In this document: one piece after another, positions 1 to 64,000 of the stretch
Layout: each line of letters begins with the position of its first letter
Position numbering within the stretch: the first letter of the stretch is position 1
Notes under the pieces: model-generated
The model's input: only the letters and a program-made list of their open reading frames with translations
What the model was told of the DNA's origin: nothing
Databases searched by the model: none
Translations under genes and position numbers: made by a program
Assembly: GCF_000010665.1 (NCBI RefSeq)
Contig: NC_012796.1
Span: 124,001-188,000, forward strand
Direction: 5' to 3'
Origin: Solidesulfovibrio magneticus RS-1
GTDB lineage: Bacteria > Desulfobacterota > Desulfovibrionia > Desulfovibrionales > Desulfovibrionaceae
DNA: 64,000 bases

Positions 1-966
1 AAGACTCGTGTTGTAGCACTCCGCAACCATCTTCCCCGTCTTCGCATCGCGGTGGGCAAGAAAGATCTCGGCGAAACGTACTTTGTGCAAATTATCGATA
101 CGTATGGATTTGGCACCTTCGCCGTCACGAAGCACCTTGGGTTCCGCAGTGGATGTTTGCGGTGCAAAGGCCCCTGCGACATAGGATTTCTGTTCGGCAT
201 TAGCGCTGGCACCAGCGTTGTACTGATAGTTGCCATCAAGCTCGTCGAGAACGATGGTGTTGGGCGGATCGGAATCGGCGGTGGACGTCAGCATCATATC
301 CTTGTCCAACTTGCGTGATCTGAATTGCCAGCCCTGCGGCAAGGTCAGGCGCTTGCCCAGCGTGGGCAGGTTCTCGATGGTGTTATTGGTGTCCTTCTTC
401 AGGGACAGACTGAACATCGTGTATACGGCGCCCTCTGGAGTGATCAACTCATACACCGTTTCGCCCGCATTGAAGCTGAAGGTATTGCTACGTTTGGAAA
501 CCAGCACCTCGTAAGCAGGCAACGTTCCGGAAACAGCCTTGCTGAGGTCAGGGGTTTCGAAGATACCCAAAACGCGTAAGGGTATCGTGGTGATCACCCT
601 CTCCTTGCAGCCATCCCAGGCCATCCCAGTTATGCCGTTCGTCACCAGACGGCGCGGGCCATTGAAGAGGATGCCATCGCTCCCGTACTCCTTTTTCAAG
701 GTATCGGCATTCAGCGCGCGGAAGCGGGCGTCCATCACCTCGTCGGTTGCCTCAAATTCCTTGCCCAGAGAGTTGTAGTAGTAACCGACCCCCCTGCCGT
801 CGTCCTTGCGGTTCATGAACAGAATTTCGTAGAAGGGCTTGCCGCGCCAGTTCTCAATCTTGATCGGGCAAGGGTCCTTCAGGGCAACGTTCTGTTCGGC
901 CAGAGTCGGCGTCACGGCACCCAGCAGCGCAAGTGCCAGTAGGGTCATCGATTTAACTATCTTCAT
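1..966 (-). CDS. Secreted hypothetical protein, 3' end outside the window
   Basis: An open frame of 322 codons runs from an ATG at 966 to the window edge without a stop, so the C-terminus is missing. A strong Shine-Dalgarno sequence (AAGGAGGAG) lies just upstream. Residues 1-23 form a clear Sec signal peptide (MKIVKS, then a Leu/Ala core ending in TLA). The mature part has no domain I recognise; it contains an LPQGWQFRSRKLDKDM stretch and few cysteines. It lies 73 bp downstream of the DUF1254/DUF1214 gene on the same strand, so the two may be cotranscribed. The spacer holds a perfect GC palindrome at 986-999 but no T-run that would make it a terminator. A periplasmic or surface location is inferred from the signal peptide; function is unknown. 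Confidence 0.75.
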   Translation of the reverse strand, partial: MKIVKSMTLLALALLGAVTPTLAEQNVALKDPCPIKIENWRGKPFYEILFMNRKDDGRGVGYYYNSLGKEFEATDEVMDARFRALNADTLKKEYGSDGILFNGPRRLVTNGITGMAWDGCKERVITTIPLRVLGIFETPDLSKAVSGTLPAYEVLVSKRSNTFSFNAGETVYELITPEGAVYTMFSLSLKKDTNNTIENLPTLGKRLTLPQGWQFRSRKLDKDMMLTSTADSDPPNTIVLDELDGNYQYNAGASANAEQKSYVAGAFAPQTSTAEPKVLRDGEGAKSIRIDNLHKVRFAEIFLAHRDAKTGKMVAECYNTSL

Positions 967-1039
967 GCTCTCCTCCTTTTGTTTTCCGCCGCGCGGCGGT
1001 GGTTTATGTACTCGTTGCTATACTCGTGGACTTCGCCCA

Positions 1040-2047
1040 TCACTCGGAGGGCTGTGCTATAGGGAAGCTCCAGGAACCGTTAATGACCTCCTGCTTCGGC
1101 TGGTACATGCGCACAATGTAGTTCCAACCGGGAGATATCGGCAGATTATTGATGGCTTTGAGGCCACCGCCGAAGTTGATCGTGATGCTCCCATCTGCGT
1201 TTTTCATCGCCGTCACGTTGTTGTAGGAGTAGACGTTCTGGTCGTTCTTCTCCATGAAGCCCGCCTTGTTGTAAACGGTAATGGACCAGAAACCGTCAAC
1301 CGGCACGTCCTTCACGGTTATACGGTATGGCGTCATGCCGTCGTTCTTCGTCGGCACGACGTTGTCATAGACGGCGGCCTCTTCAGGATTTCCACCCCAA
1401 CCGAAAGCCGTGCCCAGCAGGTGACTGATCGGGTTGAGCTTAGCCTTGTCGCCAAACATGCCCTTGGCACTGGTTCGGGTCTCCGCGAGAACGTTGATCG
1501 CATCACGAACCTTTTTCAGCGACGCCTCATCCCAATCTGGAATCTCGAACGTTCCCGTGTTCTTCTGCCGCACGGCAATCTTGTCCTGCATGGCGTTGGC
1601 GGCCTTGATGTCCTGTGGATCATTCGCATCGACGAATGTGCGGAAGAGCACTATCGCGTAGCGCGTCCCGACTCTTTCCCTCGTCAATGTGAACTCGCCA
1701 GCGCCATGCTCAACGGGAAGTATCGAGTGATCCTCGTTGATGACCATCATCGACTGGAACCGCCCTTTGGAGTCCGGCTTTATGATTGTAACTTGCTCGG
1801 TAAGGTCGAAGACACCAGCCGAGTAGAGCGTGTCGCGGTTCATGCGGATGACGTCCTGTTTGTCGATTGGCGTGGGTTGGCGAATGTGCAGGAACTTGCC
1901 AAACGCTCCTTGCTTGGCGTAACGGGCGATGGTCATGTCGGACTCTGCACGGACGAAGTTGTCGACCGTGACGGGTTCCGCAGCGTAGACTGCCGAATGA
2001 ACTAGAAGAGCGTTAACAAGCAGCAAATGTCTGAAACTGAACTTCAT
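1040..2047 (-). CDS. Exported DUF1254/DUF1214 domain protein
   Basis: The protein has about 335 residues with an N-terminal signal peptide (KFSFRHLLLVNALLVHSAVYA). The DUF1254 part covers roughly residues 40-150 (RMNRDTLYSAGVFDL). The DUF1214 part is C-terminal (GFWSITVYNKAGF and later GWNYIVRMYQP). I chose the ATG at 2047 because GAGGAGG lies 6 nt upstream; an ATG at 2062 overlaps that Shine-Dalgarno sequence and is less likely. Proteins of this pair of families are exported and of unknown molecular function. The gene precedes the secreted protein that runs off the window edge. Confidence in the family is high; no role can be assigned. Confidence 0.85.
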   Translation of the reverse strand: MKFSFRHLLLVNALLVHSAVYAAEPVTVDNFVRAESDMTIARYAKQGAFGKFLHIRQPTPIDKQDVIRMNRDTLYSAGVFDLTEQVTIIKPDSKGRFQSMMVINEDHSILPVEHGAGEFTLTRERVGTRYAIVLFRTFVDANDPQDIKAANAMQDKIAVRQKNTGTFEIPDWDEASLKKVRDAINVLAETRTSAKGMFGDKAKLNPISHLLGTAFGWGGNPEEAAVYDNVVPTKNDGMTPYRITVKDVPVDGFWSITVYNKAGFMEKNDQNVYSYNNVTAMKNADGSITINFGGGLKAINNLPISPGWNYIVRMYQPKQEVINGSWSFPIAQPSE

Positions 2048-2165
2048 TATTAACCTCCTCATTGAGTAACGCGGTCATTCCGAAACTGCTGGCGGTGGCG
2101 CCAACTGCCCATAATTCGTAACTGGTTAGAACGGTGTATTCTATATGTAGATGCTTTTCCCTGAT

Positions 2166-2393
2166 TCAGAAGGTCGGCAACCTATCGTTAAACATAATGC
2201 TAAACTGATTCAATGCTGACTTCCAGTCTCTGATAAGCAGAGTCCATTTCTTCGCAATATTCTTCAAGGCCAGATAGAGCAACTTGAACATCGCTTCGTC
2301 ACTGGGAAAATGCCCACGATTCTTGGTGACCTTACGAAGTGACATGTTAAGCGACTCGATGGCGTTTGTCGTGTAGATTGCTTTTTTATTCGT
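2166..2393 (-). pseudogene. IS256-family transposase, C-terminal remnant
   Basis: Read on the minus strand the segment encodes [19 protein letters not shown], then about 50 more residues ending in NDRLPTF and a TGA at 2166-2168. [10 protein letters not shown] is the hallmark C-terminal motif of IS256/MutA-type transposases. Only about 75 codons of a normal ~400-residue protein remain. The 5' side ends just where the IS200-like element begins, so the remnant was probably cut by that insertion or by deletion. Confidence 0.8.
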
Positions 2394-2404
2394 CCGAATT
2401 AAGG

Positions 2405-2970
2405 TTAAAACCCCCGGCTTCAGCCGGGTAGCTTTCAGCTAGCGGTTGCTTTAAGAAAGCTGGCATGGACTACCGCCGTGGCAGCCACGCCAAGTACAAG
2501 GTCGAGTACCATTTTGTGTGGGTAACGAAATATCGTTACCAGGTTCTTCAGGGCGACCTTGCCGTGCGAGTCCGTGATCTGGTGCGCCAAGTCTGCGAAC
2601 GGTTTGAGATTCAAAAACTGCGAGGCGTTGTCAGCAAAGATCCATGTCCACATATTTGTTTCAGCTCCCCCTGAGATTGCGCCGGTTGAAATCATGCGGC
2701 GCATCAAAGGGAGAACGTCCAGTAAAATATTTGAAGAATTTCCCATGGTGAAGAAAAGGTACTGGGGACGACATTTCTGGGCGCGAGGATACTTCTGCGT
2801 CACAGCAGGTGAGCTTACCAAAGAAATGATCCAGGAGTACCTTGCACATCATTTTGAGCGAGACCCCAATGACACCTTCGAGGTTGAGCAACCGGCTGCG
2901 AAGCCTGCCGGTCAATAGCTGGACTTTCAGTCCGCTGGTTCAAACCCACCAGCTTCAGCTGGTGGTTGTT
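2405..2970 (+). mobile_element. IS200/IS605-type element (tnpA only)
   Basis: A Y1 transposase gene is flanked by the subterminal hairpins expected of IS200/IS605 elements. The left one is CCCGGC-TTCA-GCCGGG (2413-2428), followed by a second IR GCTTTC/GAAAGC (2431-2436 and 2455-2460). The right one is CCACCAGC-TTCA-GCTGGTGG (2946-2965). Both main hairpins have the same TTCA loop. Such elements move as single-stranded circles and leave no target duplication, and none is seen. Exact ends cannot be fixed from one copy. The transposase is frameshifted, so the element is probably inactive unless trans-complemented. Confidence 0.8.
2465..2918 (+). pseudogene. tnpA: IS200-type Y1 transposase with one frameshift
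   Basis: Two frames together give a ~150-residue protein, the normal length of TnpA. The first frame runs from MDYRRGSHAKYKVEYHFVWV to GVVSKD. The second resumes at HVHIFVSAPPEIAPVEIMRR and ends near AKPAGQ at 2918. One extra C near 2640 (AAAGATCCATGTC in place of the expected AAAGATCATGTC) explains the shift. The HUH metal motif (HVH) lies right at the break. The catalytic tyrosine is in EMIQEYLAHH near the C-terminus. A sequencing error is possible, but a decayed gene is as likely given the degraded neighbourhood. Confidence 0.8.
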
Positions 2971-3330
2971 TAGTGCCCTGACATCTAAATTGGCGCTGAT
3001 TTTCTTAAAAGGTGAACGCCAGACCGATGATGGGGCCATGAAGAACCGCATCGAATTTGAACGCGTTTTTCCCGTTGCTCGTGTAGTTGTCGCCAACCGC
3101 CCGATAGCCGGCCCAGAACGTACCATGCTCCCAAAAAGTGTAGCCAATGACGGCCGTTGTATCCCAGGTCAAGACCGAACTGACCGAAAAGCCTCCCACG
3201 CCTCCACGAAGGCTCATCTGCCATTTATCCGTAAAGTGAAAGACGGCCCTGGTCCCGACAATCGGGTCAGCCCAGGTTATGGATTTGGAAACAGTGCGGC
3301 TGTTGCGACGTGTGTCGCCATCGAGGGTAA

Positions 3331-4778
3331 CAGGCCGTTGCAAAAAGCTGTTTCCGGCTATTCTCCCCCGCAGATGACGGCGATGGGCATGATTCCACAG
3401 CATCGTCCTTCGACCACCATGACGATGGCCAAATAGGCCATTGAGGGATGCTGATTGGGCCAAATGAGCGCAAGCCAGGCACTGGCCCAGCCCCTGGGGG
3501 TGCCATGGCCGGTCTTGACCCGCATCAGCAGGCCGAGATTGAAACCGGCCACATGGAGCAGATACCGTTTCTGGATGTTCTCCCGTCCCCGGAGCCAGAC
3601 CCGGCGCATACCGCCAGACCGGTCCAGCGTATGCTCGAAGCTTCTTTCGACCAGTTCCGTCCGCTGTTTTCCCATGGCCTTCCCGACCATCGACGATATC
3701 CGGATTCGGTTGTTGTACACGGCGCGCCGCGCCTCATGATCGCCACGCCAGGAGTTCAGGCCGTTGCGCTTGGGTTCGGCGATTCTCGTCCGCCATGGCC
3801 CTCCGTCCAGGTCTTTGAGGACATCCCGGGAGAAATAGCCCTTGTCCGCGACCAGTTCCGCAGGATCGTCCGGGCATGGCGGTGTGGAAGTGACCCGTCG
3901 CAAACTTTCTTGAGCGGCTTTCAGCGTCTTTTGCAGAGTCGAAGTGTCCCCCTTGTCCGCTTCATGCACCTCGACCGCCACGACCGCGCCGGTGTCCAGG
4001 TCCACCGCGTGCTCCGGCTTGTACGCCAGATGCGTTCGGCCATCCTTCATCTTGGCGATCTTCGCCTCGGGATCGACCTGCGACTGCCAGTCCTTGTTCG
4101 AAAGCGTCTTGCCGACGCGCTTGCGGTCCATGCGAGCCAGATCCTCATCCGTCGGAGAGTCGATGCCGCTCTCCTTAGCCATGCGCAGGAGCATCTTGCG
4201 GTAGCTCTCACCCGTGTCCCGGCGCACGATGGTTTTGAGCGCCGCGTTGGCCTCCATGGTCGAAGCGTCCACGCCAATGCGGCCTCCAAGGACCAAGCCA
4301 TCCTTGCTGAGCACCTTGAGAACCCAGGTGAAAACCTCTTGGTGGGTCGCCAGCGGCAGACGGGACCGTGTCCGACTGAGCGAGGAATGATCCGGCACAG
4401 ACTCCTTGGGCGAAAGCTGGAGAAAATCCCGGAGGGAAAGCGAATCGGCGCAGCGCCACTCAATGCCGCGCTCGCTGTCGATGCCCTCGAAATACCCCAC
4501 GAGGTGCATCCGAAAATACCGGCCAGGCGGAATGGAGGGACGCCCCTTGTCGGAATAGAAGGGCTTGCACAGCTTCTCGGCGAAACCATCGAAGGCGGCT
4601 TTCCGGAGAGTCTGCTGGAGACGATCGTAAAAAGCGTGCCCACGAGACCGAGGAATCTCATCCCAGGCCAGATACATCGTCCCCTGCTGATCACCCTGAC
4701 GGCCAAGCCCCATCAGATCACCTCCGGAACCGCGATGGCTGGATTCTCGGTCACTTGGCGGAGTTTTTCAACACGCTG
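3331..4778 (-). mobile_element. IS1182-type insertion sequence, copy A (1448 bp)
   Basis: Boundaries were set by comparing three copies in the window. One end begins CAGGCCGTTGCAAAAAGC; the other, read inward, begins CAGCGTGTTGAAAAACTCC. These are imperfect inverted repeats sharing CAG, GTTG and AAAA. The element is flanked by the direct repeat GTAA (3327-3330 and 4779-4782), a 4-bp target duplication. It lies inside an outer-membrane protein gene. Copies B and C have the same length and the same ends. Confidence 0.93.
3358..4713 (-). CDS. IS1182-family DDE transposase, copy A
   Basis: A 451-residue transposase with a DUF772-type N-terminal domain (about residues 58-120, GRPSIPPGRYFRMHLVGYFE) and a DDE catalytic domain. 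Probable catalytic residues are D149 (IGVDAST), D290 (LVADKGYF) and E356 (RTELVERSF). A GGAGGTGATCTG stretch supplies a Shine-Dalgarno sequence before the start. The protein is identical to that of copy C and differs from copy B at two residues. The near-identity of copies indicates recent transposition. The family name is from overall resemblance to IS1182 rather than from a search. Confidence 0.9.
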   Translation of the reverse strand: MGLGRQGDQQGTMYLAWDEIPRSRGHAFYDRLQQTLRKAAFDGFAEKLCKPFYSDKGRPSIPPGRYFRMHLVGYFEGIDSERGIEWRCADSLSLRDFLQLSPKESVPDHSSLSRTRSRLPLATHQEVFTWVLKVLSKDGLVLGGRIGVDASTMEANAALKTIVRRDTGESYRKMLLRMAKESGIDSPTDEDLARMDRKRVGKTLSNKDWQSQVDPEAKIAKMKDGRTHLAYKPEHAVDLDTGAVVAVEVHEADKGDTSTLQKTLKAAQESLRRVTSTPPCPDDPAELVADKGYFSRDVLKDLDGGPWRTRIAEPKRNGLNSWRGDHEARRAVYNNRIRISSMVGKAMGKQRTELVERSFEHTLDRSGGMRRVWLRGRENIQKRYLLHVAGFNLGLLMRVKTGHGTPRGWASAWLALIWPNQHPSMAYLAIVMVVEGRCCGIMPIAVICGGE

Positions 4779-5460
4779 GTAAGCGCCATGTTCCAGATCC
4801 TGGCTCCCCCGAGCAGGTCAAAATCAACGGATGCGGTTTGCGTCCTGCCCAGAGGGACGGTTCCGACACGATAGAAGGCGGCAACATCCGTCAGGATCAG
4901 ATGAGATTTTCCGTCCAGGGACACCCGTTTGCCGGATGCCTGGTCACCGAGGAGTGAATAATTGAAGTCAGTAAAAAGGCCAAACGTGTTGTTGTAGGTA
5001 ACCTCGGCATGGAGCATGGCGGCGAGGTTCAAGTACTTTGACAAATCCGCGAACGAAACGTCTGCATAAGTCGTATAGCCTCGGGCTCCAACCTTGCCGG
5101 AAATACCCGTAAGCCACCCATAGGGGGCGATTGTCCAGCGGAAGTCTCCATAAACGCACTCCTTAAGTGGAGGTTGGGCAAAAACAATTTTTGCTGTAAA
5201 AAGTAATAATATGACAGCAATCAGGCAGTATGTTTTAAAAATTTTCATTCAGACTGTGTTCCTGTTAAATTGTGAAAAGTTATTTATCAAACCAACGCTT
5301 TATTGGTCTACTATATAAAATGTTTTATTGCAAGTCATGAGAGCCTCACGGATCGGTCGCTGGCTCACGCTGTAGAACCTGGAAGGCTATATTTAATTGC
5401 GGAGTGATCGTGTCGAAGCGTACACAGGGTAATCACACTCAGCTTTAAAGATTGGCTGTC

Positions 5461-5641
5461 GCGCCAACACGATCGTTGGCAGGCGAGCCACAGACGCTTT
5501 GCCTACCCGTTGGCAGCCTGTTGGCTGATGCGCCACAGACCTACTGGTGACTGTTGGCAGGAGCCAACAAAGGCTCTGTGGCTGCTCGCCAAATTTTTGA
5601 AAAAAGTTAATGATTTCAATGGTATGCTGGCATGGCATTCA
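5461..5641 (+). repeat. GTTGGC-cluster repeat (module P, copy 1) with truncated tRNA-Ala core
   Basis: Four GTTGGC and two GCCAAC hexamers occur within about 110 bp, starting with the inverted pair GCCAAC...GTTGGC at 5463-5480. The segment then runs through an AT-rich stretch to CATGGCATTCAGG near 5632-5643, matching only the first nucleotides of the tRNA-Ala fragment seen at 11309 and 35164. The rest of 5249-5891 has no gene. It holds upstream sequence of the interrupted membrane protein gene, this module, and the AT-rich repeat that follows. Confidence 0.7.
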
Positions 5642-5761
5642 GGCGCGCTCCTGACTAATCGTTAGTCATATCAGGTGCTTGAAAAAGACGCGTTTTCGGA
5701 CACTTGATGCTCTATTCAAGCGATCCTTCGCCCACCCCCGACCTCTTGACTAAAATTCCAG

Positions 5762-5862
5762 CGATCCCCTGTTTTGTTTTTATCTATATGTTTTTATTTG
5801 AAAAATTTTGTAAATTTGAGAGGGGATTGCTTGAGAGGGGTTCAAGCGATCGGAAGGGCCAG
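5762..5862. repeat. AT-rich inverted-repeat module N, copy 1
   Basis: The segment starts GCGATCCCC, continues with a T-rich core (TTTTGTTTTTAT), and returns through GGGGATTGC to TTGAGAGGGGTTCAAGCGAT. A second copy lies at 29664-29747, in front of the poly-lysine-synthetase-like gene. The arms GCGATCCCC and GGGGATTGC form a near-perfect inverted repeat. It could be a small non-coding element or a bidirectional terminator. A 63-codon frame over it is not credible as a gene. Confidence 0.55.
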
Positions 5863-5891
5863 CTTGAAACCGTTGCACTATTACTTGCGAA

Positions 5892-6770
5892 TTAACGGAC
5901 CTCACGCATCAAGTCGGCCGGGCTATGCCCGAAGTAGCGCTTGAATTCCCTACTGAATTGGGACGGACTTTCATATCCTACCTCGCTGGCGGCCATATAA
6001 GCCTTCGCTTTTTGCTGCACAATCAAGTCTCTGGCTCTCGAAAGTCTAATTTTCTTTAAGTACTGAAGTGGCGAGTCGCAGGTAATCTCCTTGAACGCCT
6101 TGTGAAAAGCTGAAACGCTCATGTTGGCTGTAGTTGCCAAGTCTTCTATCTCTAACTTTTTTGAATAGTTGCTTTGCATCATCTTGATCGTTCGCCCTAC
6201 CTGAGCAAATGAACCGTTTCCCCTCGCCAAGGAATAGAGCACAGGAGCTTGTGTTCCACGAAGAGCGCGGTAGTATATTTCCCGAACTAGACCTGGCGCT
6301 AAAATTTTTGCTTCAGTCTCAGTCCAGAGGGCTTTGAGCAGCTTGATGACCGCGTCCCTCATGTCCTCATCCATGGTGGACGGTCCGATCCCCAGTGGAA
6401 AATCATTCTCTCCCAGTTTGCCGACCTCCTCTTGAAGGGCCATCTGGCCGATCAAATCATGAAGCTGGGCCATGTCAATATCGATGTAGAGGCCAAGTAG
6501 CGGGTCGTCCTGGCTTGCGAACGTTTCGCATTCAAAAGGCATGGCCACAGAAGTCACAAGATAATTGTCGGCGTCATAACGAAACGTGTGTCCCCCCAGA
6601 TAGCCTATCTTGTGGCCTTGGGCGACGATGCAGATTCCAGGATTGTACAGCATTGGCCTTCGGGGAACGGGCTGTGTGTCTTTAAAAAACCGCACCCCGG
6701 TAAGTCTCGATTCCGTTGCCCCGCCGTCGGTTATCTGAAATTTTCCAAGTAATTCGACAATTTTTGGCAT
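5892..6770 (-). CDS. AraC-family transcriptional regulator
   Basis: The protein has an AraC_N-type sensory domain in its first ~170 residues (LYNPGICIVAQGHKIGYLGG) and a C-terminal double helix-turn-helix (LEIEDLATTANMSVSAFHKAF and AASEVGYESPSQFSREFKRY, ending GHSPADLM). I prefer the ATG at 6770 because GGAGG lies 8 nt upstream; the frame also allows starts at 6776 and 6815. It is divergent from the alcohol dehydrogenase gene, with ~175 bp between them. This is the usual arrangement of an AraC regulator controlling a neighbouring dehydrogenase and transport set. An activator role on the 6945-11079 genes is inferred. Confidence 0.9.
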   Translation of the reverse strand: MPKIVELLGKFQITDGGATESRLTGVRFFKDTQPVPRRPMLYNPGICIVAQGHKIGYLGGHTFRYDADNYLVTSVAMPFECETFASQDDPLLGLYIDIDMAQLHDLIGQMALQEEVGKLGENDFPLGIGPSTMDEDMRDAVIKLLKALWTETEAKILAPGLVREIYYRALRGTQAPVLYSLARGNGSFAQVGRTIKMMQSNYSKKLEIEDLATTANMSVSAFHKAFKEITCDSPLQYLKKIRLSRARDLIVQQKAKAYMAASEVGYESPSQFSREFKRYFGHSPADLMREVR

Positions 6771-6944
6771 TTGCATGGCCTCCGGCAATGTCTTCTTATC
6801 TTGGATACCATTCACGGCAAGAATTCAACCGGAATGAGGAGTCTGAAGAGGAATAGGCATCATTTTGAGAGGATCAGGTGTTCAAGGCAAGTCTTTGCCG
6901 CAGTAGATACGGCGGAACAGAAAACGAAACACCTGGAGATTCGT

Positions 6945-8132
6945 ATGAATTTTGAATTTCAAAACCCGACGCGGCTCATTTTTGGAGCAGGTTCACTTTT
7001 CCGGATTGGTGAAGCTGCCAGCCGGCTTGGCAAAAAGGCCTTGCTTGTCACGGGGGGCGGCAGCGTCAAGCGGAGCGGGGTTTTTGATCGAACCGTCGCG
7101 ACCCTCAAAGCCGCCGGCGTCTCCATCGCTGAATGCTCGGGTATCGAGCCCAACCCGCGCATCACTTCAGTTGTCAGAGGGGCTGAAATCGCCCGGCAGG
7201 AGGCGTGCGACATGGTCATCGCGCTAGGCGGCGGCAGCACCATGGACGCCTCGAAGGTCATTGCAGCCGCTGTCCTTTACGATGGCAACCCCTGGGACAT
7301 GATCCTTCACGGCCAGGAAAAGTGGCACATTCCCAGTGAAGCCTTGCCCCTTATAACCATCCCGACCCTGGCGGCAACCGGTTCCGAGATGAATAACGGG
7401 GCGGTTATCACCAATGAGGAAACCAAGGTAAAGTCGTTCCTCGTGGCGGATTGTCTTTTTCCTCGCATCGCCATCGTTGATCCTGAGCTGACGGTAAGCG
7501 TGCCCAAGGACCAGACGGCGTTCGGCGTCTGCGATCTCATTACCCATGTGACCGAGGCCTACTGTAATGGGATTGACGGTACGCCCCTCCAGGACCGTTT
7601 CGCCGAGGGCGTCATCCTTGCCGCCATGGAATGGGGGCCCAAGGCCATCGCCGACGGCAATGACCTGGAAGCACGAACCCAGGTGCAGTGGGCGGCCCTG
7701 GTTGCCCTTAACGGCTGGGTCCATGCCGGCACCAACCCCATGTACCCCGTGCACATGCTTGAGCACACGGTCTCCGCTTACCATGACGTCACCCACGCGG
7801 CAGGCTTGGCAGTGATCAACCCGGCGTGGATGCGCTTCGCTGCTAGGGCCAATTCCGCCAAGTTCGTTCAGTTCGCCGAGCGTGTTTTCGGTCTCAAGGC
7901 CAAATCCACAACGGACCTCGATTGCGCACTGGAAGGGATAGACCGTTTCGAGGCATTCCTGCGGGCTATTGGCTGCCCCACGCGGTTCTCCGAACTCGGC
8001 ATCGGCAGTGAACTGTTCGAGACCTATGCCAAGGACACCCTGAAGATCATCCACGATGCAGACGGCAAGCTGCCAGGGCGACCGGCGATGAGCGAAGCGG
8101 ATATCGTAGAAGTGTTCAAGGCCGCTGTGTAA
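6945..8132 (+). CDS. Iron-containing (YqhD-like) alcohol dehydrogenase
   Basis: A 395-residue group III alcohol dehydrogenase that closely resembles E. coli YqhD along its length: TRLIFGAGSL, VTGGGSVKRSGVFDR, GGGSTMDASKVIAAA, ATGSEMNNGAVITN, QDRFAEG. Metal ligands expected for the family are visible as the Asp and His of CDLITHVTEAY and the His residues of HMLEHTVSAYHDVTHA. The ATG at 6945 has GGAG 6 nt upstream; earlier in-frame starts lack support and run into the AraC promoter region. YqhD-type enzymes reduce aldehydes with NADPH in the cytoplasm. Here the setting suggests detoxification of a carbonyl compound. Confidence 0.92.
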   Translation: MNFEFQNPTRLIFGAGSLFRIGEAASRLGKKALLVTGGGSVKRSGVFDRTVATLKAAGVSIAECSGIEPNPRITSVVRGAEIARQEACDMVIALGGGSTMDASKVIAAAVLYDGNPWDMILHGQEKWHIPSEALPLITIPTLAATGSEMNNGAVITNEETKVKSFLVADCLFPRIAIVDPELTVSVPKDQTAFGVCDLITHVTEAYCNGIDGTPLQDRFAEGVILAAMEWGPKAIADGNDLEARTQVQWAALVALNGWVHAGTNPMYPVHMLEHTVSAYHDVTHAAGLAVINPAWMRFAARANSAKFVQFAERVFGLKAKSTTDLDCALEGIDRFEAFLRAIGCPTRFSELGIGSELFETYAKDTLKIIHDADGKLPGRPAMSEADIVEVFKAAV

Positions 8133-8185
8133 CGGACCTATGCGTGGCGACAAAATGGAATATTCTGACGAGAAGGAGAGCTGAG

Positions 8186-9235
8186 ATGCGTATGCTTACA
8201 CAATGGTGCATGGTGGTTTTTATTATGGGCATGCTGACAGCTGTCGGCTCAACCGCTTTTGCTCAAACCAAGCCCAGGGACGCGGATAATTTTTACAAAA
8301 GCAAGACGGTGGATGTCCAGAAAGTAACATTCGACAATCAATATAAAATGAAGGTCGCGGGGAATCTTTTTACGCCCAAAAACCTGGATACGAACAAGAA
8401 ATATCCAGCGATCATCGTGGGGCACCCCATGGGCGCAGTGAAGGAACAAAGCGCGAATCTGTATGCCACGAAGATGGCTGAACAGGGATTCGTCACCTTG
8501 TCCCTGGACTTGTCCTTCTGGGGAGAGAGTGAAGGCCAGCCGCGAAACGCCGTTTCGCCGGACATCTATGCCGAGGACTTCAGCGCGGCGGTGGATTATC
8601 TGGGGACCAGACCGTTCATCGACAGGGAGCGGATAGGTGTCATCGGTATTTGCGGCAGCGGCAGCTTCGCCATCAGCGCGGCCAAGATCGACCCTCGCCT
8701 GAAGGCTATTGCCACCGTCAGCATGTATGACATGGGGGCTGCCAACCGTAATGCGCTGCGGCATTCCATGACCCTTGAGCAGAGGAAGCGAGTCCTCGAA
8801 GAAGCGGCTGAGCAGCGCTATGTGGAGTTCACCGGAGGCGAGACCAAGTACACCAGCGGGACTGTGCACGAGATTACTGAAAAATCGCATCCGATTGAGA
8901 TTGAATTCTATGAGTTCTACCGCACTCCGAGGGGAGAAGTTACGCCTGAAGGCTCATCGCCGAAGCTGACGACACATCCCACCCTGACCAGCAACGTGAA
9001 GTTCATGAACTTCTACCCGTTCAACGACATCGAGACGATTTCTCCCCGTCCCATGCTGTTTATTGCCGGGGAAAATGCGCATTCCATTGAGTTCAGCGAA
9101 GAGGCTTACAAGCTGGCCGCCGAACCGAAGGAACTCGTGATCGTCAAAGGTGCCGGGCATGTGGACCTCTACGACCGCGTTGGTCTCATTCCTTGGGATA
9201 AATTGAACACTTTCTTCAATAAATCGCTGCAATAA
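8186..9235 (+). CDS. Exported alpha/beta hydrolase
   Basis: A 349-residue protein with a signal peptide (MVVFIMGMLTAVGSTAFA region). The alpha/beta-hydrolase fold shows IIVGHPMGAVKEQSANLYA, a nucleophile elbow GICGSGSF (Cys in the nucleophile position, as in dienelactone hydrolases) and a late catalytic-type His in VKGAGHVDLYD. It resembles the YcjY-like group of hydrolases. The ATG at 8186 has AAGGAG 7 nt upstream, while the longer frame starts within the upstream spacer. It follows the dehydrogenase by about 50 bp on the same strand. Substrate unknown. Confidence 0.85.
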   Translation: MRMLTQWCMVVFIMGMLTAVGSTAFAQTKPRDADNFYKSKTVDVQKVTFDNQYKMKVAGNLFTPKNLDTNKKYPAIIVGHPMGAVKEQSANLYATKMAEQGFVTLSLDLSFWGESEGQPRNAVSPDIYAEDFSAAVDYLGTRPFIDRERIGVIGICGSGSFAISAAKIDPRLKAIATVSMYDMGAANRNALRHSMTLEQRKRVLEEAAEQRYVEFTGGETKYTSGTVHEITEKSHPIEIEFYEFYRTPRGEVTPEGSSPKLTTHPTLTSNVKFMNFYPFNDIETISPRPMLFIAGENAHSIEFSEEAYKLAAEPKELVIVKGAGHVDLYDRVGLIPWDKLNTFFNKSLQ

Positions 9236-9283
9236 CGGGAGTCATTCGTTCGTTTCTAGCGATATGAGATTGACGCAAGCATG

Positions 9284-9323
9284 GCGGGAACTCCTTGTTC
9301 GCATGGTGTTCCCGCTATTTTTT
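9284..9323 (+). terminator. Rho-independent terminator after the hydrolase gene
   Basis: A perfect 8-bp stem GCGGGAAC (9284-9291) / GTTCCCGC (9308-9315) is followed by TATTTTTTT. It separates the dehydrogenase-hydrolase unit from the transporter gene. Confidence 0.85.
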
Positions 9324-9358
9324 TAAAAGTGCAGCGACAACGCTAAAGCAATAAGCGC

Positions 9359-10600
9359 ATGATGCTTCATCAGATCATGAGCATAAAGCGGGTAACTGAT
9401 TTCATGTGCTCACAACAAGCTCTCTTCTACAACAGGACTGCCAACTGGTCTGCGGTGTTTTCCTTGTTCGTCGGGGTGACAAGTCTGGTCGCTGCGGAGT
9501 TCATTCCCATCAGCCTTCTGACTCCCATCGCGCGCGATCTCGCCATCACGGAAGGCATGGCTGGGCAGACCGTGACGGTTGTTGGGATATTCGCCGTTCT
9601 GACAAGCCTCCTGCTGGCTCCTTTGACCAAGGGGGTCAATCGGCGGCATATCCTGTTGGCGTTCTCTTCAATGCTCCTCGTCTCCAATATCCTGGTCGCC
9701 GTCGCGCCTAATTATCCGATTATGCTGATTGGTCGCGGCCTGCTCGGTATCTGTGTGGGCGGATTCTGGTCGATGTCGGCTGCGGTGACCTTGCAACTTG
9801 TGCCGATAAATTATGTCCCACGCGCCTTGAGCATCATCTACGCCGGGGTGGCGGGTGCGACCATCATTTCATTGCCGGTCGCCAGCTATTTTGGTCATCT
9901 CCTTGGCTGGAGAAACGTGTTTTACCTTGAGGCATTGCTGGGGGGAGTCGGGCTTGTCTGGCAATTTGTTTCCTTGCCTTCGCTTTCGTCCGACAAGAGC
10001 AATGATTTCCGTGGTATGCTCAGACTCTTTCGTCAGGATTGGGTCCTTCTGGGCATCCTCGCCACCATTTTCAGCTTCGGCGGTTATAACGTCTTTTTTA
10101 CCTACCTGAGACCATTTCTGGAGCTTGATCTCTTCTTGCGCCCGAACACGTTGTCAATCGTTTTGGGTGTTTTCGGGGTAGCCAACTGTGTCGGCACGTT
10201 TGCTGCCGGATTGCTTTTCAACCGGCAGTTCAGAAGCTGTATGATTCTCCTGCAGGGTGTCCTCGCGGTGGTGGCCGTCCTGCTTTACCTGACTGACGGA
10301 TTCCTGCGGGCAAGCATCCCGCTGGTGGTCTTGTGGGGATTTCTCTGGGGGTTCATGCCGGTCGGCTGGTCTTCATGGATAACACGTACTCTCGCTGACC
10401 GGGCTGAGATGGCGGGCGGATTGTCGGTCGCCTCCATCCAGTTCTCCATCGGCGGGGCAGCCGCCATCGGAGGCTTCATCTTCGATCGGAGCGGTATTCA
10501 GGGCATCTTTCTGGCTGCGGCCGGATTTCTTGTTATCGCCTCAATCCTGATCAAGGTCAGCTTTTCCCTCTATGCGAAGGACACCGGCCGGCTCGCCTAA
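9359..10600 (+). CDS. MFS efflux transporter, NepI-like
   Basis: A 413-residue major facilitator with about 12 membrane segments. It resembles E. coli NepI, a purine ribonucleoside efflux pump, over most of its length: NWSAVFSLFVG, EFIPISLLTPIARDL, GGFWSMSAAVTLQLVP, and MPVGWSSWITRTLADRAE. The start is uncertain because none of the ATGs at 9359, 9362, 9377 or 9404 has a good ribosome site; NWSAVFS near residue 29 is where homology begins. It likely exports a small metabolite or toxic compound linked to the neighbouring enzymes. The substrate cannot be read from sequence. Confidence 0.88.
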   Translation: MMLHQIMSIKRVTDFMCSQQALFYNRTANWSAVFSLFVGVTSLVAAEFIPISLLTPIARDLAITEGMAGQTVTVVGIFAVLTSLLLAPLTKGVNRRHILLAFSSMLLVSNILVAVAPNYPIMLIGRGLLGICVGGFWSMSAAVTLQLVPINYVPRALSIIYAGVAGATIISLPVASYFGHLLGWRNVFYLEALLGGVGLVWQFVSLPSLSSDKSNDFRGMLRLFRQDWVLLGILATIFSFGGYNVFFTYLRPFLELDLFLRPNTLSIVLGVFGVANCVGTFAAGLLFNRQFRSCMILLQGVLAVVAVLLYLTDGFLRASIPLVVLWGFLWGFMPVGWSSWITRTLADRAEMAGGLSVASIQFSIGGAAAIGGFIFDRSGIQGIFLAAAGFLVIASILIKVSFSLYAKDTGRLA

Positions 10601-10677
10601 GACTATTGGGGTAAGCTACTTGTGCCCCAAAACGCATTGTAGTTTGATTATGCAGTTCAAAAAAGAGGGACATACAA

Positions 10678-11079
10678 ATGAACATCACTCGGATCGGATC
10701 TCAAGCCAGTTTCAAGGGACCATCGGATTGGTTTTCCGGCGAGGTTCGCATTGATCCACTGTTTTTGAAGGCCATTGAACCTTCACGAATGACCGGCGGC
10801 AGCGTTACCTTTGAGCCGGGCGCGCGAACGGCTTGGCACACCCATCCGGTAGGGCAACGGCTTATCGTGATTGCCGGATTAGGCTTGGTCCAGCGGGAGG
10901 GCGGGCCCATCAAGGAAATCAGGCCCGGCGACGTAGTTTGGTTTGAACCTGGAGAGAAGCACTGGCACGGAGCAGCCTCGACAACAAGCATGACGCATAT
11001 TGCGCTCCAAGAGGAACAGGACGGCGTCGCGGTGGAGTGGCTGGAAAAAGTAACCGACGACCAGTACAATGCAAAATAG
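10678..11079 (+). CDS. Small cupin-domain protein
   Basis: A 133-residue single-domain cupin. The metal-binding motif 1 is [17 protein letters not shown] and motif 2 is [17 protein letters not shown], so the His residues for metal binding are present. A Shine-Dalgarno-like AGAGGGA lies upstream of the ATG. Cupins of this size next to alcohol dehydrogenases and AraC regulators are common in carbonyl- or quinone-related operons and may act as isomerase, lyase or sensor. It is the last gene of this cargo block; repeat DNA begins about 50 bp downstream. Confidence 0.88.
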
Positions 11080-11125
11080 GTTTAAGAAACAGAAAAGAAC
11101 CTGCTGATGGGGATCGTTAGCTGTC

Positions 11126-11275
11126 TCGCCAACATGACCGTTGGCAGGTGAGCCACAGACGCTTTGGCTACCCGTTGGCTGTCCGTTGGCGGTATGTTGG
11201 CTGATGCGCCAAAGACCTACTGGTGACTGTTGGCAGGAGCCAACAAAGACGCTGTGGCTACCCTCAAATTTTTTT
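11126..11275 (+). repeat. GTTGGC-cluster repeat (module P, copy 2)
   Basis: Five GTTGGC and two GCCAAC hexamers lie within about 130 bp. The first two form an inverted pair, GCCAAC-ATGACC-GTTGGC. The copy matches those at 5461 and 34982 closely and lies just 5' of a tRNA-Ala 3' fragment. The arrangement resembles arm-type binding sites beside a recombination core, but no integrase is in the window, so this role is inferred only. Confidence 0.75.
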
Positions 11276-11308
11276 AAAAACTGTAATTATTTCAATGGGC
11301 TGCTGGCA

Positions 11309-11352
11309 TGGCATTCAAGAGGTCGTGGGTTCGATTCCCTCCAGCTCCACCA
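11309..11352 (+). repeat. tRNA-Ala(GGC) 3' half, att-like scar
   Basis: Forty-four nucleotides match positions 33-76 of a class I tRNA: anticodon loop TGGCATT (anticodon GGC), stem strand TCAAG, variable loop AGGTC, T-loop TTCGATT, and acceptor strand CAGCTCC-ACCA. U70 of the alanine identity pair is present. No 5' half precedes it: the upstream bases do not pair to make the anticodon stem, so it is not a functional tRNA. Tyrosine recombinases often recombine at this part of a tRNA gene and leave such 3' fragments. Confidence 0.85.
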
Positions 11353-11365
11353 CGAAGCATGCCAA

Positions 11366-11396
11366 GGGGTTACCGAGAAATCGGTGACCCCTTTTT
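11366..11396 (+). terminator. Terminator following the tRNA-Ala fragment
   Basis: Stem GGGGTTACCGA / TCGGTGACCCC with a GAAA loop, then TTTTT. An almost identical hairpin follows the tRNA fragment at 35221 and a degenerate one is at 47816. It is probably the original tRNA gene terminator carried along with the scar. Confidence 0.85.
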
Positions 11397-11860
11397 CTTT
11401 GCCTAAGCGCCAACGCGCGCCAACACTAGGGTTTGGCGGGTATGTACCAGGGCAGAACCATTTGCCAGCCCACCTGTTAGACCAAGAAACCATTCCACGG
11501 TCGCTTGAATTTTTTTCAAGAGGTCGCCTCCCCCTCCGTCTCTTTCGCTCCTGCCAAAAATAATTCCCATATTTTATGCGTGGTTGCATAAGAAAAGAAA
11601 CCACGGTCGCTTGGGGGATTTTCAAGCGATCCCCCCCCATTTTGGACATTTGGACTTTTGGGGTGCATCCCCTGAAAAATTTCTTGCCCCATTTTTCGCC
11701 GGCGGTGGTTTTGACTGACCCTGCCTGAGAAAGTGCCGCAGGAACTGGCCAATTGAGTCGCATGGGTTGGGATTTTGCCGGGGGCGGTTGGTCTTCCTGG
11801 TCCTGCCCCGTGTCGCCCACTGGACCAAATGTCACCCTATGCGCCGGCAAGTTTGATGCA
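11397..11860 (+). repeat. Backbone repeat, modules T-L and start of D
   Basis: Non-coding spacer shared with 35252-35700. T contains TCGCTTG...CAAGCGA inverted repeats (11607-11629). L includes the phrase that reads LTLPEKVPQELA in one frame (TGACCCTGCCTGAGAAAGTG) and CATGGGTTGGGATTTTG. It ends near the D junction ATGCGCCGGCAA, after which sequence is unique. Frames of up to 187 codons cross it, but they run through the tRNA scar and repeat and are not convincing genes. Confidence 0.75.
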
Positions 11861-11871
11861 ACACTTAGAAT

Positions 11872-12492
11872 TTACGTGGTTTGCTTGTCAGTGGTATTCG
11901 TGACGGCTTTGTATGCAGCTAGACGTCCAAACGTCTTTTTCATCAGAAGGAGGGTGATGCCGACGCCAAGCAGGAGCGACATTCCCCAGTCGTACCAGCG
12001 AAAGAATCCAAACGCTTCGTATATTACGTAAACGCAGTAAGGCACGATGATGAGGCAATTCGTGAGTAGGCCCGGATTGTAAGTTGGTTTGCCTTGCTGG
12101 AAGCCGACCGTGTGCATCACGTTGTTGATGATGATCTGGAACCAGATCATTGACATACCTACCCACGGAGCGACGTTAGCCAGAAAAGTCCCGAGAATGA
12201 TCAGTGGCCAAGCGATTAGGATATTCACCTGAAAGACGTAGGCCTCGTCCAACGGATAATCGGGATCATTGCCGGTACCTAACGGGGAGCGCTTATTGAT
12301 GAATTCCTTAAAGCCCTCTGGTGCAAGAACGTATTCCTCGATTTCGTGAATCATTAAGATTGGCAGATGGATAGCCATGAGCCACATCCACGGGGACATG
12401 TGATCTTTGAATAGGATCAGAAGGGTAAGCAAAATCGGAGCAACGAGCAGATTTATACTTTGCCAGAAGTGATTGATTCTGCCGTAGTCCAT
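11872..12492 (-). CDS. HXXEE-domain integral membrane protein
   Basis: A 206-residue protein with about six hydrophobic segments. It carries the HXXEE signature at residues 49-53 (HEIEE, in LPILMIHEIEEYVLAP), followed by the usual downstream pattern with a conserved NNVMHTVG stretch. Length and layout fit the HXXEE family (PF13787), whose function is not established; its charged motif inside the membrane suggests an enzymatic or metal-binding role. AAGGAAG lies about 8 nt before the ATG at 12492. It stands alone between two backbone repeats. Confidence 0.88.
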   Translation of the reverse strand: MDYGRINHFWQSINLLVAPILLTLLILFKDHMSPWMWLMAIHLPILMIHEIEEYVLAPEGFKEFINKRSPLGTGNDPDYPLDEAYVFQVNILIAWPLIILGTFLANVAPWVGMSMIWFQIIINNVMHTVGFQQGKPTYNPGLLTNCLIIVPYCVYVIYEAFGFFRWYDWGMSLLLGVGITLLLMKKTFGRLAAYKAVTNTTDKQTT

Positions 12493-12609
12493 TATGCTTA
12501 CTTCCTTCTGCGGCTAGAGGATTGGGAAACACTGGCCTGCTCGTCTGATACCTCCCAGTCGGGCATTTGGATATTTCAAGTGTACCCCCGAAAATAAATG
12601 AAAGACAAG

Positions 12610-12905
12610 TGATGAAGGTGCCGAGGGCCGCTAACCATTTTCTGCATGAGCGAGCACTGACGCGGGGTTTGACTCGGAAACAGCCGGAGAGAGTCGCAGG
12701 GGATCGGTTTCTACCCGCCCCCGTTGGTTTTCCTGGACCTGCCCCGCCCTCTCCCCCCGTCCGCCGGCCCGGACACCCCCTGGAATCGCGCGGTAGGCCC
12801 CCTTCCTGGGCCGTTCCCCTGGGATTGGGGGATTGGTCTCCCCGGGCCTGGTTCCGCTCCAGGGTGGCCCCCCTAGGGCCAAAGCCCGATTTCCCCGGTT
12901 CTGCT
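12610..12905 (+). repeat. Backbone repeat, module L variant plus pyrimidine-rich module G (copy 1)
   Basis: An L-type segment (GAGTCGCAGGGGATCGG) leads into a C/T-rich GC block at about 12740-12900 (CCCGGACACCCCCTGGAAT, then CCAGGGTGGCCCCCCTAGGG). The same block occurs at 15842, 37235 and 41170. No gene is supported here. From 12906 to 13083 I see only the leader of the chemoreceptor gene. Confidence 0.75.
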
Positions 12906-13083
12906 TTTTACCTGGCTCGATTGGTCTCCTGGGCCAATCCCGTCCTTCCCTCAACTGCTAGCAACACAGTTAGGGCGATTTTCCGATTGTCCAAAGCCAA
13001 TCCCTTCGGTACAAAATGAACCTATATGTACCGGAGTCCACCTCGCAGCCCACTCCAAGATATCAAGAACCCGGAGGTGAGAA

Positions 13084-15174
13084 GTGCGCATCAATATATC
13101 ATTCAAATTAGTCGTTCTTGTTATGGCATCAGTGCTTATAAGCGGCACATCTGCCTTGATAGCGTCTTATTATTCAGTAGGGCAAGGCTTCGAAAAAACT
13201 TTTTCTGAAGTTATCAATTCAGACATGAAAGTAACACAAGATTTAATAGATCGACTCAATACAGGCTACAAGGGGTTGGCCCAAGCTCAGAGCGTAAGAC
13301 CAAACGTCATAAATGGTGTGGCGACAGCTGATCATACACTGCTTAAAAAGCTAGGCCAAGACCTGATGAAGTCTGGTCAAACTGATTTCATTGTTTTCGT
13401 TGACAACAATGGCAAGGTGCTCGCAAGGGGCCACGATGACACCTTTGGGGATAGCATTGCAGAGCAAGAATGCGTTATCAAAGCTTTGAGTGGATTAAGT
13501 TGTAGCACATTCGAACCCGGGAAAGTAGTCAAGGTCTCACTGCGGGCTTCCTCTCCTGTGCAAAAAGACGGCATAATTATTGGTGCAGTCATTGTAGGAA
13601 TGAATATTTCTAAAAATGATGCGTTTGTAGACAGTCTTAAAAAATTGCTAGATGCAGAATCGACGATATTTTATGGCAACGTTCGCGAATCTACCACTAT
13701 AATTGTTGATGGTAAACGGGCAGCTGGAACAACTCTTGACAATAAAAGTGTCATCGAGCGTGTGATGGAAAGAAAAGAGCCGTACTTGACAAAGATTACG
13801 TTATTTAACCGGCCATATATGGCTGCATATTGGCCGTTTTTCAATAACGATGGGAAGCCAGTTGGGATGTTCTTTTTAGGAAAAGATATGTCGGTAGTCA
13901 AAGATCAGCAGATGGTCGCATTCTTAAATATCCTATATGTTTGCCTTGTTGCTATGGCTTTTCTGGCTATGGCAGGTTATCTTGCTTCTAAAAAATTTAC
14001 AAACCCAGTTTTACGTTTGGCGACTTTTGCTCGTAAGGTAGAGTCAGGAGATTATACTGCAAATCTCGACGTCGAAGTTAATGATGAAATCGGCGATTTA
14101 GCAAAATCCATGGAGAACATGGTCGAAGCTCTTAAAGGCAAGATCGCAGAAGCGGAAGCTGCCTTATGTAAGGCTGCCGAAGAGACCGAAAAAGCACGGC
14201 TGGCCATGACTGATGCCGAAGCAGCCAAAGCTGAAGCTGAACGTGCTAAAGCTGAAGGCATGTTTCAAGCTGCACACCAGTTGGAAGGTATCGTCGAGGT
14301 AGTCACTTCCGCCTCCGAAGAACTTTCTGCCCAGATCGAGCAGTCGAGCCGAGGTTCCGAAGAGCAATCGCACCGAGCGAGTGAAACCGCCGCCGCCATG
14401 GAAGAAATGAACGCGTCGGTCCTTGAAGTTGCAAAGAACGCTTCTCGGGCTGCTGGAACTGCCGACAAGGCAAAGCATAAAGCGGAAGATGGTTCCCAGG
14501 TTGTCACCCAAGTGGTTAAGGGAATCGGAGAAGTTCAGGCGTCAGCCCTTGAACTCAAAACAGATATGACTGCTCTCGGCAAACAAGCCGAAGAAATCGG
14601 GCAGATTCTCAACGTCATTTCGGACATAGCGGACCAGACAAACCTACTTGCACTTAACGCCGCCATCGAAGCAGCCCGTGCTGGTGATGCTGGCCGAGGC
14701 TTTGCGGTCGTTGCCGATGAAGTTCGTAAGCTTGCTGAAAAGACAATGACAGCCACCAAAGAAGTTGGAGATGCAATTCGTGGAATTCAAGAGGGCGCAC
14801 GTAAAAATATATCCAACGTTGATCACGCTGTTATAAAGATCGATATTGCGACGGGTTTAGCTGGCAAATCCGGTGAGGCCCTGAACGAGATTGTATCCCT
14901 CGTTGACCTGACGACCGACCAAGTCCGGTCGATCGCAACAGCGTCCGAGCAGCAATCAGCAGCCAGTGAAGAGATCAACCGAAGCATCGAAGACGTCAAC
15001 CGGATTTCATCAGAGACTTCTGATGCAATGAGGCAATCAGCACAGGCTGTTGGTGAACTCGCTCACCAAGCTCAGGTGCTCAAGAGTTTGATTGACCAGA
15101 TGAAAGACGAGGGTGGTGGCACGGAGGCTCCTGCAAGCAAGATTGGAGCGCGCACGAAGTTGGCTTTAAAGTAA
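13084..15174 (+). CDS. Methyl-accepting chemotaxis protein with Cache-type sensor
   Basis: A 696-residue chemoreceptor starting at GTG 13084, with GGAGG 6-7 nt upstream. Residues ~7-28 form the first membrane helix. Residues ~35-270 are a periplasmic Cache-type sensor ([57 protein letters not shown]). A second helix lies at ~279-300. HAMP (~302-355) and a coiled coil with EAEKA-like repeats follow. The signalling domain carries the hairpin tip [19 protein letters not shown]. The ligand is unknown, though this sensor type binds small organic acids or amines in other receptors. Codon use is more AT-rich than the core. A small secreted protein gene lies 170 bp downstream. Confidence 0.93.
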
Positions 15175-15342
15175 ATGTTTCTGTAGGCTTAATGTTGCGT
15201 AGCGTTAAGGCGGATCTGCTTCTTGCCCTTGCGTTTTTTTTGTGGGAATATTCAATTGTTAGGGAAATCCTTGATTGTGTAGCCGAAGTGGGATTGTCGC
15301 TCTGTGTCAGCATGCACCATCTACCTGCCAGGAGAACACAGT

Positions 15343-15768
15343 ATGAAACTTAAGGTCGCTTTTGGGTTTTTCTTCGCATTGATTCTTACTTCATCTATTG
15401 CCTGGGCTGGCGGGAAAATACCTACGCTTATTGGAAAATGGAGCGTAGAGTCATCAGGTGGGATGATGCTCAATGCTGAAAAGGAAGGGAAAGAAACCCA
15501 TTGGACTGCGGGTCAGAAGGTTCTTAAAGGGCTGATGGACATTACGACTCAAGAAGATCGATTTGTGTCAGGGACGTACACTTCTGCCCGTGGATCAGAA
15601 AAGTTTATCGCAATGATCACTCCTGACGGAAAATATATGTATGCCTCAGATACCGATGGTTTCTTTGATTGCAAAATTACCAATAAAGATACGCTTGAAA
15701 TTGTTTATCGTCATGTGAAGGCAACGGACAGTGTTGTCGCTATTGGAATCGCTAAGCGCCAGAAGTAA
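15343..15768 (+). CDS. Secreted 141-residue protein, paralog of the one at 47320
   Basis: The protein has a signal peptide (MKLKVAFGFFFALILTSSIAWA) and a compact mature domain of about 120 residues. It has a lipocalin-like sound to it (PTLIGKWSVES, then DRFVSGTYTSARGSEKFIAMITPDGKYMY and a C-terminal VVAIGIAKRQK), but no family can be claimed. AGGAGA lies 7 nt before the ATG at 15343, while an in-frame ATG at 15304 lacks a site. The second copy at 47320 is about 60% identical by eye. Both copies follow a large sensor gene (a chemoreceptor here, a hybrid kinase there), so a ligand-binding or sensory accessory role is possible. Confidence 0.82.
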   Translation: MKLKVAFGFFFALILTSSIAWAGGKIPTLIGKWSVESSGGMMLNAEKEGKETHWTAGQKVLKGLMDITTQEDRFVSGTYTSARGSEKFIAMITPDGKYMYASDTDGFFDCKITNKDTLEIVYRHVKATDSVVAIGIAKRQK

Positions 15769-16111
15769 CCAGCCCGGCAAGATTTGTCCGGTTTTTCTGA
15801 TGTGACGGGGGTTGCCCATGCACCGGGTAGCCCCCTTTTTCATGGGCCTATCCTCTCCCCCGGTCGCCGGCCCGGACACCCCCTGTATTCGCGCCCTACA
15901 CCCCCTTCCTGGGCCGTTCCCCTGGTCCTGGAACCTTTTCCCCCCGGGCCTTCCTCGCTCCAGGGTGGACCCCCTAGGGTGAAAGTCCGATTTCCCCGTG
16001 GGCTTGGGCCATCGCCAGACAATGCGCACATATTTCTCAGCGAACTTGCTGAGCTTTTTCCCGCCTGCCTGAATTCAAAGCAATTCTTTCGAAGCCACCT
16101 CAAAAAAGCAC

Positions 16112-16140
16112 TAGACAGCGTTGGGCCGCGAGCCTATATG
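16112..16140 (+). promoter_or_regulatory. Sigma70-type promoter of S RNA copy 1
   Basis: -35 TAGACA (16112-16117), 17-bp spacer, -10 TATATG (16135-16140). The hexamers and spacer length are kept in all three S copies while the spacer bases differ, which supports selection for promoter function. Confidence 0.75.
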
Positions 16141-16146
16141 TTAGTC

Positions 16147-16390
16147 GTGTCCCTAGTGAAGGTTGTGAGCAACCCTAGCGGAGGCGATGCCAATGGGTGA
16201 ATCAATTGTCGGAGAGTCTTCCTCGCAGTAGAGCACTTGAAGGCCAGTAAAAAATGAAATCTGGCAAGCTGCATGTGTGGCAAACACTAGCTCTACGTTC
16301 ATAGTCGAGGCGCAATCGTCAACCCATAAGTCTTTCTACGCAACGTAACATTACTGGCCCCGACCTGTACCGTCGGGGCCTTTCTTTTTT
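16147..16390 (+). ncRNA. Candidate small RNA S, copy 1 (~245 nt)
   Basis: The unit runs from its own promoter to a rho-independent terminator, GGCCCCGAC (16356-16364) / GTCGGGGCC (16372-16380), then a T-run. Internal hairpins include GGTTG-TGAG-CAACC, GCCAG...CTGGC and GTGT-GGCAA-ACAC. A long-range pairing ATGGGT/ACCCAT is possible between the middle and 3' part. A 14-codon frame (MPMGESIVGESSSQ) with a GGAGGCG site sits inside, so a leader peptide is also possible. Copies at 41475 and 52645 are about 90% identical. I do not recognise the RNA family; it does not show the features I would expect of 6S RNA, tmRNA or RNase P RNA. Confidence 0.65.
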
Positions 16391-16598
16391 GCATCAGGAG
16401 GGCTGAAGGAATATCCGGATGTCGGTCTGGGATGGACTTTCGGACATCTCGGGTGCGTGGGCTGCGAAAATCCGACGACAAGCGGCGTCAGCAGGCCGGG
16501 CTACTCCAGGTTGCGAACGATCTGGGCGGTAGCCAGCGCTGAAATCTAGCCCAACAGCCACGCTGGGCCTCTCCTTCGTCTTATGAGTCAGACGTGCG

Positions 16599-16934
16599 CT
16601 ACACCGGGATCAGCATCAATCCGGCGTCGTTCTTCTCGATCCGAAATTTCTGCCCTTCCTCGAACTCGATTCCAGCAAGCATGTTAGCGGTCAGCACGAT
16701 CTTCCTGCCGCGATAAACCGGGGAGCTGCTTCTGGTCCGGGTCGAAGCGCCAGCAATTTCCAGGTATTCCTTTTTTTCCTGCATGAGCTTGAGCAGATGA
16801 TTCTTCAAAGTCGGTTTCGACTGAATGCCAAGCTCGGCCATGATTTGGGCTTCATTGCTGCCAGCCTTAATAAGGCCGTAAAGCTTTTCCCCGTCATATT
16901 TGGCTTCGATCTTTTGGCCTTTTGCGATAGGCAT
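16599..16934 (-). CDS. AbrB-like DNA-binding protein K, copy 1
   Basis: A 111-residue protein with a helix-turn-helix-like N-terminal half (AQIMAELGIQSKPTLKNHLLKL) and a C-terminal swapped-hairpin AbrB/SpoVT-like half (YRGRKIVLTANMLAGIEF, EGQKFRIEKNDAGLMLIPV). GGAGGT lies 6 nt before the ATG at 16934. The copy at 41924 differs at only a few residues (for example MQEKK here versus MNEKK). The promoter contains a 9-bp inverted repeat overlapping both the -10 and the Shine-Dalgarno sequence, which points to autoregulation. It is part of the 1.25-kb direct repeat. Targets other than itself are unknown. Confidence 0.8.
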   Translation of the reverse strand: MPIAKGQKIEAKYDGEKLYGLIKAGSNEAQIMAELGIQSKPTLKNHLLKLMQEKKEYLEIAGASTRTRSSSPVYRGRKIVLTANMLAGIEFEEGQKFRIEKNDAGLMLIPV

Positions 16935-16945
16935 GTCTTGACCTC

Positions 16946-16995
16946 CAAGCGATATTTATTTCTGGGGATAGTATCGCTTGTTCGACAATCGTCAA
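16946..16995 (-). promoter_or_regulatory. Promoter and operator of AbrB-like gene copy 1
   Basis: On the minus strand: -35 TTGACG (16995-16990), 16-bp spacer, -10 TACTAT (16973-16968). A perfect inverted repeat CAAGCGATA (16946-16954) / TATCGCTTG (16972-16980) overlaps the -10 and the ribosome site. The second gene copy keeps the same layout with one mismatch in the repeat. Confidence 0.7.
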
Positions 16996-17066
16996 GCTAA
17001 AAATTAGAAACGGTTAAAATGTGTCGCTGGAAAATAATGGTGATCGTTTTGGGGAAATTTTACGCG

Positions 17067-17457
17067 GAGTGAATTTAAAGCTCCATAGTTCTGATTGATA
17101 GGCGTTTGTGCCTGAGAGGCTGTGCACGAGGGCTGCCAATCGTTGTTCTTAGGATTGTTCGTCGGGCTCAGAAATGGTGTTTTTGTCGTCGAGGTTGTAA
17201 TCGTTTTTGGCAAGTCTACTTGTTCTTTCTGATCGATATAAATTAATGTCTTTAAACTAATTCTTTGAAATGACGGGTTCCGTCCTATTGGCTGAAAGGC
17301 TGATCGTCGGCTGCTAAGGGGGCCGTCAGCAACAAGTATACATGCACCACCTCTTTGCTCCTTGCTATGTCTCAGCCTTTGGCCCCTGCCCCGTGACCCC
17401 GGCGTAGCCCCGAGGGTATCCTCTCTTGGCCCCGATTCCCGAGATCACGAGGTGAGC
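17067..17457. other. Spacer without a supported gene
   Basis: The first ~65 bp are the tail of the direct repeat. The remainder is lower-GC DNA, then a GC-rich leader before the small gene at 17458. Short frames here on both strands look like chance. Confidence 0.5.
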
Positions 17458-17679
17458 GTGCCGACCGATGCCGAATCCAACGACAAGACGCTCGAACTGG
17501 CCGAAGAAATCATCCAGCGGTTTCGCCCTATTGAACAGCTCTTCGACGTCATGGGCGCGGCGGACGTTGGCGTCCAAGCCGTCTTTGTGCGCCGCTGGGC
17601 AGACATCGGCACGCAGCTCGCCGTTAGCTTTCGGGAATACCTGGACCAGATCGTCGCAACATCTAGGAAAAACGACTGA
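17458..17679 (+). CDS. Small hypothetical protein (73 aa)
   Basis: A GTG start at 17458 is chosen because GAGG lies 5 nt upstream; a longer frame back to 17362 crosses an unlikely leader. The product is acidic and mostly helical (NDKTLELAEEIIQRFRPIEQLF ... VRRWADIGTQLAVSFREYLDQIVA), with no recognised family. It is the first of three closely spaced small genes of plasmid-like character (17458-18325). Confidence 0.6.
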   Translation: MPTDAESNDKTLELAEEIIQRFRPIEQLFDVMGAADVGVQAVFVRRWADIGTQLAVSFREYLDQIVATSRKND

Positions 17680-17719
17680 AGTTCTGGTCCGTAAACGCAC
17701 GTAAACGGAGGTTGAGAAC

Positions 17720-17917
17720 ATGATGCTTTTCGAATTCATCGCCGGAATTGCCTTAGGTGCTGCGGCTGGTGGGGTCATCAAGATGATCGCCCACGGCGGC
17801 GGTGCGATTGTTGGTCGGGACAATGTTCGTAATGCGATTCGAAAGGAAGAAAAGAACGTCCGTAGCCGGTTCAAGGACCTCAAGGTCACCAAGGGCGACC
17901 CGAAGTTCTACGAGTAA
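17720..17917 (+). CDS. Small membrane-anchored hypothetical protein (65 aa)
   Basis: GGAGGTTGAGAAC precedes the ATG at 17720. Residues ~3-24 form one hydrophobic helix (LFEFIAGIALGAAAGGVIKM), followed by a basic cytoplasmic-type tail (RNAIRKEEKNVRSRFKDL). It is 40 bp downstream of the 73-aa gene and 30 bp upstream of the DUF6573-like gene, so probably one operon. Function unknown. Confidence 0.65.
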   Translation: MMLFEFIAGIALGAAAGGVIKMIAHGGGAIVGRDNVRNAIRKEEKNVRSRFKDLKVTKGDPKFYE

Positions 17918-17947
17918 CCGCGAACTTGCCCGACAGGAGGAGTTACC

Positions 17948-18325
17948 ATGGACGATTGGCCGATCATTTTCAGCTACACCCGCGCCCAGGCTATCGCCGA
18001 CGGCGTCCTGATCGACGTCACCGCCCAAGCCGCCGAGGTAGGCTTCAAGGTGCACACGGTGGTCACCGACCACCTCTATGGGGATTACATTGTTCCGCCG
18101 GCAGGCCTGGAAGGCGAAGGGCAGTCCATCGAGGGGCGGCTTCACGACCTCCTCTTTCGCACCTTGCTCGCGGCTAAGGCTATCAGGGACAGCGACCGCG
18201 CCGAATTCGGCGTCCTGTTCCTCATGGCCCCCGGGCACTGGGATACGGCCCATGTCGTGGCGGTCATCGGCCCTGGTGACCAGGGCGAGCCGGTCATGAC
18301 GATCATGCTGCCGGAAGACGACTAA
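17948..18325 (+). CDS. DUF6573-like protein
   Basis: A 125-residue protein with the N-terminal pattern DDWPIIFSYTRAQAIADGVLIDVT, which I associate with the DUF6573 family found on plasmids and integrative elements. AGGAGGAG lies 7 nt before the ATG at 17948. The rest is a compact alpha/beta sequence with a conserved-looking MAPGHWDTAHVVAVIGPGD. No enzymatic function is known. Its presence supports a mobile-element origin for this three-gene block. Confidence 0.75.
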   Translation: MDDWPIIFSYTRAQAIADGVLIDVTAQAAEVGFKVHTVVTDHLYGDYIVPPAGLEGEGQSIEGRLHDLLFRTLLAAKAIRDSDRAEFGVLFLMAPGHWDTAHVVAVIGPGDQGEPVMTIMLPEDD

Positions 18326-18683
18326 TTGCTCAAAGATACCTGAAGGATGGCTTGAAAATGACACGCACGAATTCTATACGAAATTACGATGAAATTGCTG
18401 CGTGGCGTCTCAAGATAATAATCAGCAAGGTGGGATTCTTTGGCGTTAAAATCTTCTGAATTTGAGGCGTGGTGGAATATCGAAAAGTCAAACCCAGGGA
18501 TCTTGAGCACTCCCCTTCGAAAATAAGGGGTCGAGTGGGAGAAAGAGTTTTTTGTGTTAGAGAAGCACGCCTGGCTTTGGCCGGATTCTACAACTATCTG
18601 ATTAAATGTATAATTTTGTGGAGCATTGCCGATATTCCGCCGCTATTATTGATTTGCTCGAGCATCCCTGTTAAGTTACAGGT
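18326..18683. other. Spacer, possible gene remnant
   Basis: AT-rich DNA without a convincing gene. A 33-codon frame starts at 18358, and a broken frame (SSEFEAWWNIEKSNPGI) is readable near 18440-18530 before hitting a stop. These may be remains of a gene lost upstream of the 335-aa protein. Confidence 0.4.
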
Positions 18684-19691
18684 ATGAATACAATAACGCA
18701 AGCAGACGACGTTGGTCGTTTTAAAACAATCGCATTTTGGCATTGGGAGTACACAAGAAGGAATAGGTTGTACAAACTGTATAGCAATAAAATTGAGTCG
18801 TTTCGCAATGGGCTTATTGGCGCTGGAGGATTGCATCAAGACATTACAGTCGTCCCTCTCGGAGGAATCTTCGACAAATACTTATACAAGCAAGAAGGAG
18901 AACAGTCTATAAATCATTTGCTCAAATGGTTTTTAATCAGGGGTCTCGATCGGGAAAAGGGAATGTTGTTTTTAAGATACAGGTTATTGTTTCATGGCTT
19001 CAATAAGAAGTTTAAAAGGTATTTTAAGCCTTGTCACATTGGTATTGATTCCAGTGAACAGCTTGACAAACTGCTTTCTGGTAATTTGCCATGTTTTGAA
19101 ATAAAAGATCTAGTTGACCTTATAGCGATTTTGCCGCAAGAATTAAAATTGAAATTAACGCTTGATTATTCAAAGGCTCGAATCAAAATATTAGGGCCAT
19201 GGTTTGCAGAGATGGTGTCGGTCGAAAATACTGGTCAAAATAATATCAAGATAGAGATGGATCAGGTTTTCAAGTTTTCAGATGACGTCATCCTAGATCG
19301 TGAAGATCAAAGAACGATTTCTGGCATGGCCAATGTTCTTGCTTTTCTCAATAGATTGTTTGTTAATGGCTGCAAACAAGAAAATCCACTTGTCACTGAT
19401 TACATGCTTCAGCTGATATACAGATTTTGTTTGGCTGGAAAACATATTAAAAGCTCCAGTATAATGCGTCTCGCAATGCTTTGGCTGTGGGATCAAGCTC
19501 ATAAGCAAAATGAAGATAATCCTGCACAGTTTGATGATGTTTATCCCTTGCTGAAGTCAAAAATTGAACAGGCCGGGGTATCCGGCAAGGTCTGGGAACA
19601 AATCGTGACGCGCCGGAAACGGGTGCGCGGGTATTACGATGTGACGGATTATTGCATTAAAAATCGTACGATAATATCCTTAAATCAATAG
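18684..19691 (+). CDS. Hypothetical protein, AT-rich (335 aa)
   Basis: The protein is not recognised. It begins with AFWHWEYTRRNRLYKLYS, a pattern reminiscent of the WEFLRRN start of some plasmid-borne putative regulators. It is otherwise helical and lysine-rich and ends with GYYDVTDYCIKNRTI. No signal peptide or membrane helix is visible. Its GC content is far below that of the core genes, which suggests acquisition from another source. The ATG at 18684 has only a weak site. A role in mobile-element biology is possible from context only. Confidence 0.6.
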   Translation: MNTITQADDVGRFKTIAFWHWEYTRRNRLYKLYSNKIESFRNGLIGAGGLHQDITVVPLGGIFDKYLYKQEGEQSINHLLKWFLIRGLDREKGMLFLRYRLLFHGFNKKFKRYFKPCHIGIDSSEQLDKLLSGNLPCFEIKDLVDLIAILPQELKLKLTLDYSKARIKILGPWFAEMVSVENTGQNNIKIEMDQVFKFSDDVILDREDQRTISGMANVLAFLNRLFVNGCKQENPLVTDYMLQLIYRFCLAGKHIKSSSIMRLAMLWLWDQAHKQNEDNPAQFDDVYPLLKSKIEQAGVSGKVWEQIVTRRKRVRGYYDVTDYCIKNRTIISLNQ

Positions 19692-19844
19692 TTTTCTCGT
19701 GCCGCCCGTCTCCTGCCATTTTCTTTTTCTAGAACATGGCGGGACTTCTGATGTTCCGTCTGGAAAAAGGGTTGTCACCAGCCCGGGGTAAGGCGAACGC
19801 CACTTGTCCTCGGCGCTGGGGCGTCTTTCCAAGGAGAACAGCGG

Positions 19845-20021
19845 ATGTCCCGCCAAGAGTCATCCCAAGCCCCTCTCCAAAGCTATCCTAAGCTGATCAG
19901 CAAGGTCATTAGCCTTGTGGGCTCGGCTAAAGAGCAAGCTCTACCTAGGAGCAGGCACATCCTGCTCGCAGAGGTCGAGGCACCGTCCTGGCCACGGCAA
20001 AAAGTCGTGGCAGTGAGCTAG
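19845..20021 (+). pseudogene. Small decayed gene
   Basis: A 58-codon frame follows a good AAGGAG site (8 nt spacing): MSRQESSQAPLQSYPKLI and on to KVVAVS, then TAG. A neighbouring frame continues without a stop from about 20022 to 20168 (RHDIEQLVCSDDVEALLG), as if a single frameshift split one ~105-residue protein. Neither part is recognised. The rest of 19692-20366 holds only weak inverted repeats and the leader of the MucR-like gene. Confidence 0.4.
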
Positions 20022-20366
20022 GCAGGGACGGCCTTGGTGGGGTGACCGGCACGACATTGAGCAGCTTGTCTGCTCTGATGATGTGGAAGCTCTCCTTGGA
20101 ACGGATGCCGGCCCCGTGGGCGAACTGACCTCATCACTCGAAACAGGAGATAGTAAAGATACTTGAAGCGCCAAGTTGTTTAACTCAACATTGTTTGGCC
20201 CACTGGCAAAATACCTTTTATAATGGGCAGAGGCGCATGATGATCATCTAGCCGGTTCGACCGGAAAACAAGGAGTGTCCTGGAATCGTGTCGAAAAGTT
20301 CTTGGTGACATAACAAGCGACTCGACACGGGTATTAAAATATTTGTAGCACCAATGGAGGTGCATA

Positions 20367-20906
20367 ATGCAGACTGATTCCCTTTTGAAGTCTATCTTGG
20401 ACAACTATCCCGGGATTAACCCTGACGCAGCTTTAGTTATGCTGGAAAAGCTGTTGATCGGTCAGAACATGATCAAGACTAGCCTTTTGCTCTCGGGTGG
20501 TGTCCCGAGCGGTAGTCCTGCGCAAGCTGGAAGTGGCAATCAACCCGATGGAGTGAAATCGCCTGCGGGTGTTGATCCCAAAATGGCTATTCAGGAAGAC
20601 TACGTTCAGTGCTGCGAGTGTGGTGCCAAAATGAAGATGCTCGGAGATGCCCATCTCGCTAAGCATGGCCTGAATAAGACGTCCTATTTGCTTAAGTATG
20701 GCTATGCACCCAAAACGGCACTTGTCTCGGGTGAACTCAGCAAAAAGCGGAAGGAATCTGCCAAGGATAACAAGCTCGGACACCAGAAAACCGAAGATGC
20801 CCCTTCGGCGGTGGACACTCCTGCTGCTGAGTCTGAACAGCTTAAGGCCACTCCGAAGGAAAGCGGTCAGGAAAAAGGGGGAAAAACCGACTTCTCCTTA
20901 GCCTAG
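20367..20906 (+). CDS. MucR/Ros-type zinc-finger regulator
   Basis: A 179-residue protein with a central MucR-type finger: VQCCECGAKMKMLGDAHLAKHGLNKTSYLLKYGY, with the Cys pair and following His residues in the expected places. The KTALVSGELSKKRKE tail after it is also family-like. The C-terminal 50 residues are low-complexity and charged. TGGAGG lies 7 nt before the ATG at 20367. MucR/Ros proteins are small DNA-binding repressors or activators of exopolysaccharide and virulence-type genes. The target is unknown. It converges on the proline-rich gene, overlapping it by 9 bp. Confidence 0.85.
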   Translation: MQTDSLLKSILDNYPGINPDAALVMLEKLLIGQNMIKTSLLLSGGVPSGSPAQAGSGNQPDGVKSPAGVDPKMAIQEDYVQCCECGAKMKMLGDAHLAKHGLNKTSYLLKYGYAPKTALVSGELSKKRKESAKDNKLGHQKTEDAPSAVDTPAAESEQLKATPKESGQEKGGKTDFSLA

Positions 20907-21662
20907 GCCATAAGTGTAGGTAATAGGTGCCACCTCTCGACTGCCCGAGGCAGGTGGTTTCGTGTCTGGACGCTCCGCCTGCTGCCTGGGATGCAACGGC
21001 AAGTCATGGTTTCCCGGCTTAGGGGGGGGCATTGGCTGGCCCGGAAATCGAAGCTCCGGACCCAACTCGGGTGGCTGTGTCGACGTCTTTGAGTCAGGAC
21101 GCCACGGCCCCAGTGGCCCTCGCCAGCCATACGAACCCGGTCCCGGAGGAGGGGGCAGTGGTCGCGGATATCTGTCGATTGGTTCTGGGAATGGTGGCGG
21201 CCGCTGACCTGGTCGTCCGGGCCCCGGACTTGATGGTCCGCGCCAGCCTTCTCCCCCAGGAGGGCCTCGATGAGGCGGCGGACCGGGGGCCAGGGGAGAA
21301 CGTCCCTGGTCGATGTCAGGATAGTGATCTATGCGTCCCGGCCTCCGTGCTGGCGGCGGATACCTACTGTCTCCCCCCGGCCTGGGCGGAGGCGGTGGCT
21401 GGTTATAGCGGATGTCGGGATCGAATCCGGGCGGCGGCCATTGCTGGGCCAGTAGAACCGGCCCTGGGTTTGCATTCGCGACGGAGCGAGGAACGATCAA
21501 GGTCCCCAGGTGAAATAGAAAGGCGGTCCCGAAAAGGGCCGCAAGCAAGAAGGAAGAGCTTTTTCTTTTCAATGTCCACCAACCGGGGTGTCGCAACATA
21601 CCACAGGCCAGGTCTCTGAAATATTTGACAGCCAGGATAGGACCTTTAATTGCTGGGAGCAC
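20898..21662 (-). CDS. Proline-rich exported or membrane-anchored protein
   Basis: A long frame of 254 codons contains one hydrophobic segment (SSSFLLAALFGTAFLFHLGTLI) followed by ~170 residues dominated by Pro, Gly and Arg (PPPPPRPGGDSRYPPPARRP, and PLPPPPGPGSYGWRGPLGPW). The ATG at ~21600 (MLRHPGWWTLKRK) is a more natural signal-peptide start than 21662. Such low-complexity tails occur in cell-envelope proteins. Because composition is biased, an artefact cannot be excluded. The plus-strand frame over the same DNA is less protein-like. Confidence 0.5.
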   Translation of the reverse strand: MLPAIKGPILAVKYFRDLACGMLRHPGWWTLKRKSSSFLLAALFGTAFLFHLGTLIVPRSVANANPGPVLLAQQWPPPGFDPDIRYNQPPPPPRPGGDSRYPPPARRPGRIDHYPDIDQGRSPLAPGPPPHRGPPGGEGWRGPSSPGPGRPGQRPPPFPEPIDRYPRPLPPPPGPGSYGWRGPLGPWRPDSKTSTQPPELGPELRFPGQPMPPPKPGNHDLPLHPRQQAERPDTKPPASGSREVAPITYTYGLG

Positions 21663-21738
21663 TTAATATCTAACATCTTGCTCTAGTTGGCCGACAGAGA
21701 TCATGACAGAGCGCCATTTGCCCTCGTGACGGTGTTAG

Positions 21739-23186
21739 CAGCGTGTTGAAAAACTCCGCCAAGTGACCGAGAATCCAGCCATCGCGGTTCCGGAGGTGAT
21801 CTGATGGGGCTTGGCCGTCAGGGTGATCAGCAGGGGACGATGTATCTGGCCTGGGATGAGATTCCTCGGTCTCGTGGGCACGCTTTTTACGATCGTCTCC
21901 AGCAGACTCTCCGGAAAGCCGCCTTCGATGGTTTCGCCGAGAAGCTGTGCAAGCCCTTCTATTCCGACAAGGGGCGTCCCTCCATTCCGCCTGGCCGGTA
22001 TTTTCGGATGCACCTCGTGGGGTATTTCGAGGGCATCGACAGCGAGCGCGGCATTGAGTGGCGCTGCGCCGATTCGCTTTCCCTCCGGGATTTTCTCCAG
22101 CTTTCGCCCAAGGAGTCTGTGCCGGATCATTCCTCGCTCAGTCGGACACGGTCCCGTCTGCCGCTGGCGACCCACCAAGAGGTTTTCACCTGGGTTCTCA
22201 AGCTGCTCAGCAAGGATGCCTTGGTCCTTGGAGGCCGCATTGGCGTGGACGCTTCGACCATGGAGGCCAACGCGGCGCTCAAAACCATCGTGCGCCGGGA
22301 CACGGGTGAGAGCTACCGCAAGATGCTCCTGCGCATGGCTAAGGAGAGCGGCATCGACTCTCCGACGGATGAGGATCTGGCTCGCATGGACCGCAAGCGC
22401 GTCGGCAAGACGCTTTCGAACAAGGACTGGCAGTCGCAGGTCGATCCCGAGGCGAAGATCGCCAAGATGAAGGATGGCCGAACGCATCTGGCGTACAAGC
22501 CGGAGCACGCGGTGGACCTGGACACCGGCGCGGTCGTGGCGGTCGAGGTGCATGAAGCGGACAAGGGGGACACTTCGACTCTGCAAAAGACGCTGAAAGC
22601 CGCTCAAGAAAGTTTGCGACGGGTCACTTCCACACCGCCATGCCCGGACGATCCTGCGGAACTGGTCGCGGACAAGGGCTATTTCTCCCGGGATGTCCTC
22701 AAAGACCTGGACGGAGGGCCATGGCGGACGAGAATCGCCGAACCCAAGCGCAACGGCCTGAACTCCTGGCGTGGCGATCATGAGGCGCGGCGCGCCGTGT
22801 ACAACAACCGAATCCGGATATCGTCGATGGTCGGGAAGGCCATGGGAAAACAGCGGACGGAACTGGTCGAAAGAAGCTTCGAGCATACGCTGGACCGGTC
22901 TGGCGGTATGCGCCGGGTCTGGCTCCGGGGACGGGAGAACATCCAGAAACGGTATCTGCTCCATGTGGCCGGTTTCAATCTCGGCCTGCTGATGCGGGTC
23001 AAGACCGGCCATGGCACCCCCAGGGGCTGGGCCAGTGCCTGGCTTGCGCTCATTTGGCCCAATCAGCATCCCTCAATGGCCTATTTGGCCATCGTCATGG
23101 TGGTCGAAGGACGATGCTGTGGAATCATGCCCATCGCCGTCATCTGCGGGGGAGAATAGCCGGAAACAGCTTTTTGCAACGGCCTG
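21739..23186 (+). mobile_element. IS1182-type insertion sequence, copy B (1448 bp)
   Basis: It has the same ends as copies A and C: CAGCGTGTTG at 21739 and ...GGCCTG at 23186. It is flanked by TTAG direct repeats (21735-21738 and 23187-23190). It lies between the proline-rich gene and the large secreted proteins, in opposite orientation to copies A and C. Confidence 0.93.
21804..23159 (+). CDS. IS1182-family DDE transposase, copy B
   Basis: 451 residues, full length, with the same probable DDE residues (D149, D290, E356) as the other copies. It differs from copies A and C at two positions near residues 134-139: LKLLSKDALVLGG here versus LKVLSKDGLVLGG. The frame is intact and a Shine-Dalgarno sequence (GGAGGTGATCTG) precedes the ATG, so it is probably functional. 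Confidence 0.92.
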   Translation: MGLGRQGDQQGTMYLAWDEIPRSRGHAFYDRLQQTLRKAAFDGFAEKLCKPFYSDKGRPSIPPGRYFRMHLVGYFEGIDSERGIEWRCADSLSLRDFLQLSPKESVPDHSSLSRTRSRLPLATHQEVFTWVLKLLSKDALVLGGRIGVDASTMEANAALKTIVRRDTGESYRKMLLRMAKESGIDSPTDEDLARMDRKRVGKTLSNKDWQSQVDPEAKIAKMKDGRTHLAYKPEHAVDLDTGAVVAVEVHEADKGDTSTLQKTLKAAQESLRRVTSTPPCPDDPAELVADKGYFSRDVLKDLDGGPWRTRIAEPKRNGLNSWRGDHEARRAVYNNRIRISSMVGKAMGKQRTELVERSFEHTLDRSGGMRRVWLRGRENIQKRYLLHVAGFNLGLLMRVKTGHGTPRGWASAWLALIWPNQHPSMAYLAIVMVVEGRCCGIMPIAVICGGE

Positions 23187-23249
23187 TTAGGTAGGTATTT
23201 CATGCCCTGAGTAATGTGTTTCTCGTAACGACCTGCGTTACGCAGCTAT

Positions 23250-24944
23250 TCATTGGAGCAGAAGGAGGCTCGGCAATGAAGCACTGGCTGAGCCGAAGCT
23301 GAAAAAACCATTGGTGGCGTTGTCACTGGTGTAGACGGCTAGGTTTTGTGTCCCTTCCGGAATTTCCTGCCCGTAAAGGTAATATTTGTTTAGGCTTGAA
23401 TAGTCAGCCGTTGTTCCGTCCGGATAAGTAACGGTCATATACTGCTTCCTCAAGGAAGTCATGGCTGCCTTTTGAGCAGTCGTAAAATAATTTGCGGCAA
23501 TGTTGCAGTTTAACTGTGCAAATGTGGTGGCGTAATGGAAATTGTTTTCTCCGTCGAGCATCCCATAGATCGCGGAGAAGTTATCGACCGTGGCCTTGAC
23601 TTGGGCAAGAGTGGCTTCAGACGGAGCCGTATCGACAATAAGGCTACGCAACGCCTCAGATATTCTTGTCCTGGCCAAAACAATGTTTTCACTGGGATTG
23701 GCATAGAGGTTTAACTTTTGCACGCTAGTCAATGCATTCATTTTGGCAGCACCAGCGTCGGAAATGTAGCCAAAACTGCTGTCGCAGAGTACCTTGCCTA
23801 TTGTCGCTGTCATTTGTTCATCGATACTGTAGCCAGGGTGTCCGATTGCTGGTGCGTCTTTCATATAGAATGAACCAAAATATGTGCCGTGCCGTTCGGG
23901 ACAAAAATAAACATCAGAATCAACTGATCCAGCATACCACGAATAAAGGTCCCCCGCATAGGTCATCATGGCCACCACAACATCGCTTGGCAGGCCCTGA
24001 AGCTTTGTCCTGACATCAACTTCTGACTTGTCCGGCCAAGAGTTGAACCCTTTGCCGACCATGGCATCAATATATGCTTTTTGGCTTGTGCTCAACGAAC
24101 GGTATATATTGGCATAAGTGATGGCCCGTTCATAGCTAATTTGCCCATCAAGAAGATATAATTCTCGACTAGCCGCCTTCACTGCCGTCAGATTCAAACC
24201 AGTAGCACCCGTTGGCTTCGCTCCGTCGATAAGGCGTCGAAATGCCTGCATCAGTGGGTAGCGCTTCCACGCATAGAGATTGATATTGTCCACCTGGTTT
24301 TGCGCCAGGTTCTTTAGTGATGCGATTTGTGTATCGTTCAAGATATACAAAATATTACAGGAAACCCTGGTCAGGAAACTCGTGTTATGTCCCATGTTGT
24401 CCGGATCATTGTCGCGCAAGTACTGGAATCCCCAATAATCGGCCACCTTGCCGGGTGGAAAAAAAGATTGGGCACCCAACTTGCCGGTGATCATGCCGAA
24501 TCCGGCAAAAGCGATAGTCGTGCCCTGGGCCCCATCACTTAAAGCCTGGACGATATTAAACGGAGAGGTGCCCGTCACGATGATGGAGTACGCTGTGGCG
24601 CTCCCAGAGACGTTATTCGCGGCATCTCTTGCGAAAGCGTACAAGAGCTTATAGCCTGGGCTCGCAAAAGTGTAACTCGCAGGAGGCGTAGCGCTCCAGG
24701 AGCAACTTCCGCTATCGTTGGACTCAGAAATACAATAGCTTGAGACGCCGGTGTTGTCGGTAGCGGACAGTGCCACCTGGATGGTCAGGCTGGTGGAAGT
24801 CATTGGCATACTAAAGGCGGTGATAATCGGACCCTCGGAATCGGTACTTAATTTTTGGAGATTCAAAGGCGAGTTTGCAGCGATGGCCGCCACAGCAGCT
24901 ATCATGGTCAACGCATTAATGATCGAGATTATAAGAGCTTTCAT
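23250..24944 (-). CDS. Large secreted protein with Ig-like domain and LTxxQ-like motifs
   Basis: 564 residues with a signal peptide (LIISIINALTMIAAVAAIAA). Residues ~35-125 look like a bacterial Ig-like domain (EGPIITAFSMPMTSTSL, YAFARDAANNVSG). The remaining ~430 residues match the neighbouring 627-residue protein: PPGKVADYWGFQYLRDNDPD, MGHNTSFLT, YFCPERHGTYFG. Spy/CpxP-type LTxxQ-like motifs recur (LNDTQIASL, LSTSQKAYI, LTSVQKLNL, FTTAQKAAM). AAGGAA lies 9 nt before the ATG at 24944. It follows the 627-aa gene by 48 bp, so they are probably cotranscribed. A periplasmic chaperone or stress-sensing role is inferred from the motifs and the adjacent Cpx-like system. Confidence 0.8.
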   Translation of the reverse strand: MKALIISIINALTMIAAVAAIAANSPLNLQKLSTDSEGPIITAFSMPMTSTSLTIQVALSATDNTGVSSYCISESNDSGSCSWSATPPASYTFASPGYKLLYAFARDAANNVSGSATAYSIIVTGTSPFNIVQALSDGAQGTTIAFAGFGMITGKLGAQSFFPPGKVADYWGFQYLRDNDPDNMGHNTSFLTRVSCNILYILNDTQIASLKNLAQNQVDNINLYAWKRYPLMQAFRRLIDGAKPTGATGLNLTAVKAASRELYLLDGQISYERAITYANIYRSLSTSQKAYIDAMVGKGFNSWPDKSEVDVRTKLQGLPSDVVVAMMTYAGDLYSWYAGSVDSDVYFCPERHGTYFGSFYMKDAPAIGHPGYSIDEQMTATIGKVLCDSSFGYISDAGAAKMNALTSVQKLNLYANPSENIVLARTRISEALRSLIVDTAPSEATLAQVKATVDNFSAIYGMLDGENNFHYATTFAQLNCNIAANYFTTAQKAAMTSLRKQYMTVTYPDGTTADYSSLNKYYLYGQEIPEGTQNLAVYTSDNATNGFFSFGSASASLPSLLLLQ

Positions 24945-24992
24945 GGTGCGGATTCCTTTTGTCGTGTGACAAGGTTGGCAAAGGAGAGAAAC

Positions 24993-26876
24993 TCACCTGA
25001 CGCCAAAAAGGAAGTCGGTGTTATCGATGCGCGGCATAGGAATTGGTTCAGAATACAAAAACGGTCCCTTGGGATCGGAAGGATTTGAAGGACGTAGCCT
25101 TGACAGGCTTGCCTTCTGTTGGTTGGTAAGGGTTTTTGCTATGGAGGCGAACGTCGTTGCATACAGGTAGGAGATCTCTCCATCTATTTCTCCATACTTC
25201 CTTGAGAGTGCACGGACTTTCTCCCAATTGGCAGAACCACACCGCTCAAAATCTCGCAATTGGGTCGCAATTTCTCGACGTATCCTGACAATATCATGTA
25301 AAAGTTGGCGTTGCTCATTCACCGTATCTGTTATGAATTTTTGCTGCGTGCCAGTCAGCATGGACAAGAAGGATTCTCCCCGATCAGCTGTGAGTCCGGT
25401 GCTGATGGAGAAATTGGGCTTGCCCATGGCCGGCGCGGTTTTGAGGCCGAACCCACCGAAATACATTCCGTGGCGTTCCGGACAAAAATATATGTCAGCG
25501 TCCAGAGACCCCGCATGCCAAGCAAACATCTCGCTGGCATAGGTCATCACCGCCACATGGTTCACATGCGACATGCTCCTCTTGTCAAGCGGCGAACCCA
25601 CTTCAGGCCAGGATCGAGAATCACCAAATTTCAACCGCGCCAAGGCGTTCCTTTGCGGCGCATTGAGTTCGCATAGAATTCGCCCCATGACCTTTGCCCG
25701 ACCGTATGCCAAGGCACCGTCCAATTCGTACAGGTCGGCCGAGGCCCGCTTTACGGCGTCTCGGTCCAGGCCCTTGGATCCGGCCGGGATATTCCCCTCG
25801 AGATTGCGGCGAAAGGCATGGATCAAGGGGAATCGTTTTTCTGCGAATTGCCGGATGCCGGCTTCTTGCTCCCGGGCCAAGGCCACTAGTTGCGCCCGCT
25901 GGCTATCGCTGAGAATGGTGAGCGTATTGTCGGCGATCTTAGTGAGAAATGATGTATTATGTCCTTTGTCTCCAGAATCTATATCGCGCATATACTGAAA
26001 ACCAAAGTAGTCCGACACTTTTCCGGGGGGAAGAAATGTATCTGCGCGAAAATCCCCTGTGATAAAAGCCAGGGCGTTGAAGGCAATAGTGTCTCGCTGG
26101 GCTTGATCAGAGAGTGCCTGTTCGATAGAGTAGTCCCCATTTGTGGCGCTCATCCTTTGCACTTGCCTGGAGAGAGGCTCCACCGGTCTTTCACGCCGGC
26201 TCGGGGCCAGGGTAGGACTAGAACGGCTGTCTTGAAGGTCACCTTGCCTGCCTCGCGCCTGCCCGGACGGATCTGGCTTTTCCAATCCGTTTTTCCCTGG
26301 AGCCCTGGGCTGCAGGGGGCGTGCCGCCAAGCCTTGAGGCGTCTCCACACATATGGCATCGACCTTGCCCTCGGGTGTCGCATGCAGCACCTGGTCACCG
26401 GCCTTCTTGCCCAGACAATCCTGAAAGGCCCTGGGAGGCGGCCCTTGTTGCTGTCTCGCCTCCGTTTGGGGTGGGGGTGCGAGAAGAGGCTCTGCAGATG
26501 CGTTGCGCTGCTGCTGGGGCAAGGACGGGAAAGGACGGCTGTCGTCTTGAAGCGCGTCCTGTTGCCTACCCTCCCGTTGCTCAGGCGAGGACCGCATTTC
26601 CAAGCCTACATCGCTCGTGGAGGGTGACTGAAGGGGACGTGCCGCCAGGCCTTGTGGCGTTTCTACACATGTGGCATCGACTTTGCCCTCAGGGGTGTTG
26701 TGCAGCACCTTATCGCCGGCATTCTTGCCTAAACAGTCTTGCAGAGCCTGAGGTGGCGGACCTTGCTGCAGTCTCGCGTTTGTCTTTCGTTGCGGCTCTT
26801 CGCCTGCCCAGAGAAGGCAAGGCCCAAAAGAGAGCATGGCTAGAAGTAGTATGTATTTTGTTAAAGTGTTGTTCAT
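24993..26876 (-). CDS. Large secreted protein with two Cys-motif repeats and LTxxQ-like motifs
   Basis: 627 residues; signal peptide MNNTLTKYILLLAMLSFGPC with cleavage near LLWAGE. Two tandem repeats in the first ~200 residues each read PPP-A--DCLGK-AGD followed by TPEGKVDA-CVETPQGLAARPL. The C-terminal ~400 residues match the 564-aa neighbour, with LTxxQ-like motifs LSDSQRAQL, LNAPQRNAL, LTGTQQKFI and LTNQQKASL. AGGAGGAG precedes the ATG at 26876. It is divergent from the Cpx-like regulator across a 278-bp region with paired GTTAA boxes. A related Cys motif occurs in the sensor kinase. Periplasmic stress role inferred. Confidence 0.8.
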   Translation of the reverse strand: MNNTLTKYILLLAMLSFGPCLLWAGEEPQRKTNARLQQGPPPQALQDCLGKNAGDKVLHNTPEGKVDATCVETPQGLAARPLQSPSTSDVGLEMRSSPEQREGRQQDALQDDSRPFPSLPQQQRNASAEPLLAPPPQTEARQQQGPPPRAFQDCLGKKAGDQVLHATPEGKVDAICVETPQGLAARPLQPRAPGKNGLEKPDPSGQARGRQGDLQDSRSSPTLAPSRRERPVEPLSRQVQRMSATNGDYSIEQALSDQAQRDTIAFNALAFITGDFRADTFLPPGKVSDYFGFQYMRDIDSGDKGHNTSFLTKIADNTLTILSDSQRAQLVALAREQEAGIRQFAEKRFPLIHAFRRNLEGNIPAGSKGLDRDAVKRASADLYELDGALAYGRAKVMGRILCELNAPQRNALARLKFGDSRSWPEVGSPLDKRSMSHVNHVAVMTYASEMFAWHAGSLDADIYFCPERHGMYFGGFGLKTAPAMGKPNFSISTGLTADRGESFLSMLTGTQQKFITDTVNEQRQLLHDIVRIRREIATQLRDFERCGSANWEKVRALSRKYGEIDGEISYLYATTFASIAKTLTNQQKASLSRLRPSNPSDPKGPFLYSEPIPMPRIDNTDFLFGVR

Positions 26877-26977
26877 AACTCCTCCTGGTAGAGTTGCCTT
26901 TGACCTAGTAAGAAAAGAGCCTTATCGCGTAGAAAAATTATTGACGACATGCCGACGCCAGACGAACATAATTCTTT

Positions 26978-27057
26978 CTTAAGCCTTGTTAATCTCTTAC
27001 GCCTGGGGAGTCTAAAGGTGTGTTAAATTATCTACTGCTTCCGTTAAGATTTGTTAA
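26978..27057. promoter_or_regulatory. Paired GTTAA boxes between secreted proteins and Cpx-like system
   Basis: GTTAA-N5-GTTAA lies at 27043-27057, and CTTAA-N5-GTTAA at 26978-26992. The 10-bp period and direct orientation match the layout of the CpxR box of enterobacteria (GTAAA-N5-GTAAA). The position between the divergent genes would let the regulator control both sides. Confidence 0.55.
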
Positions 27058-27154
27058 GATCCAAGTTTTTGTATTTACAATTGTTTGAAAAGCCTGGAGC
27101 CTTCAAAAGCGGGCCACTGCCTCAAGCTCCTTCGGGGGCATAGGAGCAAAGGCA

Positions 27155-27850
27155 ATGAACAGCCTCCTCTTGATTGATGACGACATGGAGTTGTGCGAAT
27201 TGCTTGGCGACTACCTGCACGGCGAGGGGTTTGACACTGAATCGGTCCACAACCCCATGGTCGGGGTGACAAGAGCAGTGTCCGGCCAACATGACCTCGT
27301 CGTGCTGGACGTCATGATGCCTGAGCTGAATGGATTTGAGGTTCTGCGACGCATACGGGCCGCATCGCAGATCCCTGTACTCATGCTCACCGCAAGAGGG
27401 GAGGATGTCGATCGCATCGTTGGCCTGGAGATTGGTGCTGACGACTACCTCCCCAAGCCGTTCAACTCGCGCGAACTCGTAGCAAGAATCCGGGCGATTC
27501 TGCGCCGGACCGAGACGGGGGAGCCCACTCCTAGCAAAGCAGGCGAATCCATTTCCATTAGCGATGTAGTGATTAATGTCGGCGGAAGGAGTGTCCTGTG
27601 TAATGGGAAGCCTTTAGATCTCACATCCATCGAATATTCGATTTTGGAAGTACTGATGAGAATGGCTGGTAAGGTAGTGAGCCGAGAGGAACTCGCGGAG
27701 AAGGCAATGGGTCGAAAGCATTCAGCTTACGAGCGCAGTCTTGATGTTCATATTTGTAGTCTGCGCAAGAAGCTTGGAACGCATTCTCTTTATGGTGAAC
27801 GGATCAAGACCGTTCGCAATATGGGCTATCTGTATGTTCTGTCGACTTGA
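27155..27850 (+). CDS. OmpR-family response regulator, CpxR-like
   Basis: 231 residues: receiver domain with acidic pocket (IDDDMELCELL), phosphoacceptor D52 (LVVLDVMMPELNG), conserved K in ADDYLPKPFNSRELVARIRA, and a C-terminal winged helix (LTSIEYSILEVLMRMAGKVVSREEL, ending IKTVRNMGYLYV). It resembles E. coli CpxR closely across its length. It is followed by its kinase with a 30-bp gap. It probably activates the divergent secreted-protein genes through the GTTAA boxes and may autoregulate. Confidence 0.93.
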   Translation: MNSLLLIDDDMELCELLGDYLHGEGFDTESVHNPMVGVTRAVSGQHDLVVLDVMMPELNGFEVLRRIRAASQIPVLMLTARGEDVDRIVGLEIGADDYLPKPFNSRELVARIRAILRRTETGEPTPSKAGESISISDVVINVGGRSVLCNGKPLDLTSIEYSILEVLMRMAGKVVSREELAEKAMGRKHSAYERSLDVHICSLRKKLGTHSLYGERIKTVRNMGYLYVLST

Positions 27851-27880
27851 CTCTTATATGATGCGGCGTCTGTGGCTCCT

Positions 27881-29617
27881 ATGAAAGTCAGATCGCGATC
27901 TCTTTATGTAAAAATATTTCTCTGGTTTTGGCTAATGATGGTGCTGGTTGGCACAATCCTGTTTATTGCCGCCGTACAAGGCCAGCTTGCCCGCAACCAG
28001 GAAACCTCTCGGACGCAGGCAGAAGAACGTCGTAGCCAACTTTCCGACATGCTCTCTTTTTACGGGGAAACTTCCATACGCCTCGTGGACCAGGCCGGCC
28101 CCCAGGCCCTTGAGGTGTACGGCGAGCAATTGGCGCGGACCGCAGGCGTGCGCCCCTTTTTCTTCATCGAACCCGACCGTGCCTGGGTACAAGGCCAAGC
28201 GCCCCCGGATGTTTTGGAATTGGCTAGGCGCGCTTGGCTGTCGGGTAAAACGGAATATGCCGAGCATCAAGACGAGTTCTTGTTGGCCAAGCCCCTGCGG
28301 GACGCCGTGAAAGGAATGTATGTCGTTGTTGGCAAAACCCAACTGGACCCGGCCGGGGGCGCGCCCGCGCCGCGCAGGCCGAGGCCCGAAGCCGTAGAGG
28401 CCTGCGCCGGAGCGAACCCAGGTGACGCCTGTTCCTTCTATTCACGTCATGGCCTTGAGCATGGGCAATGCCGTGAATGGACGGACCCTCGGTTGATTTG
28501 CGTACCCGAGATACTGGCCCTTGGGGGTGGGACACCCAATGTGCCACCCCTCCATTCCTCCGCCATCGGAGATATTCCAGGGAGCCGGGAGCCTCTTGCC
28601 CAGGTCGCGCCGTCCCGGGAAACCAAGTCGGGCGACGCAAGAAAAGCCACACACTGGCTTAGGTCACTGACTCCTTGGAGTGAAGGGAGCCTGGACAGTT
28701 ATAGCGATAGGCTTGGTAAGGTCTTGGCCATTGTGTTTATCGTCAGCGGCGCATCATGTGGATTGCTTTCGTGGCGCATAACGAGGCCCTTGCGAAGGCT
28801 TCGCCTGGTTGCCCAGCGACTGGCCGCCGGCGACCTCACCGTTCGCGTCGACCACGCGTTGAATCAACGTGGGGACGAAATCGCGGATCTGGGGCTTGAC
28901 ATCGATCGGATGGCAAGCCGTATTGAGGGACTCGTAAAGACCCAGAAGCGACTCTTACGCGACATCTCCCATGAGTTGCGATCCCCCCTAGCCCGGCTCA
29001 ATGTGGCACTAGAATTGGCCAGGCAAAGCGCCGGACCTAGTGCCGTCACCTATTTGGACAGAATGGAGCGGGAATCAAGCAGGCTAAATGAGTTGATCGG
29101 GCAATTGCTGACACTGGCCAGGCTGGAAGGAGAACAACCGAATATTACCTATGAAGAATTCGACTTCGTGGAATTATTGAAGGAAATAGCGCGAGATGTG
29201 GGCTTCGAAGCGAATAGCCAGGGGCGGTGGATAGGAACGGAGATCTGTGGGGCGCTCCGCATCACCGCCAATCGTGAACTGCTGCGTCAGGCCATCGAAA
29301 ATGTGGTGCGAAACGCTATCAGGCATACAGCTCCCCAGACTGGCGTAATAGTTCGCTTGGCCAAAGAGTCAGAATCCGGGAGAGCAGTGGCAGCATTGGA
29401 AGTGCAGGATCATGGCCAAGGTGTCCCTGAAGAAGAATTGACCAATATTTTTCTCCCTTTTTATCGAGTGGCCAGCGATACGACGGATACAAAGGGTGGT
29501 GCTGGTGTTGGGCTGGCCATATCCGACAGGGCCGTCCGTCTTCATGGTGGACGCATATCTGCTATGAATGCCTGCGATGGAGGGCTGATTGTCAGAATGA
29601 TACTGCCATTGAATTAG
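27881..29617 (+). CDS. CpxA-like sensor histidine kinase with Cys-containing sensor region
   Basis: About 578 residues. Two membrane helices (near residues 10-30 and ~285-305) flank a periplasmic region of ~250 residues. This contains RPRPEAVEACAGANPGD, ACSFYSRHG and LICVPE, a four-cysteine motif similar to the repeats in the secreted 627-aa protein. HAMP, HisKA (RDISHELRSPLARLNVALEL) and HATPase (NVVRNAIRHTA, GQGVPEEEL, GGAGVGLAI) follow. ATG 27881 is taken; the frame also opens at a GTG nine bases earlier. It forms a two-component pair with the upstream regulator. The larger-than-usual sensor suggests recognition of the Cys-motif proteins or thiol/metal stress, which is inference. Confidence 0.9.
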   Translation: MKVRSRSLYVKIFLWFWLMMVLVGTILFIAAVQGQLARNQETSRTQAEERRSQLSDMLSFYGETSIRLVDQAGPQALEVYGEQLARTAGVRPFFFIEPDRAWVQGQAPPDVLELARRAWLSGKTEYAEHQDEFLLAKPLRDAVKGMYVVVGKTQLDPAGGAPAPRRPRPEAVEACAGANPGDACSFYSRHGLEHGQCREWTDPRLICVPEILALGGGTPNVPPLHSSAIGDIPGSREPLAQVAPSRETKSGDARKATHWLRSLTPWSEGSLDSYSDRLGKVLAIVFIVSGASCGLLSWRITRPLRRLRLVAQRLAAGDLTVRVDHALNQRGDEIADLGLDIDRMASRIEGLVKTQKRLLRDISHELRSPLARLNVALELARQSAGPSAVTYLDRMERESSRLNELIGQLLTLARLEGEQPNITYEEFDFVELLKEIARDVGFEANSQGRWIGTEICGALRITANRELLRQAIENVVRNAIRHTAPQTGVIVRLAKESESGRAVAALEVQDHGQGVPEEELTNIFLPFYRVASDTTDTKGGAGVGLAISDRAVRLHGGRISAMNACDGGLIVRMILPLN

Positions 29618-29663
29618 TATCACTCTGGGCGCATTGAGTTATAGAAGATATAATTTGCACTTT

Positions 29664-29747
29664 CGATCCCCGTTTTGTTTTTATATATCTTTGTTTGATA
29701 AATTTTTATAATTTGAAGGGGGATCTCTTGAGAGGGGTTCAAGCGGT
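29664..29747. repeat. AT-rich inverted-repeat module N, copy 2
   Basis: It matches 5762-5862: GATCCCC (29665-29671), T-rich core, GGGGATC (29718-29724), then TTGAGAGGGGTTCAAGCGG. The rest of 29618-30101 has no gene. A perfect TATAAT lies at 30073-30078, 24 bp before the start of the large synthetase gene, but no good -35 is at the right distance. Confidence 0.55.
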
Positions 29748-30101
29748 GAGGAGGAACCCTAGCCGTAGCGATTTAGATACCTTTTCCCTTTTTGCTCAGT
29801 ACAGTCCTCCCTTGCGCTGGGTTGGCGGCAGGGGAATGGTCCGTGTCAGTCGGCAGCTTCTCATTGGACTTTTGGCCATTTAAGATGCATTGTTTCTGTA
29901 AGGTTTATTCGCCACACACAAATACCGAACTGTCATGCATTCGTGGGCAAAGCACGCGTCAAGGGTGTCCTCGAATCCACTGACAAGCGGGGATGCTCAT
30001 TCATGCACTGGCAATAATTTTGACAAGTCGATCTGGGCGGGAACTCGTGTCGTTGTTTTTTTGGTGATTGGATATAATCTTAGACGAAAGAGCCATCACA
30101 T

Positions 30102-33100
30102 ATGCAAGATATCCAAAGCGAAGAATTGCTGCAAAAGTTTAGCGGCCTTCCGTACGATGTCGATTTGGATAGAGACGAGCTCCTGCATGAGATTTTCGAA
30201 GCGACAGTCAGACAGTTTTCCGAAAAGATAGCAGTTGAAAGCGGTTCTATAGAAGTAACGTATCATGAGCTGAATCGTAGGGCCAACCAGCTGGCGCATT
30301 ATCTGCGAGATATTGGCGTCGGCCATGAAGACAGGGTGGCCTTGCTTTTGCCTAAGACTGAATTCGTTTACGTAGCAATGCTGGCCGTGCTCAAGGCCGG
30401 TGCTGCTTATGTTCCCCTGGACCAGGCCTATCCTCCTGACCGCGTTGGGTTTATTTTGGATGATTGCGCCGCCAAGTTATGCATTACGGATGCGGCGCTA
30501 TTTGAGGCCCTGGGCCAAGAGGTCAGGGGCACACCGGTTTTCTTGGCTGACCGCGACGGCCCGGGACTTTCGGGACAACCGGACACGCCCCTGAGCCGGG
30601 AGCAGACTGGGCTTGGCCGGCAAAGCTTGTGCTACGTGATCTACACCTCCGGAACCACCGGCCGCCCCAAGGGCTGTCTGATCGAACACCGCAACATCTG
30701 CAGCCTAGTGCGCTCCGAGGCCAAGGTCTACGGCATCCACGCAGAGGACCGCGTCTTTCAATGCGCGTCCACGGCCTTCGACGCCTCCCTGGAAGAAATC
30801 TGGATGGCGTTCCTGCACGGAGCCACCCTGGTGGCCGGCACGAAGGAGATCATGCGCACCGGGCCCATGCTGGGCCAAGCCTTGAGCCAACGCGGCGTGA
30901 CCGTGCTGTCCTGCGTGCCCACGCTTCTTTCCATGATCGAGGGCGACATCGACACCATGCGTATCCTCATCGTGGGTGGCGAGGCCTGCCCCAAAGACCT
31001 CGCCGCACGCTGGCACCGACCCACCCGGACCATATTCAATTCCTACGGCCCCACGGAAACCACCGTGGCGGCCACCTACGGCGTGCTCGTCCCCAACCGG
31101 CCGGTGACCATAGGCCAAGCGTTGCCCAATTACCGCTGTTACATTCTGGACGAAAAGCTCGACCCCGTGCCCCCGGGAGCCGAGGGGGAACTTTTCATCG
31201 GCGGTCCGGGCGTGGCCCGGGGATATTTGAACCGCGACGACCTTACGCGTGACCGCTTCATCACGACGGAGCGGGTCACCGGCGAACCGGTGCGCCTGTA
31301 CCGCACCGGGGACTTGGCCCGCTTCACCGAAGACGGGGATATCGACTATCTGGGCCGGGCCGACGATCAGGTCAAAGTCCGGGGCTACCGGATTGAGCTT
31401 ACCGAGATCGAGGCCGTGCTCATGCAATGCCCGGGAGTACAGTGCGCCGCAGTGACCATGTGGCGTGAAACCGGAGCGTTGGCCGCTTACGTGGTGACCC
31501 GCCAGGGCACGAGCCTGAACCTGGGCTTTATGCGGGAGACTGTGGCCAAGCGCTTGCCCCCCTACATGATGCCCGCGACCCTGGACGTGATCGCCGAGTT
31601 GCCCCTGCTGACCAGCGGCAAGGTCAACCGCAAGGCCCTGCCGGCCCCGGTGGACCCCTTCGAGGATCGGGACCGCGAGGTGACCGCCCCGCGCAGTCAA
31701 GTCGAGCGCGACGTGGCCGGAGTGTGGGAGGAGGTGTTCAAGCGCAAGGGCCTTTCGGTGACGGATGACTTCTTTCTGGATCTGGGCGGACATTCGCTGT
31801 TTGCGGCGGTCATGGTCTCCAAGCTGCGCCATGTGCCCGGGTTCGCCGGCGTATCCGTCGGCGACGTCTACCAGCACCCGACCATAGAATCTCTGGCCAC
31901 GATCCGCGACCAAGACACAACGGCACCGAAACCGGCTCCAGGCCAAGCCTTCCACGAAATACCCCCCTCGCGCCATTTCGCCTGCGCGTGTGCCCAGCTC
32001 CTGGCCGTGGTTGTGCTGGCCGGGGTCTATGCCTGGCAGTGGTTGGGGCCGTTTTTCACCTCGGCGTATCTGATCTTGGATCACTGGGAACTTGGGCCAT
32101 CCCTGCTGGCGGGCTTGCTAGTCTACGCTGTGTCGTATCCCCTGCTGTTGGCCGTGGTAGTACTGGCAAAATGGCTGTTTCTTGGGCGCATCAAGGCCGG
32201 CCAGCATCCGTTGTGGGGGTGGTATTATTTTCGGTTTTGGTTCGTACGCCAACTGTCCCGGGCCGTGGCCGTGAAATATCTCGCGGGCTCGCCCCTGCTC
32301 TGCCTGTACTACCGCCTGCTCGGAGCGAGGGTGGGCAAGGATGTCTTTTTCGGCACCGCGGGGCTTATGACCTTCGACCTCTTGACCGTGGGCGACGGCA
32401 CGAGCATCGGCTACGACAGCAGCGTGGACGGATCCTGGGTGGAGGACGGTCTACTGCACTTGGCGCCCGTAACCATCGGCAAGAACTGCTTCGTGGGCAA
32501 CCGTTCGGTGCTCGGTCCCAGCGCCGTCATGCAGGACAATTCCGGCTTGGCGGACCTGTCCATGTTGCCGGAAGGCGGCGTGATTCCTTCCGGGAGCTTG
32601 TATAGCGGTACGCCGGCTGTGTCGGCGGGGACTTTCGAGGACGTCTCTCCCCCCAGAACCTGGTCCTTCGGCTATGGGTTGCTTTTCGTTCTGGGAGTGT
32701 TTCTGTTCCCCCTGCTCGTGGAAGGTGCGATCTTTCCAGGTTTGATGTTCATGGAGATACTTGACAACATTGATCAATATTACTGGTGGACGCTCTACGC
32801 GCCTGTGGTTGGAATATCGTTTATTGTGTTGATATGCTTTGAGATCGCCTTTTTCAAATGGCTGTTTCTTCCCCGTATCAAGGAAGGGCGCTACCCGTTG
32901 CGCGGATGGTTCTACTGGCGCAAATGGTTTCTCACGCAGCTTATGCAGGTGAGCTTGGAAATACTGGGCACGCTTTATTCCACGCTTTACCTCAAGCCCT
33001 GGTTTTTCGTGCTCGGGGCACGCCTGGGCAAGGGGTCGGAGATATCCACGGTACGCCATGTGAACCCCGAATTCCTGGTGGCCGGCAAGGCCTGCTTCCT

Positions 33101-34052
33101 GGCAGACGACGTCATGATCGGCGCGCCCAGCGTACGCGGTGGTTCTATTAGCATCGGCTATGTGCACGTGGGCGACAGAACTTTCGTGGGAAACAGCGCC
33201 CTGGTGCCCGGGGGGATGGTCCTGGGCGACGGGGCCTTGATCGGCTGCCTGTCCACCACGCCGGTCGTCAACCCCGTACCCACGGGAACCTCTTGGTTCG
33301 GGTCTCCTGCCATCCATTTGCCAAGGCGGCAGGAGGCCGAGCGCTTTTCGGAAAAACAAACCTATTCCCCGCCATGGCATCTGGTGCTGTTGCGCTACAT
33401 CATCGAGTTCTTCCGCGTCACCCTGCCGCTGACGCTTTTCGTGCTGCTGGCCACCATGATCATGAACGTGGTGGACATGTACCAGGACTGGCTGCCCTTG
33501 TGGCTCCAGATCGCGTCGCTGCCGTTTCTGTACCTGGCCGCAGGAGTGGTGGCCCTGCTGTTGGTAGTCGGGCTCAAATGGCTGGTGGTTGGCCGTTACC
33601 GCGAAAGTAACCATCCACTCTGGTGCGGCTTTGTCTGGCGTACAGAGCTGGTCACAGGAGTATATGAGAATTTTGGCACCCTGTTCTTGCTCGAACTTTT
33701 ACGGGGGACGCCGTTTATTCGCTGGCCTATGCGTATGCTTGGCATGCGGGTGGGACCGCGCTGCTACATCGATTCCACCTGGTTCACGGAGTTCGATCTT
33801 GTGGAGATCGGTGAGGAGGCAGCCTTGAACGAGGACGCCAACCTGCAGACCCACCTGTTCGAGGACCGGGTCATGAAAGTGGGCAAGGTGGTCATTGGGA
33901 AACGCTGCGCAGTGGGCATGAAGGCCACGGTTCTTTACAACACCTGCCTTGAGGACAATGTGTCCCTTGGGGATTTGTCCCTTTTGATGAAGGGTGAGAC
34001 CCTGCCTCAGGGCACCAAATGGCAGGGAGCGCCGGCGAGACGTGTTGGTTGA
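30102..34052 (+). CDS. Poly-lysine-synthetase-like NRPS (A-T plus three membrane/LbH units)
   Basis: 1316 residues, matching the size and plan of epsilon-poly-L-lysine synthetase (Pls, ~1319). An adenylation domain (~30-530) shows YTSGTTGRPKG, FNSYGPTETT and YRTGDLARF. The carrier domain has the phosphopantetheine serine S565 in DLGGHSLF. Then three tandem units follow, each with membrane helices plus a left-handed beta-helix-like region (near residues 740-860, 970-1070 and 1220-1310), as in the TIGR02353 terminal domain. Aligning to GrsA by eye gives the specificity residues D-A-E-S-I-G-S-V-A-K, one change from the bacitracin lysine code as I remember it. It probably links amino acids into a homopolymer at the membrane. 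A phosphopantetheinyl transferase follows. The exact substrate is inferred. Confidence 0.88.
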   Translation: MQDIQSEELLQKFSGLPYDVDLDRDELLHEIFEATVRQFSEKIAVESGSIEVTYHELNRRANQLAHYLRDIGVGHEDRVALLLPKTEFVYVAMLAVLKAGAAYVPLDQAYPPDRVGFILDDCAAKLCITDAALFEALGQEVRGTPVFLADRDGPGLSGQPDTPLSREQTGLGRQSLCYVIYTSGTTGRPKGCLIEHRNICSLVRSEAKVYGIHAEDRVFQCASTAFDASLEEIWMAFLHGATLVAGTKEIMRTGPMLGQALSQRGVTVLSCVPTLLSMIEGDIDTMRILIVGGEACPKDLAARWHRPTRTIFNSYGPTETTVAATYGVLVPNRPVTIGQALPNYRCYILDEKLDPVPPGAEGELFIGGPGVARGYLNRDDLTRDRFITTERVTGEPVRLYRTGDLARFTEDGDIDYLGRADDQVKVRGYRIELTEIEAVLMQCPGVQCAAVTMWRETGALAAYVVTRQGTSLNLGFMRETVAKRLPPYMMPATLDVIAELPLLTSGKVNRKALPAPVDPFEDRDREVTAPRSQVERDVAGVWEEVFKRKGLSVTDDFFLDLGGHSLFAAVMVSKLRHVPGFAGVSVGDVYQHPTIESLATIRDQDTTAPKPAPGQAFHEIPPSRHFACACAQLLAVVVLAGVYAWQWLGPFFTSAYLILDHWELGPSLLAGLLVYAVSYPLLLAVVVLAKWLFLGRIKAGQHPLWGWYYFRFWFVRQLSRAVAVKYLAGSPLLCLYYRLLGARVGKDVFFGTAGLMTFDLLTVGDGTSIGYDSSVDGSWVEDGLLHLAPVTIGKNCFVGNRSVLGPSAVMQDNSGLADLSMLPEGGVIPSGSLYSGTPAVSAGTFEDVSPPRTWSFGYGLLFVLGVFLFPLLVEGAIFPGLMFMEILDNIDQYYWWTLYAPVVGISFIVLICFEIAFFKWLFLPRIKEGRYPLRGWFYWRKWFLTQLMQVSLEILGTLYSTLYLKPWFFVLGARLGKGSEISTVRHVNPEFLVAGKACFLADDVMIGAPSVRGGSISIGYVHVGDRTFVGNSALVPGGMVLGDGALIGCLSTTPVVNPVPTGTSWFGSPAIHLPRRQEAERFSEKQTYSPPWHLVLLRYIIEFFRVTLPLTLFVLLATMIMNVVDMYQDWLPLWLQIASLPFLYLAAGVVALLLVVGLKWLVVGRYRESNHPLWCGFVWRTELVTGVYENFGTLFLLELLRGTPFIRWPMRMLGMRVGPRCYIDSTWFTEFDLVEIGEEAALNEDANLQTHLFEDRVMKVGKVVIGKRCAVGMKATVLYNTCLEDNVSLGDLSLLMKGETLPQGTKWQGAPARRVG

Positions 34053-34215
34053 AAGGGCGTCTGAAGTCTGGACTGCGCGTGTGAATACGCATTGGATTGG
34101 TTTGGAAAGCCTCTTGCCTGTTAAACGAAAGCGCGCACGGGCAGAAGGTCGTTCCTGCCCTTGACCGCTGGTGGGACTGGAAACGCATGCCAAATCATAT
34201 GCACTCATTTGGTCG

Positions 34216-34881
34216 ATGTCTGGTCGGTTGATTCTGGTCTGGGCGCAGGCCCGGGAACCGTGGCCAGACGGATGCATGGTCGCCGCGCTGAACCAATTGC
34301 CCCCCTGGATGGGTCGGGAAATGGCGCGCTGGCGCAATCCGATGGATCGCCAAACCCGGGTCTTAGGGCGCTTGCTTGTCCGCTTGGCTCTGGAAACCCT
34401 GGGCGTGGCCAACGGAGACTTGGCAGGGTGGCGCTTGGATCAGTTTGGACGCCCCTATCTGTCAGGTTGCGCAGCGGATTGCAGCGTGAGCCACTCCGGC
34501 GGACTTGTCGCGGCAGCGGTGAGCTTGCCTGGTCGGGTGGGTGTGGACGTGGAGGTCTTGGCACCACTCCCGATTGAAGCGCTCGATGCGGCTTTCTGCC
34601 CTGAAGAAATGTCAGATATTCGGTCGGCCGAGAATCAATCTAGGCGGGCACTTGAATTATGGACGGGCAAGGAGGCGACTCTCAAGGCCGACGGGCGTGG
34701 GATGTCCCTGGATCCGAGCCTCATCGACGCCCGAGGGGAGTCCATTCGTCTGGGCGAGGAAGTCTGGAGGATATTTCATCCTGAATTGACCCCAGGCTGG
34801 CTGTGCGCCCTGGTCACGAACCAGTTAACGCCAGTGGTGAATATTATAAGTACGGACCTAGCCGTTTTGCTCGGCGGATGA
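34216..34881 (+). CDS. Sfp-type 4'-phosphopantetheinyl transferase
   Basis: About 221 residues from ATG 34216 (MSGRLILVWAQA); a GTG at 34171 would add 15 residues of unlikely sequence. Core motifs are present: RPYLSG...SVSHSGGLVAAAVS, GVDVEVL, and ELWTGKEATLKADGRG, which contains the W-x-x-KEA signature. It converts the apo carrier domain of NRPS-type enzymes to the active form. It is 160 bp downstream of the synthetase on the same strand, and most likely activates S565 of that enzyme. The two genes make a self-contained biosynthetic cassette. Confidence 0.9.
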   Translation: MSGRLILVWAQAREPWPDGCMVAALNQLPPWMGREMARWRNPMDRQTRVLGRLLVRLALETLGVANGDLAGWRLDQFGRPYLSGCAADCSVSHSGGLVAAAVSLPGRVGVDVEVLAPLPIEALDAAFCPEEMSDIRSAENQSRRALELWTGKEATLKADGRGMSLDPSLIDARGESIRLGEEVWRIFHPELTPGWLCALVTNQLTPVVNIISTDLAVLLGG

Positions 34882-34981
34882 CTCTAATGCAAATCTCGTT
34901 TATTTGGGGGAATTGGAGGGAAAGTGCATGTAAAAACGTAGCAGAAGGCTTTCCAACATGGAGCATGTTTATCGACTGATA

Positions 34982-35100
34982 GCGCCAATATGACCGTTGG
35001 CAGACGCGCCAACATGACCGTTGGCTACCCGTTGGCTGTCCGTTGGCTGATGCGCCACAGACCTACTGGTGACTGTTGGCAGGAGCCAACAAAGGCACTG
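34982..35100 (+). repeat. GTTGGC-cluster repeat (module P, copy 3)
   Basis: Five GTTGGC and two GCCAAC hexamers occur, with the inverted pair GCCAAC-ATGACC-GTTGGC at about 35008-35026. The copy lies between the synthetase cassette and a tRNA-Ala fragment, as in copy 2. An extra partial pair at 34983-35001 makes this copy longer. Confidence 0.75.
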
Positions 35101-35163
35101 TGGCTCCCCAAATTTTATGCTAAAAATTTAATATTTTAAATATGTTATGATTTTCTGTTGGCA

Positions 35164-35207
35164 TGGCATTCAAGAGGTCGTGGGTTCGATTCCCTCCAGC
35201 TCCACCA
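35164..35207 (+). repeat. tRNA-Ala(GGC) 3' half, att-like scar (second copy)
   Basis: It is identical over all 44 nt (tRNA positions 33-76) to the fragment at 11309, including anticodon GGC, variable loop AGGTC and the CCA end. Only about 5 bp before it are shared with the other copy, so the identity begins sharply at the anticodon loop. Confidence 0.85.
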
Positions 35208-35220
35208 CGAAGCATGCCAA

Positions 35221-35251
35221 GGGGTTACCGAGAAATCGGTGACCCCTTTTT
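35221..35251 (+). terminator. Terminator following the tRNA-Ala fragment (second copy)
   Basis: The same GGGGTTACCGA-GAAA-TCGGTGACCCC stem with T-run as at 11366. Confidence 0.85.
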
Positions 35252-35940
35252 CTTTGCCTAAGCGCCAACGCGCGCCAACACTAGGGTTTGGCGGGTATGT
35301 GCCAGGGCAGAACCATTTGCCAGCCCACCTGTTAGACCAAGAAACCATTCCCCGGTCGCTTGAATTTTTTTCAAGAGGTCGCCCCCCCTCCGCCTCTTTC
35401 GCTCCTGTCAAAAATAATCCCCTACTTTATGCGTGGTTGCACAAGAAAATAAACCACGGTCGCTTGGGCGGTTTTCAAGCGATCCCCCCCATTTTGGACT
35501 TTTGGACTTTCCGGGTGCATCCCCTGAAAATTTTCTGGCCCCGTTTCCTGCGGGCGGAAACTTTGGCTGACCCTGCCCGAGAACGTGCCGCAGCAACTGG
35601 CCTATGAAGGCACAGGGGCTGGGATTTTACCGGGGCGTTTGGTTTTCCTGGTCCTGTCCTGTGTCGCCCACTGGACCAAATGTCACCCTATGCGCCGGCA
35701 ATTTCTAGATAAGCTACTAAATTAATGAAACTTCTCTGCAGGTGGCAAATGTGACATTTCAAATATGGTCGCTGCAAAAATCAGAAGCAAAATCTCTGGT
35801 TTGGTACCTCACCGGCGGCATCGAAGACTGACCCTGCCCGAGAAAGTGCTGCAGGAACTGGCCTATTGAGGCATAGGGGCTGGGATTTTACCGGGGCTGG
35901 TTGGTTTCCTGGGCCTGCTCCGGCCTCGTCCCCAGTCGTC
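35252..35940 (+). repeat. Backbone repeat T-L-D-L' and start of G
   Basis: The first ~450 bp match 11397-11860. D (35700-35830, TTCTAGATAAGC..., then TGTGACATTTCAAATATGG) and L' (35830-35930) match 40957-41165. TCGCTTG/CAAGCGA inverted repeats lie at 35460-35482. No gene is supported; a 149-codon plus-strand frame crosses the tRNA scar and terminator. Confidence 0.75.
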
Positions 35941-35954
35941 AAATCCAGAACACA

Positions 35955-36299
35955 TCAGTCCTGGATCTGTCTATTTCCCAACAGCATTTTGGAAATATTC
36001 CCTTTATCTTTGATGCTTATGTAAAGCAAAAATGGAGCAAGTACCATGATGCCTCCGAAAAATCCGAGAACTCCAAACAAAATACCCATTGGAGTGAACT
36101 TGTGACGCCACGCCAACCAGAGTCCTGAAAGAGTAAGAAAACAAGTAAAATCGGTATTGAATTGTCCTGCCCAGTTCATGGCGAACATGTCTCCGAAAAA
36201 TACTGTAAATAAATTCCAGCCATGTTTACTGATTACAACAGATGTATAGACTGAGACGCAGATGATAAATAAACCCAGCAAGGCACGAAAAGCAAGCAT
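35955..36299 (-). CDS. Small integral membrane protein (114 aa)
   Basis: There are about three hydrophobic helices (FRALLGLFIICVSVYTSVVI; TDFTCFLTLSGLWLAW; MGILFGVLGFFGGIMVLAPF), with an amphipathic NWAGQFNTDF between the first two. GGAAGG lies 5 nt before the ATG at 36299. I do not recognise the family with certainty. It is divergent from an XRE-type regulator, and the 90-bp region between them carries several GGTAA/TTACC sites, so that regulator probably controls it. Confidence 0.75.
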   Translation of the reverse strand: MLAFRALLGLFIICVSVYTSVVISKHGWNLFTVFFGDMFAMNWAGQFNTDFTCFLTLSGLWLAWRHKFTPMGILFGVLGFFGGIMVLAPFLLYISIKDKGNISKMLLGNRQIQD

Positions 36300-36369
36300 G
36301 TTTCCTTCCCAGTTGTTAGTGGTTGCCCTAAAGTTCTGGGGAGGATAACTTCGTCAGGTAACCAAATCC

Positions 36370-36386
36370 ATTACCTTGCAGGTAAT
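36370..36386. promoter_or_regulatory. Palindromic operator between membrane protein and XRE regulator
   Basis: ATTACC-TTGCA-GGTAAT is a perfect 6-bp palindrome ending 4 bp before the ATG of the regulator. A further AGGTAACC lies about 15 bp upstream. This fits an autoregulatory operator for the adjacent XRE protein. Confidence 0.55.
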
Positions 36387-36390
36387 CTCA

Positions 36391-37206
36391 ATGAACAAAT
36401 TGGCAGTCGAACCAGCCGAGCCGAGGACCGTTGGTGATCTCATCCGCTTTTGGAGAAATACAAAAAAAATCAGTCAAATGGATTTGGCCCTGGAAGTCGA
36501 CGTTTCCACAAGGCACTTAAGTTTCGTTGAAACGGGCAAGTCTCGGCCCAGCCGCAAGCTGGTCTTTAAAATAGCGGAATCTCTTAAAATGCCATTTAGG
36601 CATCGAAATGCATTACTAGCACTCGCAGGATATTCTTCTGAATTCGCAGAGGAATCTTTTAACGGCGAAGGAATGGGTATAGTCCGTCAAGCTTTGCAGA
36701 GATTTCTGAGCGCTCACGATCCTTATCCCGCTTTTGTCATCGACGGTGAGTACAATATTTTGATGAAGAATTTTGGGTACGAGAGGATGGCAAAAAGCAT
36801 TATTGGAGAAGATGCTTTTAGTCGTCATAACAATGCGTATTTACTTACATTTTCATGTGATGGGTTTTGTAATCACATTGAATCCTGGCCAGCTGTTGGT
36901 AGATTTATGCTTGATCGACTAATGAACGAAGCGATCATGACCAAGAACAGTAAAGTTTACTCGCTTTATCAGCAGTGCTTGTCCATGTTTTCAGATGTCG
37001 AGGAAGGCGCTGAGCAGCAAGTTGCAGACCTGCCTGTGCTCAGTATTACGCTTAAGTGTGATGGTATGCTATGTAAGTTCTTCACCTTAATAACCACTCT
37101 TGGCACTCCACTTGACTCAACATCCCAGGAACTGCGTATCGAATCACTCTGCCCTGCAGATGAAGCAACAAAAAAAATGTTCCTCCCAGAAGGAATACGC
37201 GACTGA
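36391..37206 (+). CDS. XRE-family regulator with MmyB-like ligand-binding domain
   Basis: 271 residues from ATG 36391 (a TTG at 36376 would overlap the operator). The N-terminal helix-turn-helix is seen in GDLIRFWRNTKKISQMDLAL and DVSTRHLSFVETGKSRPS. The C-terminal part (RQALQRFLSAHDPYPAFVIDGEYNIL and later SDVEEGAEQQVADLPVLSITL) matches the MmyB-like ligand-binding domain used by actinobacterial and other XRE regulators. It is divergent from the 114-aa membrane protein. It probably represses that gene and itself, with release by a small ligand. Confidence 0.88.
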   Translation: MNKLAVEPAEPRTVGDLIRFWRNTKKISQMDLALEVDVSTRHLSFVETGKSRPSRKLVFKIAESLKMPFRHRNALLALAGYSSEFAEESFNGEGMGIVRQALQRFLSAHDPYPAFVIDGEYNILMKNFGYERMAKSIIGEDAFSRHNNAYLLTFSCDGFCNHIESWPAVGRFMLDRLMNEAIMTKNSKVYSLYQQCLSMFSDVEEGAEQQVADLPVLSITLKCDGMLCKFFTLITTLGTPLDSTSQELRIESLCPADEATKKMFLPEGIRD

Positions 37207-37234
37207 AACAAAAAATATGCTCACGGGGATCGCC

Positions 37235-37671
37235 TGTCCGTCCTGCCCCATCCTCTCCCCCAGCCGCCGGCCCGGACACCCCCCTTTATTCGCGCCCTAC
37301 GCCCCCTTCCTGGGCCATTTCCCTGGTCCTGGGGCCTTTGTCCCCCGGCTCCGTCCTCGCTCCAGGGTGGACCCCCTAGGGTGAAAGCCCGAAAAATAGA
37401 GAGGATGTGGTGCTTTATAGTATGAATGCCGGGCCTGGTCGGTGTTATCTGCTTGGACATTAGGACATTTAGGGGGCATTCATGGAAGTAGTAAGTTGGG
37501 ACAAGGGACGACCAGGGGCGGAGACAGTTCACCATTTTATTCTGTATGAGTATCGACGCAGGTGGTGGCGCGAGTTCAAACCCAAAGATGTCACCGAGGG
37601 CTGCGAATTTACCTTGGGCAGTTTGTCAGCTGGGTATTTGTCCTGTTAACAATTTTCGAGGATAGCCCAAA
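37235..37671. repeat. Pyrimidine-rich module G (copy 3) and unique spacer
   Basis: G covers about 37235-37392 (CCGGCCCGGACACCCCCC, then CCAGGGTGGACCCCCTAGGG). The rest up to the kinase gene contains no supported gene; a 35-codon frame near 37550-37650 is not convincing. Confidence 0.65.
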
Positions 37672-40600
37672 ATGGTCAGTGACGAAAGCAAGACCTCACA
37701 GCAGCTTTTAGCCGAACTTGATGCGGCCCGCGCACGAATATCCCAACTTGAGCACGTGGTCGGTTCGGTAGAGAACAAATGGAATAATACTCTGATTAAT
37801 GCTCCACAAATTGTCATATCGCTTGACCCATCCGGAAAAATTATTTTTGCAAATAATCATTATTTCGATCTGACTGGGTGGAACAGAGAAGAACTGTTGG
37901 GTAGGAATTGGTTCGATACCTGTATTCCTGAAGTTGTTCGTGATGAGATTCGTGGAATTTTTAATAGTTCCATGACTCGAATGCACGATCACGACTACTC
38001 CACCTATGAAAACGATATTCTTCGACGTAACGGGGAATGCCTGACCGTGGCATGGTTTAACGTGCTTACCCTGGATTCCCAAGGATTGCCCCTCGACGTA
38101 ACATGTATGGGGGTGGACGTTACAGAGCGGCGTCGAAGCGAAATAGCTCTCAAGGAGAGCGAGCAGCGCTTCCGTAACCTGTTCGAAAATGCGCCGCTGG
38201 CCTATCAGTCCCTGGACGAAAATGGACGGTTCCTGGACGTGAACCGCAAATGGTTGGAATCCCTTGGATATGAGGACAAGGTGCAGGTGCTCGGCAAATG
38301 GTTCGGCGATTTCTTGGCACCTGACTACAAAGACCACTTCGACATCAACTTTCCCATGTTCAAGCAAGCATGTGTCATCGACGGCGTGGAGTTCGAGATG
38401 CTCCGCATGGATGGCGGACGCATCACCGTGAGCTTCAACGGCCGGGTGCAGGCTGACCGTGAGGGCAATTTCATACGCACTCACTGCATCTTCACCGATA
38501 TAACTGAACGTAGACGTGCAGAGGATAAACTGCACGTGACTGCTGAACGCCTTCGCTTGGCAAATAAAGCGACCAATGACGTGATATGGGATTGGGATGT
38601 CACCCAGGATACCCAACAATGGAATGAGGCAGGAACAGCCGTTTTCGGTTGGACTGAAATTGTAGCGCGACCAGTGAGTGCACACTGGTGGGTAGATCGG
38701 GTACATCCTGATGACCGGGAAAGGGTGAACGATTCATTCTTTTCCGTTGTTAACAATCCTGAGATTGACGTCTGGCATGACGAATACCGATTTATGAAAG
38801 CAGACGGTACTTATGCAGATGTCATAGACCGCGGCTACTTACTTCGAGACGGACAGGGTAAGCCAATTCGCATGATCGGTGCAATGCAGGACATCACCGA
38901 ACGCAAGCAGGCTGAGGCATCGCTGAACTCCATTAAGTGGCTTGTGGACAAGGAGGTTCGCCCAGCCTTGGCACCCGAGGCCAGCGAATACGGTGATCTT
39001 GTCCAGCTGAATAACTCCCGCGTCATCCTCAATGCCGTGGGCAGTGACATTCTCGCTAACATGGTCCAAGACTATATGGAGATACTTAGCACTTCCTCAG
39101 CTGTGTATGAAATTAATGGCGACTACGCCTTCGGAATATTTGCATCCGGCTGGTGCAAGACAATGGATCAGGCCTCGCGTCGGCTGTGTGGCTGTACAAC
39201 CAATGCAGAGGCCTTGGCTAGCGGCAAGTGGCTCTGTCATGAGTCGTGCTGGAGCGAGGCTTCTCTAACCGCCATTGAAACCCGGCAGCCTGCGGACATT
39301 GCCTGCACGGGGGGCATCCGTTTATACGCCGTTCCGATCAAGTCCGGGGACGCAATAGTGGGGGCAGTCAACTTCGGATATGGCACACCGCCTCGCGACA
39401 GGAAAGTCATTGCCGAACTAGCCGCCCTTTATCAGGTTGATCCTGACGAGTTGTGGAAGTTGTCAATGGAGTACGAGCATCGCCCCGACTTCATCATCGA
39501 CACAGCTAAACAGCGACTCAAGACGACAGCAAGGCTAATTGGCGAGATGGTGAGTCGCAGCATGGTTGAGCAGGACTTGCAGAAGGCTACGCACCTCGCC
39601 GAGACAGCCAACCGCGCAAAGAGCGAATTCCTGGCTAACATGAGCCACGAGATACGCACGCCACTGAACGGCGTATTAGGCATGCTTCAATTGCTTGAAA
39701 CCACAGACCAGACTGATGAACAAAAAGAGTACCTCTTTGGAGCTATAAGTTCCACAAAACGACTGACTAGGTTGCTTTCAGATATTCTTGATATCTCTAG
39801 GATCGAAGCAGGAAGGATGGAAATTGTTGAGGTTGAATTCAACATCAAGAAGACGCGTGACTCTATTAAGGAACTATTTAACCCAGAAGCAAAAGGAAAA
39901 GGGCTTCGATTAGAGTTCGGACGCGATGAAGACCTCCCCCTGGTATTAGTCGGAGATGAGGCAAGGCTACGGCAAATCCTTTTCAACCTTGTTGGGAACG
40001 CTATCAAATTTACCGAGAAAGGTGAAATTCGAATTGATGCATCATTGTTGCCGAGTTCAAGCGACTCCCATGTTCGTGTGTTGGTCACCGTCAGAGATAC
40101 AGGTATAGGAATCCCCGAGGAGCACCTCAAGGGCATCTTTGAACCATTTGTTCAGGCTGAAGCCTCATACACGAGGCGCTTTCAGGGGGCAGGACTGGGG
40201 CTTTCCATCGTTCGGCGGCTGGTTAAGCTCATGGGTGGTGATATATCGATTGACAGTACCGTTGGCGAAGGGACGACCGTCTACCTCTCGCTGCCGTTCA
40301 AGCTTCCAAAGACTGAGCAGAAATCTGTAGAGATTGCCTCAGACGATCCATCTCCTGTGCACGTATCTTCACGCATACTCGTCGCTGAGGACGATACCAT
40401 CAGCCTCATTACTGCCAAGCGGATGCTTGAGAAATCCGGGTACTCAGTCTCTGCCGCCAAAAATGGTCAGGAAGCGCTGCAGCGACTGACTGAAGAGAGC
40501 TTTGACCTGATCCTTATGGATGTCCAGATGCCTATTATGGACGGCGTCGAAGCAACTAAAGCTATCCGAGGGGCAAGCAATCTTGGGGCGAAGTCGAGCG

Positions 40601-40755
40601 TCCCAATCGTTGCGATGACCGCATACGCAATGACTGGAGACAAAGAAACTTTTTTGGCGGCGGGCATGGACGATTATATTTCGAAGCCTGTGGATAAGGC
40701 GGCGCTGGCTGAGGTGATCGAGAGGGTTCTGAGCTTGAAGCGAAATACTCAATGA
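37672..40755 (+). CDS. Hybrid histidine kinase with three PAS and a PocR-type sensor
   Basis: 1027 residues with no membrane helix, so cytoplasmic. Three PAS/PAC units lie at ~40-155 ([20 protein letters not shown]), ~160-285 and ~290-425 (each ending TERR or TERKQAE). A PocR-like ligand domain (~445-615) carries conserved cysteines ([30 protein letters not shown]). HisKA ([20 protein letters not shown]), HATPase ([22 protein letters not shown]-type loop as GAGLGLSIV) and a C-terminal receiver ([17 protein letters not shown]) follow. Output presumably passes to an unlinked Hpt or regulator. Its transmitter-receiver half is nearly the same as that of the kinase at 44228. Confidence 0.92.
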
Positions 40756-41439
40756 TTCATGTGAGTAAGAGATATTTCGGGATGTCCCGAGCGGGGGCTG
40801 CTCACAGTTTTCTGCTTGGACGAGTGCTGGTGCAGGAAAAGCCCCAGGAACTGGCCTATGGAGTCACAGGGGCTGGGATTTTACAGGGGCCGGTTGGTCT
40901 TCCTGGTCCTGTCCCGTGTCGCCCACTGGACCAAATGTCACACCATGCGCCGGCGATTTCTAGATAAGCAACTTAATTAATGAAACTTATCTGCTGGTGG
41001 CAAATGTGACATTTCAAATATGGCCGCTGTAAAAATCAGATGCGAAATCTCTGGTTCGGTACCTCGCCGTCGGCATCGAAGACTGACCCTGCCCGAGAAA
41101 GTGCCGCAGGAATTGGCCTATTGAGTCACAGGGGCTGGGAAATAACCGGGGCCTGTTGGTCTCCTGGTCCTGCCCCATCCTCTCCCCCGGTCGCCGGCCT
41201 GGACACCCCCTGTATGCGCGCCCTAGCCCCCCTTCCTGGGCCGTTCCCCTGGTCCTGGCCCCTTTGTCCCCCGGTCCCTCCCCCGCTCCAGGGTGGGCTT
41301 CCTAGGCTGAATGTCCGATTTCACTTGGGCTTGGGACATCGGCAGGAAATGCGCACAAAAATCTCGGCGAACTTACTGACCTTTTTCTCGACTGCCTGAA
41401 TTCACTGCAGTTATTTCTAATCGCCCTCGAAAAAAGCAC

Positions 41440-41468
41440 TAGACAGAGTTGCAGCCCGGCCCTATATC
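41440..41468 (+). promoter_or_regulatory. Sigma70-type promoter of S RNA copy 2
   Basis: -35 TAGACA (41440-41445), 17-bp spacer, -10 TATATC (41463-41468). The -10 is weaker than in copies 1 and 3. Confidence 0.7.
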
Positions 41469-41474
41469 TTAAGC

Positions 41475-41717
41475 GTGTCCTTTGTGAAGGTTGTGAGCAA
41501 CCCTAGCGGAGGCGATGCCATTGGGTGAATCAATTGTCGGAGAGTTTTCCTCGCAGTAGAGCACTTGAAGGCCAGTAAAAAATGAAATCTGGCAAGCTGC
41601 ATGTGTGGCAAACACTAGCTCTACGTTCATAGACGAGGCGCAATCGTCAACCCATAAGTCTTTCTAAGCAACGTAATATTACTGGCCCCGGCTTGTGTAG
41701 TCGGGGCCTTTCTTTTT
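41475..41717 (+). ncRNA. Candidate small RNA S, copy 2
   Basis: The layout is the same as copy 1. The terminator stem is GGCCCCGGC (41684-41692) / GTCGGGGCC (41700-41708), with one G-U pair where copy 1 has A-U and copy 3 has G-C. The internal 14-codon frame reads MPLGESIVGEFSSQ here. The upstream overlapping short frame has lost its ATG (ATC), which argues that the RNA, not that peptide, is the conserved product. Confidence 0.62.
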
Positions 41718-41923
41718 GCATTGGGTGGGCTGAAGCGATTCCCGATGACCGGGCAGGATGGACTTTCGGACATTTTCGATGCGTGGGCTGTGAAAAATCA
41801 GACGACAAGCAGCGTCAGCAGGCCGGGCTACTCCAGTGCGAACGATCTGGGCGGTCGCCAGCTCTGAAATCTAGCCCAACAGCCGCGCTGGGCCTCTCCT
41901 TCGTCTTATGAGTCAGACGCGAG

Positions 41924-42259
41924 CTACACGGGGATCAGCATCAATCCGGCGTCGTTCTTCTCGATCCGAAATTTCTGCCCTTCCTCGAACTCGATTCCAG
42001 CAAGCATGTTAGCGGTCAGCACGATCTTCCTGCCGCGATAAACCGGGGAGCTGCTTCTGGTCCTGGTCGAAGAGCCAGCAATTTCCAAGTATTCCTTTTT
42101 TTCATTCATGAGCTTGAGCAGATGATTCTTCAAAGTCGGTTTCGACTGAATGCCAAGCTCGGCCATGATTTGGGCTTCATTGCTGCCAGCCTTGATAAGG
42201 CCGTAAAGTTTTTCCCCGTCGTATTTTGCTTCGATCTTTTGGCCTTTGGCGATAGGCAT
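41924..42259 (-). CDS. AbrB-like DNA-binding protein K, copy 2
   Basis: 111 residues, differing from the copy at 16599 by a few substitutions (MNEKKEYLEIAGSS here). The HTH-like N-terminal half and AbrB-like C-terminal half are intact, as are promoter and operator. The IS1182-type copy C lies about 60 bp upstream of its promoter. Both copies being intact suggests they are retained, or that the duplication is recent. Confidence 0.8.
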   Translation of the reverse strand: MPIAKGQKIEAKYDGEKLYGLIKAGSNEAQIMAELGIQSKPTLKNHLLKLMNEKKEYLEIAGSSTRTRSSSPVYRGRKIVLTANMLAGIEFEEGQKFRIEKNDAGLMLIPV

Positions 42260-42270
42260 GTCATGACCTC

Positions 42271-42320
42271 CAAACGATATTTATTTCTGGTGATAGTATC
42301 GCTTGTTTGAAAAGCGTCAA
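42271..42320 (-). promoter_or_regulatory. Promoter and operator of AbrB-like gene copy 2
   Basis: -35 TTGACG (42320-42315), 16-bp spacer, -10 TACTAT (42298-42293). Inverted repeat CAAACGATA (42271-42279) / TATCGCTTG (42297-42305) has one mismatch against copy 1. Confidence 0.68.
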
Positions 42321-42381
42321 GCTAAAAAATGGTGAAATATGTTGCTGAAAAATAATTGTGATCGTTTTGGGGAGATTTTAG

Positions 42382-43829
42382 CAGGCCGTTGCAAAAAGCT
42401 GTTTCCGGCTATTCTCCCCCGCAGATGACGGCGATGGGCATGATTCCACAGCATCGTCCTTCGACCACCATGACGATGGCCAAATAGGCCATTGAGGGAT
42501 GCTGATTGGGCCAAATGAGCGCAAGCCAGGCACTGGCCCAGCCCCTGGGGGTGCCATGGCCGGTCTTGACCCGCATCAGCAGGCCGAGATTGAAACCGGC
42601 CACATGGAGCAGATACCGTTTCTGGATGTTCTCCCGTCCCCGGAGCCAGACCCGGCGCATACCGCCAGACCGGTCCAGCGTATGCTCGAAGCTTCTTTCG
42701 ACCAGTTCCGTCCGCTGTTTTCCCATGGCCTTCCCGACCATCGACGATATCCGGATTCGGTTGTTGTACACGGCGCGCCGCGCCTCATGATCGCCACGCC
42801 AGGAGTTCAGGCCGTTGCGCTTGGGTTCGGCGATTCTCGTCCGCCATGGCCCTCCGTCCAGGTCTTTGAGGACATCCCGGGAGAAATAGCCCTTGTCCGC
42901 GACCAGTTCCGCAGGATCGTCCGGGCATGGCGGTGTGGAAGTGACCCGTCGCAAACTTTCTTGAGCGGCTTTCAGCGTCTTTTGCAGAGTCGAAGTGTCC
43001 CCCTTGTCCGCTTCATGCACCTCGACCGCCACGACCGCGCCGGTGTCCAGGTCCACCGCGTGCTCCGGCTTGTACGCCAGATGCGTTCGGCCATCCTTCA
43101 TCTTGGCGATCTTCGCCTCGGGATCGACCTGCGACTGCCAGTCCTTGTTCGAAAGCGTCTTGCCGACGCGCTTGCGGTCCATGCGAGCCAGATCCTCATC
43201 CGTCGGAGAGTCGATGCCGCTCTCCTTAGCCATGCGCAGGAGCATCTTGCGGTAGCTCTCACCCGTGTCCCGGCGCACGATGGTTTTGAGCGCCGCGTTG
43301 GCCTCCATGGTCGAAGCGTCCACGCCAATGCGGCCTCCAAGGACCAAGCCATCCTTGCTGAGCACCTTGAGAACCCAGGTGAAAACCTCTTGGTGGGTCG
43401 CCAGCGGCAGACGGGACCGTGTCCGACTGAGCGAGGAATGATCCGGCACAGACTCCTTGGGCGAAAGCTGGAGAAAATCCCGGAGGGAAAGCGAATCGGC
43501 GCAGCGCCACTCAATGCCGCGCTCGCTGTCGATGCCCTCGAAATACCCCACGAGGTGCATCCGAAAATACCGGCCAGGCGGAATGGAGGGACGCCCCTTG
43601 TCGGAATAGAAGGGCTTGCACAGCTTCTCGGCGAAACCATCGAAGGCGGCTTTCCGGAGAGTCTGCTGGAGACGATCGTAAAAAGCGTGCCCACGAGACC
43701 GAGGAATCTCATCCCAGGCCAGATACATCGTCCCCTGCTGATCACCCTGACGGCCAAGCCCCATCAGATCACCTCCGGAACCGCGATGGCTGGATTCTCG
43801 GTCACTTGGCGGAGTTTTTCAACACGCTG
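42382..43829 (-). mobile_element. IS1182-type insertion sequence, copy C (1448 bp)
   Basis: It starts CAGGCCGTTG at 42382 and ends ...CACGCTG at 43829, flanked by TTAG direct repeats (42378-42381 and 43830-43833). It interrupts the backbone repeat at a position whose uninterrupted counterpart is near 17063-17066. Confidence 0.93.
42409..43764 (-). CDS. IS1182-family DDE transposase, copy C
   Basis: 451 residues, identical to copy A, with D149, D290 and E356 as probable catalytic residues. Intact frame and ribosome site. Identity with copy A implies that one gave rise to the other, or both came from a common source, very recently. Confidence 0.92.
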   Translation of the reverse strand: MGLGRQGDQQGTMYLAWDEIPRSRGHAFYDRLQQTLRKAAFDGFAEKLCKPFYSDKGRPSIPPGRYFRMHLVGYFEGIDSERGIEWRCADSLSLRDFLQLSPKESVPDHSSLSRTRSRLPLATHQEVFTWVLKVLSKDGLVLGGRIGVDASTMEANAALKTIVRRDTGESYRKMLLRMAKESGIDSPTDEDLARMDRKRVGKTLSNKDWQSQVDPEAKIAKMKDGRTHLAYKPEHAVDLDTGAVVAVEVHEADKGDTSTLQKTLKAAQESLRRVTSTPPCPDDPAELVADKGYFSRDVLKDLDGGPWRTRIAEPKRNGLNSWRGDHEARRAVYNNRIRISSMVGKAMGKQRTELVERSFEHTLDRSGGMRRVWLRGRENIQKRYLLHVAGFNLGLLMRVKTGHGTPRGWASAWLALIWPNQHPSMAYLAIVMVVEGRCCGIMPIAVICGGE

Positions 43830-43833
43830 TTAG

Positions 43834-44215
43834 GCGGAGTAAATTTAAATCTTCACAGTTCAGCCCGATGGATGTTGGCGGCGGAAAAGCTGTGCGCGAC
43901 GGCCTTCACGGCTTTGCATTGGATTGCGTCCTGAACCGACCGGGCCAGGCGTCATGCGTCTGGAAACCATGCAAGGAGAGGGGTAAAAGCAGCAAGAATT
44001 GTGAATATTTTATCCCATGAATCATAGTCCTTCGCATTCCAGATGTCTATGGAATGCAGCAAATCGCGTAGTCTCTGGGGGGATTTCCCCCGGAGGTTTG
44101 GAATATATATTTGACCTTTAGCCGGACAGCACTGTATGCCAAACTAGGTTCCTTCTGCTTGGCCAGATATTTCGGTGGGCCAGATTTACACTTTCAGGAT
44201 TTGCTTCATATATGA
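43834..44215. other. Spacer upstream of the second hybrid kinase
   Basis: The first ~75 bp continue the backbone repeat. The rest is unique. One hairpin-like GGGGGGATTTCCCCCC lies at about 44079-44094. No gene is visible. Confidence 0.5.
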
Positions 44216-44227
44216 ATGGTTGCATGT

Positions 44228-47134
44228 ATGAATAACTGGCTTACCGTCGCGCTTTTCGCCGGAGCCGTCTGTTTTTCAATGGTCGGATTCCTGTATTGTT
44301 TCCTCTATGCCAAATATCGCAGTGCCTCGCTGATGCTATGGGGCATCGCGTGGCTATCTCACGCGTTGCGCAATGTGACCATCCTTGTCAACACGACCTA
44401 CGGCCCCATCGTCTTCCTGGCCATCATGGAACAGATGCTGGTGGCCTGCACGGGGTCCCTTCTACTTCTGGGGTCGCTCTACTACGTCGGCAAGTCGCCA
44501 AGGAGATGGTTCTTCGCCGCAGTGGGAGGGGCCGTGCTGTGGCCCGTCGCGGCAGTGGTATTCGCCGTCCCCCAGCCGTGGTTCTTTATCCCTAACTATT
44601 TTTTCTTCGGATCGAGCCAGATTTATAACGGCTTGGTCCTCATTCGAAAGTCGCGCGGCGAGAGCATCGGCGGGCGTATTGCCGGATGCGCGATGATCCT
44701 GTGGGGCCTTCACCACTTCGACTATCCTTTCCTGCGTCCGATGGCTTGGTTTGCCCCGTGGGGATTCCTCATCGGCGCGGTACTCGGACTTCTTGCCGCA
44801 GTGGCAATCATGATGGCCTACATGGAAGCGCTGCAAGCTGAATTGTCGCGTAGCGAGAAACGGTTCCGATCATTGTTTCACGGAAACAAGGCTCCGTTCC
44901 TTCTCATTGAACCGTTCTCCGGACAAATCATGGATGCCAGTGCCGGCGCGGTTGGATTCTACGGGTACAGCCTGGAAGAACTCAAGGGCATGAACATCAG
45001 TCAGATCAACATGCTCGCTCCGGAAGAGCTCGCCTCCGTGCGCACCCTGGCCTTGTCCGGATACAAACAGCAGTTCATATTTCCTCACAAACTCAAGAAC
45101 GGGGACGTCAAGACCGTTGAGGTAATTTCCACCCCCGTGGAGAGTGGGGAAAAGGAGCTGCTGTTTTCCATCGTCCAGGACGTCACCGCGCGGCAACAGG
45201 CGTTGGAAGACCTTGGGGAAAGCCGGGAGCGCCTGCGCGCCGTCGTAGAGAACGCGGCCGCCGCCATCTACCTTGCAGATAAGAGTGGGCGGTTCGTGGA
45301 GGTCAACGCCGCTGCGGAACGGCAGACCGGCTACGCGCGAGAAGAACTCCTGGCAATGAGTATCCCGGATGTCGACGCGAGTTCAAGTATGGAAGGCGCT
45401 GCTGTTGTCCAGGCGGTTATGCAGTCCGCAACCGGCATGACGTTTGAGTCACACCACAGACGCAAGGACGGCACAATCTATCCGGTCGAGGTTCGTGCCG
45501 TCATGCTGGAACTGCACGGCGTTCCGCATGCGCTGGGGATCGTATCGGACCTCACGTCCCGTAAAGAGGCCGAGCGCAAGCTGGCGGAAGCAAACAGGAC
45601 CCTCGCCGCGGTCTTGGACGGAATCCCAGCCCTGGTAAACGTGGTGGATGTCTCCACCCGGGAAGTCTTGTTTATGAATCGGGCGCTGAAGGAGGCCTTG
45701 GGCAGGGATGGCGTCGGTGGAGTCTGCCATGACGTTTTCCGTGGCAAGTCCTGCGTCTGCGAGAACTGCCACCTCGAACGGATGAGCGTGAATACGGAAG
45801 GGGAGGCTGGCGTCAGCGTGTGGGAGGATCGCAACCCCATTTCAGGCAGATGGCAACTTAACCACGACCGCCTCCTGCCTTGGTTCGACGGCAAGACGGT
45901 GCGCGTGCAGATCTCCCTGGACATCGGCCAGCGCAAACAGGCCGAGGAGGCTCTCAGGCAAAGCAAAGAAGAAGCGGAGTCAGCCAACAAGGCAAAGTCA
46001 GTATTTCTTGCCAATATGAGCCATGAAATACGTACCCCGCTCAACGGCATTCTCGGAATGCTTCAATTGCTTAAGACTACTGATCCGAATGACGAACAGA
46101 AAGAGTACCTGTTGGGAGCGATCCGGTCTACAAATAGACTGACCCGTCTTCTTTCTGATATTCTTGATGTTTCAAGGATCGAAGCAGGCAGGATGCAGAT
46201 TGTTGAGGCAGAATTCGACATTAAGATGGTGCGGGACTCCATAAGCGAACTGTTTGACATGGAGGCACGCGGGAAAGGACTCCTTTTGGAATTCCGATGG
46301 AATGACAACCTGCCTCTGCGATTGATTGGAGACGAAGTTCGGCTTCGACAGATCCTTTTTAACCTTGTTGGAAACGCAATAAAGTTTACTGAAAAAGGAA
46401 CAATACGAATCGATGCTTGTTTGTTGCCAAGAGCAAGCGACTCTTCGGTCCGTGTGTTGGTAACAGTCGGCGACACGGGGATTGGGATTTCCGAGGAGCA
46501 CCTCAAGGACATTTTTGAGCCATTTGTTCAGGCTGAGGGCTCATATACTCGGCGTTTTCAAGGGGCTGGCCTGGGACTTTCCATCGTTCGTCGGCTGGTG
46601 AAGCTCCTGGATGGTGATATATCGATTGATAGTACCCCTGGTGAAGGGTCGACGTTTTATCTCTCCCTGCCGTTCAAGCTTCCTGCGACTTCGCAGAAAA
46701 CAGAGGAGCTTATCGCATATGGAGCATCACCCCCTGGACGAGTTCCCAGGCGCATACTCCTTGCTGAGGATGATGCGCTAAGCTCACTTACCTGCAAGCG
46801 GATGCTTGAGAAGTCCGGCTACTCTGTCGCTGCCGCCAATGATGGGCAGAAAGCGCTGCAGTTACTGACTGAACAGGATTTCGATCTGATCCTTATGGAT
46901 GTCCAGATGCCTGTCATGGACGGCGTCGAAGCGACAAAGGCAATCAGAGGCTCAAGCATACTTGGAGTGAAGTCGAGCATCCCAATCGTCGCGATGACCG
47001 CATACGCAATGTCTGGCGACAAGGAAAAGTTTCTTGCGTCTGGGATGGATGATTACATTGCAAAGCCCGTGGATAAAGAAGCGCTAGTTGAGGTTGTCGA
47101 GCGGGTTCTTCGCATGAAGGAAAAGGTCCAATGA
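44228..47134 (+). CDS. Membrane hybrid histidine kinase with PAS domains
   Basis: About 968 residues (an ATG four codons earlier at 44216 is also possible). The N-terminal ~200 residues hold about seven membrane helices (NWLTVALFAGAVCFSMVGFL to AAVAIMMAYMEAL). PAS domains lie at ~215-330 and ~340-455, and a third PAS-like domain with cysteines (CHDVFRGKSCVCENCHLERM) at ~465-590. HisKA ([20 protein letters not shown]), HATPase ([14 protein letters not shown]) and receiver ([17 protein letters not shown]) follow. The last ~390 residues are nearly the same as those of the kinase at 37672 while the sensors differ completely, a clear sensor swap. The 141-aa secreted protein gene lies 185 bp downstream. 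Confidence 0.92.
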   Translation: MNNWLTVALFAGAVCFSMVGFLYCFLYAKYRSASLMLWGIAWLSHALRNVTILVNTTYGPIVFLAIMEQMLVACTGSLLLLGSLYYVGKSPRRWFFAAVGGAVLWPVAAVVFAVPQPWFFIPNYFFFGSSQIYNGLVLIRKSRGESIGGRIAGCAMILWGLHHFDYPFLRPMAWFAPWGFLIGAVLGLLAAVAIMMAYMEALQAELSRSEKRFRSLFHGNKAPFLLIEPFSGQIMDASAGAVGFYGYSLEELKGMNISQINMLAPEELASVRTLALSGYKQQFIFPHKLKNGDVKTVEVISTPVESGEKELLFSIVQDVTARQQALEDLGESRERLRAVVENAAAAIYLADKSGRFVEVNAAAERQTGYAREELLAMSIPDVDASSSMEGAAVVQAVMQSATGMTFESHHRRKDGTIYPVEVRAVMLELHGVPHALGIVSDLTSRKEAERKLAEANRTLAAVLDGIPALVNVVDVSTREVLFMNRALKEALGRDGVGGVCHDVFRGKSCVCENCHLERMSVNTEGEAGVSVWEDRNPISGRWQLNHDRLLPWFDGKTVRVQISLDIGQRKQAEEALRQSKEEAESANKAKSVFLANMSHEIRTPLNGILGMLQLLKTTDPNDEQKEYLLGAIRSTNRLTRLLSDILDVSRIEAGRMQIVEAEFDIKMVRDSISELFDMEARGKGLLLEFRWNDNLPLRLIGDEVRLRQILFNLVGNAIKFTEKGTIRIDACLLPRASDSSVRVLVTVGDTGIGISEEHLKDIFEPFVQAEGSYTRRFQGAGLGLSIVRRLVKLLDGDISIDSTPGEGSTFYLSLPFKLPATSQKTEELIAYGASPPGRVPRRILLAEDDALSSLTCKRMLEKSGYSVAAANDGQKALQLLTEQDFDLILMDVQMPVMDGVEATKAIRGSSILGVKSSIPIVAMTAYAMSGDKEKFLASGMDDYIAKPVDKEALVEVVERVLRMKEKVQ

Positions 47135-47149
47135 TGCATCGGCAGACCA

Positions 47150-47265
47150 ATTGATGCGGAGATTTGGGCGCGAGGCGTTTTCTCCATGAGCGAGCGGTGA
47201 CACAGGGTCTAGCGGAACGACAGCCGGAGTGAGTCACAGGGGCTGGGCTTTTTACCCTGGCCCGT
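47150..47265 (+). repeat. Backbone module L variant
   Basis: GTTTTCTCCATGAGCGAGCG and GAGTCACAGGGGCTGGG match the variant at 12610-12735. It sits between the second hybrid kinase and the secreted protein gene. Confidence 0.6.
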
Positions 47266-47319
47266 TGAGATGCTTTCTTTCATTTATAGTCGAAACATGT
47301 AACGCCTGGAGGTCGAGAC

Positions 47320-47745
47320 ATGAAGTGTACCGCTCTTGTTGCTACAGTGCTTTCTTTGCTGCTCTCTTCGTCGTTTGCATTGGCCGAGGGCAAAATCCCT
47401 TCGTTGGTTGGAAAATGGGATGTAGAGACGAAAGGAGGCGTGATGCTGAATTCGGATAAAGAGTCAAGCATTACGCACTGGACTCCTGGTCAAAAAATTC
47501 TGAACGGACAGCTTGAAATCATCAGTCAGGATGATCGTTTTGTTAAAGGGACGTATACGTCTCAACGCGGGTCTGAAAAAATCATCGGGATGATCTCTTC
47601 TGATGGAAAATTCATGTACTCTGTTGATGCAGATGGATTTGTCGATTGGCGAATTGTTGGCAAAGATAAGCTTGAGGGTGTATATCGCCATGCCAAGCCA
47701 TCTGACAGTGTTGTTGCTATTGGGATAGCCAAAAGACAAAAGTAA
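47320..47745 (+). CDS. Secreted 141-residue protein, paralog of the one at 15343
   Basis: Signal peptide MKCTALVATVLSLLLSSSFALA, then a mature domain aligning end to end with the copy at 15343 (IPSLVGKWDVET, DRFVKGTYTSQRGSEKIIGMI, DSVVAIGIAKRQK). GGAGGTC lies 6-7 nt before the ATG at 47320. It follows a hybrid histidine kinase, as the other copy follows a chemoreceptor. No family recognised; periplasmic ligand-binding role possible. Confidence 0.83.
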   Translation: MKCTALVATVLSLLLSSSFALAEGKIPSLVGKWDVETKGGVMLNSDKESSITHWTPGQKILNGQLEIISQDDRFVKGTYTSQRGSEKIIGMISSDGKFMYSVDADGFVDWRIVGKDKLEGVYRHAKPSDSVVAIGIAKRQK

Positions 47746-47769
47746 GCCCTCCAAGAGACTCGACCGTTG

Positions 47770-48060
47770 CTCCTGTGGGTTCGATTGCCTCCGACTTTAC
47801 AAATAATAATTTAAAGGGGTTGCCGTGAACTCGGTAACCCCTTTTCTTTGCCTAAGCGCCAACGCCGTCAACACTAGGGTTTGGCGGGTATGTACCAGGG
47901 CAGAACCATTTCCCAGCCCACCTGTTAGACCGAGAAACCATTCCACGGTCGCTTGAATTTTTTCAAGAGGTCGCCCCTGCTTTTGGACTTTTCGGCTGCA
48001 TCCGGAGGAAAAAGTCTGGGCAGTTCGGGGAGGATTACCCTGTCACTGGGCGTGGTTGGG
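47770..48060 (+). repeat. Degenerate tRNA-Ala scar with module T
   Basis: GTGGGTTCGATTGCCTCC (from 47775) is a decayed T-arm of the tRNA-Ala fragment, followed by a terminator-like stem GGGGTTGCCG...CGGTAACCCC with TTTT (47816-47846). Then module T follows (AACACTAGGGTTTGGCGGG, TCGCTTGAATTTTTTCAAGAG). The P module and the anticodon part are missing. This is the third scar of the series and the last before unrelated DNA. Confidence 0.65.
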
Positions 48061-48074
48061 TTTGTTCCTTTGGG

Positions 48075-50083
48075 TTAATCCGGCGGTTCTATTTGGCAAC
48101 GCATGAAATGGAATACTGGCCAACATTCCGAAGCCGAAAAGCCCGCTTCCAGTTCGAGCGTATTATCAAAGTTTTTCTTAAAAGTAATGGTTTGCTCCAC
48201 GAGTCGGCGCAGGCCTTCTTTATCGCCGAGGCGGATAAGGGCCTTGGCCACGGCCTCGTTTTGATCTGATTTCCCCGATTCACGGAGGTCCACAAAGGCC
48301 TGTTCCAGGTCCGGGATCGCCGCAACCGCAAGGGGCGGTCCCATGCGGCACAGGGAGACCGCAGCCCAGCGCACCACCTCCTCGGATTGTTTATGCCGCA
48401 CGAATTCCCTGAGCAATGGCAACGCCTCCGACCCCATGTCGCCGAGCCTGGAGATGAGGCCGTCCACTGCCCACGCTCTGCTCGCCCAGTCGGCGGGATT
48501 GTGATGCACGGCCACGGGCGGCCCATCCTTGCCCGATTGGGGAGGCGCCGGACCAAGCGCGTTTCCAACGATTTCCAGGATGCGTTCCTTGTGTTCCTTG
48601 AGCAGGTCCAAGGGCATCAGATGGCGGATCACATAATTGAGGGCGAACAGGATGTCGCGATCCCTGGCGGGATCGGCCCTGGCCAATCGGTCAAGGATAT
48701 CAGGAAGCAGATCGTGCAGGGCGTAGGCGTTGGGGCAGAAAATATCCTTTAGGGCGGAACTGGAAGCGATCCTGGGGTCGCGGATGAGGCGGCGGGCCAG
48801 CTCCACATTTTCCCTGGTGGGACCTTGTTTCCCCATTTTCTTTGCCGCGTCTTCGATGAGCCGGATTTGCTCGATTGTGATCTGCTTGTCGTTTCCCTGG
48901 GTAGCCGCCAGGACGCTTTTGGCCAGCTCAACCTTGTCGAGACTGTCCGGGACTGGGGCAAGCGTGAATCCCAAATCCTTTTTGAGAATGTCGCGCATGC
49001 CGGTTTCGTTCACGGTGACCAAGCCGCGCCCTAAGCCCAGCCCGTGTATTTTTGTATTGCCGACCGTCAACGGCATGCTTGGGACCTCGCCAAGGGCCTC
49101 AATCCTTCGGACCAGGGGGCGAGACGCATCATCCCCCCGGGTGACGGCGCATATCTTGATTGTCCGGGCATCGCTGAAAAAAGAGTTTGCCCGGTTTCCC
49201 CGGGCTTCGACAAAGGGTCCGGTCAAATGCCCAATCTCCAGGACGCTTACCCGCGCGTCCACGACTTCTCGGTCTTCGCCTTCCTCGGCGACAAGGCACT
49301 CGCCCGCCGCGATGCGCATCGCGACGCTTTCGGCCAAAGGCGACGCGTAGCGTTGCGGATAGAGGTTCGGACATTCCGACCGACGTTCTATGCGGTACGT
49401 GGTGGATTTGTCGGGAGTCGGCGCCAGGGAATTGATTTTGAGATGCTCCATGACCACCACGTCCACTTCCTTATTGAAAAGGAGCTGTTGGCAGGTCTGG
49501 TCGCAGCGGACCGCAGGCAGGTTCGGACCGCCCGCGAGAATGCGGTTGTCGGTCGTTCCCAAGGCGATGGATCGTATCCTCCCCTCCTTCAACGCGTCGA
49601 GATCTGGGCTCACGTCATTCACTGTCAGGCTGGCGAGTTGACTGCGTCCGATCAGGGACGGGGAAAGGATGGCGCTGAAGAAAAAAACAAGCGTGAAGAG
49701 CGTAAGGGCCAGGCATCCCGTTTTCGTCCTGCAGGGCAGCAGCAGGGGAGAGAGAAGGAGGGAGTAGAACAGGACGCTTCCGGCCGAAAGGATGAGCAGT
49801 CCCGGGACCACCAACAGCATCAAGGCGAAAATGACCGCTACGGGGAAAAAGGACAGGATGAAAACTCCAGCCAGAACAAGAAAATAAACGCCCATCCAAT
49901 TGGGAGTGGGTTTTTTCGCACGTTGAGCGCGGCGTACAGCGCGAAAAAGACGAGCGCGGAGACAACCGCCGCCACGCCCAGGGAAGGGGCGGCATGACTC
50001 TCCCTGCCCGCGATGAAAAAGCAAAGTATCACGGACGGGGGCAGGGCCAGAACCAGGCTTACGCGCTCTTTTTCTTTCGCCAC
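48075..50083 (-). CDS. Membrane protein with HEAT-like C-terminal region, frameshifted
   Basis: Two overlapping frames seem to belong to one ~670-residue protein. The N-terminal frame starts at a GTG at 50083 (AKEKERVSLVLALPPSVILC) with GGAG 8 nt upstream and runs into membrane helices. The main frame continues from about 49910 with FFPVAVIFALMLLVVPGL and another helix, and then a long soluble region. The C-terminal ~250 residues have HEAT-like helical repeats (HDLLPDILDRLARADPARDR; AWAVDGLISRLGDMGSEALP). The switch lies at an A6 run (49911-49916, minus strand). It may be a mutation, a sequencing error or slippage. The main frame alone could start at an internal site. No family recognised. 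Confidence 0.6.
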
Positions 50084-50648
50084 CTTTGGGTCTCCATGGG
50101 ATGAGGACGGCGCTCGGCTCTGTTTCCAGAGTATCAGATACGTGATGGCCTGTCGTGTCATAATCATTTCGGTAGTGACGCTGCTTAGCAGACTGTCCTA
50201 TTTTAAGGGAGGCTTACACCCCGACCAGCTCATACAGGGGCTTGCAATGGGACCACCCCCTTGCCTAGCCTTGCCTGCCGCCGGTTCGCTGCCTGTCCGG
50301 CGGTCGGCCTCCTGCCCATGCCGCTCCCCCCTGTCGCGGCCCGGCCAAAATATTGTCGTCACCCTTCATCGATTCGCAAAATACAACGTAACACGCCGCG
50401 CTACTTTACTCTTTATGGCCGAAAGTCAGTTTATGCAACGCCATGAAACGACCCCGGCAAGGGCATGGAACACTAAAATAATGCCAATTATAAAATTATT
50501 TTCAGGCCAATCTCTTTACATGTGCTGTGAAAGGCGTATCTGTTCTGAGTTCAGTCTATTTCAACGAGCATGGATTTTTTGGATCTTGGGCGTTCTGATG
50601 TACAGCTCCACTCGATGCGAAAAGAAATGCTAAAAACAGGAGCAACCC
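50084..50648. other. Spacer between accessory region and core
   Basis: No supported gene. A 206-codon plus-strand frame overlaps the start of the previous gene and reads as unstructured sequence, so I reject it. GC falls around 50380-50560, just before the RRM gene, which may reflect its promoter and a long leader. Confidence 0.5.
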
Positions 50649-50933
50649 ATGTCCAAGAAACTCTATGTCGGCAACTTGTCTTTCAATTCCACCGAAGACG
50701 ACATCCGCACCCAGTTCTCCAACTACGGCGAAGTCATCAGCGTCAATCTCATCACCGATCGTGAAACCGGCCGTCTGCGCGGTTTCGGTTTCGTCGAGAT
50801 GGACGACGAAGGCGCCCGTGCGGCCATCGCCGGCATGGATGGCCAGGACTTCGGCGGCCGCAATCTGAAGGTCAACGAAGCCGAGGACAAGCCCCGCTCC
50901 GGCGGCGGCAACCGCGGCGGCAGCCGCTGGTAG
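50649..50933 (+). CDS. RRM-domain RNA-binding protein
   Basis: 94 residues: a single RRM with RNP2 (KLYVGNLSF) and RNP1 (RGFGFVEM), then a short Gly/Arg tail (RSGGGNRGGSRW). AGGAG lies 7 nt before the ATG. Small RRM proteins of this kind bind single-stranded RNA and are often cold- or stress-induced in deltaproteobacteria and cyanobacteria. It is a single-gene unit closed by a strong terminator. Confidence 0.93.
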   Translation: MSKKLYVGNLSFNSTEDDIRTQFSNYGEVISVNLITDRETGRLRGFGFVEMDDEGARAAIAGMDGQDFGGRNLKVNEAEDKPRSGGGNRGGSRW

Positions 50934-50972
50934 TCCCCGAGGACTCCACTTACGCCTCTCGACAATGACCAA

Positions 50973-51001
50973 GGGCCAGGAACATGTTCCTGGCCCTTTT
51001 T
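50973..51001 (+). terminator. Terminator of the RRM gene
   Basis: A perfect palindromic stem GGGCCAGGAAC / GTTCCTGGCCC with a 2-nt centre, followed by TTTTT. Confidence 0.9.
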
Positions 51002-51115
51002 GCGTGGCGTGGGAGAGGGGGGGCGGATAGGCCGCGCGCCGGAAGTCGCGGCAACGAAGGCCGCGGGGTAAAACCGGGCCGGTGGTCGCGCCGTCTGGTC
51101 ACTGGGGAAAACGCG

Positions 51116-51182
51116 CTATTCGCCGCTCGATCGCTTGAGCTTGCGAAAGATCGTGGCGCGATCCAGCCCAAGCCGCTTACAC
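51116..51182 (-). pseudogene. C-terminal Fis-type HTH remnant of a sigma54 activator
   Basis: On the minus strand the sequence reads CKRLGLDRATIFRKLKRSSGE and then TAG. This is the final helix-turn-helix of NtrC-type activators. Everything upstream is gone. A fragment of module P lies about 25 bp away, so the gene seems to have been cut when the accessory region formed or moved. Confidence 0.65.
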
Positions 51183-51206
51183 ATTGGAAGAATTTAGCTT
51201 GATGGC

Positions 51207-51226
51207 ACGCCTACATGACCGTTGGC
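51207..51226 (+). repeat. Module P fragment (copy 4)
   Basis: GCCTACATGACCGTTGGCAG matches the first inverted pair of module P with one arm altered (GCCTAC for GCCAAC). Nothing else of the module follows. It marks an edge of repeat-associated DNA next to the core genome. Confidence 0.55.
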
Positions 51227-51351
51227 AGGCATCCCCCCACCGCCCCACCATCCCCATCTAGCTTTTCCCCGCGATTTATCCCAAAACGTATCCCAATACT
51301 TCTCCCGTCGTACCTAACCGCCCCACAACCCCAATCCTCCGAGAGCCGCCC

Positions 51352-51744
51352 ATGACCATCTTCACCGCAATTCGGGCCACCGCATTGGCGCTGGTGTTGT
51401 GTCTGTCGGCGATGAGCGCCCAGGCCGCCGAGATGCCCGGCAAGTGGATTCGCTATGGCAAGAACACGGTCAACGCCAACCAGCAGCCGACCATCACCTT
51501 GCTCAATCCCCTGGCCGACGCCGACGAGGCCAAGGTGGCCGCCATGATAAAAGACGCCAACGGGCCGATTCCCTTGGTCATCGCCATTCAGTTCTCTCAG
51601 CCCGCCGTCTCCTTCTATACCGTAAACGCCAGGGGCGCCGACCCCGGGCAGGCGGTGGCGGCTGCCCGCAAGGCGAGCGAGATGTACAAGGCGATCCAGC
51701 AGTTCCTCAAATCCTCGGAGACCTACCTGGATCTGGGCGAATAG
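51352..51744 (+). CDS. Small secreted hypothetical protein (130 aa)
   Basis: A signal peptide (ATALALVLCLSAMSAQA) is followed by a ~100-residue mature domain (GKWIRYGKNTVNANQQPTI; IPLVIAIQFSQPAVSFYTV; a helical C-terminus). No family recognised. It lies 47 bp upstream of a membrane protein gene on the same strand, so an operon of two envelope proteins is likely. Codon use is core-like. Confidence 0.78.
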   Translation: MTIFTAIRATALALVLCLSAMSAQAAEMPGKWIRYGKNTVNANQQPTITLLNPLADADEAKVAAMIKDANGPIPLVIAIQFSQPAVSFYTVNARGADPGQAVAAARKASEMYKAIQQFLKSSETYLDLGE

Positions 51745-51791
51745 CCGTTGCCCGGCCCTGTTGCTTTCGTAGCGCCCACGGGGAATCTGCC

Positions 51792-52397
51792 ATGAAGCCC
51801 ATTATGAAACGCCTGCGCGTGTTCCTGTGGGTCGCGGCCTGGGTTTTGTGCTTTCCCGGCCCGGCCCAGGCGAACGCGGGCGTGCCCATGATCTTTCTGA
51901 CCTTGCCCGGCATGGCCCTGGCTCTGGTTCCCGTGATGTTCTTGGAGATGCAGGTCCTGGCCAAGGGCCTGGGCCTGACGCGGCGGGTGGCCTTCAAGGT
52001 CTCGGCCTGGGCGAACCTCCTGACCACCGTTGTCGGGGTGCCCTTGACCTGGGCCATCCTGACCGTCCTGGAGGGCGTGACCGGCGGTGATCGCGCCTAC
52101 GGCATCGACACGCCGGCCAAGAAGCTGCTGGCCGTCACCTGGCAGGCTCCTTGGCTGATCCCGTACGAGGCGGACCACAATCTCTATTGGATGGTGCCGG
52201 CGGCCATGATGTGGCTGCTGGTGCCGACCTTTTTCATGTCTTGGTGGCTGGAGTATCTGGCGGCGGCCAGAATGCTGCGCGATGCGGACAGGGCGCGGCT
52301 GCAGTCCGCCATGTTCAGGGCCAACCTGCTGTCCTACGCGTTTTTGGAACTTTGCGCCCTGGGCTGGCTGCTTTTCGAGATCGTGTTTGTGGTATAG
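51792..52397 (+). CDS. Multi-pass membrane protein (201 aa)
   Basis: Hydrophobic segments lie at about residues 10-28, 33-52, 68-92, 135-155 and 178-200, with a conserved-looking EADHNLYWMVPAAMMWLL. The first segment may be a cleaved signal (AQANAG). ATG 51792 is preceded by no strong site. No family recognised. Probably cotranscribed with the small secreted protein before it. Confidence 0.75.
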   Translation: MKPIMKRLRVFLWVAAWVLCFPGPAQANAGVPMIFLTLPGMALALVPVMFLEMQVLAKGLGLTRRVAFKVSAWANLLTTVVGVPLTWAILTVLEGVTGGDRAYGIDTPAKKLLAVTWQAPWLIPYEADHNLYWMVPAAMMWLLVPTFFMSWWLEYLAAARMLRDADRARLQSAMFRANLLSYAFLELCALGWLLFEIVFVV

Positions 52398-52609
52398 CGG
52401 CCGCAGGCAGCTGCGCTAGTCGTTTGAACTCCGGCTCGGCGCGACCAGCCACCGGCCGCTACGGCCGCCTCTGATGCCGGAAAAGGCCGTTTTCCCCTGC
52501 CTGGGCCATCGCCGGGAAAGAAGCACAAATTTCCCCTTGAACTTCCTGCACTTTTCTCCGCCGACAGGAATGCGCCATGAGTATTTCGAATCTTCCTCCA
52601 AAAAAGCAC

Positions 52610-52638
52610 TAGACAGCGGTTGGTCCCGGGCCTATATG
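52610..52638 (+). promoter_or_regulatory. Sigma70-type promoter of S RNA copy 3
   Basis: -35 TAGACA (52610-52615), 17-bp spacer, -10 TATATG (52633-52638). The upstream 100 bp also match the other copies loosely. Confidence 0.75.
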
Positions 52639-52644
52639 TTAGTC

Positions 52645-52889
52645 GTGTCCCTAGTGAAGGTTGTCAGCAACCCTAACGGAGGCGATGCCATTGGGTGAAT
52701 CAATTGTCGGAGAGTCTTCCTCGCAGTAGAGCACTTGAAGGCCAGTAAAAAAATGCAATCTGGCAAGCTCCATGTGTGGCAAACACGAGCTCTACGTTTC
52801 TAGTCGAGGCGCAATCGTCAACCCATAAGTCTTTTTAAGAAACATAACTTTACTGGCCCCGGCTTGTGCAGCCGGGGCCTTTCTTTTTG
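52645..52889 (+). ncRNA. Candidate small RNA S, copy 3 (core-adjacent)
   Basis: The layout and hairpins are as in copies 1 and 2. The terminator stem is GGCCCCGGC (52855-52863) / GCCGGGGCC (52871-52879), with T-run; the A-U pair of copy 1 is replaced by G-C. The internal frame reads MPLGESIVGESSSQ. The GTGT hairpin has a longer outer stem here (AGCTC/GAGCT). This copy lies just before trkH among core genes, without module G or K, and may be the original chromosomal locus. The rest of 52398-53053 has no gene. Confidence 0.68.
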
Positions 52890-53053
52890 CATTGGGATAG
52901 AAGAAGAAACTGGACAAGGTGAAAACCACTGCCCCGAAACCGCCGCCTGCGCCGAAGAATGATCCCTGCTCGGCAGGGACCCGGCGGCCCTTTTTTATCG
53001 GACCCCTGTCCACCCCCTGGAGAATCCCCGGCGCATAGGCTACCTACACGCCC

Positions 53054-54427
53054 ATGTGGCTGAAAAAGATCTACACCCCGCTGGCCCTGCCCATCCATTT
53101 CTTCGCTGCGGCCATTTTCCTCGGGGCCGGGCTATTGTGCCAGCCCATAAGCTGCGTCGGGGAGCCGGTCTCCTTTCTCGACGCGCTTTTTACCGCCACC
53201 TCCGCCGCCTGCGTCACCGGGCTGACCGTGGTGGACACCGGCACGGCCTACAACCGCTTCGGCCAGACCGTCATCCTGGCCCTTATTCAGCTTGGCGGCC
53301 TGGGCATTATGACCTTTTCCACGCTCATCTTTTATCTCTGGCGACGCCGGGTGTCCCTGGCCGACCACATCGCCGTGGGCCAAAGCCTGCTCCATGACGC
53401 TTCCTTCCACCTGGGCCGCTTCCTGGTGCGCATGGCGGCGGTCACGGTTTTTATCGAGGCCGTGGGAGCGCTTTCCCTTTACGCCTTCGATCCCGTGGGC
53501 TTTGCGCCCTTTTCCGCCGTGTTCCATTCCGTCTCGGCCTTTTGCAACGCCGGCTTCGGGCTAAGGCCCGACAATCTCGTGGCTTATGCCGGTAATCCCG
53601 GGGTCAACGGCGTCATCATGTGGCTCATCGTCAGCGGCGGCCTGGGGTTTGCCGTGCTCATCGAAGGCTACCGGGTGGTCAAGGACCGGCTCGTCATCCT
53701 GGTGACCGCCCCTGGCCGGCGACCTCTGGCCCTGTCCTGGCAGGCCCGTACCATCTTCGGCGTGTCGGCGTTTCTGATCTTTGCCGGCGCGGCCATGATC
53801 TACTGCGGCGAGTTCCTGGGCGGCCGCTACGGCGAGTTGTCGCTGCTCGACAAGGCCATGGCCGCGCTGTTCCAGTCCGTCACCTGCCGCACGGCCGGAT
53901 TCAACACCATCGACATCGGCCGCATGGCCGACGCCTCCCTGGTCATCATGATCCTTTTGATGTTCATCGGCGGTTCGCCGGGCTCCTGCGCCGGCGGCAT
54001 CAAGACCACCACCTTCCGGGTGCTGGTGGCCTTTGGCCGGGCCAAGATGTTTGGCCGCAAACAGTCGGTGGTGGGGCGTTACGCCGTGGACGACGATACC
54101 GTGGACCGGGCCGTGACGCTCACGATATTTGCCCTCGGGCTGGTCCTGGCCTCGGTGCTGCTCATGTGCTTCACCGAGGGCGCGGTGGCGCCCCATGTGG
54201 AAGCCGGCGGCCGGTTTCTGGAAATCCTTTTCGAAGTGGTGTCGGCCTTCGGCACGGTGGGCCTGACCACGGGCATCACCACCAGCCTGACGCCGGCCGG
54301 CAAGCTGGTCATCATCATGCTCATGTTCGTGGGCCGGCTGGGGCCGATTCTCTTCCTGTCTGTGCTCCAGGGCTTCGAGGAGCCCCGGCGCTACCGGTGG
54401 CCCGAACAGGGCATGATGATCGGATAA
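53054..54427 (+). CDS. Trk/Ktr-type potassium transporter membrane subunit
   Basis: 457 residues with the four-fold pore architecture of TrkH/KtrB. Selectivity-filter-like segments appear as TSAACVTGLTVVDTG, SAFCNAGFGL, SVTCRTAGFNTIDIG and SAFGTVGLTTGIT. Membrane helices occur throughout, and IGGSPGSCAGGIKTTT is the typical loop. The RCK subunit gene follows 47 bp downstream, giving a complete K+ uptake pair at the inner membrane. The shorter size fits KtrB more than E. coli TrkH. Confidence 0.93.
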   Translation: MWLKKIYTPLALPIHFFAAAIFLGAGLLCQPISCVGEPVSFLDALFTATSAACVTGLTVVDTGTAYNRFGQTVILALIQLGGLGIMTFSTLIFYLWRRRVSLADHIAVGQSLLHDASFHLGRFLVRMAAVTVFIEAVGALSLYAFDPVGFAPFSAVFHSVSAFCNAGFGLRPDNLVAYAGNPGVNGVIMWLIVSGGLGFAVLIEGYRVVKDRLVILVTAPGRRPLALSWQARTIFGVSAFLIFAGAAMIYCGEFLGGRYGELSLLDKAMAALFQSVTCRTAGFNTIDIGRMADASLVIMILLMFIGGSPGSCAGGIKTTTFRVLVAFGRAKMFGRKQSVVGRYAVDDDTVDRAVTLTIFALGLVLASVLLMCFTEGAVAPHVEAGGRFLEILFEVVSAFGTVGLTTGITTSLTPAGKLVIIMLMFVGRLGPILFLSVLQGFEEPRRYRWPEQGMMIG

Positions 54428-54474
54428 CGGTTTTTCCGGCCGGGCGCGGTGCGCCGGCCGGGCGGAGGGAGCGC

Positions 54475-55128
54475 ATGGTCGAGGAACGGATCTGCATCAT
54501 CGGACTGGGCAAGTTCGGGTTTCATCTGGGCCGGTGCCTGGTGGAGCTCGGGCGCGAGGTGCTTGGCGTCGACGGCGACGAGGACAAGGTCAAAAACGCC
54601 CAGAACGTCTTTACTCAGGTCTACCAGCTCGACGCCCGGGATAAAAAAGCCCTGGAGCAGATCCACGTGGACGAGATGTCCCATGTGGTGGTGTCGGTTG
54701 GCCATTCCATGGAGGCGAGCATCCTTATTTCGCTCTACCTCAAGGAACTCGGCGTGCCCCAGGTGTGGGTCAAGGCCATTTCCACGGACCACGAAAAGCT
54801 GCTGCACAAAATCGGCGTGGACAACGTGTTTATTCCCGAGCGCTTTGCCGCCAAGAACATGGCCCATCAGCTCGCCAGTCCCGGGCTTATCGAGTATCTG
54901 CCCATGGACAAGGACGTGGCGCTCAAGGAGATCGGCATCGACGACTGGGCCGGCCGGACCCTGCGTCAGCTTGATCTCACCAACAAGCATCAGGTCCAGG
55001 TCATCGCCCGCAAACGGGTCGGCGAGGACCATTATTCGTTTATTCCCCGGGCCGACGAGGAACTGCGCCAGGGCGACAAGCTCGTCATCGTCGGCCGCGA
55101 GGACCGGCTGACCCGGCTGCGTCCCTGA
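54475..55128 (+). CDS. Trk/Ktr potassium system NAD-binding (RCK) subunit
   Basis: 217 residues: N-terminal RCK Rossmann domain (ICIIGLGKFGFHLGRCLVELG, with acidic GVDGDE end of strand 2) and C-terminal RCK_C/TrkA_C domain (ALKEIGIDDWAGRTLRQLDL; GDKLVIVGRED). GGAGGGAGC precedes the ATG at 54475. The 47-bp gap after the channel gene contains a strong GC hairpin, perhaps for mRNA stability. It gates the channel subunit by nucleotide binding on the cytoplasmic side. Confidence 0.93.
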   Translation: MVEERICIIGLGKFGFHLGRCLVELGREVLGVDGDEDKVKNAQNVFTQVYQLDARDKKALEQIHVDEMSHVVVSVGHSMEASILISLYLKELGVPQVWVKAISTDHEKLLHKIGVDNVFIPERFAAKNMAHQLASPGLIEYLPMDKDVALKEIGIDDWAGRTLRQLDLTNKHQVQVIARKRVGEDHYSFIPRADEELRQGDKLVIVGREDRLTRLRP

Positions 55129-55286
55129 AGGCCGGCCGGAGCGCCGGCTTGCCAAAGGTCGCGGCATTGTTTAAAGGCCGCCTCCCCCCGCAATAAACGC
55201 CGCCCCCTGGCGGCACGGCATATCGCGGCGCGACGTTGGTCCATTCACGGACCGGCGGCACACCGCGCCGGCATCCTGGAGGTCCC

Positions 55287-56483
55287 ATGCGTTTTGTCGA
55301 CGAAGCCTGGATTGTGGTCCGCTCGGGCAAGGGCGGTCGCGGCGCGGTGTCGTTTCGCCGCGAGAAGTTCATTCCCCGGGGCGGCCCGGACGGCGGCGAC
55401 GGCGGCGAGGGCGGCGACGTGGTGTTTCGGGCCAACCCGGACCTGCTGACCCTGTACGACCTGCGGCTGAGGCGCATCTACGAGGCCAAAAACGGCCAGG
55501 GCGGCATGGGCCGGCAGAAATGCGGCAAGGCCGCCGACGACCTCTATATCGACGTGCCGGTGGGCACCCAGCTCTTCGAGCTGCCGCCCCTGCCTGCGCC
55601 GGATTCCTTTGACGACGAACCCGAGGAGCCGGTCCAGACCTGGGTTCCCGAACAGGCCATGGACATCGCCGTGGACGACGAGGCGGACGAAGCCCCGGCC
55701 ATCGAGTCGGAAGCCCCGGACGACGAGCCCACGTTCCTGGTGGACATGACCGAGCCCGGCCAGACTTTCATCGCCTGCCGGGGCGGACGCGGCGGCAAGG
55801 GCAACCTGCACTTCGCCTCCTCCACCATGCGCACGCCCCGGTTCGCCCAGCCCGGCGAACCCGGCGAGGAGCGGCGCATCAAGCTCGTGCTCAAGGTCCT
55901 GGCCGACGTCGGCATCATCGGCCTGCCCAACGCCGGCAAGTCCACGTTTATCGCCGCCGTGTCCCGGGCCCGGCCGAAGATCGCGCCCTATCCCTTCACC
56001 ACGCTGACCCCCAACCTCGGGGTTATCGAGCACGACGATGCCTGTCGTCGGCTGGTTTTGGCCGACATCCCGGGGCTTATCGAAGGCGCGCACCTGGGCC
56101 AGGGCCTGGGGCACCGGTTTTTGCGCCATGTCGAGCGCACCCGGGTGCTGCTGCACGTGGTTTCCGCCGAGGACGCCTCGGCCGAGGGCGTGTTCGAGGC
56201 GTTTGGCGTGGTGGACGAGGAGCTGCGCAAGTTCGACCCGGCCCTGGCCGAGCGGCCGCAGATCCGGGTGGTCAACAAGATCGACTTGCTCACCCCCGAG
56301 GAATTGGCCGAGCGCAAGGCCGCGGCCAAGGCGGCCGGCGAGAAGCTCTTTTTCATGTCGGCCCTGACCGGGGAAGGCGTGGAGGCGGTGGTGGAGGCTC
56401 TGTGGGAGGCCGCCGCCCCGGAAGCGCCGGAAGCCGAGGAAGACGCCTGGCCCGACGCCTCGGGCGGCCCTGAAGAGATCTAG
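55287..56483 (+). CDS. obg: Obg GTPase (CgtA) with an acidic insertion
   Basis: 398 residues from ATG 55287 with TGGAGG 5 nt upstream. The Obg fold has the glycine-rich helices (RSGKGGRGAVSF, GGPDGGDGGEGGD, GGRGGKGN). The G domain shows GLPNAGKST (G1), DIPGLIEGAH (G3) and NKIDLL (G4). Between the Obg strands at about residues 99-149 is an unusual ~50-residue acidic insertion (DDEPEEPVQTW, VDDEADEAPAIE) absent from typical Obg proteins. Obg is an essential ribosome-assembly and stress GTPase. It usually follows rplU-rpmA, but here it follows trkA. Confidence 0.95.
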   Translation: MRFVDEAWIVVRSGKGGRGAVSFRREKFIPRGGPDGGDGGEGGDVVFRANPDLLTLYDLRLRRIYEAKNGQGGMGRQKCGKAADDLYIDVPVGTQLFELPPLPAPDSFDDEPEEPVQTWVPEQAMDIAVDDEADEAPAIESEAPDDEPTFLVDMTEPGQTFIACRGGRGGKGNLHFASSTMRTPRFAQPGEPGEERRIKLVLKVLADVGIIGLPNAGKSTFIAAVSRARPKIAPYPFTTLTPNLGVIEHDDACRRLVLADIPGLIEGAHLGQGLGHRFLRHVERTRVLLHVVSAEDASAEGVFEAFGVVDEELRKFDPALAERPQIRVVNKIDLLTPEELAERKAAAKAAGEKLFFMSALTGEGVEAVVEALWEAAAPEAPEAEEDAWPDASGGPEEI

Positions 56484-56533
56484 CCGTCTCCGATAAAGGC
56501 CGCCGGAGGCCTCTTCTCTTCTTCTCCCTCTCC

Positions 56534-57727
56534 CTACGGCCGCACCAGCCGCAGCAAAAACGACTTCAAGTACTCTGTCTCGGCCATGGCCGGGTGGCCG
56601 GGGTGGTCCGGGCCTTGGCGGCCCTGGTCGAGGATCTGGGCCCGCAGGTTGCGGCCGGCGGCGGCGCGCAGGGCGGCCCGGCGCAGCTCGTAGGCGTCCA
56701 CGTGCTGGGAGCAGGAGCAGGTCATGAGCAGGCCGCCGTCGGCCACCACGTCCATGGCCAGCCGGTTGAAGCGTTCGTAGGCCTTGAGTCCCGCTTCCAG
56801 GTCTTTTTTGCGTTTGACCAGGGCCGGCGGGTCCAGGCTGACGACGTCGAAGGTCCGGCCTTCGGCGGCGGCGGCTTCGAGATAATCGGCCGCGTCGGCC
56901 CGCACCACCGTCACCCGGTCGGCCACGCCGTTTCGGGCGGCGTTCTCGGCGGCCATGGCGCAAGCCGTTTCCGACGAATCCAGGCAGACCACCTTGGCCG
57001 CTCCGGCCAGGGCGGCCCGCACGCCAAAGGCTCCAGCATAGGCGAAAAGGTCGAGCACCGTGCGGCCGGCCACCAGCCGGCACAGCTTGGAGCGGTTCTC
57101 GCGCATGTCGTAGAACCAGCCGGTCTTCTGGCCGCCCAGGGCCGGAACGGCAAAGCGCGCGCCGTCCTCCTCGACGTCGAGGTGGTCCGGCGCGTCGCCG
57201 TAGGCGACCTCCACGGTCCGGGGCAGGCCTTCGAGATCGCGCGAGGCGCTGTCGTTGCGCCAGATGACGGCCCGGGGCGACAGCTCGGCCAGCAGCGCCT
57301 CCAGGATCAGGGCTTTTCGCGCGTCCATGCCGGCGGTGTTGCACTGCCCGACCACCACGTCGCCGAAGCGGTCCAGGACCAGCCCGGGCAGATGGTCGCC
57401 TTCGGAGAAAAGCAGCCGGTAGTGGGGCGTGGGGTAGAGCCGCTGGCGCAGGGCCAGGGCTTCGCGCAGCCGGGCGCGGAAAAAGTCGGCGTCAAGGACG
57501 GCCTCGGGGTCGCGGTCGATGAGCCGGGCGCAGATGAGCGAGCCGGGGTTGACCGTGGCCACACCCAGGGGGCGGCCGCGCGAGGCCGTCACCAGGGCTT
57601 CCTCGCCCGGGGCGAAGGCCGTCAGCGGGGTTTTTTTCGTATCCACCTCGTTGCTGAACACCCACAGGTGTCCGGCCCGCAGGCGGCGTTCCTCGTTGTT
57701 GCGCAGGGTAAGGGGCTTGCGTTGCAT
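56534..57727 (-). CDS. Class I rRNA large-subunit methyltransferase (RlmI-like)
   Basis: 397 residues: N-terminal PUA-type domain (RNNEERRLRAGHLWVFSNEV), central domain (LVLDRFGDVVVGQ), and a SAM-binding Rossmann domain (VLDLFAYAGAFGVRAALAGA, VVCLDSSE, DVVSLDPPALVKRKKD with the DPP motif). A CSCSQHV stretch near the end also fits the family. RlmI methylates C1962 of 23S rRNA in E. coli. The gene converges with obg and runs opposite to its neighbours. Confidence 0.9.
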   Translation of the reverse strand: MQRKPLTLRNNEERRLRAGHLWVFSNEVDTKKTPLTAFAPGEEALVTASRGRPLGVATVNPGSLICARLIDRDPEAVLDADFFRARLREALALRQRLYPTPHYRLLFSEGDHLPGLVLDRFGDVVVGQCNTAGMDARKALILEALLAELSPRAVIWRNDSASRDLEGLPRTVEVAYGDAPDHLDVEEDGARFAVPALGGQKTGWFYDMRENRSKLCRLVAGRTVLDLFAYAGAFGVRAALAGAAKVVCLDSSETACAMAAENAARNGVADRVTVVRADAADYLEAAAAEGRTFDVVSLDPPALVKRKKDLEAGLKAYERFNRLAMDVVADGGLLMTCSCSQHVDAYELRRAALRAAAGRNLRAQILDQGRQGPDHPGHPAMAETEYLKSFLLRLVRP

Positions 57728-57871
57728 GGCCTCAAGGTACGGGAGGGCGGCGGCCGTGGCAAGGCGTGGCGATGGCGTAACGACAAGGCCATTGCGGCAG
57801 CGGGCCGGCTGTCGTAAAGATGACTATCCTTTTGGTTTTGCCGGCCCTTGGCGGTCGGAGCGGGGTTGTCG

Positions 57872-58981
57872 ATGCGTCTTGTCGCCTGGCTGACCTTATG
57901 CTGCGCCCTGATGGCCTGGGGCTGCGGCCGGGACGAACCCATCCTCATCGGCTACAGCGGCCCCCTCACCGGCGGCCGGGCCGATCTCGGGGTGCAGGGC
58001 CGCAACGGCGCGACCCTGGCCGTGGAGGACGTCAACGCCCGGGGCGGCATCGCCGGCCGGCCGCTTAAGCTTGTGGCCTGCGACGACGGGGCCACGCCGG
58101 AAAGCGCCGTGGAGGCCGATGCCCAGCTCATCAAGGCCGGCGTATCCGCCATCGTGGGCCACATGACCAGCGCCCAGACCCTGGCCGCCTTGCCCCAGGC
58201 CGCCGCCGCCGGCCTGGTCATGCTCTCGCCGACCACGGCCACCCCCGAACTTTCGGGGAAAAAAGACCTGTTTTTCCGGGTGATCCCCACCAATGTCGCC
58301 TGGGGGTTGGCTTTGGCCCACCACGCCGCCGGAGCCGGACGGCCCGCGGTCTGCCTGGTTGGCGACAGCGACAACCTCTCCTATGTCCAAAGCTTCCTGG
58401 ACGCCTTCGACCAGGGCTACGACGAGGCCGGAGGCCATGTGGCCTGTCGCCGGATGTTTTCCTCCCGGGAGGGCGTCGACTGGGCGGCCCTGGTGGACGC
58501 CGCGACGAAAAACGGCGTTGGGGCCGTGGTGGCCGCCGCCTCGGCCAAGGACGTGGCCGCCCTGGCCCGGGCCATGGACGCGGCCGGCAAGCGGTTGCCC
58601 ATCCTGTGCCCCACCTGGCCCTATACCCGGGAAATCCTGACCATGGGCGGGCGCAGCGTGGACGGCATCGTGTTCGCGGCCAGCTATACCGAGGACAATC
58701 CCCGGCCCCGGTTCCAGGACTTCATGCGCCGCTATCAGGAACGCTTCGGCTGGCCGGCCAATTTCGCCGCCGTTTACGCCTATGAGGCGGTGGAGGTCCT
58801 GGCCACCGCCCTGGGCCGCACCGGCGGGCGCACGGCGGGCCTGCCCGAAGCCCTGCTGGCCTTGGGCCAGCAGGAAGGCCTCATGAGTTCCTTCGCCTTT
58901 GACGCCTACGGCGACGTGCACCGCCAGACCTTTCTGGTCACCATCCGGGATGGGCGGTTTTCGGCCCTTGAGGGAGACTGA
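57872..58981 (+). CDS. Periplasmic substrate-binding lipoprotein (branched-chain amino acid type)
   Basis: 369 residues. A lipobox lies at the N-terminus (LMAWGC, lipidated Cys18), followed by the type I periplasmic fold: ILIGYSGPLTGGRADLGVQG, NARGGIAGRPLKLVACDD, VSAIVGHMTSAQTLAA, FFRVIPTN. No ABC permease or ATPase gene is near. Instead the next gene, 3 bp later, is a sensor kinase. The binding protein therefore probably delivers a ligand signal to the kinase and does not serve uptake. ATG 57872 is used because it gives a proper signal peptide. Confidence 0.9.
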   Translation: MRLVAWLTLCCALMAWGCGRDEPILIGYSGPLTGGRADLGVQGRNGATLAVEDVNARGGIAGRPLKLVACDDGATPESAVEADAQLIKAGVSAIVGHMTSAQTLAALPQAAAAGLVMLSPTTATPELSGKKDLFFRVIPTNVAWGLALAHHAAGAGRPAVCLVGDSDNLSYVQSFLDAFDQGYDEAGGHVACRRMFSSREGVDWAALVDAATKNGVGAVVAAASAKDVAALARAMDAAGKRLPILCPTWPYTREILTMGGRSVDGIVFAASYTEDNPRPRFQDFMRRYQERFGWPANFAAVYAYEAVEVLATALGRTGGRTAGLPEALLALGQQEGLMSSFAFDAYGDVHRQTFLVTIRDGRFSALEGD

Positions 58982-58984
58982 GGC

Positions 58985-60973
58985 GTGCGGACTTCGCCCT
59001 TAAGCCGGGTCGTGGGCCGCAGCCTGCTTATGCGGCTGGTCGCGCCGGGACTGGCCTTGCTGGCGCTTCTGGCCACGGCCACGGCGGGCCTGCAATGGCG
59101 GGCCATGGAGCGCGACAATGTCCGTTTGGCCAAGACCCTGGCCGCCTTTGTCTCGGCCTACCTGGACAACGCGTACGGCTCCCTTGAGGTGTTTGCCCGG
59201 CGCTTGCCGGACACCCAGGGCGCGGCCAGCGGCGAGGCCCTTGGGGAGTTGCTGCTTTTTTCGCCCACCATGCGCCGGCTGCTCTGGATCGACGCCGCCG
59301 GCATGGTGGCCGAGACCGCCCCGCCGGGCCAGGCCGGGGCGGATTTTCCGCTCCAGTTCGACCGGCTGCGCGGCGAGCGGCTCATGCTGTCGCGGCCGCT
59401 GCCCTCGCCCGTGGACGGCCGGCTGTGCGTTTATATCGGCGTGCGCGGCCCCAAGGGGACCATCTTGGCCGGCGAACTCGATTTGGGCGGGTTGGCCCAG
59501 CAGCTGCCGTCCATGGCCGGGATGCCGGACGCCCGGGTCATGGCCTGCGACGCCTACGGCAACCTTATCGTCCACCCGGAATCGCGGCAGGTGGCCGAAC
59601 AGGCCAACATCGGCGACACGCCGCTTTTTCTGGCGGCCAAGGCCGGGCGACACCGGGTGGTCTACGCCCAAGGCGGACGGTTGTGGCTGGGCACGGCCGG
59701 TAAGGCGGAACCCGGCGATTGGCAGGTGCTGCTCGCCGTGCCGGTCTGGGAACTGGTGGCCCCGGCGCTGTATCCCACGGGACTGCTTTTCGTGTTCATG
59801 GCCGGGGCGTTCGTGCTGACGTCCGGGCTTTTGCGCAAGGAGCTGCGGGAGCGGGTGGAGGAGCCGCTGGCCCGGTTCGCGGCCAGCCTGCCCAAAAGCG
59901 TCGACGAGACCGAGGGATCGGCTCCTTTTGCCGAACTTTCCGTCTTTGAAGGGGCCTTTGACGAGATGGCCAAGGCGCTGGTCAAAAACGAGCGGCTTTT
60001 CCGGTCGTCCTTCGAGCAGGCGGCGGTGGGCATGGGCCATGCCGCGCCGGATGGGGCCTGGCTTCGGGTCAACGACCGGCTGTGCGGGCTGGCCGGGCGC
60101 GGCCGGGCGGAACTGCTGGCCGGCTCCCTGGACGGATTGGCCGACGGCGAGGACCGGGAAGCGTTACGGGCGGGCATGGCCACGGCCCTGGCCGGCGGCG
60201 CGGCGACCTTTGCCCGGGAAGCGTCCGTGATCCGGCCGGACGGGCTGGCCCTTCGCTGCGCCCTGACCGTCAATCTGGTGCGCGACGAGGCAGGGGAGCC
60301 GGAATATTTCCTGTGCGTGGGCGAGGACGTCACCGACCGCTGCCGGGCCGGCGAGGCCCTGCGCCAATCCTTGGAAGACAAGGAACTGCTGCTGCGGGAA
60401 GTGCACCACCGGGTGAAAAACAACCTGCAGGTCATTTCCAGCCTGTTTTTCCTGCAAGCCGAGGTCACGAACAATGCCGAGGCCCGGGAAGTGCTTCTGG
60501 AGAGCCGGGCCAGGGTGGCTTCCATGGCCCTGGTCCACGAGGGGCTGTACCGCACCGGCGACTTCGGCCGCATTGAACTGTCCGACTACGTGTCGCGGCT
60601 GACGCATCAGCTGGAATCATCCATCGGCGGCCGGGACGGGGTACGCTTCTTGTTGTGTCTGGAGCCGTCGCACCTGTCCATCGAGAAGGCCGCGCCGCTG
60701 GGGCTGTTGCTCAACGAACTGCTCACCAACGCCATCAAGCACGCCTACGCCCCGGGCGAGGCGGGCGAGGTGCGGGTATGCCTGTCCCGGACGCCGGAGG
60801 GCTTTCGGGTCATGGTGGCGGACGGCGGGCCAGGATTGCCCGAAGGGTTTGCCGTGGAAGCCTGCCAGACCCTGGGGATGCAGCTCGTGGCCAACCTGAC
60901 CCGCCAACTGCGGGGCATGCTTGTGGCCGAGAATCAGGGCGGCGCGACGTTTACCTTGACCTTTCCGGTGTAG
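58985..60973 (+). CDS. Membrane sensor histidine kinase (HisKA_2 type)
   Basis: 662 residues from GTG 58985, 3 bp after the lipoprotein gene. One membrane helix at ~17-37, a periplasmic Cache-like domain (~40-265, with [30 protein letters not shown]), a second helix at ~272-290, and a PAS domain (~335-455). HisKA_2 ([20 protein letters not shown]) and HATPase ([28 protein letters not shown]) end the protein. This kinase class often pairs with regulators encoded elsewhere; none is adjacent. The ligand is probably presented by the upstream lipoprotein. Confidence 0.92.
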
Positions 60974-60983
60974 AGGCGGGTGG

Positions 60984-62201
60984 CTACCGCATGACCGGAG
61001 CCAGCACCCGGTCCAGCACCCCCTGCACCTTGGAGATGGCCACGCCGTAGTTGGTCACCGGCACGCCCCGGCGCGTGCATTCGCGGATGCGCCGCAGCAT
61101 CTCCATGCGCCCGAACATGCACGAGCCGCAATGCACCACCAGGGCGTAGCGTTCCAGATCGTCCGGAAAGTCGTGTCCGGCGTGCATCTCAAAGGTCAGG
61201 TCGCGGCCGGTGTACTGCGAGATCCAGCGCGGAATCTTCACCCGGCCGATGTCGTCGGACTGGACATGATGGGAGCAGGCCTCGGCCATGAGCACCACGT
61301 CGCCGTCGCGCAGGTTGTCGATGGCCGCCGCCCCGGCGGCCAGGGTGGTCAAATCGCCTTTGTAGCGGGCAAAAAGCGTGGAAAAAGTCGTCAGCGGCAC
61401 CTCGTCCGGCACGTCGCCGGACATCTTGAGGATCACCTGGGAGTCGGTGATGACCACGGCCGGCGGCTGGCGCAGGTTCCCTAGCGCCGCCTCAAGCTCC
61501 CGGTCCTTGACCGTGACGGCGATACCGTCGTTGTCGAGGACCTCGCGCAACACCTGCACCTGGGGCAGGATCAGCCGGCCCTTGGGCGCAGCCAGATCGA
61601 TGGGCACCACACAGACCACGGTCTCACCCGGGGCGAACAGGTCGCCGCACAAGACCGGCTCGCGCAGGCTTTCGGCCGGGGCCAGGGCCATGATGGCCTC
61701 CTTGACGGCGGTGGCCCCGGTTCCGTCGGCGGCGCAGGCCGTCACCACTGCAATGCCCTGCTCGCGGCACCACTGACGATCGGCCGGCGACGGCGCGGCC
61801 AGGTCGGTCTTGTTGAAGACCACCAGAAACGGAATCTCCAGCCGCCGCACTTCCTCGATGATCCGGCGTTCGGGATCGCCCAGGCCGCCGGCCGCGTCCA
61901 CCGCCACCACGGCGATGTCCGTGCGCCACAAGACTTTGCGCGTGGCCGCGATGCGCAGCGCCCCAAGCTCGCCCTCGTCGTCCAGGCCGGCCGTGTCGTA
62001 GAGCGTCACCGGCCCCAGCGGCAACAGCTCGTAGGGCTTGGCCACGGGATCGGTGGTGGTGCCGGCGAAATCGGACACGATGGCCACGTCCTGGCCGGTG
62101 ACGGCGTTAATGAGCGACGACTTGCCGGCGTTTCGCCGCCCGACAAAGGTGATGACCAGACGCACCCCGCGTGGGGCTTTCTCGGCGGCGGTTTCAGACA
62201 T
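60984..62201 (-). CDS. hydF: [FeFe]-hydrogenase maturation GTPase HydF
   Basis: 405 residues from ATG 62201 with AAAGGAG 6 nt upstream. N-terminal GTPase domain: P-loop GRRNAGKSSL (residues 21-30), DTAGLDDEGELG, and NKTDL. C-terminal iron-sulfur cluster domain: EACSHHVQSDD and VVHCGSCMFGR, the CxH...HCxxC ligands of HydF. HydF is the scaffold on which the 2Fe subcluster of the H-cluster is built before transfer to HydA. The start overlaps the end of hydE by 8 bp, so translation is probably coupled. hydG is not in the window. Confidence 0.95.
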   Translation of the reverse strand: MSETAAEKAPRGVRLVITFVGRRNAGKSSLINAVTGQDVAIVSDFAGTTTDPVAKPYELLPLGPVTLYDTAGLDDEGELGALRIAATRKVLWRTDIAVVAVDAAGGLGDPERRIIEEVRRLEIPFLVVFNKTDLAAPSPADRQWCREQGIAVVTACAADGTGATAVKEAIMALAPAESLREPVLCGDLFAPGETVVCVVPIDLAAPKGRLILPQVQVLREVLDNDGIAVTVKDRELEAALGNLRQPPAVVITDSQVILKMSGDVPDEVPLTTFSTLFARYKGDLTTLAAGAAAIDNLRDGDVVLMAEACSHHVQSDDIGRVKIPRWISQYTGRDLTFEMHAGHDFPDDLERYALVVHCGSCMFGRMEMLRRIRECTRRGVPVTNYGVAISKVQGVLDRVLAPVMR

Positions 62202-63189
62202 GGCGTCTCCTTTTGGAACCGCCCACGGCGGTGGAGGGAATTTTGCCCACCCGGCGAATGGCCTCCCGCGCCGCTTCGACCCGGGAGCGGGCGTCTGCGC
62301 GAAAGGCATTCTTGCCGGGGTAGATGGCGTAATCCGGGCTGACGGTTTCCGGGGTCAGCGAGGGCATGACGACGTTGGCCCCAAGGGTCAGCCCCTGCTC
62401 CCGCGCGCCGTCGCGCAGGGCGTTTAGGGCCGAGGTCGAGGGGATGTTGGCCAGGGGGGAAAGCAGGCGCAGCACGGCCATGGCCCGAAAGGCGGTGAGG
62501 ATCGAGCCGGCCGGGGCGTCGCCGTAGGGCGTGGCCGGATGGGGCACGAAAGGCCCGACGGCGACCATGTCCAGGTCCAGCTCGGCCAGCCGGACGAGAT
62601 CATTGGCCAGAATTTCCGGCGTCATGCCGGGCAGGTCGGTGATGACGCCCGAGCCGACCTCGTAGCCGGCCCGGCGCAGGGTTTCCAGACGCGCCAGCCG
62701 GTCGGCCAGGGTCAGCCCCGGCCGGCTTTGGGCATAGAGCGCCTCGTCAAAGGTCTCCACCTTGAGCAGATACCGGTCGGCCCCATGCTCGCGCCAGAAC
62801 AGCAGCTCGTCATCGGCCCGGTCGCCCAGGGACAGGGTGACGGCCACGTCGGCCCGGGCCTTGGCCTCGACCACGATGCGGGCGATGTCGTCGCGGGTGT
62901 AGTGGAAGTCGTCGCCGGACTGGATGACGATGGTGCCGATGGACAGCTCCCGGGCCAGGCCGGCGCAGGCGATGACGTCCTCGACGGACAGGCGGTAGCG
63001 GTGCACGGCCGTGTTGGCGACGCGCAGGCCGCAGTAGCGGCAGTTGTTGCGGCAGTGGTTGGAAAATTCCACCACCCCGCGCAGATAGACCTCGTCGCCG
63101 AAATTTTCCCTGGTCAGGGCGGCGGCGGCGGAAAAAAGTCCTGGATCGTCGGCCCCGGCCAGCAGCTTGGCGATTTCAGCCTGTTGCAT
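62194..63189 (-). CDS. hydE: [FeFe]-hydrogenase maturation radical SAM protein HydE
   Basis: 331 residues. Radical SAM motif with C46, C50 and C53 in SNHCRNNCRYCGL. The TIM-barrel pattern of the BioB/HydE/PylB group follows (GTIVIQSGDD, ADRYLLKVETFDE, GYEVGSGVITDLPG, FVPHPATPYGDAPAG, NVVMPSLTPE). It takes part in making the H-cluster diiron unit together with HydG and HydF. Upstream, two identical AATAC-N4-GTATT palindromes suggest specific regulation of the hydE-hydF operon. Confidence 0.95.
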   Translation of the reverse strand: MQQAEIAKLLAGADDPGLFSAAAALTRENFGDEVYLRGVVEFSNHCRNNCRYCGLRVANTAVHRYRLSVEDVIACAGLARELSIGTIVIQSGDDFHYTRDDIARIVVEAKARADVAVTLSLGDRADDELLFWREHGADRYLLKVETFDEALYAQSRPGLTLADRLARLETLRRAGYEVGSGVITDLPGMTPEILANDLVRLAELDLDMVAVGPFVPHPATPYGDAPAGSILTAFRAMAVLRLLSPLANIPSTSALNALRDGAREQGLTLGANVVMPSLTPETVSPDYAIYPGKNAFRADARSRVEAAREAIRRVGKIPSTAVGGSKRRRHV

Positions 63190-63205
63190 ACGGTGTCACT
63201 TCTAA

Positions 63206-63271
63206 AATACGCGCGTATTGTTGTAGGGGTGTGCCGCTAGGCCCGCATCCCCTGAAAAATACGAGAGTATT
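63206..63271 (-). promoter_or_regulatory. Twin AATAC-N4-GTATT operators upstream of hydE
   Basis: Two palindromes with identical half-sites lie at 63206-63219 (centre GCGC) and 63258-63271 (centre GAGA, arms extended by extra A/T). Their spacing is 52 bp centre to centre, about five DNA turns, so bound dimers would lie on one face. The factor is unknown. Confidence 0.6.
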
Positions 63272-63339
63272 TTTAAGCTAATTTCTTGTTGGAGCGAGTT
63301 GCCTGAGAAACGCCTTATTCGCTTTTCGTGGGTCCGTTG

Positions 63340-63930
63340 CTAGGCCAGCCGTCGCGAGGCCAGGCGGGCGGCCAGGCAGTCGCAGATCAGCCGGTAGGCC
63401 CCGACGTCGGCCGGGTCCAGGGATTCGGGCTGCGCCCCTTCCTCGGCCAATTCCATCAGGGAGGCCACGTCGGCCGGGATCACCAGCCAGTGCCCCAGCG
63501 GCGCGGGCGCCGGGGAGTGGGCGTAGTGCCCGACGATGACCACGTCATCCAAAAGCAGGATGGGGGCCAGGGGCAGGGCGACGGTCACGTAAAGCCGCAC
63601 CTTGTGGGGATGGCGCGAGGCCAGGGCGTCAAGAAAGGCGGCGGACACGGAAAATTCCCGCTGCATGGCGGCGGCGGGCATGTCCTGGCGCAGGATCTGG
63701 CGGAACTCGTCCCAGTAGGGCGGCCGGGCCACCGGGTCCAGGGACACCACTTCCAGGCGTTCGAACCCGGGACGGCGCAAGGCTGCCTCCAGAGCGTCGG
63801 CCATGGCCCGGTCCCGGGCGAAATTGGAATAGAGCGCGGCGTGGAAAAACAGCCGATCCGACCCGGCCACGCGGCCGGCCAGCCCGACCTCCGCCAATCC
63901 CGTCGCCGCCCAGGGCTTTTCCCGTTCCAT
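63340..63930 (-). CDS. Hypothetical protein (196 aa)
   Basis: No family recognised. ATG 63930 is preferred to the GTG at 63936 because GAGG then lies 5 nt upstream. The sequence is alpha/beta in character, with RLFFHAALYSNFARDRAMADALEAAL, LDPVARPPYWDEFRQIL and a hydrophobic VALPLAPILLLDDVVIVGHYAHSPAPAP that looks like a buried strand pair and not a membrane helix. It resembles the C-terminal part of bacterial proteins that sense or position ligands near phospholipase-like folds, but that is weak. It is oriented like hydE-hydF. Confidence 0.75.
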   Translation of the reverse strand: MEREKPWAATGLAEVGLAGRVAGSDRLFFHAALYSNFARDRAMADALEAALRRPGFERLEVVSLDPVARPPYWDEFRQILRQDMPAAAMQREFSVSAAFLDALASRHPHKVRLYVTVALPLAPILLLDDVVIVGHYAHSPAPAPLGHWLVIPADVASLMELAEEGAQPESLDPADVGAYRLICDCLAARLASRRLA

Positions 63931-64000
63931 CTCCACCTCTGCGTATCCATGCGGCGGCAGGCAAGCCCCTGCCGCAGAAACAACCGTTTGGATTCAGGAA

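Follow-up and report, generated by a model that had tools for sequence, protein, structure and literature searches.

A Pls/PosA-family synthetase with a lysine-type adenylation pocket on a tRNA-linked island of the sulfate reducer Solidesulfovibrio magneticus RS-1

The chromosome of Solidesulfovibrio magneticus RS-1 (NC_012796.1) encodes, within the 64,000-nucleotide stretch from position 124,001 to 188,000 that was analyzed here (termed the window), a single-module NRPS of the Pls/PosA family. Its adenylation pocket is of the lysine type, and the enzyme is best explained as a synthetase of a cationic homo-poly(amino acid). Judging from its sequence, this 1316-residue protein is probably an epsilon-poly-L-lysine-type synthetase, with epsilon-poly-L-lysine or a short oligomer as the likely product. 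The enzyme family is already known, being curated at NCBI (TIGR02353) and reported from many phyla (PMC10522769), and the RS-1 enzyme is a further member found in an unusual host, a strict anaerobe. The features of the locus are listed in Table 1.

Table 1 Features of the NRPS locus and of the segment that carries it (window coordinates).
Feature	Position	Strand	Basis
Left att-like repeat (46 bp of the tRNA-Ala(GGC) 3' end), delimiting the 23.85-kb segment on that side	11308..11353	+	Exact match
OmpR-type response regulator; possible regulator (position only)	27155..27850	+	Response_reg + Trans_reg_C
CpxA-like sensor histidine kinase; possible regulator (position only)	27872..29617	+	HAMP, HisKA, HATPase_c
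Pls/PosA-family single-module NRPS, 1316 aa	30102..34052	+	ORF; TIGR02353, 620.8 bits (family cut-off 423.1)
Adenylation (A) domain, residues 32-507	30195..31622	+	Pfam AMP-binding + AMP-binding_C; alignment of 28 family members
Carrier (thiolation, T) domain, residues 537-600; serine S565 in LGGHSL	31710..31901	+	Pfam PP-binding; motif aligned with family
Polymerisation part at the C terminus (residues 631-1312), built of three membrane hairpin + hexapeptide beta-helix units	31992..34037	+	TIGR02353, hydropathy, unit similarity, model, Foldseek
4'-Phosphopantetheinyl transferase (PPTase), 236 aa	34171..34881	+	PF01648, E 2.1e-11; one of two genome PF01648 matches
Right att-like repeat (46 bp of the tRNA-Ala(GGC) 3' end), 282 bp past the PPTase stop	35163..35208	+	Exact match

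An initial annotation of this DNA, made from the letters and their open reading frames, had described a 1316-residue single-module NRPS composed of an A domain, a T domain and three membrane-bound tandem units, followed by a phosphopantetheinyl transferase. Both ORFs and the whole domain plan were confirmed by the analyses given below. The NRPS frame is full-length, intact and stop-free. Its Pfam matches are AMP-binding (residues 32-376), AMP-binding_C (435-507), PP-binding (537-600) and several hexapeptide-repeat families, i.e. A and T domains only plus families of the hexapeptide type, without a condensation or thioesterase domain; the condensation domain PF00668 has no match anywhere in the RS-1 genome. 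The enzyme belongs to the Pls/PosA family according to the curated NCBIfam model TIGR02353 ('Pls/PosA family NRPS'), whose cut-off it passes, residues 631-1312 corresponding to model positions 2-695 of 695 (E 3.1e-186).

Six membrane segments were located by hydropathy in the C-terminal part, grouped in three pairs (624-651/666-699, 853-887/894-926, and 1099-1127/1133-1166). The same scan flagged residues 79-106 within the A domain, a stretch that we take as soluble core of that domain. The three C-terminal units resemble one another, as none of 200 shuffles reached the observed score in any of six comparisons, of which three used the soluble parts and three the whole units. An AlphaFold2 model, computed from a seven-row alignment, displays three successive units, in each of which a beta-helix follows a helix hairpin, with moderate confidence (mean pLDDT 64.8, pTM 0.62) and in agreement with the structure model published for PosA (PMC10522769). 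Parts of this model match hexapeptide acyltransferases and gamma-carbonic anhydrases in Foldseek, and a PDB sequence search of the NRPS returns the same two kinds of proteins. Hydropathy, unit similarity and the model all exhibit the trait of Pls/PosA enzymes, three tandem C-terminal units with six paired membrane segments. With every pair of segments folding back as a hairpin, all three units are expected on the cytoplasmic side of the membrane, together with the A and T domains.

The specificity residues of the A domain were read from an alignment of 28 family members and spell DAESIGSVAK (D227, A228, E231, S270, I290, G292, S314, V322, A323, and K507), the code that the initial annotation had also obtained. 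As a positive control, the same alignment columns in two PosA-like rows (L072 and L078) give DMEHNGTVSK, identical to the published code of PosA (PMC10522769). The signature of the lysine-activating module of bacitracin synthetase, BacB-M1-Lys, is printed as eight residues, DAESIGSV (PMC3207962, Table 2), and all eight are identical in the RS-1 enzyme, positions 9-10 of BacB lying outside the printed signature; the earlier statement of one change relative to the bacitracin lysine code erred, if at all, on the side of caution. A comparison with Pls, which had also been proposed, was made with the A-domain chain 7wew, whose code DAESIGTVV was read by eye from the printed alignment: 7 of the 9 readable positions are equal (position 10 falls outside the alignment), and the two differences are S for the T of Pls at position 7 and A for V at position 9. 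The rules reported for the Pls/PosA family are followed as well. D227 and E231 are the Asp and Glu expected at code positions 1 and 3, and A228 provides the Ala at position 2 that, according to Patel and Gulick, marks the lysine enzymes of the family; the corresponding M218A replacement in PosA raised lysine use nearly ten-fold (PMC10522769). Since the pocket code agrees largely with Pls, with BacB-M1-Lys in all eight printed residues and with the Ala rule for position 2, we strongly infer that lysine is the best substrate prediction for the RS-1 A domain.

An enzyme of the same kind could use another basic monomer (ornithine, diaminobutyrate, beta-lysine, or arginine) and would then make a different polycation. 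Specificity codes can mislead, because the code of PosA is nearest to that of lysine enzymes and yet ornithine is preferred. Patel and Gulick call the code degenerate, and a Bdellovibrionales homologue preferred arginine among the substrates that were tested (PMC10522769). Nevertheless, position 2 of the RS-1 pocket is neither the Met associated with ornithine, the Phe of diaminopropionate or diaminobutyrate enzymes, the Gly of beta-lysine, nor the Ser of the arginine case, and the eight leading code residues are those of a lysine signature; a monomer other than lysine is consequently unlikely. With respect to the reading of the enzyme as a poly-lysine-synthetase-like NRPS, two outcomes had been named in advance as contrary to it, a clearly non-basic specificity and the absence of the C-terminal units from structure prediction. 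Neither arose: the code is of the basic amino acid type, all three units are seen both in the sequence and in the moderate-confidence model, and that interpretation is supported.

The genomic surroundings point to a tRNA-linked island. A tRNA-Ala(GGC) gene at chromosome positions 84112-84187 forms the left edge of a low-GC stretch, and exact 46-47 bp copies of its 3' end recur at 97,529, 120,908, 135,308, and 159,163, of which the third and fourth correspond to window positions 11,308 and 35,163. Beginning at a tRNA gene and carrying direct repeats of its 3' end, the region has the form of a tRNA-associated island. Synteny was compared with the first 113 kb of the main contig of G008, the congener with the closest flanking DNA, and is lost between chromosome positions 84,232 and 176,978 (window 52,978), i.e. 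over ~93 kb. The flanking blocks are 92-97% identical to G008, and inside the break there are only scattered pieces of 0.4-1.9 kb with 77-92% identity. The tRNA-Ala copies are followed by DNA similar to that found behind the tRNA in G008 (87-93% over 75-223 nt). The GC content of the ~93-kb stretch is 35-61% per 5 kb versus 62-70% in the flanks; elsewhere it is 66-70% in four of five sampled 20-kb stretches and 54% in the fifth, and the NRPS-PPTase stretch has 60%. The region is interpreted as a series of segments that all integrated at the same tRNA gene, with the cassette sitting at the right end of the 23.85-kb segment bounded by window positions 11,308 and 35,163. Two integrases are encoded further upstream, in another segment of this series (L091), and none was found among the subset of ORFs of the 23.85-kb segment given to Pfam.

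Three near-identical IS copies are also present, each with its own 4-bp duplication (TTAC, TTAG, and CTAA). Copies B and C flank the cassette, with TTAG on both sides of B and CTAA on both sides of C. As each has its own target duplication, the two were inserted separately, which rules out a composite IS-bounded transposon. The term mobile region used in the initial annotation is thus justified in the sense of a tRNA-linked island, given the repeats and the break in synteny, and not in that of an IS-bounded transposon. Elsewhere on the RS-1 chromosome, a 2,447-bp direct repeat (100% identical) occurs at 4605372-4607818 and 4689726-4692172; the magnetosome island of this strain has been reported at 4607747-4689778, flanked by a 2.4-kb direct repeat (PMC4287615).

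The PPTase ORF begins 119 bp past the NRPS stop. The second PF01648 match of the RS-1 genome is a 125-aa frame of AcpS size, and PF00550 carriers number three, namely an 88-aa acyl-carrier-sized frame, the NRPS itself, and an ORF at chromosome position 2173909. By eye, this third ORF resembles a carrier fused to an acetyltransferase-like part, and it adjoins an acyl-AMP-ligase-like ORF. The PPTase had been called dedicated; its adjacency, the presence of two PF01648 matches and the lack of a condensation domain in the genome speak for this, and it most likely serves the NRPS, but it may have a second client because of the third carrier-bearing ORF. Among 32 compared loci, which are not a random sample (14 of 40 listed plasmid records were chosen, out of 919 matching), a PPTase neighbors the homologue at four (the window, L043, L065, and L047), L047 being counted from its annotation since the script missed it on account of an extended ORF overlapping the NRPS. 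On Sphingomonas, Rhizobium and Shinella plasmids, a PPTase comes directly after the homologue.

The response regulator and the histidine kinase precede the NRPS in the same orientation, the kinase stopping 485 bp short of it. The top-ranking NCBIfam models are OmpR and CpxR for the response regulator and CpxA for the kinase, all of them scoring below the cut-offs. This CpxRA-like pair seems to belong to the island, because its DNA gives short matches only in 10 of the 13 other genomes of the genus and none in the remaining 3. From its position, we hypothesize that the pair controls the NRPS. The homologue has two-component genes as neighbors in Sporomusa, on a Streptomyces plasmid and on a Rhizobium plasmid as well. 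At 4 of the 32 loci (the window, L033, L044, and L047), a response regulator and a kinase both matched strongly within 3.5 kb, the search models having been built from those same four loci and the flanks being short at L071, L078, L039, L040 and others; L071 gave weaker two-component matches, L045, L062, L066 and L073 a kinase or regulator alone, and the other 23 none. Control positions, taken from one genus only, gave 0 of 544. A conserved two-component partner of the homologues is only suggestive.

RS-1 possesses dsrA (631.1 bits, cut-off 392.85), as expected of the sulfate reducer it had been taken for. It is the only genome that passes the TIGR02353 cut-off among 59 relatives, among 348 genomes of its class (a sample that overlaps with the 59 relatives), and among the 14 genomes of its genus, which makes vertical inheritance within the family or genus unlikely. 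Weak matches (E<=0.001) occur in 43 of the 59 genomes, RS-1 counted; apart from the NRPS, these score 17-65 bits versus the cut-off of 423 and have the appearance of ordinary hexapeptide proteins. Two of 297 genomes of the phylum exceed the cut-off, RS-1 and G608, and the homologue of the latter, whose code DFECMGTVTK resembles those of diaminopropionate/diaminobutyrate enzymes, belongs to a separate clade. Matches at 1e-60 were found in 3 of 250 genomes of Sporomusa's class (2 over the cut-off); in the Legionella class, 9 of 369 genomes match, 8 of them over the cut-off. Among plasmids, 919 records match at 1e-50, ordinary A domains included, and in 27 of these the match spans 80% or more of the protein. 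A homologue search gave eight named loci, the window's own genome being possibly excluded.

The code table and the tree were based on 28 of the 32 loci, leaving out L039 and L040 (partial), L061 (two frames), and L075 (in-frame stop). In this tree, the RS-1 enzyme is sister to Sporomusa malonica plus G655, a genome of Sporomusa's class (support 100/100), with an end branch of 0.49. It does not group with the sole Pls-like actinobacterial row (Kitasatospora, DAESIG code), which has a branch of 2.72 and an unsure place in a tree that holds no characterized full-length Pls. Because the nearest relatives found are Sporomusa malonica and G655 and only RS-1 of its class passes the cut-off, a horizontal origin by transfer between phyla is likely. 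One could regard the NRPS gene as a passenger, intact but silent or useless in RS-1, in view of its place in an IS-bearing, low-GC island and of its restriction to RS-1 within the genus. However, a full-length frame free of stops, an end branch of this length without disruption, and a PPTase kept adjacent make this quite improbable.

By analogy with the family, the epsilon-poly-L-lysine-type synthetase would work as follows. The adjacent PPTase would load the carrier serine, and the A domain would activate L-lysine with ATP and then transfer it to the carrier. The three hexapeptide units, anchored in the membrane and packed together into a roughly three-fold body, would repeatedly join the carrier-bound lysyl group to the side-chain amine of a free lysine or of the growing chain, the isopeptide linkage and the iteration being those presumed from the family. 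The elements of this scheme that come from sequence are the domain order, the pocket residues, the carrier motif, the three membrane units, the adjacent PPTase, and the att-bounded island position. Among the ORFs examined beside the cassette, no polymer peptidase or exporter was recognized. Addition of one or a few lysines to a membrane acceptor, e.g. a lipid or envelope component, would suit a membrane-anchored C-terminal part related to acyltransferases and an envelope-stress-like kinase upstream, but it is very improbable in view of the free homopolymers made by characterized family members (PMC10522769, PMC8117764) and of the match of the RS-1 enzyme to the family model over its whole length. 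A role in anti-phage defence was rejected, as neither the NRPS nor the PPTase matches PADLOC.

A broader and tentative idea, which we consider rather unlikely, is that the CpxRA-like sensor, the synthetase and its own PPTase form a polycation cassette that is complete in itself and moves horizontally. With it, a strict anaerobe might produce polylysine when needed, for coating, defence or detachment of the cell. If true, this would be the first example known to us of a sulfate reducer making a cationic homopolymer. The open-access literature, searched without supplements, yielded among the matches listed no paper on the gene in a sulfate reducer; the string 'Desulf' is absent from the main text of PMC10522769, whose supplementary table may list the RS-1 protein. 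Since a gene-deletion method has been published for RS-1 (PMC6210102), what such a polymer does for a strictly anaerobic Gram-negative bacterium can be tested directly. The locus shows that the Pls/PosA enzyme family is common to Bacillota and Desulfobacterota, here on a tRNA-linked island; what makes it interesting is this island context together with an anaerobic host that is amenable to genetics.

The nearest named relative found is the Sporomusa malonica homologue (L033), with 52% identity over residues 5-1315 and the code DAESIGSIVK. It has two-component genes alongside, like the RS-1 enzyme, but these are divergent, and no PPTase match adjoins it, PF01648 matches being located elsewhere in its genome. 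BacB belongs to an ordinary multimodular assembly line and is no homopolymer synthetase. Its module 1, specific for lysine, has the same 8-residue signature as the RS-1 enzyme (PMC3207962). PosA of Acinetobacter baumannii shares the family model, the architecture and a Gram-negative host with the RS-1 enzyme, and differs in its code, DMEHNGTVSK (PMC10522769), and in being a delta-poly-L-ornithine synthetase encoded by a single-gene operon. Finally, Pls (7WEW) consists, like the RS-1 enzyme, of a single A-T module and three tandem C-terminal units with six membrane segments (PMC8117764); compared with Pls, the RS-1 enzyme has two code changes (T to S and V to A), and its neighbors are a PPTase and a CpxRA-like pair.

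The 3' end of tRNA-Ala(GGC), the gene at the left edge of the island, recurs as an array of exact 46-47-bp copies, as revealed by exact matching on the chromosome, and we read this array as a putative series of island segments arranged in tandem at a single tRNA gene. The first segment contains two integrases, and comparison with the congener G008 revealed non-syntenic DNA beside the same tRNA gene there too. One insertion sequence is present in the window as three near-identical copies of 1448 bp, each with a separate 4-bp target duplication (TTAC, TTAG or CTAA). Shorter repeats of 100-300 nt, 62-100% identical, are dispersed across the island, and parts of the window between 44.1 and 64 kb match numerous short sites in all 14 genomes of the genus.

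Features of the window and of the array to its left (window positions unless stated)
Feature	Position	Strand	Remarks
ORF	23250-24944	-	LTxxQ-like motif; signal-like N-terminus by eye
ORF, 627 aa	24993-26876	-	LTxxQ-like motif; signal-like N-terminus by eye
CpxA-like kinase	27872-29617	+	
IS copies	3331-4778, 21739-23186, 42382-43829		DUF772 + DDE_Tnp_1 transposase
Repeat families, 100-300 nt	16102-16811, 35632-35931, 40887-41717, 41837-42136		
tRNA-Ala(GGC) 3'-end copies	11308-11353, 35163-35208		Exact match
Array members further left	chromosome 84112, 97529, 120908		84112, tRNA gene

Among five loci carrying NRPS homologues (L043, L047, L065, L044 and L064), the neighbouring genes vary: a PPTase adjoins the homologue on three plasmids (L043, L047 and L065), and a diaminobutyrate transaminase does so on two. 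A second Pls/PosA-family member in the phylum (L071, on G608:C18) is placed apart from the window enzyme; by family alignment, its specificity code, DFECMGTVTK, is diaminopropionate/diaminobutyrate-like. Another member (L075, on G953:C1) is broken by one in-frame stop. Elsewhere on the RS-1 chromosome (L096, near 2173909), a 529-aa ORF containing a carrier domain resembles, on visual inspection, a fusion of a carrier with an acetyltransferase, and it adjoins an acyl-AMP-ligase-like ORF.

A Pfam search of the two LTxxQ-motif ORFs returned no match. The 627-aa ORF and the kinase have a CxGxx(A/P)GD motif in common, and the sequences hint that both ORFs and the kinase may form a sensing set, which would resemble the Spy/CpxP family.
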